The position numbers and the translations under genes were made by a program. The notes beneath the pieces were generated by a model that saw only the letters and a list, made by a program, of their open reading frames with translations, did not search any database and was not told the origin of the DNA. Positions 1 through 64,000 of a stretch of 64,000 nucleotides of DNA are shown in pieces (positions within the stretch are counted from its first letter, which is position 1; each line of letters begins with the position of its first letter). The DNA comes from Chrysoporthe austroafricana (Eukaryota > Ascomycota > Sordariomycetes > Diaporthales > Cryphonectriaceae). The stretch is taken from the NCBI GenBank assembly GCA_001051155.2, contig JYIP02000004.1, forward strand, positions 931,576 through 995,575. Direction: 5' to 3'.

Positions 1-248
1 ATTTGCCGTTGCATTTGAGCTCTAAGGGAACAAGCCCGAGTAGGAAAACCGAGCGCAAGCAAGTCGTTGGTTCCTTTCCAAAGGCGGACGGCACAGCAAT
101 GTTTCGTCTAGAGATTTTGCTAAGGTTCTTTTCTTTCTTTTTTCTTTTCTCTTCTTTTCTTTTAATATTTTTTTGGCCTTTTTTGGTCGGTTGAGGGTAT
201 ATTGGTTCGTCCTCTTCCATCTCCGACTATAAATCTATTACTAATTTC
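1..248. other. Left-edge intergenic DNA, pyrimidine-rich
   Basis: No supportable gene. A T/C-rich tract at about 120-175 lies just beyond the 3' end of the dehydrogenase gene that follows on the minus strand. Confidence 0.5.
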
Positions 249-1293
249 TCAGCAGGTCCAGCCGCCGTCCACCGAAAGGTTCTCCCCCGAAATGAAAGAG
301 GACCAGTCGCTCAGCATGAAGAGGATGGGCTGTGCCTGCTCGTGCGCCTGCGAGACTCGCCTCTGGATGGTGTGAGCTGTCACATCCGGCATCTCGCGGC
401 CGCTCGCCTTCAGTCGGTTGGTCGCGTTCTCCAGCATGGCTGTCCATGTGTGGCCGGGACTTGTGGCATTGATCCTTATACCTTTGGGACCATACTCCTT
501 GGCAACGGCCCTGGTGAGCCCTAAGACGCCGTGCTTGGAGGCTGTGTAGGGTGCGTTGGCCCCTGTGGCGATGTCAGCTCAGCTGGCCCCTATCCGAGTG
601 GCGCAAACCATTCGACGGCAGGAGAGGAATAACAGGCAGAGAAGGCCCACTTGAGAGACGTACCGAGACCGATTTTACTCAGGATACTGGCAACGTTCAC
701 GATCACCGCGCCCCGCTCCATCCTCTTCAGCTCGGCCCGCATACTGTTGAACACGCCCGTCAAGTTCGCGTTGATCACGGTATGCCATGTCGACGACTTC
801 ATCTCCAGAATTGGCACAGCCTCCGGGGCCTCAAGGGCTGCTGCGTTGACTACAACAGCAGAGAAAAAAAAGGTCAGTATCTTCTGCGCTCCTGTTAATT
901 TCGTCTCTCTGGTGACTGACCAGCTCCGTCCAGCCGCCCAAATTTGTCCACGGTCGCCTGGATCCAGGCGTCCACCGCATCCTCATCCACCAGGTCCAAG
1001 CTGTACGACATCACACCATCCTTTCCGTAATGGGACAGCAAGGCGACCTCGGCCTCGTTCTTGGCCAGGCGCTCCTTATTGCGTCCACAGAATGACACGT
1101 ACGCGCCGAAGGAAGCCAAGGCGAGGGCAACCGAGAATCCCATCCCGGAGGAGCCCCCGGTAATGGCGTAAACTTTGCCCTTGAAGCTTGACTCGAGGGT
1201 GACCTGCTCGGGCCTCAGGCCGGTGCCGGCGCCGGATCCGTCGCCGGATCCGTTGCCGTTGGCCTGGCTTTGGGTGCCGTTGTTATCAGCCAT
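249..1293 (-). CDS. Short-chain dehydrogenase/reductase (SDR), 3 exons
   Basis: Predicted NAD(P)-dependent oxidoreductase of the classical SDR family; the substrate cannot be told from sequence. Exons 1293-921, 849-664 and 562-249 join in frame to 290 aa; both introns are GT-AG. Visible motifs are the Rossmann glycine motif TGGSSGMG near residue 44, an NAAA variant of the usual NNAG, the catalytic serine region VNVASILS, the YTASK catalytic Tyr/Lys motif at the start of exon 3, and the ending LSVDGGWTC. The ATG at 1293 sits in an ACCATGG context; the frame stays open upstream to about 1323 but offers no earlier ATG. The N-terminus is Gly/Asn-rich and low complexity. It is divergent from the rhodopsin-like gene downstream. 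Confidence 0.88.
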
Positions 1294-2385
1294 GGTGGGT
1301 TCGAATTTCGATTCGAGTTTCAAGCCTGCGGGAGGGTCTGTGTCGAGGCCTATGTAAGTCGTTGGTCCTCGAGCAGGTCAACTTTATTTTGGGTTTGTTA
1401 GGTAACACTTTGCGACGCGACCTCCTTTCAACCTCCTTTATTTCCGCCATGGGTGAGCTGCCGTCTGATACATATATGAACTAGGTTATCCGGTGGAGTC
1501 TCGTTGATCACCGGGCCCAGAACGACCAATCCTTCTCAGCGCTCTCTTGCAGAACGAACATCACTGGACGGCAAGAAGATGGGGAACATATCCCCGGTCT
1601 CGCCCGGCCTTACTCGGTATGCAAGAGTTGCGGTGGGCCTTCCGGTTCCTTCTCCGTCGGTTCCTGAAGGGCACTGTGGAGACCAACAGTTCGAGCGTTG
1701 CGCAGCCCATGTAGCATTCTATGGGTCGGTCCGCCGGGAATCGTCAAGGGAATAACTCCTCGTGCCATGGTGAGTGCCGGCCACCAGTGCCCATACCAGT
1801 TAGCCACAGTTGATCATGATTCGAGAACGTTGCTCATCTTTCTGCATAGAGCGCTGGTCCTCATTGGAGCCCAGGGGCTTTCTTCGGACGGCACTGCTTC
1901 GGCGGAGTTACGCACGCCAGCGGTGGCCAGTGTGCAAGGCGAACTACCTTGCTGGTCCACACCGCGGTTTCTCACGAGACCTGATCTGTCGACTATCACC
2001 CGTCAGGGTCGGTGCAGAATCTCCAGTCCCCGCAGATTATTGCTGCATTATACCAATGACATCTATTACAAGGTATTCTGTAACTTCTGCGGCACAAAAC
2101 CTCCGCGTTCCCAGCCGCAGCCAGGGCTATTCTGTCTCCGAAAGGATGCGTTAGACCCTAGACGGTATATACAATACAGCCCAAGAGGGAAAGACGGGCG
2201 ATGGCTTATATCCACCAGACAGTGCCCTCGTCCCCGGGCCATGGTGGAGGCACGCATCAGCTCTCCAGTGGTTATCCACTCCACTAGCTAGGACATACTC
2301 GTCGGTCCTCGAAGCGCCTTCTGCGATCACAGAGTTCCCTACAGCGCCCGGTCTGGTCCAGCTCGCGGACAATCCATACTTCGCC
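1294..2385. other. Divergent intergenic region
   Basis: About 1.1 kb between the divergent SDR and rhodopsin-like genes, so it presumably holds both promoters. I see no conserved ORF or RNA gene. Confidence 0.5.
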
Positions 2386-4228
2386 ATGGCAGCCTTGGCC
2401 GAGGTGGTGGCGGTGGCTGCCACGAGTATCACGCCTGGCATGCCCCCTCCTCCGGGATACGTTTCCAACTTCGTCGACCCCGAGAACATCTCGGGACCAG
2501 TGTACAAAGCAGGATATGCAACCACAAGTATAGCGTTGTACGTTTCCCTGGGATAGATTGTTCTTTCACCCGGGCCGTCTGAGAGAGTGTGTGCAGTTTG
2601 GTTTGAATTTGGCCAGCTTTTCACCTCAACGGCCTAGGAGAATCACACGTGCCCTTTTCGAATCCCTCCCGAAGATGAGGAGTATGTTTTGCTGAGGGTG
2701 CGGATAGCTTCGTCTTATGCCTGCGGCTCTACACCCGTCTTCATATTGTGCAGAAGGGCTTAGGGGCGGATGACTTCATGATATGCGTGGCCATGGCGCT
2801 GTCTCTGGTCTTCATCGGGGTCTCCTTCAAGGTCGCCGACTACGGGCTCGGCGTCCACCTGTGGAACGTGGCCGAGAGCCAGTGGTCCCCCCATTTCCTG
2901 GTCGTGAGTCTGCCCTCCTCTCCGTCGTGCGGCGACGAGGCGTGAGCTGTCCCCGTTTGCTGACCCGCAGGCTGTGTCCGTCTATCCAGTGGGAGATCAT
3001 CTCCTCCGCGGTCTGGGCCGTGGCCGTGACGTCGAGCAAGATCTCCATCCTCCTCCTGTACCTCCGGCTGGCGGTCGAGCGGTCCATACGCCACATCATC
3101 TACGTCCTGTTCTTCCTGGTCGTCGCCTACTCCATGACCTCGGTCTTCACCCTCATGGTCGGCTGCATCCCGCCCGCCGCCAGCTGGGACATCACCATCA
3201 CCGACGCGACCTGCATCAACCGCGACGCCGCCATCTACGCGACGAGCATCATGAACATCTGTACCGACTTCGTCATACTGGTGCTGCCCATCAAGATGTT
3301 CCTCGGACTGCGTGAGTCGGGTTCCCCATATGCTCCCGTCTCCCCACCGGCCCCGAGTCCGCCTGTGTCGTCCTCATAAATTCCTTCTCGTGGCCGGGAA
3401 GCAGTCATGTAAGAAGGGCTTGCTAACGACGAGGGTTCTGATTAGATATGGCAAAGCGGCAGAAGGTCGCGCTCATCGGGCTGTTCATCACAGGCGGTTT
3501 GTATGTAGGCCAGAGAGCCGGAGCCCCTCCAAAAAAAAATCCACCAGATCACCCAGATGGTGCTGACATCCTCTGGAACAGCGTCTGCGTGACGGCGGTC
3601 GTCCGCACAGTCCTCCTGGCCCCACTCTTCGCCAGTGAGGACTACACCTGGAACGTGGTGGACCAGTACATCTGGTGGTGAGTCGAAACTACTCCCCTTC
3701 CCCTTCCCCCCCGCCCGCAGCAGAAACAGCAGCTCACACGCCGACAGCTTCATCGAGATCAACACCGGCATCGTCTGCGCCTGCATCTCGACGCTGAAGC
3801 CCTTCTTCTCGCGGCACATGTCCTTCCTCCTGGGCGGCTCGCAGTCGGCCTCGGCACCGCGGTCCTCGGGCGCAGGCGGCTCCGCCTCGCTGCGGTTCGC
3901 GGACCTCATCACCTTCGGTGGCACCGGCGGGAGCCGGAAGCCGCGGCGCGGCGCTGGCGGCCTCGGCGCCAGCCTCGGCGGCACGGGCTACGAGCTCAAC
4001 AGCATCGCCTGCGACGGCGACGGCGACGGCATGAGCGGGGGCTGCGGTGGCGACACGAGCAGCACGGAGGAGATCTTCGCCGGCCCGGAGGCGGTGCGCG
4101 GCCGCTCCGAGGTCGTCGCCGGGTTCGGCCACGGGGGGCCCGATGAGGACGCCGAGGCCGCTACCGCCGCGAGGGCCTCGCCCCTGGGCATCACCAAGAC
4201 GACGGTCGTGAGTGTGTCGAGGACCTGA
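2386..4228 (+). CDS. Fungal rhodopsin-like (SAT4/PTH11-type) 7-TM membrane protein, 6 exons
   Basis: Integral plasma-membrane protein of the fungal rhodopsin-like domain family, which includes Pth11-type receptors. Exons 2386-2537, 2708-2903, 2990-3311, 3446-3500, 3582-3677 and 3748-4228 sum to 1302 nt (433 aa). The N-terminus has the family's PPPPGYVSNFVDPEN stretch before TM1. Then come a RLYTRL...GLGADDF segment, hydrophobic helices in exons 2-5, SSKISILLLYLRL, a TCINRDA loop, an MNICTDFVILVLPI helix, and FIEINTGIVCACISTLKPF leading into the cytoplasmic tail. The tail (about 130 aa) is Gly/Ala/Ser-rich and disordered. There is no CFEM domain upstream. Intron 3 has a CTAAC branch-site-like sequence at about 3423. 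The ligand is unknown. Confidence 0.88.
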
Positions 4229-5542
4229 CGGACCCCAGGGATGGGGGGGTGTTATAGGCGACTGTAGTAATACTATGAAGCTTGTGTACATTCTCTGCTT
4301 GCCCCTACCCCGTGAGGGGAGACTGGGATTCCTGCGTCGTGTCTGGGTCGCTCTCCCACAGCGAGCGATGGTAAGAACCTTTAGGCAGGACCTGAGCGGG
4401 AGAAAGGCCAGGGGCCAGAAGGCGAATGGGGCCGGGCAGGAGTACGATTTCAGCAAGAAAAAACCGCATCAGAGGTTTCCTTTTTAGTTTGTCTTCCTTT
4501 CCCTCCGTTTTTAAGGCCGGCGTTCGGGGTCGGCGCTCCCTTTGACTGCCTGGCTTTCATTGGAAGCGCTGGTCGGCTTAAAACTGCTACATATACCAGG
4601 AAATGGCAGAGGCACGAGTGAACACGGCACTAACACAGAGACAATAGCACGCACAAGAATGGGTCCGTGATGACAGAAATAGTGGTCGATAATACCTCGA
4701 TGAGGGTGTGATTCGACAACTACCGACAACCCTCCGCCCATACAACCCAATCCCAACCCTCTCTCTTTCTCTGTCTCTCTGTCTCTCTCTGCTCGCATCG
4801 GTGGCTCCTCCCCCCTTCCGCTCCAGTCCATCCGTCTTAAGGGATGGTTGGTTTTGGATTTTATGTACAATCTCGAGTAAAACTTCCAGGCGAGATCAAC
4901 TCATCTGCCCCCTCTCAAACGTGCGCACGCTCGGCTCTTAGCGAAAGACAAGTGCTCATGCTCTTCTGCTATCAATGCTTGTTTGTTGTTCTGAGCATGT
5001 TTTTGCCCGGACTTGTAGTAGACCCGACGCCTGCTTCAACACGAAACACCCCCGGCTGATGATCGCTTGCGAACAGTCAAAGAAGGTAATCATAGAAAGG
5101 AAAAGGGAAAGGAAAAAAGCGTCCCGCAGGGGTATGTGGTGGTATCAATACGTAGAAGTAGGGGGGCTGGCTTTGGCCGCGAAGCAACAAACAGATCCAA
5201 ATTTTCTTTTTTCTTTCCAGTCGAGAGGATGGCTAAATTACGGGGACAAATGAGAGCAGAAGACATAGAACGGGGGCATGAGAAGACAATGTCTCAATCA
5301 GTTGCAAATTTCCATTCCCGGGACAAAAATATCGGTGCTCGCTGCTGGAGAAATGCTGGCATCTTCTGAGCCCCAGGTGGCTGCCGACTGGCGAAGCCGT
5401 GAAGCGGATTAAAAGGTGTTGTAGGGTCGTGAACTTTTCTGTAGGTCGTTCGAGTCGGAGGACATAGGAAACTCTCGATGGAGATGAGGGAGAGATGCTC
5501 GTCATAATTCAGTGGAATTAAGTAATGGCCGGCGACGCGGCC
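4229..5542. other. Convergent intergenic region
   Basis: 1.3 kb between the 3' ends of the rhodopsin-like gene and the ADF-domain gene; it presumably holds both 3' UTRs. A short CT-repeat lies near 4755-4790. No gene seen. Confidence 0.5.
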
Positions 5543-8500
5543 TTATTGGCCGAATGAAGTGTGCTTCTGATGCGCATCTTGGAGGACTATCGGGAAGCTG
5601 TCAGCACTCTGTCCCCACTTCAAGACAACGGGACTTGACTCACTCTGCAGCCCATTGAGCTGCCCGGTACGGTCCTGGAAGGCAACCTGCAGGCCAGAAC
5701 CGCTCTTGAGATCCAGGCACACGCTGTACGGTAGCTCCTGGAACTCGATCTCCGGCGTGTAGGGCGGCTTGAACTCGCTCATGTGGAACCGCTTAAGTTG
5801 CTTCTCGCGAGCAGACACTGCGCCCTTAGGGGGGGTGAGGTGGAGGAAGCCGGTCGAGTCCAGGGACATGGTCCTCCGCTTCCAGAGGAGGTTCTCGGGG
5901 AACTGCACGTTGACATCACCCATATCGGCGACTACGTTCAACACGCCGGCTGTGGTAGGCGGCGTCATGGTCTGGGCCGGCAGGGTCTTCTCGGCGTCCA
6001 GCTCCTCGGCCAGGGGTGGGGAGGTCATGGTGGTACTCTGCTTGCGTCCAGGGCTGAAGGTGCTAGAGAGGCGGCGCATCAGGCGGCTGGCTCGGGTGCC
6101 CTCCTTCGACCTGTTCTCGTCTCCCGACTCGCTCTTCTCGGTCGCAGTGGGGGACAGGAGCATCGAGTCCTGGCTGATGGACTTGCGCCTCGTGTTGATG
6201 CTCAGGCGGCTGAGCAGGGAGCCAGACTGGTGCACCGACGGCGGCCGGGATGGGTTCGAGCTGTCCTTACCAGCCATCGAATCGCGAATGAAGTCTCGAG
6301 CCATGGTCAGCGAGGTCCGCTGGCCGGGCCGGTGGAGGGCATCACGATTGTCCTCACCCGAGACGTTCTTGGAGTCCTTCGACATCCTCCGTTCCTGGAG
6401 CGACTTCCGCGCATCTCCTGCGTGGACCAAAGGGGTAGGCACTGGGGGGGCGTCAGCGGCTGGGGATAGCTCCGAAAGGTCCACGCTCTTCCGGTGGTCT
6501 ACAATCAGTGGCGACTGCTTAAGCTCCATGGAGGTGTAGTCCGTAGAGTCGGCCTGAGATCCGGGGGCCCTGGGGTAGCTCTGACCAGGATCACGAACGA
6601 TCTTGGCCGTCACTTGGACCGTCTCCGGCCGGCCCCTGGGGGCACTGCCGCCTTCAAACACGGACATGCGGCTAGCGACAGATCCAGATCGGTCCCGCGA
6701 TGGTTTTATGATGGCCTCGGGAGAACCGTCCAGCGACTCAGCGGGGGTCGGCGTCCTTCCTCGGTAGATAGAATTTGTCCTCTCCAGCACCGAAGGTGAC
6801 CGGGCTCCATCCCGGACGCTGTTCTGGCGGATGGAGAAGAAAGCAGAGGACGGCCGTCCAGACGCGCCGGTGTTGACAGTGCCGGGTGGGCTCTTGGTCG
6901 CCAGCTGCTCAAAGGCCTTGATCCGTGAGGAGATGCCGCCGCTCAGCTTGCCAGGCGCTCTTGGGGTGAGGTGACCGGGCTGCTGCTGTTGGCCCGTCCT
7001 CTGCTGGAATGCCAGCGAGCCCGATGATATCGATCTCGCGGAGAGGGGTGGGGCATCCCCCACGGACGAATGTGGGCTGTGGACGGGACTCGACACAGTC
7101 CGCAGGATGCGAGGCGTAGGTGGCTCGCTGGGCCGAGGTGGGGTTTCGGTCACTGGAGAGTGAATCATTGTTGGGTCCTCATCTTCATTCGTGGCGGGCT
7201 GTGGTTCGACGGCGACATTCTGAGACTCCTGCGGCGCTTCTTTCTCAGGGAAGAACGAGTCTGTTTGGATGGGCCCAGGTGGTCCAGACCGCTTCTTCTC
7301 GTCAGTAGCGCCGTCATCGACCATGTTGTCAGGCTCATCCGCAGACCTGTCCTGGCCGCTGGCAGACTCGGCAGGAGAGGTGACAATGGCTGGGATTGGT
7401 GAGGGAGCAAGGCACTTGGTGGAATCAAGCGTCGAGTACTTTGAAGTAGGGAGGTTCCATTTTGTTGATGCTGCGGCCGGCCCATCTTCTGTCCTCTCTA
7501 GGGGATCCACACGGCCAGGGCCCGCCTCATCAATCCTCCCATGCTCTGATGTAACATTGGGTGGGTCCTGACCCCTGGAATCCAAGGGGTCCATGGCGGC
7601 CTGACCGGATGGAAGCTTCGAAGCGAATTTGGACGTGGGGACAAGATTATTCTCTGTATCGGAAACTTCCTGAGCGCATTTCGCGTGGCCTTCATCTCCT
7701 GGGGACTCCGCACTCCGAACGTCCAGCTGCTGCTGCTGCCCGGCCTGGGCGACGCCAGAGGGAGAAGATGATGCCCCGACGGTCGCCCCATCGCCAGTCT
7801 GCCGCGTCTCAGCTCCCTCGCCGTCGGCTCCCGCGTGCTCTGCCTTCTCGCCCTGGGGATGCACGGTCTCGTCCGTGGACTCGGAGATGGAGGAGGCTTT
7901 TGTCGAGTCCCCGACCTCAGAGGGCGGGCCGTTCGGTGAGTGCGGGCGCGAGTCGGTCTGGGTGTGCTCCGAGGTGAGGTCGGTCGGCGCGGTAGAGGCC
8001 ACATCGATGGCGGAATCGGCCTTCGTGACGGACATCTGGTCGGCAGCGGGCTTGCCCTCGGTGTATGTAGGGAACGGCTGCATCTTGTCCTGGGCTTCGG
8101 TGTCGTCGGGCACCGGCTTGGGCTCCTCCTCCTTGTTGGGTTCGGGGGCGGCCGAAGGTGTGATCTCGACAGAGGGCACGGTTGTCTCTGGGACTGCGCT
8201 GGCCCTTCTCTTCTTTTCTCTCAGCTGTAGTGCTTTCATGAGCCGGAGCTTCTCGGGTGTCATCGCCTGCTTGACAGGCTGCGAGATGGCGGAGAGTGAC
8301 TTGACCGAGATGCCAGAGCTGGTGGCGGGCCTGCCCTCGCTGGTATGCGGCCGGAGGGCGAGCGGGGAGTGTTCAGGGATGGAGGCGGTCGGGGCTAGGA
8401 GGTTGTTCTCCGGGGGTTCTTCGCTGATGACGGAGGACGAGTCGTCGTGTGTCTTGGTTCTCTTCCCTCCCTTGAGTGCCAATCTGAGACCTGCGGGCAG

Positions 8501-9713
8501 AGCCGCGACGGGTCGCACGGTGTCACCAGCTGCTGACGACCGCGGCCAGCCGGCCGGTTCGTTCGAAGGTCTCGGCCCGAGTCTGACTCGGGGCTTGCTG
8601 TACAGATATGACGAGTTGCTGTAGTAGTCGTGTCGCGAGGACTGCGTTGACATGCGCCGTGGGAGGTCGTGGTCGAAGGACTTGGCTGGCGAGGCCGGTC
8701 GTGGTAAGCCACTAAAAGAAGGAGGTTCGGCGGTGTCGGCGAAGGTCGAGCCCTTGGGCGAGGTCGCGAGGCTCGGGTCGAGTGTCACAGGTGGGCCCGT
8801 GATCGGCGACCGCGGTCGCGCCGGGCTGTCTTCAATCTCGCCTTGCTGATCCTGCTCTTCGACCACAGATTGCCGCTTGGCCTCGCGCTGTTCCTCCTCC
8901 TCCCCCTCCTCAGCTATCTCCACCAGCCTCCGCCGCCGCAGGGAGCTCTGAGAGGACGACGTAGACGCGGAGGCCGTGTGTAGCGAGCAGGCGTTGGACA
9001 GCTTGACCTCGCTGAGGTCCCTGCCGTCGGCGATGTCGATGGTCGTCTCGCAGGGGCCGAAGCGGTCGCAGACGGCATTGAAATGAACGGTGCTCCGTGC
9101 TGTGTGAAAATAGCAATTACGGTTAGCCGGGTACGAACGGTGAGGCGATGATAATCAGGGGGGGGGGGCAGTCAGCAAGGCCGCCCGCCGCAGCGCAGCA
9201 CAGCACAGCACAGCGCAGCGCGGCCGGACGGCGGCTCTCCTCCTGCTCGTTCGTGTGGGCGACCACCAACCTTGGATCAGCCGAGAGCAGCCCTCGGGCA
9301 TGTATTTGAGGAGGACGTTCCTCCTCCTGTACCTCAGGAACCCGAAGAGCGGCGACGTCTCCTCGTACTGCTCGATGTGGGAGCGCATCTCCACCACGCC
9401 GCCGCTCCCCTTGGCTAGGATCTCGACCTCATCGCGGCTGGCATACCGGAGCAGGAACCTGTGAGGGCGGGCAGCGTCAGATTAGCGACTGATCTGTGCG
9501 TGCGACGCACGATCGACCGAGATTGGCAATCAGAAGGGGAGGGGGCGCGCGCCATGAACAGGACCCGGGGGGGGGGGTTTAGAGGGAAGGGGGGGCGCAA
9601 TCCCGCCCGCCTCGGCCGTAGCTTTTTCAACAGACGTACCATCCTCCCGCCTCGGCCACCGCAGCCTCGTGGGCCTCCTTGACCCTGGCGTCGTCCAGGC
9701 CATTCAGCGACAT
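5543..9713 (-). CDS. ADF/cofilin-homology domain protein with a long disordered region, 3 exons
   Basis: Probable actin-cytoskeleton adaptor. Exons 9713-9640, 9458-9271 and 9099-5543 sum to 3819 nt, exactly 1272 aa plus stop. The start MSLNGLDDARVKEAHEA, the region around YEETSPLFGFLRYRRRNV, and VHFNAVCDRFGP fit an N-terminal actin-depolymerizing-factor homology fold (about residues 1-145). It is followed by an acidic EEGEEEEQ patch and about 950 residues of Ser/Pro/Glu-rich disorder. A conserved-looking C-terminal segment (about 1150-1272; WKRRTMSL ... PPYTPEIEFQELPYSVCLDLKSG) looks folded and may be a second domain. Both introns are in the ADF part. Family assignment is from memory of filamentous-fungal homologues; the function of the C-terminal part is unknown. 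Confidence 0.82.
9165..9225. repeat. G-run and GCACA/GCGCA short repeats inside intron 2 of the ADF gene
   Basis: A run of G followed by CAGCACAG/CAGCGCAG repeats lies within intron 2 (9100-9270) of the ADF-domain gene. It is simple low-complexity sequence with no coding role. Confidence 0.6.
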
Positions 9714-11794
9714 CTCCGCCTCCGCAGCGTGAAGAAGACCGGATCAGACCAGATCCGGGCGAGATTTGCGTTCCCGGGAGTCAGTCTGGCGGGCTCGGCG
9801 GGCGTGTGTGCCGCGGCACTGCGCTTGATATCGTCGTGGTCGCCGCCTCCTCCTGCTGGTGGCCGTCAGCTCGTCTGCGCAGGGCGGGCGGCTGGGTGAC
9901 AAGGCACACCCTCAGGGGTGGGAGGGCTACGTGGTATCGCAGTCGCGGCGAGGGTCGTAGTGGCGGGCGTCGGCAGTTGCAGCGCGCAGCAGTCGTCGAT
10001 TCGAGCCGAGCGCGACCATGTGGGATCGTTCGTCCTCGGGGGGGGGGCGTTGGTTCTTTGGGGGGGAGGGAGGGCGCGGGCAGCTCGATCAGGCCCGGCG
10101 CTCCAGGGACGTTGTCGACGCAAATCGGTACGATACGGACGGTGGTGTTGTAGGCGAGGACGGCGGATGGGAGGGGGGCGAATATGCTCTTGAGGCCGCA
10201 GAAAGTGACCAGTATGAAAAGAGGAAGCGAAAGATGCAGGGGTAAATTAGTGTGGGAAAGAGGTGCGCCCGCAGGCGATCTGGAGTAAGTAGCAACTGGC
10301 TGGCTGGCCTGGCTGTTCCGTAGTGAAAGTAGGGTTGGCTGCTTGGATAGAGTAAACGTCCCCCGTTCCCACTGCGACGGTGGGCCGTGGGCCTACTTAC
10401 TGCTCCCACAGCTGCTGCTACCTACTGCTCGGCACTACAGGGCGCTATGGACGGCAATGCGCTGGGCAGCACGGCAGGCAGGCAGAGTCAGGCAGGACTC
10501 AAAGCACCGAGACGCGCGAGAGTCAGGCACTCTGTCAGTCAGTCGGGTCGGGTCGGGGAGAGAGAGATGGGCGGGCTTGCGTCGTGAAACCTCAGATGCG
10601 AGAAAGCGGTGCAGTAATTTGCCAATACAAAGCCACCGCCCGCGCAGAGCAATTACAGGCTGGTCCCCCGGGCGCCCGGGGGCTTCTTGACTCGCTCGCA
10701 ACGGCGGCTGGGCTGGCTTGCTGCTATGCATGCTATGGTACTCCGTACAGTCAGTCAGTTACCTTGCTGTGGTACCGGGGTACTTCGTGCAGCGCAGTAA
10801 CCTGTCTGTCCATGGCTTGTCGCCGGGAGCCTACCATAGTTACGCAGCAGTACCATACCCAGTACGTACGTGGTATCGCCGTACGCGCACGGCACCGCGG
10901 CAAGACGAGACGCTGGCTGTCGCTGCGGACGTTACTCTGGTACGCAGTACGTACTGGCTGGCTGGGTAGGGGGTAGCGCGCCAGGTACAGTGGCTATAGT
11001 ACCAGTAGAGGCAGCAGCGCCGCGCTGCGCTGTCCCCTATCCCGCCAGTCCCAGCCCATCCCCGTTTCCCCCCTCTCGTCCCTTCCTCGTCCCTGTCCTT
11101 CCCTGTCCTGTCCTGCCCTGTGTGTCTCCTGCCCTGCCCGTCGCAGAAGTGGCAGGCGCCCAGCCCAGCCCAGGTGAGCCAGCCCAGGTGGTGCCTGCGC
11201 GCACGACCCCGAGTCCCTTCCCTTCCGGACAGGGGGGCCTCGCCAGGGGCAGCCGTCAGGGGGCCGCCCCTGCCCGTGGCTCCATGTTCCTGCGTCGATT
11301 GTCCCGCGGGCCTTCTTTTCCCACCCGCTTGCTTACTTACAGTACCCAGCCAAGCCCGTAAGCAGGTACGTACTCGCATTACTGTCATCACATCACCACC
11401 GCAGAGTACAGCTCCAGTGAGCTCCTGCTTATTGCCAGGCCCACGACAGGTAGCACGGCGTCCGCAGCCCTACGCCCACTCACAGCTGCACCTGTCTAGG
11501 AAGCGCCACCACATCGTCGACGTCCCTCTCTCTCTCTCTCTCCCCGCCGACAGAGCCAGGGCCACGGCACGGCATTCTGCACCCAACGCGACGGCGACAC
11601 ACGGCTCGCCCGCAGGCCCCCCCAATGCAGGCAGACAGCCAGGCAGGCAGGTGAGCGGGCAGGTGGGCAGAAGAGAGTCTGACACGTGTGGAGCGTCCCC
11701 ACCGCCTGCGGCCTGCCTGCGACTCACCGAACCCGCGAGGCGCGCCCACACACCCCTCCCCTCCCCCCCAGAAAACGAAAAAAAAAANCACACA

Positions 11795-11848
<54 letters not shown>

Positions 11849-13197
11849 CCTCTTCCCGCGCCCGCCGGCAAGCCCGCCCACTCACAGCCCGGCACGTCCT
11901 CCTCGCGTCGTTTCAGATCCGTCGACGCAACGCTGTCGTGGACCACTCACCTCGATAGGGAAAAAGCCCGTCCGCCCCGGGCCGCTTATTGTCCGGGTGG
12001 CAACGGGGGAGGGGAGGGGAGGGGGTGGGAAGAGAGAGAAAGAAGACGGCCTCGCTTGCTCGGCCCGGCGCCCAGACGACCCAGCTGCGGCGGGGCCCCC
12101 AATTCATCGAAGATTACCAGTTGATCAGCCCAGCCCACACACGCCGCCTGTCTCATCGCCGCGTGCGCCCCGGCGGTGCCTGCCCCTCCCCTCCTTCGGA
12201 CTCGCCTCCCCCCAGCAGCGCCCGAGGGGGAGGGGGGCACGTTCCCCAGTCCGAATCGGGAGGGCGTCATGAAGATCACCCGGGCGCAACGCGGCGCCCC
12301 GGGCGAGAGCATGCGGCGCCCGACGCTCTCTTCCCCCTCCCCTCCTCCTCGCAGGCGCCTGGCCGCGAGGGGCGCTGTGGGTACGCCGGCCGGTAATTAT
12401 ACTTATATACCATACGTCGTAGGACGGACACGCGCCAGATGACGCGCCGCTGCTGACAGAGCAGCCCGGGTGGGCAGCGCAAAAATCCAATCTCAAATCC
12501 AATCTCGACGAAGTCGCAATCTCGGGCCCCCCCTCGACCCCCCTCCCCTGGCCGCGGGCGTCCTGTCAATGACTAGCAGCTGGTCCGTGCCAGGCCGCCC
12601 GACAGCAGCTGAGCTCCCTAGAACCTGGCCGAAGTCCGTCTGAAAAAAAAGAAGCGCACAGCTCCTCTTACACATACATCCCCTGTGATGCTGACTCCGG
12701 CGGTCAGATGGCATGGCAGTGCCGGGGGACCCGGGGACGGGGGGCGGGACGAGCACACGGGCTGGGGGAGTTTATGGTGCCTAGAAGAGGCGTACCGATG
12801 CATTTCTGTTGCTGTAGCAGGGGCGCAAGCCCAGGAGGCGTAGAGGCCGACCAGGGGTGCAGGCTACATCATACACCCGTCAGGCCCGCCTACGTATGCC
12901 TCGCATCAAAGTATCACAATGACAAAGCTGCCTCGCCTTCCCGTGCCCTTCCCGCAGAGACGCCCACCGACCCGTCAGAAGACCACGCCGCCGTCCTTGC
13001 GTCCCGGCCCGGAGGGCAGTCTGGCCCGACGATGCCATCAAGGCGTGCTTCCTTTCGTGTTCCCTCCGTTCGTCCTCCCATGCCCTCGTATCTTCCTCTT
13101 TTCCAAACTCCTAGGCAGACCCCCAAGCTCCATGTACCCGGCGAGATCGGTAGCCTATAACAAGAGATGACAAGTCGGGGCGAACACCGGCGCCGTG
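9714..13197. other. Long low-complexity intergenic region
   Basis: Gene-free 3.5 kb upstream of the ADF-domain gene. It is rich in short motifs (CAGTCAGTCAG, GGCAGGCAGGCA, repeated GTAC around 10735-10980), C-rich and G-rich runs, and an A-tract interrupted by an N near 11787. Apparent long ORFs here translate to low-complexity or poly-Lys/poly-Phe and are not credible. It probably includes the promoter and leader of the ADF gene and the 3' UTR of the phosphatase. Confidence 0.55.
11776..11843. repeat. Poly-A tract with an ambiguous base
   Basis: About 65 bases of nearly pure A containing one N and a short CACACAC. Together with two similar sites it marks a place where the assembly is unreliable. 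Confidence 0.8.
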
Positions 13198-15071
13198 TTA
13201 AGTCTCCTTGGCCGGCGCCTGCGCTGGAGGGTCCGGCTCGGTAGCGGGCTTGTCCGGCGCGTTTTCTATCTCGCCGTCAATCTCCAGGGGCTCCTCCTCC
13301 AGAGATCCCTCGAGAGCCGTAGGCGTGAAAGAAGAATCACCGCTCTCTTTGTCGGGCCATATAGGGTCGTGTCCCTTCCCGCTGTTGCTCGCCGAGACAC
13401 CAATCGCGGCCCCGCCCTCCTCGATCTGCTTCTTCACCTCACCTACGATCTTCTCCACCTCGCTGATCTTGCCCGTCGTCGATGCCGGGTCGACCTCCAC
13501 GCCGATGTCTTTCTTGTTCTGGCTCTCGACCAGGGCCTCCTTGTCGAAGCGGACAATCATGCAGGAAAGATTGTCGGTGCTGAAGCGGGCGAGCGCGTGA
13601 TCTACCAGCAGCTTGGAGGCCGAGCCGGGGTCCTGGACGCCGCGGACAAGATCGACAGCTTCCTGATCGGAGCAGACATCCCACAGCTGCGGGTCCCGCC
13701 AGTCAGCACCGCCAGAAAAAGATGGGGAAGGGCACCAGTACTTACGCCATCGCATGCAATGATGATGAACTCGTCCATATCCGGCTGGATGACGGTCTCG
13801 GTGGTGTACGGATGACCAGTGACGAGGTCCTTCATGTAAGAGTCGCCGAGCGCCCGGGTGACTGCCAGCACACCGTTGACACGATTGTTGAGTATCAGCC
13901 CGCCGGCGTTCGTGATGCGCTTCCCCTCGTTCTCGTCGCTGCCCTTGTGGTCATAGGACAGACGCAGGGCCTTGCCAGAGCGGCACAAGACGATCCGAGC
14001 ATCGCCGACGTTGGCCGTGTACAGCACCCGCTGTCGCGACGCGGTGCCCTTCAGCTTGGCACGCTCGAACTCGGTGGTCTGCTTGAGCTCGGTGTTCGCC
14101 TCGGCGCCGTCCGACGCCTTCTCAGGCACCTTTTCCGTGGCCTTGGCCAGCGCAGGCGCGATGGATTGGGATCCGGTCTGGGAGACATTGCTGGGGACGC
14201 GGTCCTCCCAGCGCAGCACCGCGATGGCCGCGGTGCAGCCGCTGTTCTTAAGAGGTAGCTTCTCGAGCTGCGTGTCGACAGTAGTAAACGTCTGGTCCAG
14301 GAGCTCCGGTATGGCCGCGTTCGGGTTCTTCCTAATGATGTCCTCAAGGATGATGTGCAGCTTCTTGCCGCACCAGTCTGCCGCGAAGGTCCCGGCATGG
14401 CCATCGAAGATAGCGAAATAGCCATTGTCCGTCTCCAGCACGTCCTGGGCGGCGGGGCCGCTGCCGTCGCCCGAGGGTTTCGACGACTTCACGCCGCCTG
14501 CCTCGGAGGGCAGCGCCGGGGCGGGGGTGTGTAGGAAGTTGTACAGGAAGGCGTGGGTGTCCTCCATCGTCCGCCGGCACTTCTTGTTCCTATCCTCCCA
14601 GACACCGACGCGAAAGGTAGACTTCGGACCGGGGAGGGACTCGCCGGCGGCGTTGTTGTGCTGGCCCTGGGGTACCGCGAGAGACGGATCCTGCTTGCCC
14701 AGCTTCTGGAGGGGCGTCTGCTGCGCGGCGGCGCCCAGGTCGCTGTTGCTCCTACCCGCGACCTGGGAAAAGTTGAGGGTGTTCTTAGCACTCGCGATCA
14801 GGCTGCTGGCCTTGCTGCTGACGCCACTACTCCGCCTCTTGGCCGCGGCAGCGCTGGTGCTGGGGGGGCTGCCATTGCCGCTGCGCTTCTCACCACTCGC
14901 AACCTGGTCCGTAGTCTTGATCGGCTTAGGCGGGGAGCCGGAGGGCGAGCTGGAGGGGTTGGAGTCGGTAGATTCATCGGGCGAGGGGGACTTGCTATTT
15001 GACTTGGCAGTCGACTCGGGGGGAGAGTTGCTCTCTGCCTTCTGCGCAGAGCCGGATGAGCCGCCGAACAT
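13198..15071 (-). CDS. Protein phosphatase 2C (PPM family, Ptc1-like), 2 exons
   Basis: Mn/Mg-dependent Ser/Thr phosphatase. Exon 1 (15071-13746) and exon 2 (13686-13198) are separated by a 59-nt GT-AG intron that splits ACDG|LWDV, giving 604 aa. About 190 Ser-rich disordered residues precede the catalytic domain. PP2C motifs appear in order: [19 protein letters not shown] (metal-binding Asp), [44 protein letters not shown] and [12 protein letters not shown]. Between motifs 3 and 4 sits a 60-residue insertion. An acidic tail of about 90 residues follows the domain. The frame is open further upstream to 15494, but the first ATG in it is at 15071. Ptc1-type enzymes usually damp stress MAP-kinase signalling; assignment to that subtype is inference. 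Confidence 0.88.
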
Positions 15072-16725
15072 CTTACTGAACAGCAGACCTCCTTGGGCGG
15101 AGAGACTGCGACGCTTGGATCCTGCCAGGTTGTCTTGGGGGGGGAGAGGGGAACTAAGGGAGGTTGGGAGGTTCGCGGAGCCGGGCACCTTGGGGGAGGG
15201 GAGGGGCCAGGCAGATGACGTTGTGGCTAACGTCGAGCTGGGGACGGTCGTGCGCGCTGGCGTGAATAGTTTCGCGGGGTTGAGACTCGATCCAACCGCG
15301 ACGGGCAGGGCGGGGTTCCGTAAGCGAGATATCAAATCTCGAGTCAGCAATGGGCGCCTGGGGGGGTTGAGGTCGGAGGGGGATGTAGTCGATCGATGAT
15401 GAAAGGCTGTCGTGGGTTGGTGGATGTGGTAAGAGAGCGAGTATGGCCAGTGCTGCTTGTTGTCGGTGGGAAGGTCTGAGGGTCGAGGTCCCAAAGGCTC
15501 CCAAAGGCTCCCAACGAGTCCCCGCGGCTGCGGTTGCGACGGAGCGGAGCGAATCCGCCGTAGGTGCTAGTAAGCCCTGCTAGCCCGGATCGGAATGATA
15601 AGTGCGGGCTCGCAGATGAGAGCGGAAGAGCGCATGGTATTAAAGGCAGCAAGCAGGCGTGCACAGTGCTCTGGGCGCGTGCGTGTACTGACTGGCTCCT
15701 GTCGCGGGCGTCAGGCTCCCTTGCCGCGTGCGAGCCAGCCAGAGTCAGGCAGGCGTGTTTCTCTTGTCGCTCGTTTGCCCCCCCCCCCCCAGAGATAGTT
15801 TGTGTTGTTTGTGTGCTTGCCTACCTGTTGGTTTGGTGGTCTGGCAGGGCCGTTGTTTGGGGCACGGCGTTCTAACTGGAGGCTAGCGGCTGGTAGGGGC
15901 AGGTTGGGCAGCGGTACGTCATTGATAGGCACAGGTGCAGGTTGCAGGCCCAGGTGCAGGCCCAGGCCTAGGCGTGCCAGGCCCCGGCGCAGGTGCAAGG
16001 CTTAACTAACTAACTGCCCAGGCCCTTCTTCAGGTCTCACGTCCCAGAAGCGTAGGCGACGTGGGGCCCCGCGAGAAGAATGATGTAATGCCTCGCAAGC
16101 AAACGTCGCGACGCGGAGCTACCCAGGGACGATGACAGCATCAGACAGTCAGACAGTCAGAGCGAGCAGGAGGGGCCTGAGGTGCTGTGCAGGCAGATTG
16201 AGAATCCATCAATGATCCCGTCACCCTGGTCCTTTGTGAGTGTTCACCTTCGCGAAACCCTCCAAGCTGCAGCAGCCGCGGACAGGAACAACGCGGCGCC
16301 ACGCAGCGCGGCGCAGCGTCTCGACCTTGGCTTGGCGTCTTCAGCACCGGGCGCGCACAGGGTACTGAATACGGAGGAGCTATGGAGCCCCTCCTCACAC
16401 GCGGCAGAGGAGGTGGCGAAGCCGGACAAGTCATTGTTCCTCCCCAGGACCAAGGCTGCTTTGCGAACTAGAGAGGGCTGGTGGTTGCTCAATACGATGT
16501 CCACTCCCAAGTTGAACTTGCCCGAGGCCTACGCTCCAAGAACTTTGCAGATCTGTCAGCTACAAGCTGTCAGTTGCTGCTGATGACTTGCCATACCAAC
16601 AACACCCCATATGTGCATGTGCATGTGTGTTAAAGACGACCGGAACTCCACAACGTTTCAGAGACACCGCCCGGAACCTGGCTGCAATACCCAAATCTCC
16701 ACGCGCCGAGACGATCCAACCGCTG
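15072..16725. other. Intergenic region between PP2C and VPS2
   Basis: 1.65 kb, both flanking genes on the minus strand. It holds the PP2C leader, including an open but ATG-less frame to 15494, CAGG-type short repeats near 15930-15990, and the VPS2 3' flank. No gene is supported. Confidence 0.5.
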
Positions 16726-17648
16726 TCATCTCCGCAGGCTGTCCAGCCGGGCCTGGAGGTCATCGTCACCGGGGTCGAGCCCACCGCCTCCGACCGCTTG
16801 GGCGACCCGACCCTCGGCCACGGCGTTCGTCTGTAGGCCGGAAGGCGTCTCTCCGAGCTAAGCAGGGCCGGCCGCGTCAGCAGTATACTCCACAAGTGGT
16901 TCTTCGCAGTGCCGCTTACCGACTGGCTCAGATCGACACCGATCTCCTCGAGAACCTGCTCCACGACCTCGTCCCCCTCCTCCTCCACACCGACGTCCAT
17001 GGCGTCGTCGATCGCATCGTCCATCATCTCCTGCCGCTGGTCCATGATGTCGTTCTCCCTTTCAAACTCCATGGCTATCCTCTGTAGTTGTGGGAGGTTC
17101 ATGCTCTTGTTCATGCTGCCGAGGGCCATGGTAGCGCCCTTCATGGCCTGCATCATCTGCTCGTTCGTCCGGTAGGTCTGAAGAGCACGGTCAGTAGGAT
17201 AGTCCGCTGTCCAGGGGATCTTGCCCGTAGCGTACCTGCAGACGCAGGGAGATCTTCTGCAGCTGGCTCCGCATGCCGTAGAACTTCTCGATATACCTGA
17301 AAGCCATCATCAGCCTGGGTTCGGGGTCAGGGTCGTGGGTGCCGACCGGCAGCCGTACCTCCTCGTCCGCACGAGATCCTTCGCCTGGATCTTGGCCGCG
17401 CCCATCTGGTTCTTCTGTGCGCTCTGCTTGATCTGTGTGACCAGCGTCTTCTCCTGCTTCTCCAGCTTCACCCGGACCTGGTCGAGCTCGCGGATCGCCT
17501 TGTCGAGCATTCGCTGGTTCTTGCGCAGACGCTCCGCGGGCGTCATGCGCTTTCCGAAAGCCCACTCCAGGATCTGCCAGCCACATGCGATGGTCAGAGC
17601 TTGTCAGTCTCCAAGCCTCGGGGGAGGTAGTTCGCTGCTCACGTTCAT
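16726..17648 (-). CDS. VPS2: ESCRT-III subunit Vps2/CHMP2, 5 exons
   Basis: Core ESCRT-III component that polymerises on endosomes during multivesicular-body sorting. Exons 17648-17643, 17573-17359, 17296-17236, 17177-16920 and 16830-16726 give 645 nt, 214 aa, matching the usual length of about 220. The first coding exon is only 6 nt (Met-Asn). Visible are the basic N-terminal region (EWAFGKRMTPAERLRKNQ), the long alpha-helical coiled coil with LVTQIKQSAQKNQ, and NEQMMQAMKGATMALGSMN. The acidic autoinhibitory stretch DAIDDAMDVGVEEEGDE and the C-terminal MIT-interacting motif DDDLQARLDSLRR recruit Vps4 in known orthologues. A reading that runs past 16920 without splicing loses the motif; the last exon was found by the VAQAVGGGG...LDSLRR match. 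Confidence 0.93.
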
Positions 17649-18337
17649 GGTCTCTGTGCCGGAGCAGTCTCCCTGATAAGATCGATTGATATCGCGCTCG
17701 GGCTCGTCACAGCGAGTCTCCTGGAGGTGGGTGCAGGCCGGCCGGTAGTGTCTCAACCTCGCAGGCGTCTATAGGAGGGACGAACAGTGCTGCTTCGAAA
17801 ATTGCTGCCTGGATCTCTGGTGGCGTTGATACGTAAAAGCGAGTTCTGGGAGTGCGCAAGTGTCATTTGACTTCAGCCTGTTGAATCAAAAGCGTGTTCC
17901 GACTTGGCACGGCCAGGCCAAGCCCCTGCGCTGCAGCGAAATGCGCGGCCAGGGCCTCTGCCACGCCCTGGCAGGGGCTGGCGCCAACAGCGCCAGCCGG
18001 GCAGGCAAGCGGACAAGCAGGCAAAGCCAGTGCAGGACCCCATCAGATTAGGGGGTTAGGTAAGCGAGCCGCCGATAGAGAGAGAGAGTCTGGGGATCGG
18101 GCCACCGCGGCGGGCCTGAAGGTGACTGGGGGCGAATGAATGGCTGCTGGAAATTTGGGCGTGCTTGGAGCACTTACCAGGGCATGCATCGCGCGCGTCC
18201 TGCATGATTTTGCGGAACCGGCCATATTCGGATCGAAAAATAGACGGTCACCGGTTTTCAACGGCCATCCTTCCTCGCCCTCCCTCCTTCTTCTCACCAC
18301 ACCCACACCCACGCCCCTCCTCACCTCGTCCCACCAG
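17649..18337. other. Divergent promoter region between VPS2 and FZO1
   Basis: About 0.7 kb shared upstream region of two divergent genes. It contains a short GA repeat near 18078-18090 but no ORF of note. Confidence 0.5.
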
Positions 18338-18361
18338 ATGGACGCGCACGACCCGAAATGA
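18338..18361 (+). promoter_or_regulatory. Seven-codon upstream ORF whose stop overlaps the FZO1 start
   Basis: An ATG at 18338 opens a 7-codon frame (MDAHDPK) ending in TGA at 18359-18361. The main ATG of the mitofusin is 18358-18360, so stop and start overlap as ATGA. Such an overlap can couple termination to reinitiation. If the sequence CCACCAG just before it were a splice acceptor, the uORF would still be in the mRNA. A regulatory role is inference. Confidence 0.5.
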
Positions 18362-21185
18362 GTCAAGACTATTTCAGCGGCAAGGGCAAGTCGCCGGCGC
18401 GGCGGGACGGCGACGAGGCGTCCTCGTCCTCATCCTCATCCTCACATCCCGATGACGTCGCGAACCACCGCCGCCACCCGCCCGGCCGCGGCGACCTGCT
18501 GCCGGCCTTCGCGACCGTCGGCTCCGGCTCGACGTCCAAGTATGGCGCGCAGCTCCAGGAGATCATCGAGCGGGACTCTGGCTACGGTGGGTCTGTCGCC
18601 GGCGGGCCCGTCGACAACGTGCTGATGCCCGGCACATCAGCGTGGGAGAATGCGACGCACGCCGACACGCCACCGCTCTCGAACCACCCCGACCGCCGGC
18701 TCCAGACGAGCGCCGTGCACCAGCTGTGGTACAACCAGCAGCGCGGGGTGCTCAACCGGTCCATCAACAAGGTCATTGACCTCCTCACCGAGCTGCAGGA
18801 TGAGAACGCGAAATGGCCCGTCAACTACCCCTCCGTCCAGCGGGCTGAGGTCGACACCGCTACCTCTTCTCCCACGAGACCTGACTTCCGCTCGACCTTC
18901 TCCCACCTCGACGACTTTGGTGCCTCCTTACACAGGTCCCCTCCGCCACCGATCAGGCGCGCGATGACGTCCCTGGAGGAGCACGCCAGTGCCGAGTCGA
19001 GCAAGGCGGGTGAGAAGAGGCCCGGGACGGAGCCGCGGCTTGTCACGCCCCAGATCGCCCAGGAGTTTTCGATATTGAAGCTGGATCTCAAGCTGGGCGC
19101 CCTGAACCAGACACAGCTGGTCCACTCGCTGGAGAAAAGTTCAGTCGCGTCCCTGCTCGACGGCAAGATCAGCTCCAGCATCGCACACCTCTTGAAGCTA
19201 CGGGAGCGGATCGAGGACACAGCAAGCAAGGTCCTGATCACCGGAGACCTGAACGCTGGAAAGTCTACGTTCTGCAATGCCCTGCTGAGGAGGAAGGTCC
19301 TGCCTGAAGACCAGCAGCCGTGCACGAGCATCTTCTGCGAGGTCCTGGACTACAAGGAGAATAGCAACATAGAGGAGGTCCACGCGGTCCACAAGGATGC
19401 TATCTACGATCGGAACGACGAGACAACCTACGATGTCTACCGCCTGGATCAGCTCGAGCAGATCGTCATCGACAACGATGCCTACATGATGTGCAAGGTC
19501 TACGTCAAGGAGGTTCGATCTCTTGACGAGTCCTTGCTCAACAACGGTGTGGTGGATATAGCACTGATCGACGCGCCTGGTCTCAACTCAGACACGACCA
19601 AGACGACCGCCGTCTTCGCCAGGCAGGAGGAGATCGATGTCGTCGTCTTCGTGGTCTCGGCCGCCAATCATTTCACACAGTCGGCGAAGGAGTTCTTGTG
19701 GGCTGCTGCGGCAGAAAAGGCCTATCTCTTCATTGTTGTCAACGGTTTCGATATGATTAGAGATCAACGGCGTTGTCAGAAGATGATCCTCGACCAAGTT
19801 GCTGGCATAAGTCCGAGGACGCACAAGGAGTCAGCCGAGCTGGTCCACTTCGTGTCGAGCAACGCAATACCAATGATGCCCTCGCCGCCAGGCGGACCGG
19901 GCGGCGACGGAAGCGGCAGCTCGAATGGAGGCGGCGGCGGCGACGACCCCAGCAATCCGAAGGGTAAAGGCAAAGACAAGCAGAAAGTGCGAGACTTCCA
20001 GAACCTGGAGCAGTCCTTGCGGAGATTTGTGCTGGAGAAGCGAGCACGGTCAAAACTTGCTCCGGCCAAGCATTACCTGCTGAACATTCTTGCCGACGTC
20101 AACTCCTTGGCGAATGTGAATGCTGAGGTCGCCCAGTCGGAGGTGGACCGGGTCGGCAAGGAGTTGCGGGAGATCGAGCCTCAGCTGGAGGCCAGCAAGA
20201 AGGCTCAGAGCATGATGTTGGACGAGGTCAACCAGACTATCGACGAGACATGCGACGACGTCTATCAGCATACCCGCGGCAGCCTGAACAAGGCTATTGC
20301 GCATGCTGACGAGAACATTGACGTCCCGTACCCTGGATTGTTTTCAGCGTTCGACTATGCCGAAGAGCTCAAGGAAGCAATGTTGCAAGGAATTCAGGCC
20401 TGTGTTACCGACTGCGAGGAATATGCACGTGGAAAGGCTGTCGGTGGTGTCGACGCGATCAAGCAGCTTGGTATTCTGCACCTGGGTAACGAGTATTCCG
20501 GACTCAACTTCCACCCAGACGTCATGTTCCGGCGTAGACGTGACGCGCTGGCCAAGCAGATTGATATCCCCACCGAGCTGCTTGATTTTGTTGACTGGTC
20601 GACGCTCATGCAACGACAAGAAAAGGTGGCCGGGACGGGCATGGCGCTGACTGTGGCCACGACTGTTGGCATGCAGGTCGTCGGTGGGTACAGCTGGATG
20701 GACCATGCTTTCAGCGCTGCTCGCATCATTGGAAATGATAATCTCCGCCGGATGATTATTCCTGGCTTGATTCTTGCAGGTAAGCACTTACACCTATCCT
20801 CTCACTTCGTGGGCTTGTACTGACACTGTCCGCAGCCGCCGCAGCCGCAGCCTACGTTCTCAACCAGATTCCCCAGTCCCTCCCGCACCGCCTCTCCAAC
20901 AAGATTTCCACGCAGCTCGCCTCTATGGAGTACGTGCACACCAACGCGCAGCGGATTTCGGGCTCCGTCCGCAAGGTCCTGCACACGCCCAAGGACCACG
21001 TCGTCTTCAACCTGAACCGCTCGGTCGAGCAGCTGGGCCAGCGCCGCGAGGAGACGCTCAAGGTCAAGAAGGAGAGCCACGAGGCGCTGCGGTACTTCAC
21101 GAACCTGGTGCGCAACAGCGCAGACCAGAGGACGCAGGTCGAGGGCGTGGACCTGGAGACTGTTCCCCCGGCGGCGACAATGTAG
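18358..21185 (+). CDS. FZO1: Mitofusin Fzo1, outer-membrane fusion GTPase, 2 exons
   Basis: Dynamin-family GTPase that tethers and fuses mitochondrial outer membranes. Exons 18358-20779 and 20836-21185 give 2772 nt, 923 aa. A Ser-rich disordered N-terminus is followed by a helical region (HQLWYNQQRGVLNRSINKV) and the GTPase domain: P-loop GDLNAGKST at about residue 296, G2 threonine in QQPCTSIFCEV, G3 IDAPGLNSD, and FIVVNGFD in the G4 position. A Gly-rich low-complexity insert lies at about residues 503-535. Two hydrophobic segments near the C-terminus (ALTVATTVGMQVV and MIIPGLILAAAAAAYVL) match the paired membrane anchors, with a coiled coil (HR2-like) after them. The single 56-nt intron falls inside the second anchor. 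A tiny uORF overlaps the start codon. Confidence 0.94.
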
Positions 21186-22037
21186 GTGGTCTTGGGAATG
21201 GACGCTTCTCGGCTAGATGGCGTGGCGGTGTGTACATGTTGAACGTTGTGGCGTGACGGTTTTGGTGGTGGGAAAAAACAAAAACCGAAAAAAAGAAGCA
21301 AAAGCAAGACGTTCAATACCCCTCTACTCAGTCGGAACGACTACAGGTAGCTTTTTATTACTTTTTATAGCAACATCCCACGGCGTTTTAGAAGATTGAA
21401 AATTGCATCGATGTATCATATGCCCACCCAGCACCCGTGCTCCGGTTCCAGAGCTGGCACATGAAGAGACCTTGGCGATGTAAAGGTAGAAAAGAAGGTC
21501 AAGGATATTTCACGCGGCCCAGAGACATGATACTAAAGCAGCATTACCCTTGAGTCACATTAATCCCGCCAATATAGGGGCGAGGTATAGCAAGGAAGTC
21601 GTGGCCTTGCGAAGATGATGGCTAGTGGCATAAAGATGAAAAGATGGAATAAGGCCCAAGGCCCTACGAGGTTGTGACCTCAGAGCGTTGTTCCACGAGG
21701 ACCTTCGTAACTGGAACTTGACCGACAAGCAGCTCCCAGGGGATAAATCATGTAGGCGCAGGAGAACCTCTGAGTGGAAGGGCCCCAAGTCAAAAAGCAG
21801 AACTCCATTTCCGTATTGACCGTGCCTCCAGCTGTCCCAGCCAAGGTCTTATGCAAGTGTACAGGAGGACCCCTCTTCCGGGCCTTCGAGAGATGAGAGA
21901 GTTCCTTTCCCCAGCCCGCGCATCCGCGACATGCAGAATGTGATCCGTGTTCAATACAGCAACATCGAAGAAATCCACCGCTCCCAACCGCCGCGTCAGC
22001 ATCCATCCACTCATCACGAGGCCGACGAACCCGCCCC
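21186..22037. other. Convergent intergenic region
   Basis: 0.85 kb between the 3' ends of FZO1 and TOM22; only 3' UTR-type sequence is seen. Confidence 0.5.
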
Positions 22038-22693
22038 TCACAGCGCAGGCCTCGCCTGGACGCCGCCCTCCTTCCCGAGGGCCTCCCCGAGCCGGTCCGC
22101 GGTGCTGCCGTCCGGGCCGCCGGCGGTGAGCAGGTCCTGGCCCTGCTCGCGCTGCCGCATCTCCTGCTCCATGGCGATCATCTGCTGCTCCTCGGCCCAG
22201 CACAGCGCGAAGGGGACGCCGATGAGCAGGGCGGAGACGGAGATGGACCACATGGAGCGGCCAGCGAAGAAGACGACGCCGGTGAGGACGCGCCGCGTGG
22301 CCTGGTACTTGCCGTAGAACCAGGAGCGGGTGGTGGGCGGGATGATGTCGCGGAGGGCCGCGAGGCGGTCCGCGAGGGTCTCGGCGGTCGGGTCGAAGTC
22401 GGAGTCGTTCGAGATTTCGGAATCTGTGGGGAGGGGGTTGGATCTTTAGCACGCGTGTCTCGACCAGATACCCTGGCGCTGGCGCTGTGGTGGTGAGGGT
22501 AAGGGTGGTGAGGCGACCTGTGCAGGGCGCATCTCGAAATTTTGCCCATTGCGTCACTGGGGGCGCGCGGCGAGGGCAGGAAGAAACCGCGAGAAGACCA
22601 CCTACCAGTATCGGTGTAGTCGCCGTCGTCCTCCTCAGGGCCAGGCTGGCGCTTCTGGAACTCCTCATCCTCGACTTCGACAAGCTGGACCAT
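22038..22693 (-). CDS. TOM22: Mitochondrial import receptor subunit Tom22, 2 exons
   Basis: Central receptor and organiser of the TOM translocase in the outer membrane. Exons 22693-22606 and 22423-22038 join across a 182-nt intron to 474 nt, 157 aa, the normal Tom22 size. The N-terminal cytosolic part is acidic (MVQLVEVEDEEF, EEDDGDYTDTD, SEISNDSDFDPTAETLADRL). Then follow RDIIPPTTRSW and a C-terminal-anchor-type membrane segment (VFFAGRSMWSISVSALLIGVPFALCWAEEQQ). A short intermembrane-space tail ends QARPAL. It neighbours FZO1 tail to tail, so two outer-membrane genes sit together, probably by chance. Confidence 0.93.
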
Positions 22694-24653
22694 CTTGACG
22701 GCCTATCGTCCTGCTTCTGCACGTGGGATCTGTTGGTATGCGGCCGTGTCGTGCCCGGATTGCCCTCAGCAGACGCTTGGGATGAGTCGGCGGCGCAGAG
22801 CTGTCTTGGGGGTCCCGGCTGAGAGAGGCCCACGGCAAGATCGCACTGGAGAGGAACTTGTCCTGCGAGACGTCTGGCGACGGGAGAGAGCTTGTCGTGG
22901 GGGTTGGGAACGCCGAAGGGAATCGCTCGCTCGAGTTGACGTAGGGCGAGTTGCTGTGAGCATTCGCTGCTCCAGAGGCGTCAAATTCTTGAGCAGGGGA
23001 CACTGACCCATGTCGCGTGCACGGGCACCATGCTGCTACGTGCGGAGTTGGTGTAAAATGATTGGTGGCTGCTGAGGTGGTCTGTGCGGAGTATGATATG
23101 GGGGTTTTGGTATTATGAGGCGCACTTGGGTCAGAGATGACGACGGCTATCTACGTAGTTTCCTGTTGCGCCTCTCAGACGCTGATGCAGGGAGGTACAA
23201 CAAATTATCTGAGCATTCAATTGACTTTGTCATGGTGATCCTTCCGCAGACCAGTCGTGTATACCCTTCAGAAACGGTATCCTTGAGTCTACAACTAGCC
23301 CAGATCGCATGTCTGTTTACGGCTCGTCAACGCGGTGCTTGTCTCCTCGGTCGAGTCTTACTTTTTTGTGTTTTTAAGTTATCCTTCTAAATATCGGTGT
23401 CTCTCTATAAGACTACAGGATACTCGAAGTACAGTAGTGCCTTGTCTAGAATACTTAAGGTTGTGCCTAATGAAATGACCTTGTAACTCAATAGGCTGCG
23501 CCTAGGATGTGGCAGCTGGACGCAATGGCTGATGCGATGGCTCGTTCCTAGAAGTGCTCCTCAAGCCCACTATTTTAGTGACTTCCAGTGCGGTGGCCTC
23601 GCAAGGGGATAGTAAATATTAAGGCGGTTCGATTCCAATCAGAACTCTATAATGATACATTATACGTACCTGTAGACCTGTATCACTCCCATCGGGCCAG
23701 ACTATTGAATAATCGCTCTACTCGCACTCTTGATACTTACCTAGATATCTTATATCATTTTAAGTCTACCTAGGTATTTTTGAGATGCAGCAGGACTAGA
23801 GTAGCATTCCTCTATCTTTCTTCTCACTGTTAGAGACAGGCTATTGAGCTAATGGTATCCGCAGCCAAATTAAAAGGAGCAATAGAATTCGCAAGATGTC
23901 CAACAGACAGGCTATCAACGTCTCTACAGAGAATGAAACATAGAATGCATTAGGGGATAATGCTTCTGCGTGCCCATCACCATAGTAATTAAATATACCC
24001 ACACTCCGACTTGGAATCTAAAGATAGCAGGTCAGATTCACAGTTCTCCGTCTCCATCAGACTTGGCGGAGCCTGGTGGCACACATTCGATACACCACTC
24101 TTAAGCGAATCTATTTCTGCCACAGCTTACAACCCAATGAAGCCTGGAACGCGCGAGATTCAGCTGATCTAAATCATCCGATGTGCTAAACATCTATTAG
24201 ACCGCAGGTATGTGGAGGTGAAACCTAATCTGACAGGGAGGACCAATACCATTAATGTTTGGAAGACTGCAGGGTTGTCATCGGCCAGATTCCCGGCGAA
24301 CGTCCTACGGGAGAGCCTCCATAATCTCAGCTCGAGGCACACTCTAGATAAGCTTGAGATGATCGAGTGAAAAGTGATAAGGGGGGAAACGAACAATATG
24401 AACACATAAACAGGGTCCTATAATTCCAGTTCTATTCGTATTCGTAAATTTTCCCCGCGTGAAATTAAGTACAGGCGCGCAAGCCGGATATCAATGTCGT
24501 CCACACTATGTTTACATTGCAAGCTAACTGAGTTGTATCTCCCGCACGTCGTAACCCTATGTGATGTAGCACTTAGTATTGGCACACCGGCCCACCACGA
24601 AGCCTCTCGATCATACCGCGCCGAGCTTGTCACAACATGAGCCTAGAAAGCTC
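22694..24653. other. AT-rich gene desert
   Basis: Base composition drops sharply after about 23,050 to AT-rich sequence full of short stops on all frames, continuing to the repeat gene at 24,654. No gene, tRNA or intact transposase can be read. The texture resembles a mobile-element relic degraded by repeat-induced point mutation, but I cannot identify the source. Confidence 0.5.
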
Positions 24654-25352
24654 TTAAACGGCACCGGCCTTCTTGCCCTTGCCCTGATGATGGGGCTCAC
24701 GAGCCTCGATCTCCTCGACATCACGAACAGCACCAGCCTTCTTGCCCTTGCCCTGGTGGTGAGGCTCGCGGGTCTCAAGATCCTCCACATCGCGGACGGC
24801 ACCAGCCTTCTTGCCCTTGCCCTGATGATGGGGCTCACGAGCCTCGATCTCCTCGACATCACGAACAGCACCAGCCTTCTTGCCCTTGCCCTGGTGGTGA
24901 GGCTCGCGGGTCTCAAGATCCTCCACATCGCGGACGGCACCAGCCTTCTTGCCCTTACCCTGGTGGTGGGGCTCGCGGGTCTCAAGATCCTCCACGTCAC
25001 GGACAGCGCCGGCCTTCTTGCCCTTGCCCTGGTGGTGGGGCTCACGAGCCTCAATCTCTTCGACGTCGCGGACGGCACCAGCCTTCTTGCCCTTGCCCTG
25101 GTGGTGGGGCTCACGAGCCTCGATCTCCTCGGCGTCGCGGACGGCACCAGCCTTCTTGCCCTTGCCTTGGTGGTGTGGCTCCCGGACGTCCACGCCGACG
25201 GGGACGGCCAGGGCGGGGCCCGCCAGGGCCGCCATCAGGGCGACGCTGCGGCGGGACAGAGCCACGGTACCGGGAGCGCCAAGCTCAAAACCGGTGGCGG
25301 TCGAGGCCGCGAGGCCCGACACGAGCAAGCTGAGGACTGAGGGAGCGTGCAT
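24654..25352 (-). CDS. Secreted repeat protein, candidate Kex2-processed RiPP precursor
   Basis: Single-exon 232-aa protein. Residues 1-21 form a plausible secretion signal (MHAPSVLSLLVSGLAASTATG). A leader of about 35 aa with an RR site and a hydrophobic ALMAALAGPALAVPVGV stretch follows. From residue 57 there are seven complete 23-residue repeats and a final 15-residue partial one. Each begins REPHHQGKGKKAGAVRD and ends VEEIEA or VEDLET (the first has AEEIEA). The KK in GKGKK recurs every 23 residues and could be cut by a Kex2-type protease to free near-identical peptides starting AGAV. This is the layout of fungal KEP proteins and dikaritin precursors. No Tyr, Phe or Trp is present in any repeat, unlike ustiloxin-type cores. 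A UstYa-family gene lies 2.1 kb away. Product identity is unknown. Confidence 0.75.
   Translation of the reverse strand: MHAPSVLSLLVSGLAASTATGFELGAPGTVALSRRSVALMAALAGPALAVPVGVDVREPHHQGKGKKAGAVRDAEEIEAREPHHQGKGKKAGAVRDVEEIEAREPHHQGKGKKAGAVRDVEDLETREPHHQGKGKKAGAVRDVEDLETREPHHQGKGKKAGAVRDVEEIEAREPHHQGKGKKAGAVRDVEDLETREPHHQGKGKKAGAVRDVEEIEAREPHHQGKGKKAGAV
24657..25184 (-). repeat. 69-bp tandem coding repeat, 7.65 copies
   Basis: In-frame tandem array encoding the 23-residue units. Units differ mainly at synonymous sites and fall in two classes, EEIEA and EDLET (the first unit has AEEIEA). On top of this, a 138-bp two-unit block at 24668-24805 recurs apparently without change at 24806-24943, showing recent expansion. 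Confidence 0.9.
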
Positions 25353-27492
25353 GTTGTCTGGTCTTTTTTTGAAAGTATAAAAGAATGCACTAGCTTGGAA
25401 TAGGTAATTGCTGGCCGGCCAGCTGAAGTGAATGAGTGAATTAGGTGGAGACGAAGGGAAAAGTGCTCAGCTGATTAGGGACGGAGGGTGGCGTGAGCAC
25501 GTTTGAGGGATGAGAGGGTTTTCACCTTCTTATACGATATTTGCTCTCTCCTCGCACAATATAGTTCGAGACGGCTCCCCCCTGACGATGTCGACATGCC
25601 CGGGGGCGCACTGCAAATAGCCACGGCTAGTCACTGCCATGCGAGACGGAGGTGAGGGCGAATGCCATGGGAGCGTGTTGGGGGTCGGGCACAAGTTGGG
25701 ACGAGAGACAGTGGTCAAGACTGATCGACGAGAGATCCTCGTCTGAGAGTCCGTCTCATGGCCCTCGTGTGGATCTGTTCACCGCGTGCGGTCTTTGGAC
25801 CAAGGTTCACGGCGAGCGCATGCTCGTGACAGGACGAAGCTGAGACTGAGCCTAAGACGGGCGGGACGAGACGATCCACCTGTGAGACTAGAGTTTGGGA
25901 CAGTCTCGTAAAGCCCAGGACCGCCAGGACCAGCAGCGCTGCCGGGATAGGCTGTAAGCAGATCCCTGGAGACCAAGTCCGAAGGGAGAAGAGGCTCATC
26001 CAGACGTTCGGCACCGGCGATCTACCCCATATGCCATGGCCGGCAGTTCTGGGAGGCCTTCCGCCCCTGATCTCACAGTTCCGATCAGTAACGTGGATCC
26101 GTGCCCGGGGAGACCGAGGGTCGTAACCTTAAAACTTTAAGTTGGTTGTCAAGATCCCTCGAGACCAGACGGTCTTGATAGTTGGTACGGCTGGTACGGC
26201 TGGTACGGCTCGTACGATTAGCACGGCTGGCACGGCTGAGGCTGTCCTTTGATGTCTTCACAGCGCCAAGTCGAGGAGCGACCAAATGCCTCCCGCAAAT
26301 CAACCGAAGACGTTCATCGATCATTGCCAGATCGACTATGATTTACGATGGCAGCACATCGCGCAGATCAGGATTCGTCGAGCGCCCATGAGCCTGCAAG
26401 GCTGGGCGCACATGGGCGGACGTCGCTGGGCTGGGATGAGGCTGAGAGGCGCTGAAACTGGATTTGGCTTGGCGCAGTGTCGCTTTTGAGACAAGTCGCT
26501 AGCGACGAGGCCGCCTCAGTCCAATGCTGCGGCGACACCTGGGGCCCCTTGGATGGTGTCTCATTGGTTTTGGAGCTGTTGAAAACTGGGGCCATGCGAG
26601 CCCTGTGAGCATCTACCGCGTAGCAGGGGCGCTATTCCTGGTTCGCCAAGATGAAACACCATGGGCTCTCATCCCCATCGCTTAAGTTCGTGATATACTC
26701 CTCGCTCTCGACTTAACCGAGACGTTGCAATGGGGGCGGCAATGCCGCACGCAACATACTCAACCACAAGGCCGAGTGCTCTTGAGGGAGCAGCGGCATG
26801 CATCTACATTAGTAGAATATGACAAGCCATCATCATGAAGGAAGATCCAGCGACCCAGCGTGGACTCCTGCGAAGAACCGCCGACGCCAAGCGGCCGTGT
26901 TCAAGAGGCTGCCTCCTGGATTCCACCTCGCCCCGTCGCGTTTCTTCAAACACACCCTGGCCTTGCGCTGTGTCTCAAGTCGCTTTTGCTTCCATCGTCA
27001 GACGTCTCGTACCTAGGAGCGAGTCACCGCGCGTTTGGGCAGACGCCGGGCTCTCCTCTGCTCTTCATCCTGCCATCCTCTCCCTCTCCCTTCCTCCCTC
27101 TCCCCTATATGCGTTACGTAAAAGCTGTTTCTTGGCAACCCGTGGATCATCGCTCCTCTCAGACTCTGGAACTCGTGCGCCGCGATCTTCTGGCACTGGG
27201 AAGATCCCTCAGATCGCAAAAGCTTGGCTCAGTTGATCTGACCTGAGACGATTCTACGAGGCAGCGCGGGCCGCGAAACACGAACCCCGGCGCGAAGTGC
27301 TCGAGCGCTGCTCTGTCTTCTGTCTACCCTCTGGTGCTCGCATCTCTCCTGGGTCGAGGGCATCGCTGCCACGCCTTTCGTTCTCTCTAGCTTGCTTTTT
27401 ATTCTGCTCATTGCACCTGGCGTGTATTTTCATCTGTACAGTCTGTGACTTCAACTACACACCCCCCCCCGTCTTCTAATACCACCGCCATC
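25353..27492. other. Divergent intergenic region of the candidate RiPP locus
   Basis: 2.1 kb between the divergent precursor and UstYa genes, so it probably contains both promoters. It holds a short GGTACGGCT-type minisatellite at 26181-26240. No further gene is supported. Confidence 0.5.
26181..26240. repeat. Short 9-10 bp minisatellite
   Basis: About six imperfect copies of a (G)GTACGGCT / GCACGGCTG unit in the intergenic DNA. Apparent ORFs across it read as Arg-Thr-Ser repeats and are not genes. Confidence 0.7.
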
Positions 27493-28514
27493 ATGCCCAG
27501 TAAAGTCTACCGTGCCGTCGCCGCCGACGAGGAGCAGAGCCGGAGCAGCTCAGACACCATCTACGAGAAGGAGACGCTGCGGGTGAGGTTTCAAGACGAC
27601 GAGTTCGAGCGGGATTTCAGGACAAGGACGCTGGACTTCCTCTCCAGGAACTGGCCCTGGATCGCACACACAGTGCTGCTGTCGATATCGCTGATCCTCT
27701 TCACAATTTCCTTCTGCCAACGGACGGCGAGGGTATCGGATCTGACAGTCACAGAGCAATATTCGTCATACTGTATGCCGGAACCCTCTCTATTTCTCTC
27801 TTGGATAGTCCATGGCTGACAATCGCAGCACCGGTGGCACCCATCGTGAAGTATGAGACTGTACGATATAACCTCACGCCTCTGGTGGAGGGGCCCTTTG
27901 TCGGCTTCGGCCCCAAGGTGGATGAGGCATGGGACTCCATTGCCAACGACAGTATGTTGCTCCCATGGCCAGAAAAAAAAAGAAGAAAAAAAATACTGAC
28001 TAGGTGGCATAGTGGGCGATCAGATGATCTCCGAACAGGAGCTGGACAGGCTCGGCCTCCCGAGGAACTCGCTGAAGGTCAAGGACCCGGCCACAGGCAA
28101 GGTTGGCTACCGCGCTGCGGTCGAGGTCTTCCACCAGCTGCACTGCCTCAACCTCCTGCGGCAGTACATCTACAAGGACTACTACATCAACATCTACAGC
28201 GACATCCAGGAGGAGGAGGAGGGCCTGAAGGGCCACGTCGGTAAGTCGAACCCCCCCCCCCATTCCCGTCAGGCGCGAGGCCCCATCCCGCTAACCGTGG
28301 ACGCGCCGCCCCAGACCACTGCCTCGAGGCGCTCCGGATCAACCTCATGTGCACGGCGGACATTGGCATCTTCACGTTCCGGGAATACCCGGAGTATGGG
28401 TTCGAGAAGGACGACTTCTGGCCCGACTTCAGCACGCTGCACACGTGCAGGAACTTCGACGCGATCCACCAGTGGGCCATCGACCACACCGTCTCGTGGA
28501 CGCACGACGTGTGA
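27493..28514 (+). CDS. UstYa-family (DUF3328) oxidase/cyclase, 4 exons
   Basis: UstYa-type proteins install oxidative cyclisations in fungal RiPPs (ustiloxin, phomopsin, asperipin, victorin). Exons 27493-27772, 27829-27951, 28013-28240 and 28315-28514 sum to 831 nt, 276 aa, typical for the family. A cytoplasmic N-terminus of about 55 residues is followed by one TM segment (IAHTVLLSISLILFTISFC). The lumenal part contains VKYETVRYN, FGPKVDEAWDSI and GDQMISEQELDRLGLP. It then carries both defining HxxHC motifs, HQLHC in exon 3 and HVDHC across the exon 3/4 junction. It ends HTCRNFDAIHQWAIDHTV. The start at 27493 is chosen because it begins MPSKVYRAV; an in-frame ATG at 27445 is less likely. It is intact and divergently placed beside the repeat precursor, so joint function is inferred. 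Confidence 0.92.
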
Positions 28515-29304
28515 GGCGGGCCACGCATCCCGTGATAGGACCGTAGCCAATGCACACAGTTTCTTGCACTCCCTCCGGGAGCCTCAGCCCCGTTGCCATC
28601 ACCACCGGCCTCGCGCAGCCTTTGTTGTCGTGCTTATTGGAGCATTTCTAAGCCGCTCATGGTGTGGGTCATCCACGTCACGCCTCCCATGCAGGCGGTC
28701 GTCCACCGCGCGTAGTGCGCTATGGGGGGGTCTCTGGGCCTTCAGAGCGTTGCAAGAGGTGGCTTGACCAGGGAGGAAGCCCACAGGCTGTGGCACTCCA
28801 GGCATGGGGTCAATCCATCATGGTGTATCGTGGCACGGGACGTTGCAATATATGCATTCGCACGTCGATGCTGTTTAATTAGAGGAAGCCCGCTGGCCTG
28901 AACCCGTCAAGGCTTCTCCCCTAGAAAACTTGAATAATAGCGGCCGGACCAGTCGCGCCTATCCCGTTACTTCAATGAGGCGATATCATGGAACAAAAAT
29001 AAATTGTGTCAAGCTAATACCTCCCCTTCTGGGGATCAATAAATATGTCTATGTGTCTGTGGGATACCTACACCATCCGTATTTTTGTGACGCCCGAGCG
29101 CCTCAGCCTCTCTCAGCGTGTATGTATATCAGCCTGCCCACAGGCTTCTCTAGCACATACGACCATAACTACGAGAAAACACGCGATCCCGTCCGCTCTC
29201 GCCTAGTTAAGCTCGTGAGTGGCCGACTAGTAGTTAGGTCGGTGACGACTAGCGAATCCCCGCTGTTGTATGTTTTTACTGTTTTTGGACATGTCTCTCT
29301 CTCT

Positions 29305-29306
<2 letters not shown>

Positions 29307-29369
<63 letters not shown>

Positions 29370-29482
29370 CCCCTCCTCTCCTCCCCCCCCCTCCCCCCTT
29401 TTCCCCCCCCCGCGGNGCAGAAAGCAGACAAGAGAGAGAGCGAAGAACAAAAGGGAAAAAAAAAAAAAAAAAAAAAAAAGGA
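29307..29482. repeat. Long poly-T, poly-C and poly-A runs with an N
   Basis: About 60 T, then alternating C/T runs, an ambiguous base at 29415, then a GA-rich stretch and about 23 A. Such runs usually mark sequencing or assembly difficulty. Confidence 0.8.
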
Positions 29483-29681
29483 GAGGAGACAACAAAAAAG
29501 CTCGACCAAAGGGCAGCCTCAGGGCGAGGAGGCCCTGGCACGAGCCGACGTCGGCTGCGGATTGCGGGTCCCGGGTTTTGGGTGTTTTTTTTTTTTTGGG
29601 GGATGGCTCCCTCCCTTTTTTTTTTTTTTTTTTTTTTTTTTTCCCTTTTGTTCTTCGCTCTCTCTCTTGTCAGCTTTCTGC
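29417..29681. repeat. Imperfect inverted repeat, arms about 60 bp
   Basis: The left arm begins GCAGAAAGCAGACAAGAG near 29417 and runs through GAAGAACAAAAGGG into an A-run. The right arm (about 29620-29681) is its reverse complement with one mismatch seen (AGCAG versus AGCTG). An outer 18-bp pair (29525-29542 and 29907-29924) is also inverted. Confidence 0.8.
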
Positions 29682-30638
29682 CCGAGCCTCTCTCCCCAGC
29701 GCTCCTAACCTTGACCGCCCGCGTGTGTGAGGAGGCGACGCTGTACCTAGGCGAGATGGCCTCTCCACGCGAGGGCGCCTGTGGCGGGCGTTAACCCGCG
29801 GGCAGCAGGCGGCAGGGTCCGCGCTGGCGGCCCTAGGTCGAAGTGACCGCTCTCACACGCGGTGGGTCCTGGGGACTGCGCTCGCGAACCGCAGACGACG
29901 ACGTCCCGTGCCAGGGCCTCCTCGCGCAGAGGCTGACCTGTGCTCGAGCACATACGACAGCTCCTCGGCGGGGAAGTCAATGAAAGCATGCAGACGGTCC
30001 AGCATCCGGACGGACCGTTCTGGCTCCGGCTGGAAAGGTGGAGCGGGTGGTCGTCAACGTGGTAACCTCATCCCGTCGCGCCCATGGGCCCCTGAGTGGC
30101 ACGAAGTGGCTCAGGCGGCGATGTCGGAGTCCGCCCCCCAGATCCGCATGGCAGTGTCGTCATGCTATATCTGATCCTATTCCCTCTCGGACTTGCTCCT
30201 CGGTCGTCGGCCAACCTGGTGCATTTCGTCGGCGCGAGCTGGGGGTGGGCGCGCCTGGCCGGGCAGAATTGTGCCTCCTCGAAGGGCGATCCGGCCAGGC
30301 CGGTGGGAGGAGTCCATAGTACTACTTTGCTAAGTACTAGCACCGGGCCCAGGAACTTGGGTTCGAACTGGATTGGCGGGCTGGGGACCACAATTTTTTT
30401 ATCAGATCTATGCATCCTGCCGTGCCTGCCCTTGTCGCTCTGAAGATCGACGACATGCTCGGCGTGCGCAGGTAAACATGCTAGGCAAGGACAATGAAGA
30501 TATTGGCTGAAGTGAAAATTTGCTAGAGTCTAACCCGCGCCCTGCGTCGTCAACCAACCTGCCACGCCACAGGAGACACCGCTCACCCGGTATGCCCCGT
30601 GCAGGCCTCACCGGAAGCTACGCGAGTGTTGCCGTGGC

Positions 30639-31796
30639 CTACCGGGCTGGTGGTGGCTCCGGCTGCGTGTCTTCGGCCGCCTCCTGTATCCCCTCCAGCA
30701 CTTGTTGCAGCGCCGTGGCGTATTGTCGTAGAAGCTTCGCTCCCTTGGGCGAACGCTGAAAGGTCTGCCGTGATTCGGGCTTTTCGGCATGTCTCTTCAT
30801 TGTGGCAATTTGACCCTCGACATGTGCCACAGCCTTATCTATCTTCCTAAGTAGTTCTTCGAGATTTTTTTGTTGCCGGGTGGCATCCATCAGCGGCTGG
30901 TGGCTCTTGTCGTTACCTAGCTCGATATTCTGGCGAATAAAGCGGTCCATTACTCGAAAGTGTTTCTTCAGGTCCACAATGAGCTTTAATAGGTCCTTTA
31001 TTTGATAGTGGAATATGGAGCCGCTCTTTGCGTTGAATTGCAAGAAGTATAGCCACTTGTCGTAAACTTCGTTGTAAGCTGTTATTGAGCTATTCTTATT
31101 CCCTAATATGGATTGAAGGTAAGAAGTGGGGACCTCATCGAGCGCTCCCACCAAAAATCTACATTTCATTTCGTATAGCTTGATAAAATTTGGTGCTCCA
31201 GCGACAGCGTCCTTCAGTTTCAGAGCTATTCGGGGAGCAAGTTCTTTGAACTGATCCTGAGCATGCAGAAAAGATTCGTAATCGGGCAGCTTTGAAATTT
31301 CGGCTACATGTTCTGTGTTCTCTATGCTGGAAAGCGACCGTAAGAGAGAACCTGACTGGTTCGATACTTGCGTCGGGGATTGATATATCAGTTCCAGAGA
31401 GCTTTCCAACTTGGAATCTATGCTCGGGTTAAGAGAATTAGTGAAAGTAGGAAGCTGGCTGGAAGTAGAGGGCTTGCTGGAAGTAGAGGGCTTGCTGGAA
31501 GTAGAGGGCTGGCTGGAAGTAGAGGGCTTGCTGGAAGTAGAGGGCTTGCTGGAAGTAGGAAGCTGGCTAGAAGTAGGAGGCTGGCTGGAAGTAGGAAGCT
31601 GGCTGGAAGTAGGAAGCTGGCTGGAAGTAAAAAGCTGGCTGAAAGTAAGTCTGACGAGAGGAAAGCAGGCCAGAACGACGGCGAAGAGCAACAGGCCAGA
31701 CGAGATCATCCTCAAGGGATTCCTCCGAACCTGTGATCTGCGCCGTCGCTGCCGGCTTGCAGAGGTTTTGTCTATACCGTGAACGTCGCGGTCCAT
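30639..31796 (-). CDS. Hypothetical single-TM protein with hexapeptide repeat
   Basis: Unrecognised 385-aa single-exon protein. A basic N-terminus (RQRRRRSQVRRNPLR) precedes one membrane segment at about residues 30-52 (MISSGLLLFAVVLACFPLV), consistent with a type II or signal-anchor topology. Residues 57-116 are ten tandem six-residue units of the form TSSQLP/TSSKPS, likely an extended, O-glycosylated stalk. The remaining 270 residues are predicted helical with coiled-coil character (DQFKELAPRIALKLKDAV, KNLEELLRKIDKAVAHVEGQIATMKRH). It ends in Pro-rich EPPPAR. The open frame extends upstream to 31865 but without an ATG, so 31796 is used. It lies 2.1 kb from the UstYa gene; no functional link is evident. 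Confidence 0.65.
   Translation of the reverse strand: MDRDVHGIDKTSASRQRRRRSQVRRNPLRMISSGLLLFAVVLACFPLVRLTFSQLFTSSQLPTSSQLPTSSQPPTSSQLPTSSKPSTSSKPSTSSQPSTSSKPSTSSKPSTSSQLPTFTNSLNPSIDSKLESSLELIYQSPTQVSNQSGSLLRSLSSIENTEHVAEISKLPDYESFLHAQDQFKELAPRIALKLKDAVAGAPNFIKLYEMKCRFLVGALDEVPTSYLQSILGNKNSSITAYNEVYDKWLYFLQFNAKSGSIFHYQIKDLLKLIVDLKKHFRVMDRFIRQNIELGNDKSHQPLMDATRQQKNLEELLRKIDKAVAHVEGQIATMKRHAEKPESRQTFQRSPKGAKLLRQYATALQQVLEGIQEAAEDTQPEPPPAR
31449..31628 (-). repeat. 18-bp coding minisatellite, 10 copies
   Basis: Encodes the TSSQLP/TSSKPS/TSSQPS units of the preceding protein. The variant units are interleaved, which suggests slippage or unequal exchange; copy number is likely variable among strains. 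Confidence 0.85.
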
Positions 31797-33873
31797 TCTT
31801 GCAGATTGCCCAGATTCCGGCCCGACAAGCTCGTCTCGGGTTCTGATGAGGTGAAGGATGTGCACGATGGGACGGAGGACGCTGGAGAGAAGAGAGGAAG
31901 GAAGAAAGCTAAGGTGGTGGACGCGTACTTGCGCGTGGGTACAGTATAGGCGAGATAGTAGTAGTCTGGCTTGTGCTGTCGTGATGTTGAGCCTGTGACT
32001 AGACTAACGAGAGCCGGGTCCGGCGCATCCGCCCATAGTTATAACAGGATCGCAATGAAGAAGAGGAGACGAGAAGGCCTGGGCGAATAGCACACTAGGA
32101 GCGCTTGGAACAGCGAGAACAAGGAGAGGCTGTGCAGACGGGACAGACTGGGACTGTGGAAGCGGGCGAGATTCCCAATATAGGATCTGGATGAGAGCCA
32201 CGCCTCCAACGACAAAGCAGACGACCCGCGACTGGCACTGGCACTGGCACTGGCACTGGCACTGACACGTACGGCTGTACCATGTAAGGGCCGGCAGAGG
32301 AGGGCATACTACCGCCGGCGACCCGCCCATGGCTATAACAGGATCGCAACAAAGAAGACGAGACAAGAAGGCGAGGACAAGGAGGCGGCAAAATTTCCAA
32401 TATAGACTCTGGATGAAGCGACGCCTCCACCAGCAAAGCACTGACAGGTTCCTGGAGGAGGGTATACTACCGCCGGCGACCTGCACGTGTGACTGGCAGA
32501 GCCCAGAGGCGGTGACGATGGGCCGTGCCTTAGCTCGCTGGCCCAGGACGGATCCGAGTGCCAGACCCTCAGGCCACTTTCAGGTGCTGGGTAGCCCAGC
32601 TTCCGGCGCGGCGTCGAACTTATTCCCACGCCAATTTCCCGCCGCCCATCCAAGCCATCCAAGCCATGCCACCCACCCGAGGCCCTCTTCCTTCGACCGG
32701 ACCGGCGGCGAAGCGGCCCCCGGGGTCTGGGGTGCTGGGACGAATCAGGTCGCTGGCGCGCTCCACCCGTCGTGCAATCGCCGTGGTGGGTTGCACGACT
32801 TGACAGCAGACCGGCGCGCAGGTGGTGCATTCTGGCGTCGATCGTACGGTTGCGCACACCGGCGGGGCAGGGGGACGGGCAGCAGGGGGACCTGTGCGCT
32901 GGCAGCTGGCTGGTTGTTTATTGTGTTATTGAAGCGACTCAACAAAGCAGAGAGAGAGCGCCGCATGGCAGACCACATTGGGTAGTAATTATACATAGTA
33001 TGTACCATGTAGGTGCTAAGTAGGTGACGTCCCGTCGGGGGTCTCACCCTGCTCCGCCCTGCCCCTTTCCTAGCGTGCATAGTGCGTCTGTAGTGAGGTG
33101 TGTGGGTGTGTGGGTTGGTGACAGCCTCTGCGGCCTCGTCCCTGGAGGTTTCTGTTGGGCGGGCTGGAGCTCTCACCTGCGCCGCTCGAGCCCTGTGAAG
33201 CCCTGGGCTGCCACCGACATGGTACCTACCATGGTACTGTAGCGCCTACTGTGCCTGATGTCACTGTTACATGCTATGGTGCTCAGCAGGGCGCTGGGTG
33301 CGGGCTACGACCGCAGCAGTACGGAGCTTGGGCCACGGCGTCTACCGCCTATCTTATCGATCTCTGATCCAAGAAGGGACGATAAAGGAAAAAAAAAAAG
33401 GCAAAAAAAAAAAAGAGAAAGCCCGACAAGAAAAATTTCGCGAAATTGCGCATCATACCACGCTTACTCCTTGCGCCCTCCCCCCTCCCCCCAGCAGGCC
33501 CCCCTTCCACTCGCTTCCCCGCGATATACCCTCGATGTCCCGCTCGGGTCGGGAACTGCCCATCCTCCGTCACGCCAGTCCGGTTGAATCGAGTCGACTT
33601 GTTGCGTGTGGCAACGTGGGCCCCGGTGGATCCGTTCTGTGGTAGGGCGGTGGGGCGTGCGTCGCTCGACATCTTTTCTAGAAGACGGCATCCGCTTCTC
33701 GAGAGCCCACATCGCACCTTCGATTCTCGACTTCTCCCCAGCACGCCTCCCTCCCCGACCTCCCCGCGACCTCATCACCACCGCCGCGCCCGCCCTCGGT
33801 CGACGACAACAACAACGGGCCAGGGCCAGCCTCCAGCCCACCTCACCTTCATCCTGCCCTCCCGCCGCCCACC
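31797..33873. other. Intergenic region with a diverged duplication
   Basis: 2 kb upstream of both the TM-repeat gene and ERG3. It carries a diverged direct duplication and an ACTGGC hexamer array. Pyrimidine-rich sequence near 33,700-33,860 precedes the ERG3 start. No gene is supported. Confidence 0.5.
32025..32480. repeat. Imperfect direct duplication and (ACTGGC)n array
   Basis: Segments around 32028-32225 and 32325-32455 share blocks in the same order: CGCCCAT..TATAACAGGATCGCAA, CCAATATAG..CTCTGGATGA-type, and ACGCCTCCA. A GGCATACTACCGCCGGCGACC block is also present twice (about 32300 and 32460). Five perfect and one imperfect ACTGGC hexamers sit between at 32231-32266. The ORFs here are spurious. 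Confidence 0.7.
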
Positions 33874-34989
33874 ATGGATGTCGTGCTCGAGGTCCTCGAC
33901 ACCTTTGGTGTCGACTATCTCTATGCCACCCTCTACCCGGCGCGTCCGGCCTCCTACAGCTTCGAGAACCCGCCCGCCAACCAGACCATCGAGCCGCAGG
34001 TCTTCTCGACATGGACCTACAAGCCGGCCACCAACTACTTCTCCCTGGAGCCCTCGAAGTACGCCTACATGAGCGCGTGGCCCCGCGATAACATCTACCG
34101 CCAAGCCTTGTCGCTGTTCCTGGTTGTCTGGTAAGCCCTCCGCGCCGACGCGTTCCCCCGAGACAGGATCCACGGACGATCCCGCTGACATGACTGCAGG
34201 ATCTTTGGCTTCCTCCTGTACTTCGCCTTCGCCTCCCTGTCCTATGTCTTCGTCTTCGACAAGAAGACCATGGAGCACCCCAAGTACCTCCGCAACCAGA
34301 TCGTCCTCGAGATCAAGCAGACCGTGGCCTCCCTCCCGGGCATGTCCATTTGCACGATGCTGATGATGCTCCTGGAGCTGCGTGGCTACTCCAAGCTGTA
34401 CGACCAGTTCGAGGACGCCCCCTTCGCCGCCTACAACTGGATCCAGTACCCCTTCTTCATCATGTTCACCGACTTCTGCATCTACTGGATCCACCGCTGG
34501 CTGCACCACCCGCTCATCTACAAGCGCCTTCACAAGCCGCACCACAAGTGGATCATGCCGACGCCCTTCGCCTCCCACGCCTTCCACCCCCTCGACGGCT
34601 TCGCCCAGTCCCTGCCCTACCACATCTTCCCCCTGCTCTTCCCCCTGCAGAAGGCCGCCTACCTCCTGCTGTTCGTCATCGTCAACATCTGGACCATCCT
34701 CATCCACGACGGCGAGTTCGTCTCCGACAACCCCGTCATCAACGGCGCCGCCTGCCACAGCATCCACCACCTGGCCTTCAACTACAACTACGGCCAGTAC
34801 ACCACCCTCTGGGACAGGCTGGGCGGCAGCTACCGCAAGCCTGACCGCGCCATGTTCGACAAGGAGAAGAACATGTCCAAGGAGCAGTGGGAGAAGCAGA
34901 GCAGGGAGATGGAGAAGATGGTCAAGATCGTCGAGGGCAAGGACGACAGGTCCTACGACCCCAAGCCCGAGAACAAGAAGACGAGGTAG
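33874..34989 (+). CDS. ERG3: C-5 sterol desaturase Erg3, 2 exons
   Basis: Endoplasmic-reticulum di-iron enzyme that introduces the C5-C6 double bond in ergosterol synthesis. Exons 33874-34130 and 34200-34989 join at W|IFGF across a 69-nt intron, 1047 nt, 348 aa. The fatty-acid-hydroxylase histidine boxes are present: HRWLHH, HKPHH with the HAFHP segment after it, and HSIHH. Several hydrophobic helices flank them, including [16 protein letters not shown] and [14 protein letters not shown]. The charged C-terminus ends ENKKTR. The start lies in CCACCATGG. All expected catalytic histidines are intact. Confidence 0.95.
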
Positions 34990-37210
34990 ACCCGGGCCGA
35001 CGAGCACACGGGCGCCCAGCAAAGGGGCTGGCGCGAAGCAAAAAATTTTTGGCGGTCACAACCACCGGGCCGGGCTGGTCCGAGACACGACCCACCCCCT
35101 CCTGACGATACGATATAGATTCTTGTATATAGAGTACGCACTTCCCCTCCCTCTGGACCGCCCCTGGCGTCTCCCGACGTCGTCCTGGCTCGGCTCGGCA
35201 GCGGCAGCCCAGCGAGGTGGGCAGGGGCATCTGCGACGATTAGGACACGACAATGTGTGGAGTTGGGGGACAAATAATTTGGCAAGATGATGATCATATT
35301 GGGGGGCCTTGCCACTCTGTTGTTGGTCGGCGGTGGGTTTCCATCTGCGCACTTTCGCCTACTTGTGGCGGTGCGCTCCTGTCGCCTCGACAACATCTTA
35401 GAACAACCCTTAATGTCGACTTTACTCTTCCGTGTGATCCTCCCACAGGGCGAGGAGGGAGATTGGATCGCGAGCAACGCGTGTTATGATAAATCTGATG
35501 TAATAGTATGATTGAAAATATAAATCTACCTCCCGTCTCACGGCTCGGCAACCTGATGTTCCTCGCGGTGTGCCCGTGTCATGTGAAGTATTTTTGATTT
35601 ATTTCAGAACGTTGATCCTGGTGAGATGGCCCGTCGGCACCATGGTAACAGATATTAGATTGCCGAGTTTCTTGCGAGCAACCAGGGCGAGCCCGTGGCA
35701 CCTTGATCCTCGTGCGCACAATCTCCCGTCACCCGAGCCAACCACACCCACACGGCCGTTGTCCCCGTCCCCTATCACCACTCCTAAACGACCGTCATCT
35801 CCGCTAGAGAAACAGAAGGAGGATGGAAAGGGAGCTGAAAGCAATCCGATCCTCTGCCACCCATGTTCCCACACAAGGGGGGAAAAAAAAGAAAAAGGCC
35901 TTCACCATACAGGCTCACAGGCATAGTGAACCATCACACACAAGGGAAGGGGAGACCACACTGCGTTTCCTGGATAGCACCAACCAACCCACCAGCTCAC
36001 ATACACATACATAGGGAAAAAATAAAGCAAAAAGCAAAAGAGAAGAGAGGTGCCGACGACAAGCGCCTAGCCGGTAGCTGCCGCTCCATCTGCATAACCC
36101 CAGGGGCACCCTCCGCCGGGTCGAAGCCGGCGCCAGCGGACGTGAAGGCTGGTGCGGTAACCCCCTGAGCTACACAGATGGAGAGGTATCTAACGACTAG
36201 GTTCTCATCGTTGGCGGGAGCCGGCGGCGACAGGGCACCTATGTAGACGGGTCCATGGGAGCAGCCTGTGAGCAGGGGTGAGGGGAAGCAGGTTGGGCAT
36301 GAGGTGCTCGCACACTCTCTGTTTCTCCATCAGCAGGTGGCGGCACAAGTTTCACGACAGACTGTGACGAAGGGGCGGGTGGGTGGTTGGCCCTGCTGGT
36401 CTGTCTGCCCTCCTCCCTTGTCCTGCAATGGCACCCTCCCTCTCTGCGTGACTTGGGTGAGAGTGGTTCATGTGATGGTTCCCCGTGCCCATCACGAGCA
36501 GCCTTGCCTTTATATTTCCCCTCCTTGCCCTGGGCAGACAATCCACGTGCTCACACATACATCAGTGGAATTGCCTCCAGCAGTGAAGCCCTATGCAGCT
36601 TGTGATGCTCTGAGTAGACTGTCTTGGTGGTGGTCATGCCTTCCAGCACAGCACAGCAAAGCACAAAGACATATATACTGCTGTCTTCCATACGCAGCAG
36701 TAGACAACCCCGGGCGATGAGACTCGGACAGCTTGGCATGCTTCAATAGGGAACTACACAATACAGACACCTCGAAAGCTGCTCTTGGTATACCACAAGG
36801 CTGGGGAGGAGGGATGAACAAAAGGGGATGTATTGGCTGTCCCCGAAATCAGCTAGGTATCTTTCATCAGAAGGAGAAAGTAGAGAAATAAGAAAAAGAA
36901 AATCCGGCGTCTGCCACACAGTGATCTTGCATCAATTCTCCCAACAGGACAGAGAGGTGGTCCATACTGCCCCAAAACCAATAGGCCTGCTCCCTACGGA
37001 GCATTTCGAACCGCGAGGGTAGAAATCATTCCACAAACGCCAACGCAAGAGTCCGGCACCAAGAAAAGGGTTTGCGACCCAAAAAGGAATAAGAAGAAGG
37101 ATATCAAGAGCCGAACCCATCCCACCCACACCAGCCACAAAGCCACCCATCACAACGGCGCCGCACCCATTACAAACCCGCGACGCGGCACCTTCCGCAT
37201 CCCCTCCTCC
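34990..37210. other. Convergent intergenic region
   Basis: 2.2 kb between ERG3 and the DUF2015 gene with no credible ORF. It contains a 96-nt stem-closed segment (36086-36181) discussed elsewhere, and otherwise 3' UTR-like, A-rich sequence. Confidence 0.5.
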
Positions 37211-37600
37211 TCACGAGAAGCTGACAAACTTGGGGTCCTTCGGCCTGCCGTCGGGCCCGATGCCGTTCGCCTTGAAGCGCCCCTCCATGTACACGCGGCG
37301 CGCCTCGTCGAAGTGCATGCGGCGCTTCTTCATGATGCGCAGGACCTCCCGCTTGGCGTCGTCGTCGAGCCCCGCGCGCGCGTCGCCGCCGGCGACGTTG
37401 CCGGCCAGGTCGAAGGCGGCCGACGAGAGCCCGGCCTCGATGTCGCCGGCGAAGGAGCCCGGCAGGCGCGAGTAGAGGTGGCCGGAGCCCGGGAAGCGCA
37501 CCTCCGGGACGAGGTGCGCCCAGCGGCCGCGGGTGAGGTAGAGGAGGGTGATGAGGAGGAGGGGGAGGACCAGGAGGGAGGTGTAGAAGAGGTAGGCCAT
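37211..37600 (-). CDS. DUF2015 family small membrane protein
   Basis: 129-aa single-exon protein of an uncharacterised fungal family. Residues 2-22 form a strong hydrophobic segment (AYLFYTSLLVLPLLLITLLYL) acting as signal anchor or TM helix, followed by a basic RGRW. The C-terminal half carries the family signature: KREVLRIMKKRRMHFDEARRVY, then GIGPDGRPKDPKFVSFS at the very end. Its cellular role is unknown. It is divergent from the ribosomal-protein gene. Confidence 0.85.
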   Translation of the reverse strand: MAYLFYTSLLVLPLLLITLLYLTRGRWAHLVPEVRFPGSGHLYSRLPGSFAGDIEAGLSSAAFDLAGNVAGGDARAGLDDDAKREVLRIMKKRRMHFDEARRVYMEGRFKANGIGPDGRPKDPKFVSFS

Positions 37601-38336
37601 CGTCGACGGTTGTTGCTGTCGTCGTTGGTGTGGTGGTGATGGTGGTAGTAGTCGTATTCTAGTTTTCGACAGCGGCGGGACTGGTAGGCAGAGTCAACGG
37701 CGTCCTCGTAATAGAGGGATTCTGTCCGTGTCCTCTCCGGATCGTCCGGTCGGGTGATATATGCGCTGCGGATGGCGCGGCCTCGAGGGCTAATTCGAAA
37801 GCGGACAAAGGGAAGAAAGAGGCGACCGTGGTCGTGGGATGGATGGTAGCTGAACCGCAGCGTTCGCGATCTTCCTAGGAGAGCGGAGCCTCCTGGCGGG
37901 CGTGCATGACGTGGTTACATAGGAAGGAAGACGCTGGGGGAAAGAGGAGGAAGAAGAAGTGAGGGGGGAAAGGAGACGTCGTTGTCGTGAGACGATCGCG
38001 AACGGAAAGCCGGCCTGTCGTCAGCGGCCGTAGCAGCTGGGGGCTGACGCAAGTTACTTTCCCGCGAATCTGCTAGTCGCGCTGGGGGGGATTGGCTCGT
38101 GGCGGCGCACGCTGATACTGGGAGGGACCCCTGCTCCTGCGAGCCCGCCAGCCAGCGAACGAGCCAGAGCGGGCCCCATGCCGATTATGTAAGCCGTCCA
38201 CAGAATCGTTCTGGCGGGAGGGCTTGTCAGGCGAAAATCACCACCGGGGCGCCCAGAGGACGACAACGAACCAGACGACCTTCACGAACCCCCGACCCTT
38301 CTTTTTCCCGACGTCAACCTTCTCAGCACAGTCAAG
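37601..38336. other. Divergent promoter region of DUF2015 and eL28
   Basis: 0.74 kb; pyrimidine-rich just upstream of the eL28 start (about 38280-38336), as is common in ribosomal-protein promoters. No ORF of note. Confidence 0.5.
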
Positions 38337-39102
38337 ATGTCTCTTCCTAACGTCTCCTCCGATCTCGTTTGGGAGATCGTCCGTACGTGTTCCCCCCGTG
38401 GCAGTTGGGTGTTGGGATGGGGCGAAGACGTGACCGCAGGGTTCTAACTTTTATTTTACTTCGACAACAGGCCACAACAACTCCTTCCTGGTCAAGCGCA
38501 AGCAGGCCGGCGGCGTCCAGTTCTCCCGTGACCCCTTCAACCTGGTGAACAAGCACTCCCGCAAGGTACGAAGCACCCAGGCCGGCCCGACGAAGACCGG
38601 AGGCACAGCGAGCATGATCGAGACGGGGAGGGGGATTGGGACAACCTGGAGAGGACAGGAGGGCTAATTCTTGTTCCCGCTCTGCAGCACGCCGGTTTCG
38701 TCAACGACAAGGCCGTCAGCATCTCCGCCGACGGCGAGAAGGGCGTCGCCTTCCAGTCCAAGAAGGCCAAGTCGGTGCAGCAGCCCGCCAAGGCCAGCCA
38801 CAAGACCAGCTTCGGTGGCCACAACCGCAAGTACGTTCAAGACCACACAGACACGCGGAGCAGTACCTGCAGTGCTGCAGCGGGGCGGACGGGGTGTTCT
38901 AACGAGCCTGTGTGCTTTTCTCTCCAGGACCTACAAGAACGTCGCGAACTACGTCGCCAAGGGCGGCTACCGCCCTGACCTGCGACAGGCCGCCATCGCC
39001 CGTGCCTCCGCCGTCCGCAAGTCCCAGCGCCCCGTGAAGCCCGAGCCCGAGAAGAAGCTGCGAGGAAAGGCTGCCAAGCGCGCTGCCGCCGCCTCGGAGT
39101 AA
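38337..39102 (+). CDS. RPL28: 60S ribosomal protein eL28, 4 exons
   Basis: Structural protein of the large ribosomal subunit (family L28e; absent from Saccharomyces cerevisiae but present in filamentous fungi). Exons 38337-38382, 38471-38565, 38688-38830 and 38928-39102 sum to 459 nt, 152 aa. The protein starts [25 protein letters not shown]..., continues [25 protein letters not shown] and [27 protein letters not shown], and has a lysine-rich tail ending AAAASE. All introns are GT-AG. Symbol by homology; naming differs between systems. Confidence 0.93.
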
Positions 39103-40494
39103 GGGATGTTGGTCCAGGGGGAGGCCTGGAGGGTAGAGGAGAGAGCTTGACGCTGGATGTATGACGACCAGCCGGCGGGTGCCAGGACATTGCATTTGAT
39201 CTTACGGGCCCTGCCATCCCGGTTCCAGAAGAACTATGAGGGGATCTGTGGCATTTTGATATCGGACGGAGTCAATGGTCAACGGTCAACAGTCAGGGTC
39301 AGATATAAAAAAAACGACGTGAAATCCATCCAGCCACCCTTGCGGCGGTGCACTGGGGCCCCTCTGTGACTGCAGCGAGCGCCAGCAGCAGCAGCAGCAT
39401 CAGGAGACGGGCCAATACCGTGATGCAGCGTCCCGTGCTCGAGCATGAGGCCAGGGTCTGTATACCCCAGAGACTGTGACATGCAAGCTGCAGCACGTGC
39501 GCGCAGTGCCCCAGTATCGTGCATTATAAAATGTACGGACCCGTACCGGTGTTCCTGCCATAGAGCTTCGCCACGACTGGCAGTGCGTTCTATCTCGTCT
39601 TCAGGTCTCCATCCCGCCTTCAGATATTTCCGAGGGCTCGAGGGGGTGGGGGGCTGTGGGCCACTGATCCTGCCCCTGCTGAGGTTCTTTAAGCAAGACA
39701 CACCGGAACTGGGTGCCCGGCTGCTGAGTGATTTGACGTAGGCCTGTGATTCCCGGGTGTGGGTGTTGTATGTCGTAAATAACACGGCAGCAACGCATCC
39801 CCGTGAAAGGCAATTGCCGAGGAAACCTCGGGTATCCCAGCAGCTCTAGCACACCGACCAAGTCAATATCGTGGGTGAACTCGGAACCGTGCACAGGGGC
39901 CAACGGGGGACGCTCGCTGATCCCTAGCTGCGTCAATAGTATCACGACGAGGACTTGCTTCTGCGTGTCTGAGCCTGCGCTGTGCCGCCCCTGGGCCCGA
40001 GGGAGGAGAGGAGACGAGAGGAGACGATCTGACGAGGTTGAGAGGACCCCGTCTTACCCCGCCAAGATTAACCCCCCGTGCCCCCCCAACCTGCTGCCCC
40101 CCAGGCTGGCCCTGCCCTGCACATGGAGCTTTCCCCGGCGCCCGGGGAGCCTAGGAGCTGGAGCCTACCAGGAGGGGAGCTAAGGTGTCACAGAGACTCA
40201 GCCATCATCTATCTACCTCATCCAAGCCCACGACGACCCCTCCTTCTTTTCGCATTCACCCTCATACAGGACCTCCTCCACCCCTCTCGTCGTGTTCCCC
40301 CCTTCTCACCTCGAGTTTCCCCCGACGCAGCCACGCCAACCCACCAGACAAACATTTTTCTGTCGTCCTGACTGACATATCAGAGCACCATCACTGGCCA
40401 CCCTCGACGTCGGCCAGACCCCACCACAAGCGCAGAACAGCACCCAGCACCCTGAACCCCTCCCCCGCGTCACAGGCTTACCTGCAACGTCAAG
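39103..40494. other. Intergenic region between eL28 and MDH
   Basis: 1.4 kb between two plus-strand genes. Pyrimidine-rich leader-like sequence precedes MDH from about 40,200. A short CAG repeat lies at about 39,383-39,397. No gene is supported. Confidence 0.5.
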
Positions 40495-41915
40495 ATGGTC
40501 AAGGCCGGTATGCTCCTGCGCCCCCAGGCTCCTCCCAGCTTCGTGACCACGCTGACAGCTCCTGGACAGTTGTCGCTGGTGCCTCTGGTGGCATTGGACA
40601 GGTTGGCATCCCCCCCAAGTCTCGGAGCCCGACGAGCTTCAGGGCGGCCTAAGCTGACACACCCGTCCGCCTAGCCTCTGTCCCTGCTCCTGAAGCTCTC
40701 CCCCCTCATTGACGAGCTCGCCCTCTACGATGTGGTCAACACCCCCGGTGTCGCTGCTGACCTCTCCCACATCTCCTCCAAGGCGGTACGTCTCGTCTCC
40801 TGTGCTGCCAATGCGCTGCGCTGCGCTGCACGCCAGAACCCCCGCCGCCCAACAGCCCCTCTGTGCTAAACTCCGCGATACAGAAGGTCACTGGCTATGT
40901 TCCCAAGGAGAAGGGCGATCTCTCCCAGGCCAAGCTTGCATTCAAGGATGCCGACATCATTGTCATCCCCGCCGGTATCCCCCGTACGTATATACCCTTC
41001 ACTAAGCTGGCCCTGGCAGTCCTGACGCGCCTGCTGCAGGCAAGCCCGGCATGAGCCGTGACGACCTCTTCAACATCAACGCCGGCATCGTCAAGGGCCT
41101 CATCGAGGTGGCCGCCGAGGTCTGCCCCAAGGCCTTCCTCCTCGTCATCTCCAACCCGGTCAACTCCACCGTCCCCATCTCCGCCGAGGTCCTCAAGGCC
41201 AAAGGCGTCTTCAACCCCCAGCGCCTGTTCGGCGTCACCACCCTCGACATCGTTCGCGCTGAGACCTTCGTCGCCGAGATCGCGGGCAAGGCCAGCCCTC
41301 AGGAGCTCACCGTCCCCGTCATCGGTGGCCACTCCGGCGAGACCATCGTCCCCCTCTTCAGTCAGGTCAAGCCCAGCGTCACCATCCCCGACGACAAGTA
41401 CGACGCCCTGGTCAATCGGGTCCAGTTTGGTGGTGACGAGGTCGTCAAGGCCAAGGATGGTGCTGGCTCCGCCACCCTGTCCATGGCATACGCTGGCTAC
41501 CGGTAAAGCCCCAGCAGCCCAACCGCCCTGGGGAAAGGAGGGTCCGAGCCGAAAGCTGACACACTCTCTCTGAAGGTTCGCCGAGAAGCTGCTCAAGGCG
41601 GTCGCGGGCGCCAAGAGCCTCATCGAGCCCAGCTACGTCTACCTCCCTGGTGTCCCTGGCGGTGCCGAGATCGCCAAGAAGACTGGCTGCGACTTCTTCT
41701 CCGTCCCCATCGAGCTGGGCGTGAGTTTCATACCCCTCTCTTGTCCCCGATACAGCGGAGGCTAACCATCCCCTCAGCCCAACGGAGCCGAGAAGGCTGT
41801 CGATATCCTGGGCGACATCACCGATAAGGAGAAGACGCTGCTCGAGGCCTGCACCAAGGGCCTCAAGGGCAACATCGAGAAGGGCATCACCTTCGCCAAC
41901 CAACCCGCAAAGTGA
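40495..41915 (+). CDS. Malate dehydrogenase, cytosolic type, 7 exons
   Basis: NAD-dependent interconversion of malate and oxaloacetate. Exons 40495-40507, 40570-40601, 40675-40785, 40884-40983, 41040-41502, 41576-41720 and 41778-41915 sum to 1002 nt, 333 aa. The protein opens [21 protein letters not shown], so the Rossmann GASGGIGQ motif begins at residue 8 and there is no room for a mitochondrial presequence. Other landmarks are [34 protein letters not shown] (substrate Arg loop), [11 protein letters not shown], the catalytic GGHSGETI, and [15 protein letters not shown]. The C-terminus (NQPAK) carries no obvious peroxisomal signal. The first two exons are only 13 and 32 nt. Confidence 0.94.
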
Positions 41916-42416
41916 TTTCCCCTCTCCTTTCCGATTCCGGTACCCCGTTCTTTTTCGGCTTGATGAAATCGCGAAGAAAAGTGCGGCCAGCTTTTTGCAA
42001 TACAGCAGCGCGGACCTTGCGATAGATTCGGAAGCAACACATGGGAGAAAAGTTAGTTGCTGATTGTTCTGTCCATCTTCCAGGTTGTGAGGGTTGTAGA
42101 GTCATATTGGCCAGGTCCTTCGTGGTGGCCAGGATCGTGGTTCACCTGTAAGCTTGACCTACACGGCTAGCAGTAGAGACCCTCATGAATTCACTCTGGA
42201 GATACTCCAGTCGGCTTTGTTTTCCTTCAGGGGCCAGTGTGCGCTCGATTTGAAGATAGGGTATAGACGCGCCCGCCAGAATTGAACGCCGTCAAACGCC
42301 GAAAGCCCCTCCCACCCCGTCTATCTATGTGAAATGCTCTTCTCTACCTGTGCCCGCTCTTGGTTCGTAAATAAAAGACGGAAGCGGATCGGAAGATCCG
42401 TGGTCGTCGGAGGTGG
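41916..42416. other. Convergent intergenic region
   Basis: 0.5 kb between the 3' ends of MDH and the Trs33-like gene. Nothing else is seen. Confidence 0.5.
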
Positions 42417-43409
42417 CTATGACTTTGTCGGCACCGTTTTGATCTGGAATATCGCCTGCGGCAGCTCTGTCGTCTCGGCCTGTACCGTCGCGTTGATACC
42501 CATGGCGGCTAACGCGCCTCGTACAATACCGCAGGGGAACCACAGGAACTGTTCTGATGTCAGCAATTTATTTTTCTTCTTAAGACAGAAAGGAGCACGG
42601 AATGACATACCGGCTCCGCCCGGGGCACGGCATTCACGCCAGGCCCCGTGCTCATCCTCGAGAACGGCCGGAACAGGTTGTCCGTCAGGACGTAGACTCC
42701 CTACAGAATATACCGTCAGCAACAGTGCCCTGTTTTCCTTCTTCTCCTTTGCTCTTCTTTCTTCTTCTTCTTCCTTTGATCGCCTAGGGTTGGGATGAGG
42801 GCCGCGTGTACGTACCCTGTGGTTCGTCTTGAGGTTGTCCACCTGCTTCCGGAACACCAGCGTCCACAGGTCCTTGCACACAAACTTGATCACATCGAGG
42901 GTGTCGTTGAAGCGCGGCCTGTCGCGGGAGAACCTGAGGGGCGCGGAAACCCAAGGACCACCGGTCAGCACACACACATATACACGGCCCCGCCCGTTCC
43001 CGCGAAAACACACGCAGGTGGCGTGAGGGTGGGGGGGAACAACGACATACCTCTCCACCAGCCCCTGCCCGACTCGGTACCCTAGCATCTCGAGCCGGTA
43101 AAATACGGCGTCCCGCTCCTCCTCCTCGTCCATGACCCGCCTCGCCCCCGGCGCGGCGGCGGGGACCCCGGCGCCCGCCATCGTGCCCGTACCGGATACG
43201 GAGTCCGACGACGACGACGCGGCGGCGGCGGCGCTGGCGGGGTGGGAGGGCACATCGGAGCCCGGCGCGGGCGCGGCCTCCAGCTCGTTGGTCACGCGGT
43301 AGGCCATAGGCACGAGCTCGATCAGCAGGAGGTCGATGCACGAGGAGCTGAGGAAGGTGGCCGTCGGGTCGCCGGCGTTGTAGGGCGGCATCACGGGCTC
43401 GAAGGACAT
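42417..43409 (-). CDS. TRS33: TRAPP complex subunit Trs33/TRAPPC6, 4 exons
   Basis: Bet3-family subunit of the TRAPP tethering complexes acting as Rab/Ypt1 exchange factor at the Golgi. Exons 43409-43051, 42933-42816, 42700-42611 and 42548-42417 sum to 699 nt, 232 aa. The N-terminal helix region (CIDLLLIELVPMAYRVTNE) is followed by a low-complexity Ala/Ser/Pro insert of about 45 residues that is absent from compact orthologues. Then come YRLEMLGYRVGQGLVERFSRDRPRF, DVIKFVCKDLWTLVFRKQVDNLKTNHRGVYVL and FLWFPCGIVRGALAAMGI. This block is characteristic of the family. The gene is intact. Confidence 0.9.
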   Translation of the reverse strand: MSFEPVMPPYNAGDPTATFLSSSCIDLLLIELVPMAYRVTNELEAAPAPGSDVPSHPASAAAAASSSSDSVSGTGTMAGAGVPAAAPGARRVMDEEEERDAVFYRLEMLGYRVGQGLVERYVVVPPHPHATCVCFRGNGRGRVYVCVLTGGPWVSAPLRFSRDRPRFNDTLDVIKFVCKDLWTLVFRKQVDNLKTNHRVRTRGPHPNPRRSKEEEEERRAKEKKENRALLLTVYSVGSLRPDGQPVPAVLEDEHGAWRECRAPGGAGMSFRAPFCLKKKNKLLTSEQFLWFPCGIVRGALAAMGINATVQAETTELPQAIFQIKTVPTKS

Positions 43410-44154
43410 CTTGGAAACGGCGGCTGGGGAGGCGTGCCGGGCGCGGTGCGGTGCGAGAGAAGGGGAGAGGGGTATAAGAGTGAACCCGGTGTTTGGGACT
43501 GTGTTCTCGACGGGCTATTGTCTCTCCCAGGCGGTCGTGACCTTATTGGGGTTCCTGGAGGAGGGCAGTCGGGGCGCTTTTGATCTCGGGAGCTGGGCCG
43601 GGGAGGGGGGGCCTTCTGTGTCGTCCGGGGGTAGAGTCGAGAAGAAAGCGTCCTGGGGCTGTTCGGATGGGTGTTGGGAGCTATGGTTGCTGGGAGGGAG
43701 TGTGCCTCGCAATGTCCAGCAGCCGTCGTCTGCCAGCGTTCGCTGCTTTCGTCAGACCCCCCAGGAGCCCCTTGGCCTGGTCTTGACGCTTATCTTATCG
43801 AGGCGGGCCGAACTAGCATACTGACTCCCCGTCGCCCCCCCCCCCTCCTCCGGCTCTCCAAAATAAATTGAACCTTCTCTCGATAGCTTCGTTAACTCAT
43901 AGTGAAATTGAGCGTGTCTAGGGATTGACCGATTCAACGCAACATGCACCTCTAGATGTGTTGCTGGTAGTAGAATAGCCGTCTCGAAGAGTCTGTCTGT
44001 CTTCCGTTTCCGTGTAAGAGAGTGTGCATAACGCAAGGCGAGCCTCATCATATTCTTGGGAGCGTCCACTATAGCATATTCCACCTGAAGTTCCTGTGTC
44101 AAGGAATCTGTTTCATATATATTTATTGTTTTAGTAGTAGAACAGAAAATAATA
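43410..44154. other. Boundary between housekeeping block and accessory island
   Basis: 0.75 kb upstream of Trs33. Base composition shifts to AT-rich at about 43,870. No gene is supported. Confidence 0.5.
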
Positions 44155-45138
44155 TCAACTTATTCTGAAGGCCCAAGCGTGTCGCAAAGCACGTCCATCT
44201 TCCGATACATCAGGTAACACTCCGGAAGAGATATCTCCCAGGTCAATCCCCCAATCCTCCTTTTCCATCTGTGTAATGAAATTCGAGAGTCTAGGCCTAA
44301 TATCTGTGATCCACAGCCCATGGTGGCCAGCCTGGTACAGGCCACCACCCATAATAGTCGGAATGAGTGAGGCGGCCATAGCTAAAGGTGCGGCCATAGC
44401 TGAAGGTACGGCCATAGTTAAAGGTGTGGTCATAGTTAAAGGTGTGGTCATAGTTAAAGGCACGGACATTCTGTCCGATAGTGACACCATACTGACCTTC
44501 CAGTTGTTTAGGTCTATCATGGACCGGGCAGCCCTGCTGATTCCGGCAAAACTCACTCCTCGGAATTCTGTACTGTCCTCGTCTGCATCATATCGCATCA
44601 GCCACCGGTCGCTTTCTAGCTTCAGGTAACCAAAGACAAGCGAAGAGGTCATTATTCCAGTTAGTGACCGTGGTGTATAACTGGTCTCTTGTCCTACTTG
44701 CTCGCAGTATCGCTTTCTGCATTTTTCGATTTCGGAAGACATTATGCTTCTGATCCTTGATAGAGCCGCCGACCGTTTTCGATCTAAAAACTCTAGTATC
44801 AAGTTAATTACATGATTCTAGATATGGCAAATTCAAATAATGGTACATTACTTGCCTAGAATAGATTCTGGTAGCTTAACGTGGCAGTTGTTTCCGCTTC
44901 GATCTTGAATCTGCATGTGTGAAATCGGAGATGTTGCTTGCTGTTCAATGATGGAGGACAGCTTTTTGAATTCCGGCTTCATCTGTAATTTCCACATGAT
45001 CCATAGCCAAGTCCCTTTGCTGCGGATGTTGGATCCGGGCCACGTTAGTCTTAGTCCCCACTGGACCGGCCTGTTCTTGTAACCTGAACCTTTCGATAGT
45101 TTACAATAGTTAGCTTGATTTTTGTGGTTACATTGCAT
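44155..45138 (-). CDS. Hypothetical protein with a GC-AG intron
   Basis: Unrecognised. Two exons, 45138-44856 and 44792-44155, fit only if the intron uses a GCAAGT donor with a CTAG acceptor (63 nt); the junction then reads PESIL|EFLDRKRS, total 306 aa. Visible features are a Trp-rich N-terminal part (VQWGLRLTWPG, WLWIMWKLQMKPEF), a charged helical middle (RSIMSSEIEKCRKRYCEQ), and a short PLTMTT repeat at about residues 204-233. No TM segment or catalytic motif is evident. It may be truncated at the 5' end. It is divergent from the GMC oxidoreductase. Codon and base composition are AT-richer than in the flanking housekeeping genes. Confidence 0.45.
44375..44464. repeat. 18-bp minisatellite, 5 copies
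   Basis: Five units of the type GCCATAGTTAAAGGTGTG encode the PLTMTT/PLAMAA repeats on the minus strand. Differences between units are almost all transitions. Confidence 0.8.
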
Positions 45139-45476
45139 ATATTGTTCGGGAAGTTTCGCTTTAAATAATGGTTTCTCCTTGTCTCCGAACCAATAAATGA
45201 TTGTAAGCTGTGTAAGAAGTGTATTACGTGTAACCGTATTGCGTATATTACGCGGGGTGTTCGCCCTGAGTTGATTTCTCCGTGTCTCTGAGCCAATAAA
45301 TAATTATAAGCTGTATAAGAAGTGTATTACATGTAACCATATTGTGTACATTACGCAGGGTGTTCGCCCTGAGGGATTTGCTTATTTAAATAGACTTAAC
45401 GAAAAGGAAAGAATCTTCATACTCGATTATCTTTTCACACAATCTGATTGAGCAATACTTGCTCTACTCTTTCATC
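45139..45476. promoter_or_regulatory. Divergent promoter region containing a tandem duplication
   Basis: About 340 bp between the hypothetical gene and the GMC oxidoreductase. It is AT-rich and mostly occupied by the two-copy repeat listed separately. Confidence 0.5.
45181..45373. repeat. Tandem 90-bp duplication differing only by transitions
   Basis: Copies 45181-45270 and 45284-45373 align without gaps. I count ten differences, all of them C/T or G/A. A 13-bp spacer gives a period of 103 bp. Confidence 0.9.
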
Positions 45477-47449
45477 ATGAATTATTTTGGGACACCGCTA
45501 ATAAACCCGCCTTACGGCGGATCAAGCTTCCACTGCCGCGTAGGAAAGGCACCGGCGCCGTCGAAGCCGATCAACTCATGGGGTTATCCAGTTCCTGGCG
45601 TACAATCTCCGACAGCGGCTATGGTCATGACGAAAGACTACTTCGTTGAGTAAGCCAATCCCAGGTATCACGAGGAGCGGGAATGCTCGATTGACTCCCT
45701 ATAGTGATAGCAAGTTGCCTGGAATTCTTGACCACGGTGAATACGACTATATCGTCGTGGGCTCAGGTTGCACTGCCCTAGCTTTCATCCAACAAGCGCT
45801 AGAGGCAGATCCTCACAAGCGCATTCTTTGCCTTGAGCGAGGAGGTTCGTGATCATTCCTCGGGACGTGGCACAATTCGCGCTGAGCAATTATAGATTTT
45901 TGGCTCCCTTCACATTTCCAAAATGCACCTCTCCCGTTTAAGACCGTACTCGGGGGACCATCTGAAACGTTCCCATGGACACTGTCCAAGAAGACGTTCA
46001 ATGATCCGCAGCTGCGATACTGTCATGGATCTTGCCCCTTTTTTGGCGGGCGATCAACGTTCTGGTCGGCTTGGTCTCCGCAACCCAGAGTTGAGGATAT
46101 GAGAGACTTTCCAAGGACAATGATTGCTGCCACCAAGGAGCTCATCTTCTGGCCGGAGGCTAAGAGGCTTCTTCACGTCACTGGCGCTAATCAAATCGGC
46201 GATCCTGTATACTCGGGCCTTCAAAAAGAAATCGACCAACGACTCAAAGATCGTCTACAACACATCGAGACTGCCGAGTACAGTGAACCTGCACAGTTAG
46301 CAGTTGGTCGTGGTACCCCTACCTCAACCCTGCATTTCAATAAGTTCTCCACGCCAGCACCATTATTGAAGATCTACGAGGAGCAAAAGTCCAGCAACGC
46401 AGCGCCACTCGATATTCTACTGAATTGTGTTGTCAAGAAGCTCGGCCCCGTTGATGAGGATGGATATACGCACTCAATTGAGACAACTCGTGGCACTATC
46501 ACATGGCAAAACGATACCACGAAAGTGATCCTCTGCGCAGGGGTGAGCGTTTGAAGCTGACCTTCGTCCACTATCTGAGCTGTGAGCTGATTTATACTCT
46601 TAGACATTTCCCACTGCCACTATACTACTCAATAGCTTCCCAAAATGCCGTGACACTGTTGGCAAGCGTGTTGCCGGCCACTTCTTGACCCACATTGTTG
46701 CACGTGCACCGCTGTCTGCATTTTCTTGGGAGCCTGTGAACGAAAAAGGTCATTCCCGGAGGCTGGAAATTGCCGCCCATTATTTAGCTGGCAGGGATCC
46801 AACCAGCCAGCAGCAATACCATGTCCAGATCACCGCTATTCAAAGCCCATTTCCGAAGGAGGATGCAGAAGATGCGGCTCGCGAATGTCCGGATTACGCG
46901 GCGGCCGCTACGTACGAACAACTAGAACACTCGACGAAGCATGTAGTGTTTGTGTGTGCCACGCTCGGTGAATTTTCTGAAAACAACTCGGACAATTGGT
47001 TCAAACAGGATCCCGAAAGTTCAGATATCACCACAAACATGAAGCTGCAGTACACGCTTACTAAGTCCGACCGAGCATTATGGGACACTATGGATCAAGC
47101 CACCTACGAAACCATCGAGCAAATGGCAACACCGAACGGGTCTTGCTCGCCATCTGATGGCCTTGAGTACTGGCATGTTGACGAAAACAACAAAGGGTCG
47201 TGGAAGCCGGCTCATCCGAAGCAATCAGAGATTCGTGTACCAGGCATTGTCCATGAGACGAGCACCGCGTTCATGGGTCCAGCCTCAGGAGGTGGATCGG
47301 TTGATACAAATTACAATGTCCACAATGTTTCGAATGTTTTTGTCACAGGCGGGGCGCTTTTTCCGACCGCAGGCAGCTGGAACCCGACAATGACCATGTG
47401 CGGGTTTGCGCAGGACTTGGCGCGGAAGCTGAATAAAACAAGTCGCTGA
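45477..47449 (+). CDS. GMC-type FAD oxidoreductase, 4 exons
   Basis: Flavoprotein oxidase or dehydrogenase of the glucose-methanol-choline superfamily; substrate unknown. Exons 45477-45649, 45705-45844, 45896-46542 and 46604-47449 sum to 1806 nt, 601 aa. The FAD dinucleotide-binding motif is YIVVGSGCTALAF with the following acidic residue in RILCLERGG. The C-terminal GMC block is FVTGGALFPTAGSWNPTMTMCGFAQDLARKL. A His in GLEYWHVDEN may be one of the usual active-site residues. There is no obvious secretion signal; the first 60 residues are a divergent extension. It lies tail to tail with a P450 gene, an oxidase/P450 pairing seen in secondary-metabolite loci. Unlike its neighbours it has no disabling mutation. 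Confidence 0.85.
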
Positions 47450-48014
47450 GTTAGACGCTTAGATAGCTGTTAGTTCTCTGTCCCCAGCCTCTGGCATTGG
47501 TTGCTCTCGCCCTCGAAAATGATAGCGGGGTAATAGTCAGTTTGTGTTTCCGATTCCATGATTTCGCTGTTCCTCTAGTAGGTCTATTTCACTGGTGGGT
47601 CTATTTGAGTGAGAAAGTGGACAAGAAAGATCCAATCCGCATCTGGACTTCTCGCTGCGTGAAACGATGGATGAAATCCGCATTACAATGCTGGTGGTCT
47701 TTTGCGTATGGTTGCGAGAAGCGACGTGGTGCTTTGGGGATAATATCGAGTGCTAGGTGCTGAGGGCGACCGACTCTGGCTGGAACAACCGACAAGGACG
47801 ACAGAAAATGTGGGCGCCATCCATTTTGTGTGGCGCTAGCCTGATGGCCAAACATAATCATATTCGAGCTCACGTGTGGTATTTGTATTAGTATATGGCT
47901 CTCGGGTTCCAGCCCATGCCCGTAAACTGCAGGAGAACGTTGCTGACCTCGCGCCAGTCACATTGGCAAATGAGAAGCAACGTCACCTCCAGGTACGCAG
48001 TAACCTGCTCCAAT
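47450..48014. other. Convergent intergenic region
   Basis: 0.56 kb between the GMC gene and the P450; no ORF of interest. Confidence 0.5.
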
Positions 48015-49793
48015 TCACACCCTCGTGCACATCAGCTTGATACGGTCTGCGTCCTGCATTTTCAGGATCACCTCCATGTTGACAAAATTTACGCAATCCA
48101 CGACTCGCTGCCTAGCTGCTTGGTCAGTTTCCCCAGCTTTCTTGAGCACTGTCAGGCGATGGTTCTTGAATAAGCAAGCCAATACTGCAACTGCCTCAAC
48201 CTGAATGAACTTTTTGCCCGGACAGCTCTGGGAACCGTCCGACCATGGAAAATAGGTGTTCATAGCCGGTTCCCGCATCTCCTCGTTGGCAATCCCCTGG
48301 CGTGTGGGTGGATCCGAATGTGAAACTATCCATCTCGACGGTTCCCAGCTTTCAGCATTGGGCCAGTACCTAGGATGCGTATGAATGGCACTGAGATGTG
48401 GAGAGGTGTATACGCCCGCCGGTATGGTAACGGTTTTAGCTATATCGGTACAGCTATTTCGAATGCTCAGGGTCTGCGAGTGCATAGCAGTCCACTTGGG
48501 TATTGTCACAATTGGTGGGAATAATCGCAGGGTTTCAAGAAGAACGGAACGACAGCGCTTTAAGCGAGGGAAGAGCTTCTGGTAATCCTGCTCCTCGACC
48601 GAATCGCCTGAGGTCCCCATGATAGTTGCAATCTCCTCAGCTAGCCAGTCTTACACTTCAGGGTGTACTACCAAGAGGTATAGAGCAAAGCCCAGAGTGT
48701 TGGCAGTCGTATCATAGCCGGCGAAGTTGAGTATGAAAATATTGCCGAAGATTTCATCAACTGATAGGCCTTTCTTGCCGTCTTTGCTGGCCCTGATTTC
48801 GGGTGACGTTGCGGCTTCTCGGGCGTGAACATCAAGGGCGCGAACGAAGGAAGTCATCATGCCGCCAGACCCATTTCTGTTCTCGCGGAGATCATTCGTC
48901 TCTTTTTCGAGCATGTCTACCATGTGGCCTTTGAAGGACCTCGCAGCATCGCCGATCTTGACCAGCTTGCGTGGGACGAACGGGCCCTTGAGGTATCGGT
49001 AGGGAATGAGCATAATGAGAATGGCGTTGTCAAGGACAATCCGAAGCGTGTCGCGATAGCTACTGCCTTCGTCCTGGGTGTCGGCAGATCCTCGAAAATC
49101 ATACGACTTCTTGAAAGCCGTCGCGGCAAGGACATTAATTGCGAGGGTGTTTAGATCTTGCTGCACACTTGGAATGCCGGTCATGAAAGTTTCCCAGTAT
49201 GTCAACATGCTCTCGAATTGGTGAAGCGACTCAGTCCAAACGAATCCCATAATGCTTTCGTTGAATGGTGCTGCGAGAACCTTGCGGTGGCGTGCCCAGT
49301 CATCCGAGCCCGCTGTTGAAAGACATGGTCCATACACTTCGAGGAGTTCTATCCTGGTATTAGTTCTCATTCTACAATGCTACGGAAACAGAGGAGACTT
49401 ACTGTACTCCTTAACAGGACGGACGAAGTTCGCAGGTCGCGCAAATATCTCGCGGATAGCCTCAGGGTCTGTAATTTGTAGGTAGATGGTAACTGGGGTT
49501 ACAAGCGCCCAGACTGGTCCTAACCGCACGGCCGGCTGGGCCTTCTCCCTGAATTGCCAGTCTCGACGAGAAAACCGAATAAAATCTGGATAGGAAAACC
49601 AATCGAATGGGAGTAAATCAAGAATGGCAAAAACACTAGGTTGAAGCGCCAGCCAAAGAACATTGGTAACATCAATTGGAAGCCGGACAACAGGGACGTT
49701 CATAGTACGAGCCTTGTGCACGTTCATCTCCATGCAAATCAGGCTCCAGGCCAGGTAGGCCAGGGCACAGCCCAGCAATAAAGTGGCAATCAT
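48015..49793 (-). pseudogene. Cytochrome P450 with an in-frame stop codon
   Basis: Heme-thiolate monooxygenase gene. Exon 1 (49793-49403) and exon 2 (49348-48015) join at KEY|K|LLEVYG, total 575 codons including one internal TAA. An N-terminal membrane anchor (MIATLLLGCALAYLAWSLI) is present. Motifs are all there: I-helix FAGYDTT, ExxR in LLETLRLFPP, and heme loop FPWSDGSQSCPGKKF. The stop at 48651-48653 falls between HPEV and DWLAEEI, in the J-helix region, so any product would lack the ExxR and heme cysteine. The stop fits a change of CAA to TAA, a CpA target. No intron of reasonable size and phase removes it. Base-call error remains possible; the rest of the frame is clean. Confidence 0.78.
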
Positions 49794-51409
49794 GGTTGTT
49801 GTTGTTCTTGGATCGAGAGGCTCTTGGGACTCCTTTCAGACCGTAGCGGTCCTCGTGTGTCGTGAGTGATCTTGATGGAGGGAACTCGATTGACTGTTGG
49901 GGACACGACTTGGTCTGTTTGGGGCCCACAGCTCGATAAGCAACCAACTGGCGGTAAATATCGCCCTGCACAGCTAACCCCCCAAATCTTCTGACTCAAC
50001 TGCATTTGCTAGGTTTTCATTGAAATAAGGTCGAGGCAGAGCGCCTTACTAGAAATAGCAGCAATCAGGGCCAACGGTTACTTTTGAGTGGCCTCCGAAT
50101 TCAGCACATCCATGCTAGGCAGGTGTTAAAAAGGGGGTCTGGAAGTGACTGCGCGGGTGACCTTGCGACGCTGCAAACGATCGTATGTCAATGTGCCTAT
50201 AGGTACGCTACAGATCACTCAAACCAGACATCCTGGTCCAGACACTATGCTCACACCTCGGGAGCATATTTACCACAGCAAGGGCGACAATCAAATGCTA
50301 CTCTTATATATCCCCTAATTGATTCAGCTTTACTGTACTACTTGCTATGGTAATGCCTTGCAGAATTCCTGCTCCATATCCAAGTCTCGTTTCCTGCACC
50401 AGAGAGCAAATCAAGTGTGCATATTGGGTGGTTCTGTGTCATCGTACTCAATACACAATACGGCATTGTTTCTTCTCTTTGCCATCTCTTTGCTATGTTT
50501 ATTGCTCTTGCTCAACTACGCATTAACTCCTATACATGATTCCCAAGAACCCCCTCTGATTCCGTCTCGTCCCCCCAGCACCCAACAGCAATTGTCGTCT
50601 CCCGGGCTCAGTATGGCTGAGGGTATAACGGACACCAGACTTATCGTGATAGTTAATATCGCCGAGGTCATGGAAAATTGTTCGATCCTTAGCTCTTTCG
50701 TTTACGAGTCCTTTCGCATTCAAAGTATCAGCGCTTCAGCTTCTGACCAGATGCGAGGCATCGTTGAAATATCGATACTGCATACGTGCGTCGTGAAATA
50801 TGCGATAAAATCTTCGACGTACGCATTCCGGGTCATTTTAACCTACAGCCTTGGCTCGGCATAATTATCGACTTGTCCTCCCACCTTGGTCTTTCTTGCC
50901 CTTCCCCTCTCGACGATTTCTGGCCAGACACTAGGCATATTTTATTTGGCCTCTGTACGCACGCTCAGGTTGCTCGAGCCTACTAACCCAATGCTGGTGG
51001 TTAGTACGAGATGCTGACACCAGCTTTGGTTCAATAACGCACTAGAATATTATGCAGATTGTCACCTTAAGATGTATCAAAGCGGTCATTAAGTCGGTTG
51101 ATTCTTCAGTAATAGCTAGACCAATACTCCAACTTTGGGCGCGAGATTGCCCCTGCACTGCTTGAAAGAGAGATTCTATAGCCCCTACCATGAGCATGAA
51201 TTTATCTTTGAAGGCATGAATTCATCTTTGAAGGCACACATATTTTTACATTATTTATTCTGAGAACTCCTTTATGTTTAGTAAGCAAGGCTTTCAAATG
51301 AAATAAGATGCATTCTTGCAAAGTGCAACTGATAGCAAATCGCTTCGAAATTGAAGGTACATGTCCAGGCCAAGAAGGAAAAACAAAAACACCCTGACTT
51401 GTCTTAACT
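49794..51409. other. AT-rich intergenic region
   Basis: 1.6 kb of AT-rich DNA between the P450 start and the end of the decayed gene below. ORFs are short and not conserved-looking. Possibly mutated mobile-element remains; not identifiable. Confidence 0.5.
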
Positions 51410-54363
51410 CTAGTACACAAAGATCGTATCTATCAAATTTACATTATGCCTCAACATAACGCATTCCCAACAAACGACCTCTGGGCATATGAATATCCGC
51501 TTTGACTTTAACCGGCAGTGATTAACAAGGACACCTATTATAGCTAGGCGGCGAACCCAGTTACCAAATGATTGAGCAACCAAAATACCGCTACTGCATT
51601 CTATAACCTGCTCCCAGGTCTCTATTACCTCCATAGGGACACGGGGAGGCATGTCCTTTCCATGTTTGCAGTATTCAGATATATCCGGAATTTGCTGGAC
51701 ATCGGAATGGGCCAAGGCTGCAGCAATATCAATATCAGCTATCCAACGCCCTGAATCTCGAACGGATACCACTGCTTCAACGTGGACAACATCCGAGTGT
51801 CTTTGCCCTATCGAATCTTCGAAAAACATTGGCGCCGCCCAGTCAGTGAAACTAAGATGCAGCGAAGTCGAAGAAAAGGAATTTTCTCTCTTTCCTGAGA
51901 AAGCGTCGAGTTTCCAAAGACTCGTGGGGAATTTGTGACAAATAGGTTCTTCCGGGCAGCTAAGTATGGTCAGACCCGCTCTACCAAGATTGCCCAGTAT
52001 CCTCCGAAATGCACCTGGCTGCATGGTTTCTATAGGGTCTTTGAGAAACTATTGAACATCAGCTGAGACCAAAATATCTGTGACGTGAAGAAATATAAAT
52101 CAAAGCGTGACAACGGAAGATAATTAAAACAAACCATTGAAGGAACGTAAATAGAGTCGCCCACCGCCATGCCCAGGCCTATTGTCTCCAAGCTTAGCAT
52201 GTTGTATAGATAACCCTGACCTGTTTCAAATAACACAATAAGGGATAATGCGAAGTCGAGGCGTTTTTGAGGCGAAGGCCGCATTATATTAAAGGTGATA
52301 GCTAGGTCTCTGTCGCCTCTTTCGTTGCTGGGAATATGAAACCTAGTTCCTATAATTCTGTTGAATGGTTGCGTTAGAACATTCGCAGTAATCGTAGCTC
52401 CATCTTTGGTGAGTGGTGTATACACGTCGGATGCATGTACCAGGAAATGAAGCGCCGTTATGATGGGACTTTGAGATTCCAGAATTGCTGTCTTCACATG
52501 GCTGCTCCTTAGCAGCTCATGTTCCAGACACCAGATAATATCTTCTGGTGTGAGTGATGGTGGTTGCATTGGTGTTTCCCAATTGGCAGTGTTCTCTCTC
52601 GCTTTCACGAAGACAGCACATAAATCTGCATCCCCAAACAAGTATTTATAGACTGTGTTAGACCTCTGAAGGCTAATTTGAGTCCTACTTCTTTCTAAAA
52701 GTATGCTGCTTAGGGGTTGAATGGATTTAGATACCGGGTAACTCGGATATGTATTTTTAGTGGCTAGCTAACGATAATGTCCCGACCTTGCGGCGCGAGT
52801 TGACTCGAATTGATTTCCTTCTTGAGACCTTAGCCTGTATCTGCCCCTGTTGTCAGGGAAAACTGTTGCAAGATGCCAGTCGTTGTTACACTTGAAAGCC
52901 ATGATTGTGTCCTTCTCGTCGAGGCCTGGAACTCTTCTTGATAATCGGCGCAGGAGTTCGATGTGATGCTCAGACATCTCTATGAGATTTAGGATAGTAG
53001 TCAATCGGGTGATTCCGAAAAATTGGTCTTCCATAGCCGGCGAATTTAATTGTTTTTCAAAAGGTCCTGTTGGCGTAATGAAACCGGGGCGTCGTCTGCC
53101 AAGAGCAACCAGAGCCTTTGCTGAGGATTCGTCTTCGAAATACTGTGTGATAGGATTGATGATCATGTCCATCCATCGGTCCATGACTGTTGCATCGGAG
53201 GGCAGAGGTGAGAATTTTCAGGAGGAATCGGAGCGCGTCATTGGTATCTGCCACAGGAATGCGCCATATAGCCAGGATAACACCGAGAACCGCTAGTTGT
53301 AATTTAGGAAAGGTAATCCTGCTTGTGTCGGAATTTGTCTCTGAGACTTTCTTGATCGGGCGACCATAAAATTTGTGATGAGCCAGAGATAGAGACCAGG
53401 ACAAGCCGCATACTTTATCCCCCTCCTGTTCTGAAAGTCCCAATGAGATCACGCCTCCTGGGCGCACAAGCTCATCTTTCATCTCCACAAGCTTGCTGGC
53501 GGCCGTGGAACCAAATACTATCATGTCCGGGAAAATGTGCCAAGATGATATTGCGAGCAGAACTGGTCCGCTTCTCACATCATGGGCTTCTCCAGAAATG
53601 ATCCTCTCCATGGTCTCCAACGCAGAAATCCATATAGACAGGATACTTTCATACGGAGAGGTGTTGTTGTCGACGGGAATATCAAGGTTGTTCACAATGA
53701 GGAGGAACTGCTTTCTCTCGCGGGTCTTGATGTTGTCTGCAGTCCTTAGCCAAGAACGCGCGCTGGCTCCTATTTTGCAAGTTGGTCCCTCGTTATTTCC
53801 TGCTGGGCCGCCGCGGAGGAAGCAGCGTATGGCATTACCTCTCCTCTGTCAAGACGCGCCATAATATCTCGCCTTCGCTCCGCCACAATTTCAACCCACA
53901 ACGACGTCGCGTCTGCGTCGCTCCATGATCGAGCAAGTATGCAGGCTAGGAGATGTACTGGAAGAGCAGCAAGGCTCGAGGTCGCGGCCGCCCAAAGAGA
54001 CGTTGCATCGATACCCGCATACTCCGAGTATATCCAATTGGAAGGTATCCGCGGTTGTTGGCTGCTAGCTTTCTCTGCAATCTCAGACGTTCTCTTTCCA
54101 TAAGCGGCGAGCAAGTTTGGGGTTTTAGGGATGAGCCCTTCGAAAAGAGCCCCAAGTCGTCTTGCCGTAATGTGTTCTGAACCGCTCTCGGCCCGCTCTC
54201 TTCTATAAGAGGACAATTCGCGACCCAAAGGCAAATACTCTGGAGGCGCTTCACATTTGACAAGTGTAAAGTCGAAATTCATATTCGCCGCCGCTACAGT
54301 TACTTCATCGGTAGCCGACGCTAGAGCAGCTTGAAGTTTGCCAACTGTCAAACCGTTTGCCAT
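51410..54363 (-). pseudogene. Large orphan fungal gene, disrupted
   Basis: A coding stretch of about 955 codons that reads as one protein across three lesions. It begins MANGLTVGKLQAALASATDE. The initial frame ends at a TAG (53770-53772) next to a four-base A run (coding strand); one more A there would continue it as KIGASARSWLRTAD. A second, compensating +1 shift near 53215 returns it to the original frame before MDRWMDMIINPITQYFED. A TAG at 52768-52770 interrupts HYR|LATKNTYPSYP. One normal intron (52134-52049) joins PSM|FLKDPIETMQPG. The C-terminal part has VCWECV near the end. I recall similar hypothetical proteins in other Sordariomycetes but no assigned function. Homopolymer shifts could be sequencing errors; the stop codon is less easily dismissed. 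Confidence 0.65.
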
Positions 54364-54934
54364 CTTTGTTTTTCCCGGATAGACTTTCTGCCAAACGGGA
54401 TATTGAAACGACTTCAGGGGCTAATAGTTCTCAGAGAGAGTATAGGAGGATTAGCTATGTAGGAGCGGAAGAGCAGGAAGAATTCTTTGGAACTTGCTTC
54501 TCCGCTTTGCTGGGCTTAAATCAAATGCTAGTGCTTACGGTGCATTGCGTGCATAATGTGGCTTAGGGCATTTTTGCTATTATTCGCTAGAATTAGATGC
54601 AGGAGGGTTGGGAGGAAATGAGAGAAAAACGAAATAGACGGTCCAGCGTAGTAGCGTAGCGTAGTTAGTTATCAAGAACAGTTGATATTGTGCATTGAGC
54701 TTAGGCTAAGAAACAATGCTAGCCTTATGAAGAGGGCTTTAATCGGACGGGGTGGATCTGCGCACGGGCCCAATCTGAACGCTCGGAGATCGGCATATTA
54801 CTCGATATCGACACAAGAATTCCACGATTGACACACCTCTCTTCTATCTAGTCTCTAGGCCCGTCTCTGTCATCGTGGCCCTTATACATCATCCCGGAAA
54901 CATATCGTATGAACCATGCTGCCACCACTCCGCA
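54364..54934. other. Intergenic region at the right edge of the accessory island
   Basis: 0.57 kb upstream of the deaminase-like gene. It includes a short GTAGC repeat near 54645-54668 and nothing coding. Confidence 0.5.
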
Positions 54935-56592
54935 ATGGACTGGGTAGCTCTTCCGAAGATCGAGGTGAGGACGAGATGAGCCCTGGCAACGCACGCTGCC
55001 CCCCCCCCCCCCAAAAAAAAAAGAGAAAAGCCCCTCCCCCGCAGAACGGAGGACGCGGGCGCCCCCTCGGGGGGGGGGGGTGGCGTCGGATCAGCCGCCC
55101 TTCTTNCCCCCCCCCCAAAAAAAAAGAGTAATGCGCCTGTCCTGCAAGTCTAGGAGCACGGCGGCGCCCTTCGTGTGCGAGGCTGTCGGCTGACCAGCGG
55201 CCCTCTTTTTTCTCTCGCCACCACAGCTTCACGCTCACCTGAGCGGGAGCATTAGCAGGCGCTGCCTCCACGATGTCTGGCTCATGAAGAAGGAAGCCGG
55301 CGAGACGGACCTGGCGGACCCGCTCGTGGAGATGCCGGAGGAGAAGCATGACTATGATCTCAAGACGTAGGTGACCTAGGATGCGGACGGCTGAAGAAGT
55401 CTTGCCGTTTTTCTCTCCCTCCTGGCTCGCTGCTCTCCCATACGGAGATACCCTCGTGTCCACGGCATAGACGGGGACAGAAAGACCTGGCGTGCGCGCG
55501 CGCTGACGAGCCGTCGCAGCTTCTTCCCCCTCTTCTCCTCCTACATCTACCACCTCGTCGACGACCTACCCTCCCTGCAGTACACCACCCGCTCCGTCCT
55601 CGAGGACTTCGCCGCCGATGGCGTCGTCTACCTCGAGCTGCGCACGACGCCGCGCGCGCTCCCGCGGTCCGGCCTCTCCAAGGCGGGCTACGTCGCCGCC
55701 ATCCTCGAGACGATCCGCGCGTTCGAGGGCGCGGCCGAGAATGGCGGCGGCGGCGGCGTCCGCCGCCTCCACACGCGGCTCATCCTCTCCGTCGACAGGC
55801 GCAACACCCCCGCCGAGGCGATGGAGGTCGCCGCCCTCGCGGGCCAGTTCTCCTCCGTAGGCGCGGGGGACGGGGCTAGGGTGGTGGGCATCGACCTCTG
55901 CGGCGACCCGACGCGCGGCGGCATCGTGGCGCTGCGGCCCGCGTTCGAAGAGGCGCGGCGCTTGGCGCCCGGGCTTGGCGTCACGCTGCACTTTGCCGAG
56001 GCCGAGGCGAGCGGCACCGACGCCGAGCTGCTCATGCTGCTGCGCGAGTGGCGGCCCGACCGCATCGGGCACGTCATCCACCTCAGCGAGGCTGCCCGGC
56101 GGGCGGTGCGGGCGTCGCGGGCGCGCGGCGGCGGCGGGCTAGGCCTGGAGCTGTGCCTGAGCTGCAACGTCCACGCGGGCATGGTCCAGGGCGGGTTCGC
56201 GGGCCACCATTTCGGGGAGTGGTGTGAGTCGTTTCGGGGATATTTACCCCCTTCCCCCCTGTGTGCCCCCTGGAGGGTTGTCAGGTGCTGACTTGTTGTC
56301 GACATGCAGGGAAGGTGGACGAGTGCACCGTTGTGCTGTGTGTAGGTCTCCTGCTCCCTGTTCTCTCTCTCTCTCTCCTTCGTGTTGCGGGAGCGTGCAC
56401 GCTGACGGGTGCCTTTATCAGACTGATGATGTGGGTGTCTTCGGGAGCCCCCTGTCGAATGAGTACCGCCTTGTTGCTCAGCACTTCGGGCTGTCAGAGC
56501 CTGAGATCCGGACGTTAGTAAGGAAAGGTATTGACGTGATCTTCGGTGGAGACGAGGAGAAACAGAGGCTGAGACAGATCATGGCTTGGTGA
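54935..56592 (+). CDS. Adenosine deaminase-like protein (N6-methyl-AMP deaminase type), 5 exons
   Basis: Zinc hydrolase of the ADA/AMP-deaminase superfamily; close relatives (ADAL/MAPDA) remove the methylamino group of N6-methyl-AMP. Exons 54935-54964, 55227-55366, 55520-56223, 56310-56341 and 56422-56592 sum to 1077 nt, 358 aa. The start MDWVALPKIE joins LHAHLSGSISRRCLHDVW, giving the HxH zinc ligands. Later landmarks are VYLELRTTPRA, GIDLCGDP, LHFAEAE (catalytic His/Glu), RIGHVIHLS, LELCLSCNVH and TDDVGVFGSPLSNEY with the metal-binding Asp. Exons 1 and 4 are only 30 and 32 nt. Intron 1 contains C/A/G homopolymers and an N. All catalytic residues are intact. Confidence 0.9.
55000..55128. repeat. 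Homopolymer-rich stretch with an N inside an intron
   Basis: Runs of C followed by A occur twice (about 55001-55023 and 55107-55127), with a G-run between and one N at 55106. It lies in intron 1 of the deaminase-like gene, so it does not affect the protein. Confidence 0.75.
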
Positions 56593-57166
56593 AGGCGGAC
56601 TTGGCGGTGGCGGTAGAGCCAGAAATGGTGTCAGCATCTCATGCCGACCACCAGATCCGGGACAGTGGGCTCGAACAACCCAAGCGTGCGCGCAGACAGA
56701 CGAGGGAACCAGACCTCGCAAAAGGTACAGTGCCTGTGGCCTGGCGTGACGTCGTCAAGAGGCCAGGGGCGATTACAGGCCCCTGCACTGCCTAAGCGGG
56801 TCAGTACTGATTTTGCCTCTGGCCCATTCTGGGCATAATCATCATCTGGGCGTTGCGGTGTGCACCTGAGAAAGATATCGCGCGGGGTTGACCACAGACG
56901 GGCTTGCAGTCTGAAGATAGATTAGATATTCAATTCAATATCGAACGCCAGGCTGAATGCACACTCAAGCCACCCACCCTATCGATGTGTCCCCCTTTGC
57001 CCACCTCTAAAGCCTAAGCCATGCTCCCTCGTGAATGCTGATGAATCTAGATGAACAAGCCCGCAATTGCGCTCAACAGGCGGGAGAAGGGCGACGAATC
57101 TCTTCGCGCATCCTCTCCCTGTGGTATCGCCTCTTTGTTCTCGACGCACTGTGCCTCTGGGGATCT
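56593..57166. other. Convergent intergenic region
   Basis: 0.57 kb between the deaminase-like gene and EDC3; 3' flanks only. Confidence 0.5.
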
Positions 57167-59728
57167 CTACTCCTCAGCCTGGTCCGCCTCCGAGGACTGA
57201 TACTTGAACTGCAAGGCCCACCTGTTGCCGAAGTCGATCCCTTTGCGTATCTTGGTGCCGGCCCGCTTCCACACTGCTGCCCCGAGGCCGATGTCGATAA
57301 GGTAGAGATTCCAGTCTAGCACGACATCGTCTGAAGCGTGCCCTGTGACTGTTTCATCGTCCTCAGCGGCCCCGGCTGCTATCGCTTCGAACAGGCCTTT
57401 CTTGGGCGCGCCAATGCTCACGACATAGCGCGGCCGGATGTAGAGGCTGTGCCCATCTTGCACGGTAGGCCTTCCTGTCGTGTGGTCAATGCCTGTTGGT
57501 ACATCCACGGCCAGCACAAAAGCCTCGTTGCGGTTCGTCCACTCGATCAGCTCGTAGACCGTCGCCTGGTCCGACGCCCGCAGATCCTCGAACGGCGTGA
57601 CATGTCCCAGGAGTGCGTCGATGATGAGGGTGACAGCCATGGGCGGCGCCTGTGGAAGCACACTTCTAGGCGCATCCATCGAGATCACAGGTATCGAGGC
57701 TTTCCTGACGAATTCGAACAGCTCGCTCTTGGAGCAGACCTTGCCGCCGAAGTTCTTGAAGAGCCGCAGCTGTTTGGTCATGTCCACAGAGAGGTCACGC
57801 TCGCCCTTTTCTATGCCCACCACGCACAAGATGACGTTCAGACCCTTGTTGCGCAGGTGTCGACCAGCTGCAACGGATCGGTAGCCGGATTTGTTGTTGC
57901 CCGCCAGGATAACGACTGTCGCCGGCTGCTCGGCTGCGTTGCCGTCCGCTGCTGCGAGCCTCACCCGTATGGCCGGGTCGGTCAGGGTGTGAAGAGCTAC
58001 CTCTGTGATGCCTCGCGCGGCATTCTCGGTCATCATGTCCTCCGTCAGACCAAGGTCGTTCTGTGCTATGTTCTCAAGGTTAAGCATCTGCAAAGGAGAC
58101 AGGATCTCGATTCGCCGGTTTGACGAGGGCACGATGAACCCGGCGGCAGTGGATGCGCCCGGAGGCAGCTTTTCTTCGGTATCAGCATATTTCGCCTTGC
58201 GCCAGCGCCTGGCAGCTTTCTGAAGACTTACGCCCGAGTTGGTCCGGCTCGGTACCTGACCCACGGTGGCAGCACTGGCTTTGCGGGACTGGGACCTTCC
58301 CTTGCCAGTGGGCTTGCCCTCGCCCCTGCGAGAGCCCTGCCTGCTCCCCATCCCCAGTTCCCTCCCGCTCAGCCGCTCGCTGCCATTCATGGCCCCATCG
58401 TCTGCTTCACTCTTCCAGAAGTCGTCTGGCGGCGCTTTGTTAGGCTTTTCGATCGTTGGCGTCTCCAGAACGTTCTCCGTGTAGTGCAGGTTCTTGCCGC
58501 CAGCGGTACCCGGCTTCGGTTTGCGGTTATGAGAGACGAGACGATCGGCCTCCTCAATCTGGTCCTTCTCCTTCATCTCATCGAAGATCGTCCGCTTGTC
58601 GAATTTCCGCAGGCCGCCCTCAAAGTCGAACTCGGGCATCTCTTGGACGTCCGTAACGTCCTCAGATGCCCATCCGTCCTGGTTTATCTTTGTTTTGCGT
58701 AGTGCCTTGTAGGGCTGGAATGTCGACGTATCCTCTAGCATGGGGGTCTCCCGCCAGCCCTTGCCTTTCTTGCCGGTTTTCGTACCTCTTGCAGGAGAAG
58801 CCTCGACCTCCAGGTGATCATTGGCATTCTTCTTGGCCGGCCGGTTCCGCCTCCGGGCCCTCTTCTGCGAGGACTGGTTCTCTTGCTCTTGCTCTTGCTC
58901 TTGCTCTTCCAGCTCGACAGGGTCCGCAACCTCGACAGGCTTTTCGACCGGCTCGGCTGGCGTGCCTAGGCCCAGACCCTGCATTGCCTGTAGGATCGCG
59001 GCCTGAGGCGCATCGTCTTGTTGTGACACGTTGCCCACGAAGATCTTGGGAACCGGCGACTGTGTGGTCCCGTTGCTGGCCTTCGAGAGCGGATTGGTTG
59101 CTGCAGCGGAGAAAGGCTGCTGGGCTGTCGAGGGGGATGCTACCGCTGAGGACAGCTTGCTCACGGCGCTGGCTGCCGGAGAAGGTCGCGCGGGGGGCTT
59201 GCCCATCGAGAGAATCGCCGGGTCGACGAAAGCGGCCTTGGGCTGTTGGGGAGCAGTGGACACGTGCTGCGGCGGTGGCTGCTGGGGAGCCTGGGAAAGG
59301 GGCGAGGGGATCGCATGCTGTTGTGGTTGCTGATACGGATGGTACGCAGGAGGATACTGCGCCGGAGCGAGGGGAACCATAGGTGACTGTAGATTCTGCT
59401 GGTAGGCGGGGAAGGGTACCCGTTGCTGCTGGTGCTGGTGCTGCTGGTGTTGGTGATGGTGGTTTATGGGCGCGACCGGTGCGGGCGCGGGCGGCTGCTG
59501 GTAAACCTGTGGCTGCGGCGGCTGCTGGGCATCTTGGACGTTGAGGTCTTCGATATCATCGGATGCGATATCAAGCCGCTGGGGATACGGCCTGCCGTCG
59601 GTCCACACCTGAAGGACGACGCCCTTGCCTGGAACGATGGCTTCGATCTTGCCGGTCACCGTATAGGGCGGTTTCTTCATGCGGACGAACATCATCTGAC
59701 CCGTCCACGAGTCGCCGTCTGAAGCCAT
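57167..59728 (-). CDS. EDC3: Enhancer of mRNA decapping Edc3, single exon
   Basis: P-body scaffold that binds Dcp2/Dhh1 and promotes decapping. 853 aa in one exon. The N-terminal LSm fold (FVRMKKPPYTVTGKIEAIVPGKGVVLQVW) covers about residues 10-65. A Gln/Pro-rich prion-like region with QQP and HHQHQQ tracts follows to about 200. The FDF motif lies in EFDFEGGLRKFDKRTIFDEM around 365-385, then a linker with SRTNSGVSLQKAARRWRKAKY. The C-terminal YjeF_N Rossmann domain runs from about 540 (EILSPLQMLNLE, VVILAGNNKSGYRSVAAGRHL, LIIDALLGHV, VLAVDVPTGIDHTTG) and is known to dimerise in orthologues. Domain order LSm-FDF-YjeF_N is diagnostic. Confidence 0.94.
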   Translation of the reverse strand: MASDGDSWTGQMMFVRMKKPPYTVTGKIEAIVPGKGVVLQVWTDGRPYPQRLDIASDDIEDLNVQDAQQPPQPQVYQQPPAPAPVAPINHHHQHQQHQHQQQRVPFPAYQQNLQSPMVPLAPAQYPPAYHPYQQPQQHAIPSPLSQAPQQPPPQHVSTAPQQPKAAFVDPAILSMGKPPARPSPAASAVSKLSSAVASPSTAQQPFSAAATNPLSKASNGTTQSPVPKIFVGNVSQQDDAPQAAILQAMQGLGLGTPAEPVEKPVEVADPVELEEQEQEQEQENQSSQKRARRRNRPAKKNANDHLEVEASPARGTKTGKKGKGWRETPMLEDTSTFQPYKALRKTKINQDGWASEDVTDVQEMPEFDFEGGLRKFDKRTIFDEMKEKDQIEEADRLVSHNRKPKPGTAGGKNLHYTENVLETPTIEKPNKAPPDDFWKSEADDGAMNGSERLSGRELGMGSRQGSRRGEGKPTGKGRSQSRKASAATVGQVPSRTNSGVSLQKAARRWRKAKYADTEEKLPPGASTAAGFIVPSSNRRIEILSPLQMLNLENIAQNDLGLTEDMMTENAARGITEVALHTLTDPAIRVRLAAADGNAAEQPATVVILAGNNKSGYRSVAAGRHLRNKGLNVILCVVGIEKGERDLSVDMTKQLRLFKNFGGKVCSKSELFEFVRKASIPVISMDAPRSVLPQAPPMAVTLIIDALLGHVTPFEDLRASDQATVYELIEWTNRNEAFVLAVDVPTGIDHTTGRPTVQDGHSLYIRPRYVVSIGAPKKGLFEAIAAGAAEDDETVTGHASDDVVLDWNLYLIDIGLGAAVWKRAGTKIRKGIDFGNRWALQFKYQSSEADQAEE

Positions 59729-60376
59729 GATGGAAGGTTGGAGATATCGCCGCGCTCACGACTCTACGCGCAAGAGGTGAATGGATGGGCGGGTGGGCGT
59801 GGCTGTTCCAAGGTGTTCAGGACAGAGTGGAGACGTGGATGGGAAAGACGAGGTTGAAGTGGGCTGGCGCTGTTTGGTGATCCGTCCGTCGTGGGAGCTA
59901 GACACTTTTTTTTTATCGATAAGCCAGGAAGCAGCGCCCGCCCGCGGGCTCGACCCTCAGTACTCGGCCTCCGTACTTGCCAAGCAGCCAAGCAGGACAC
60001 GTGCCAAATAAACACGACATGTTGTGATCGCATCACGCATCAATGCGGCCCAGAGGATACCTCGAGGCCCTCGCAGCGCGTAGACCGAACACATGGTAGA
60101 TAGCCAGACACGGTGGTATTCAGGTGGCTAGAACATAAAACACAGGCTCGACATGTCCGTCCCTCGACGTGGCGCGTGGCGTGCACCCATTGTCCCATAA
60201 TTCTTTTCTTTCTATCCGATAGCCTGACGCCAAAAAGGGTGCGATCGGACTGCGCAGACGAGCGTCGCCCTCCCGGGATTGCTTGATCTACAGTTCAACT
60301 CCTCTTCCCTCCGCCCACAGAACGCCTTCCAAAGACGTGCTCCTATGTACTAGCATGATCCCAATTCCTTCCAAGT
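59729..60376. other. Intergenic region between EDC3 and PIF1
   Basis: 0.65 kb containing the EDC3 promoter and the PIF1 3' flank; both genes are on the minus strand. No gene seen. Confidence 0.5.
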
Positions 60377-63013
60377 CTAGTATGCAGATGCATAAGATGC
60401 CATCGCCCCCTCCTCATCGTCTAGATCGTCCATAAGCGAGGGCTTCCTCGCCGGCGGTCTCGATACCGCTGTGTTCGCGAAGCTCGCTATGGAAGCATTA
60501 ACTACCTTCTTCTTCGGCTTCGCGGCCGACTCTGCGCTGTACAGCTTTTGGTAGAACGACACGACTCGAGGGTGTGCCATCACCTTCTGCTTGTCGAAGC
60601 GTAGGACCTGCAGCCCCTGCTGTGTCGTTGCTCGACTGAGAGCGACGTAGGCCTGGCCCTTCTCGAAGACCTTTCCCAGGTCAACCTTGACCCGTTCGAG
60701 GGTCTGACCCTGGGCCTTGTGGATCGAAAGGGCCCATGCCAGGATGAGCGGCAGCTGTTCGCGAGATGCCTGCACTTCGCCAGTTGGTGTCTCGACTTTC
60801 CACGGCTCCGAGATGCAAAGCATGATCCTGGATGAGCCGTCGACCCCGTGGAATGCCACTATCGGCCATTTCTTCTTGTCAGGACCTGCGCTCTTGTCCA
60901 TCTCCCTGCTGAAGGCAGCAAACCTCTTCTTGATCCTGGCATTCATTTCATCATCTCCGTGCTGATCTTCATCCTCAATGCCACCGGAAAACTCGAACGC
61001 ACTCTCTGTCGAAAATCCGATCACTGTGCCTAATGACCCGTTGACGAGAGTATCGTCCAGATTCTTGATGAGCATGACTTGTGCGCCCTTCTTAAGCTCG
61101 ATGACCTTGGGCGCCATCATGTTCCCCAGCAACTTGTCGCGAATCGCGGGGTCTCCAGTGTCCAGCGCATCGTATCTGTGCACCTCGCCAGGAAGCTCCC
61201 TGAGTCTTCTCTGGTTCGAGTTCTCGACTTCGTTTCTAGTTGGAAATCTGGAAGACTGTCAGCACATCGGAGCGCTGTCCGGGGCGATGTCACGCACAGT
61301 TCAGTGACCTCAAGGCCGTCCTTGAATTGTAGCGGCCGACACAAAGATTTGAAGGCCTGGACGCTCTCATCGCTGATGCGACCGAGGCGCATCTCATTGA
61401 GCATTTGGGCGAAGACTAGGCGCATATCAATACAGGCTCAGTAAGGGATCGGGGATGATGGTCTGAGGCTTACCTGGATCCTTTTGACGGAACACCTCTG
61501 TCAGGCCGATGGTGTGGTCTATAGAGGTGTTCCACGTGGCAGCCTCGAATGCAAATTTCACGTCTCGAGAGCTGTGGTCTGGGACGGGAGGCAGTTGGAA
61601 GAAATCCCCCGTGATGACGAGCTGTATACCACCCCACGGCCGACCGTTGTTGCGGATAGTCCGCCCAATTTGTGACAGCTTGTCGAAGAGGTCACCATCA
61701 ACCATGGAAATTTCATCGATCACCAGCACCTTGGTTCTCAGCCATCGGTTTTTGGCCTTTGGGTTTCGGCGAATCTTCCTGACCAAAGTCGCAACGTCGT
61801 CTTTCCCCAGGCCAATCCCAGAGAAACTATGCAGCGTCATGCCGCCAATGTTGCAGGCTGCCAGGCCCGTCGAGGCTGTGACAGCAAGACGCTCCGAGTC
61901 CCTGGCGTACTTCCTCTTGAGCTGTGCGATGATAGCTCTCATCAACACCGACTTTCCCGTGCCCGCAGGACCAGTGAAGAAGATGCTCTTGCCTTTATCA
62001 CAGACTAGTTCCTTCACGAGTTCCTGTTCCTTGCTGAGAGAGATGGCCGACTGCTTGACGGTGTGGGACGTCACAGCGCGTTGCATCTCCTCAGCAGACG
62101 CCTCAGGCCCGTTGCTGACAGCCTTCTTTGTCTTCTCCTTCAGCTTCTTCTGCTGAACTTTGACAGCCCCGGGCGTCATGGTGTGTATGAGCCGCGCCTG
62201 AGTCGGCATGGTGTTTGCTGCAGGCGCTGCATGTGCGGCGGATGTTGACACCGACTCCTCCTGAGCCTTCCTGTAGTCATGGTACGGTCCCGGCAGAGTC
62301 CGCTTCTTGGCGACCGGCTGAGCAGCGGGGACGTCGTCCTCGGGAGCCGAGCGTTTGGCGGATGTCTGCGAGTCGGTGGATTGCGAGATGGGCTGGGCAG
62401 CCTGATAGTGAGAAGGCGACGACTGCGACCAAGATGCCTCGCTGATGTTGTCAACAGGGAGACTAGTGCCTGTCTTTGCCGGTGTGGCCCGTGGTAGTGG
62501 GCCAGGCAGGGTGGTTGGACACTGATAATCCAGATCTAGGTTCTCGTCATCACTGAAGTCGTCTTCGTAAACATCGAAGCCGTTCGCAGAGAAAACCGCG
62601 GGCTTCGTGTTCCTCGCCTCATCCGCCGTGAGGTCTATGATGTCCGGCTCCGGCTCCGACCTGAACGCGTTGTCATTGTTGCTGTAAAGGGCAGCGAGCG
62701 GCTTGCCGCCGGCTGGACGATTATTGACGGAATGTAGATGCCTGGGGGGTTGAGATGGATTCGGGGATCGAGATCGGAGGGGCGGCGGGACGGAGTCGGA
62801 GGGCTGGCTCGACCTCAAGAGGCCGAAGGAGGGCCCGGCGCGCTTCTGGAGCTGGTCCCTGATGTTCGTTGGGGTCGGGCTGCTGGAGGGGAAGAGCTGC
62901 TTTGCCAGAGACGCCTTGCTGTTGCTGTTGCTGTTGCTGTTGCTGGTGCTGCCGGCGCCGGCAGCGCTGTTCTTAGCCTCGTACGTAGCGTTGGCACGCC
63001 TAAACATGCTCAT
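60377..63013 (-). CDS. PIF1: Pif1-family 5'-3' DNA helicase, 3 exons
   Basis: SF1B helicase acting on telomeres, G-quadruplexes and mitochondrial DNA in known fungi. Exons 63013-61474, 61415-61298 and 61247-60377 sum to 2529 nt, 842 aa. A long disordered N-terminus has acidic [14 protein letters not shown] and Ser-rich segments. The helicase core starts near residue 330: Walker [11 protein letters not shown], motif Ia [14 protein letters not shown] with the Pif1 LHSFSGIG, Walker [22 protein letters not shown] and LTEVFRQKD. The last exon holds [22 protein letters not shown] (Pif1 signature region) and AYVALSRAT (motif VI). An in-frame ATG at 63196 would add a 61-residue Arg-rich, nearly acid-free extension resembling a mitochondrial presequence; the frame is open to 63700. 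Confidence 0.93.
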
Positions 63014-63196
63014 GATGGCGAGTGGCGGTCGCTGGCAAGGAGGGCGAGGCCTAGGACGAGGTCGAGGTTCGCGGAGCACACCATGTGGGTATGCATGTGC
63101 ACGTGCTCGTGTTCGTGCCCAGAAACACGCGTCGCTGGCGATCCTCCGCCGATATAGAGATGGGAGGCGAACGGAGCTGGCGGTACCAGCAGTCAT

Positions 63197-64000
63197 GCAC
63201 GCCAGGAATACCGGATGGACGAAGGGCGGCTTGGCTCTGGCTTCGGTCGGGGGAAGGGGTCTCAGGCGTGCCGGGGGATGGGCAGCACGGGCAGGTGCTA
63301 TGGAGGTTGTGTTGTGTCGCTGCTGCTGCTCTTGGGTTCCTGCTCTGCGGCCCACATTCCCTTTGGTATCGTAAAAAGGTGGGAAGTCGCGTCTCTCGCC
63401 AGTGGACGCGTGGATTAGATAAGCCAAAAGTTTCATCCCCACACTGGGTGCTTGGTCCCACCCAGGCAGCCAGGTACTGCCAGGCTCTATCCTGGCGCCC
63501 CTCTCACCCCTAACCCCCAGCCCCCAGCCCCTAGCGCCCAGCGCCCAGCGACCAGCGCCTCGTGCGGCGGTCACGGCGGTCTCTTCTGGCCCCTTGCAAG
63601 CTGGATTTCTTGAATTCGTCCGAGCACTCGTTCTCCTCCAGCCTGCGACGACCGGCGACGACCGGCGACGACCGACGACGACCGGCGAGCAGACCACCAA
63701 CGACTCGAGTGCAGCCCCGACTTATCTGCCAGACGCAGCTCACTGGTTGGCCAGAGGGGCTATCTCGCGGCGGTCGCGCAGGCTGGCGGCGTCCAGCCAA
63801 ACGGATCTCAACCCCGAGCTGCACTCGACCGGATCCGGCAACCGACCAGCCTCTGCCCAGTCCTGGGCGTGCTAGGTAACATGGCACGGTGTCCATGTGG
63901 CCGCAGCCTCCACCAGGTCTTTCACGCAACCTCTTGATCTTGTGTGACAGCCCGCTTGAGGCAGTTCGTGGGCAATCCCCCACGTGCCGATCTGTCGCAC
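63197..64000. other. PIF1 upstream region
   Basis: PIF1 promoter and leader. It includes a CCGGCGACGA-type short repeat at about 63647-63690 and a CAGCGCC/CCCAGC repeat near 63515-63560. The open frame here lacks coding character. No other gene is seen. Confidence 0.5.

What the first reader, a model, noticed from the sequence alone, without database searches (positions are those of the whole stretch)
24654..28514. Candidate minimal RiPP locus: repeat precursor next to a UstYa-family enzyme
A secreted protein of seven and two-thirds near-identical 23-residue repeats, each with a KK site, stands divergently 2.1 kb from an intact UstYa (DUF3328) protein with both HxxHC motifs. Known dikaritin and victorin loci combine exactly these two gene types. 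I see no tyrosinase, methyltransferase or second UstYa in the window, so this would be a very small locus. The flanking genes are housekeeping.
Basis: partly seen in the sequence, partly recalled or inferred. Interest (0 to 1): 0.88.

Follow-up and report, generated by a model that had tools for sequence, protein, structure and literature searches.

The report
His-His repeat peptide precursor plus UstYa
A fungal gene carrying eight copies of a small secreted peptide sits beside the gene for an enzyme of the kind that chemically modifies such peptides; relatives suggest that the pair is old, belongs to a catalogued but unstudied type, and may be trimmed in the manner of a fungal mating pheromone.

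Summary
A 232-aa secreted-type protein with seven and two-thirds 23-residue repeats (24654-25352, minus) lies 2,140 bp from a divergent, intact four-exon UstYa gene (27493-28514). Repeat cores differ only silently. The pairing looks genuine: in Gaeumannomyces tritici the homologues have adjacent locus tags (GGTG_01713, GGTG_01712) and GGTG_01712 best matches this UstYa gene here. Against it: in Fusarium austroafricanum the listed homologues are not adjacent (1 of 2 testable genomes). The type is probably already catalogued (di-histidine KEP type G-8; 45 of 49 with DUF3328); I found no functional study. KK cleavage and AGAV peptides are not supported. In 28 family precursors, 87 of 88 His-His pairs follow Arg-(X-Pro)n, n=0-2, as if a kexin cut and Ste13-type trimming released cationic HHxGK peptides from acidic spacers. 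The window's repeats have no Tyr, Trp, Phe, KR or RR, so this is not a classical dikaritin. What the oxidase does is unknown; modification of the His pair is my best guess.

The parts
24654..25352 (-). Repeat precursor gene, 232 aa, uninterrupted reading frame
   Evidence: homologues; silent-only variation of the core
25290..25352 (-). Probable signal peptide, residues about 1-21 (end approximate; no signal-peptide predictor was available)
   Evidence: hydropathy; N-terminus conserved in the alignments
25185..25289 (-). Leader, residues 22-56, with a second conserved hydrophobic stretch
   Evidence: alignments; hydropathy
24657..25184 (-). Seven 23-residue repeats plus a 15-residue eighth: core R|EP-HHQGKGKKAGAV-R and acidic spacer D(V/A)E(E/D)(I/L)E(A/T)
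25353..27492 (.). 2,140-bp divergent intergenic region; the two ORFs of it that I scanned (25715-26128 minus, 26823-27236 plus) have no Pfam match
27493..28514 (+). UstYa-family (PF11807, formerly DUF3328) gene, 4 exons, 279 aa; hydrophobic stretch about residues 55-74 (by eye); HQLHC at 178, HVDHC at 212

Best explanation
A two-gene locus for a secreted multi-copy peptide of the KEP (KEX2-processed repeat protein) kind and its partner oxidase. Proposed working: the precursor enters the ER; a kexin-type protease cuts after the Arg on each side of the core (single Arg here, often KR or RR at the second site in relatives); a Ste13/DPP-IV-type aminopeptidase removes the X-Pro dipeptide, leaving cationic peptides that begin His-His-(Gln/Lys/Ala)-Gly-Lys; the acidic spacers are discarded. 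The membrane-anchored UstYa protein next door oxidises or cross-links the core in the same compartment, most likely at the His pair, the best conserved oxidisable side chains of the family. Shown here: both genes, selection on the core, homologues of both, tag adjacency in G. tritici, and the Arg-(X-Pro)n-His-His rule. Inferred: every protease step, the enzyme-substrate relation and the modified residue.
For: Both genes intact. Core under selection. Precursor homologues in 15 named genera. UstYa homologues 78% (Diaporthe vaccinii), 75% (Cytospora mali) and 56% (GGTG_01712) identical. GGTG_01712 and GGTG_01713 are adjacent tags. Reverse search of GGTG_01712: the window gene scores 102.8 and 95.9 bits in its two best exon matches, the best other locus 72.5; Sporothrix schenckii P0020: 110 and 99 against 62.4 bits. 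Of 88 HH pairs in 28 precursors, 67 follow R-X-P, 16 follow R directly, 4 follow R-X-P-X-P and 1 follows K; at 2,640 other positions of the same proteins a clean (X-P)n, n at least 1, back to a basic residue occurs 8 times. In the 21 of 28 precursors whose first unit fitted my pattern, the HH part is net basic and the spacer net acidic. The genome has one strong DPP-IV-type match, 364 bits, besides a marginal one of 23 bits, and one kexin P-domain match. Products apparently cut after single Arg were seen for other KEPs expressed in yeast (PMC9769878, passages).
Against: In Fusarium austroafricanum the listed precursor (F53441_715) and UstYa (F53441_13638) are not neighbours by tag. Adjacency could be checked in only two genomes. 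The cut sites in the window are single Arg, weak for a kexin. The core lacks the Tyr of the characterised UstYa-type cyclisations. Four of 28 family precursors have no HH at all, and the weakest members are marginal hits (P0009 and P0010, E about 1e-3). HH pairs in repeats are not independent observations. No expression or peptide data.
Confidence: 0.55

Rival explanations
1. A linear cationic peptide (signal or antimicrobial) made from the precursor by proteases alone; the UstYa neighbour acts on something else or only shares regulation.
For: No aromatic residue in the window's repeats. Le Marquer 2019 (PMC6339444, passages) calls the Ste13 signature generally dedicated to alpha-pheromones in Ascomycota and absent from precursors of toxic cyclic tetrapeptides and of epichloecyclins. 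The listed Fusarium austroafricanum genes are unlinked.
Against: Adjacent tags in Gaeumannomyces and DUF3328 near 45 of 49 members of the probable type.
Confidence: 0.25
2. A classical dikaritin-like RiPP: cleavage at KK and a macrocyclised core that begins AGAV.
For: Signal-type N-terminus, repeats and an adjacent UstYa with two HxxHC motifs. AGAV is invariant among the window's eight copies.
Against: In relatives HHxGK and the two Arg sites are kept, the place of KK is not. No Tyr, Trp, Phe, KR or RR in the repeat region. The same genome holds UstYa-linked precursors with KR-flanked Tyr units (L018, L022), L022 with a tyrosinase match.
Confidence: 0.08
3. Chance neighbours: the genome has many UstYa genes and the precursor happens to lie near one.
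For: About 29 UstYa loci by my grouping of 50 exon matches; the Fusarium pair is unlinked.
Against: The orthologous pair is adjacent by tag in a fungus with only 56% identical UstYa. With 5.25 KEPs per Ascomycota strain (Umemura 2020, passage) and about 0.3 Mb of UstYa surroundings in 48 Mb, my rough expectation of chance pairs is under 0.1 per genome; this genome has at least four repeat-precursor and UstYa pairs (window plus 3 of 20 other loci examined).
Confidence: 0.07

Closest known systems
KEP type G-8 (#15), di-histidine, Umemura 2020 (PMC7329392)
   Same: Secreted repeat precursor with HH and Pro in the repeat and a DUF3328 gene within 15 genes in 45 of 49 members. Of G-8's 18 genera, 4 (Pseudogymnoascus, Sporothrix, Colletotrichum, Pyricularia) are among the 15 named genera of my precursor hits; of the 20 genera of the other di-histidine type, G-3, none is.
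   Different: No KR or RR in the window's repeats; no Diaporthales genus that I recognise in the G-8 list. The listed UstYa homologues touch genera of both types. The member table and the logo figure could not be seen, so identity with G-8 is inferred.
Dikaritins (ustiloxin, phomopsin, asperipin-2a) and victorin
   Same: Signal-type N-terminus, multi-copy cores, adjacent UstYa-family protein with double HxxHC.
   Different: No Tyr or other aromatic and no KR in the repeats, no tyrosinase or second UstYa in the window; an X-Pro spacer before the core.
Epichloecyclins (gigA cluster)
   Same: Small locus: a repeat precursor with one DUF3328 gene (four-gene cluster, PMC7317419 passages).
   Different: gigA lies with a kexin gene and its cores are cyclised through Tyr (PMC9233826 passages); here the only kexin P-domain match is on another contig and there is no Tyr.
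Ascomycete alpha-pheromone precursors
   Same: Repeats preceded by a basic cut site and X-Pro or X-Ala dipeptides for Ste13 (PMC6339444 passages).
   Different: Pheromone genes are, with three exceptions, not near DUF3328 genes (PMC7329392); the window's cores are His/Lys-rich without Trp or Cys.

Membership tests
KEP (KEX2-processed repeat protein) | N-terminal signal peptide | tested here: inconclusive
   Hydrophobic N-terminus by hydropathy; no signal-peptide predictor available
KEP (KEX2-processed repeat protein) | Near-identical tandem repeats | tested here: met
   Seven full copies and a 15-residue eighth
KEP (KEX2-processed repeat protein) | Dibasic KR/RR (to a lesser extent KK) sites between cores | tested here: inconclusive
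   0 KR and 0 RR in the window's repeats; KK present but its place is not conserved; 14 of 24 HH-bearing family members have KR or RR somewhere in the repeat region, 10 including this one do not
KEP type G-8 (Umemura 2020) | BlastP clustering with the other members of the type | not testable with these tools
   Table S2 and Fig. 5 are not held; only shared HH plus Pro and genus overlap
Dikaritin, class-defining-enzyme definition | DUF3328 enzyme with two HxxHC motifs (here beside a repeat precursor) | tested here: met
   definition as given in PMC12048977, passages
Dikaritin, classical five-gene definition | Tyr in the core (as in ustiloxin, phomopsin, asperipin-2a) | tested here: not met
   0 Tyr, 0 Trp, 0 Phe in the 173-residue repeat region
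Dikaritin, classical five-gene definition | Tyrosinase and multiple DUF3328 genes nearby | tested here: not met
   No tyrosinase match and no other UstYa locus in the window
Dikaritin, classical five-gene definition | Methyltransferase, transporter or peptidase nearby | tested here: inconclusive
   None among 40 chosen ORFs of the window; short exons may be missed
Ste13-processed (pheromone-type) precursor | X-Pro or X-Ala dipeptides directly after the basic cut site | tested here: met
   Arg-(X-Pro)n-HH, n=0-2, for 87 of 88 HH pairs of the family; n=1 in 8 of 8 window copies
Ste13-processed (pheromone-type) precursor | Actual removal of the dipeptide | not testable with these tools
   needs peptidomics

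The most novel reading that the evidence does not exclude
A conserved fungal peptide system that joins two arrangements described as separate: pheromone-type trimming (Arg, then X-Pro dipeptides removed by a Ste13-type enzyme) and a dedicated UstYa oxidase. It would give secreted peptides with a free N-terminal His-His that the oxidase modifies, or that bind a metal such as copper, in a chemistry that uses no aromatic side chain.
Probability: 0.3. Interest if true: 0.75.

Novelty: new member of a known kind. Interest (0 to 1): 0.5.

Why it matters
What UstYa-family enzymes do, and to which residues, is in my judgement still poorly known; no solved structure was found for this subfamily by profile or by fold. 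One precursor with one oxidase and a core free of aromatic residues is a clean system for asking whether His or aliphatic positions can be targets.

Tried and rejected
Rejected: KK cleavage and AGAV peptides. Rejected: a chance repeat. No second copy of the precursor in the genome: a 61-residue repeat query found three overlapping or neighbouring matches, all inside this gene, at E up to 10; a diverged copy could be missed.

Led nowhere: searches of papers for the repeat letters (24 papers, the 20 listed unrelated by title); UstYa with copper and oxidase (2 papers, not read); N-terminal histidine copper peptides (0 papers); a Fusarium sexual-development paper that mentions UstYa once (passages) and is about a Pumilio protein; PDB by profile (none at E up to 1) and by fold (best E 0.49, none at 0.001); scans of viral contigs and genome contigs for stray fungal contigs with either gene (no relatives).

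Limits: repeat precursors were sought at 20 of the 28 other UstYa loci. That scan also flagged a 13-residue repeat in L023 without a signal-like start, which I set aside, and the L027 frame has no signal-like start by my crude test. Of 188 UstYa homologues 120 are listed. Both precursor searches scored only about 8,000 candidates. The family is therefore a lower bound.
Full report
What is there. The minus-strand gene at 24654-25352 encodes 232 aa: a hydrophobic N-terminus, a leader with a second hydrophobic stretch, then seven 23-residue repeats and 15 residues of an eighth. The repeat cores are identical as protein, yet 10 of 15 codon columns vary silently and none by replacement, so the peptide sequence appears to be under selection. 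The plus-strand gene at 27493-28514 is an intact UstYa-family gene with four exons and both HxxHC motifs. I modelled its closest listed homologue (P0012, Diaporthe vaccinii, 78% identical), not the window protein itself: one long N-terminal helix and a mixed helix-and-strand domain, mean pLDDT 74.6, pTM 0.60. No solved structure resembles it (best Foldseek E 0.49; no PDB chain by profile).

Surroundings. I scanned 40 chosen ORFs of the window against Pfam. To the left: PP2C phosphatase (13605-15566), Snf7 (16563-17306), a dynamin-family GTPase (18244-20823) and Tom22 (22041-22445). To the right: a TRAPP component (42420-43514), a GMC-oxidoreductase C-terminus (46604-47449), two P450 stretches (48018-49379) in a stretch of lower GC, a YjeF/FDF protein (57170-59755) and a PIF1 helicase (61430-63721). 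No tyrosinase match and no other UstYa locus falls in the window. Short exons may be missed.

Relatives. The precursor search gave 10 proteins and a profile search 23, of which 17 were new: with the window's own, 28 proteins, from 15 named genera. The UstYa search gave 188 proteins at E up to 1e-20, 120 listed. The two sets share a locus-tag prefix in two genomes. In Gaeumannomyces tritici the precursor is GGTG_01713 and the UstYa GGTG_01712, neighbours by tag. In Fusarium austroafricanum they are F53441_715 and F53441_13638, not neighbours; that precursor is a weak hit (E 4.5e-5). GGTG_01712 searched against this genome scores 102.8 and 95.9 bits on the window gene, 72.5 on the best other locus; a Sporothrix schenckii homologue likewise prefers the window gene, 110 and 99 against 62.4 bits.

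Internal control. The genome has 50 UstYa exon matches, which I group into 29 loci. Around 20 of the 28 others (10 kb each), three have repeat frames with Tyr and KR: L018, L022 and L027, the last without a signal-like start by my crude test; one more repeat frame, in L023, has neither and was set aside. L022 also holds a tyrosinase match (C16:43776-44324), so a classical dikaritin-type locus exists in the same genome. The window's precursor has no Tyr and no KR.

Processing. The 28 precursors hold 88 His-His pairs; 24 proteins have at least one. The stretch back to the nearest Arg or Lys is empty in 17 (16 Arg, 1 Lys), one X-Pro in 67 and two X-Pro in 4: always a clean multiple of X-Pro, never an odd length. 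At 2,640 other positions of the same proteins a clean (X-Pro)n with n at least 1 occurs 8 times. Repeats are homologous, so these counts are not independent, but n=0 and n=2 each occur in more than one protein. The Lys case (P0146) is in a model that looks truncated or fused. Four precursors have no HH (P0010, P0133, P0142, P0145); P0010 and P0142 still show Arg followed by runs of X-Pro, five of them in P0142. The natural reading is a cut after Arg and stepwise removal of X-Pro by a Ste13-type enzyme, leaving N-terminal His-His. The downstream boundary is an Arg before an acidic spacer; 14 of 24 HH-bearing precursors contain KR or RR somewhere in the repeat region, 10 including this one do not. 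The genome has one strong and one marginal DPP-IV-type match and one kexin P-domain match. Products apparently cut after single Arg have been reported for other KEPs expressed in yeast (PMC9769878, passages).

What is known. Umemura 2020 (PMC7329392; sections 6 and 9 read, passages of others) lists KEP type G-8: di-histidine with Pro, 49 members, 18 genera, 45 with DUF3328 within 15 genes. Four of these genera are among my 15 named precursor genera, none of the 20 of the other di-histidine type, G-3; the UstYa homologues touch genera of both types. I infer, but could not check, that this precursor is G-8. The same paper reports Tyr in 65.6% of repeats of KEPs with DUF3328 nearby and HH in 5.7%, so the Tyr-free HH type is a minority. 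Le Marquer 2019 (PMC6339444; section 9 read and passages) calls the Ste13 signature generally dedicated to alpha-pheromones in Ascomycota and absent from precursors of toxic cyclic tetrapeptides and of epichloecyclins. I found no paper on the function of the HH type and none noting a Ste13-like spacer in it; the searches were made, over open-licence PMC papers, mostly seen as listings, with supplements and figures not readable.

Verdict. A real and probably old precursor-oxidase pair of a catalogued but, as far as I could find, unstudied type. New here: the reinterpretation of the product from relatives (His-His peptides, not AGAV), the X-Pro rule, the adjacency of orthologues in Gaeumannomyces, and the presence of the pair in this genome, whose nearest UstYa relatives are Diaporthales (Diaporthe, Cytospora). 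That the enzyme acts on this peptide, and how, remains an inference.

Noticed in passing
L022 (G000:C16:38000-47999), locus 2224-3138 minus: Repeat precursor with 14 KRHTYG units, a UstYa match and a tyrosinase match nearby: looks like a classical dikaritin-type locus in the same genome.
   Followed up: partly
L018 (G000:C16:254500-264499) 8222-8707 plus; L027 (G000:C16:770500-780499) 7460-8485 plus: Two further repeat frames beside UstYa matches: KRCSYN units with a signal-like start beside three UstYa matches, and Tyr/Gly-rich units with KR but no signal-like start by my test.
   Followed up: no
P0001, P0003, P0008, P0138, P0140, P0142, P0144 (proteins): Several precursor models break off or carry foreign residues at the HHxG codons, as if unspliced introns sat at the same point of the repeats; the window gene is uninterrupted there. 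Judged from protein sequences only.
   Followed up: no
   Followed up: partly
window 30642-32003 minus: 454-aa open frame without Pfam match, containing an 18-bp repeat array (31445-31647) that codes a Ser/Thr/Pro-rich stretch.
   Followed up: no
window 26183-26238: Nine-base repeat TGGTACGGC, about 6 copies, in the intergenic region between the two genes.
   Followed up: no
P0010 and P0133: Two family precursors keep the leader and Arg-Glu-Pro but have Lys-rich units without His-His, so the HH is not universal in the family.
   Followed up: no
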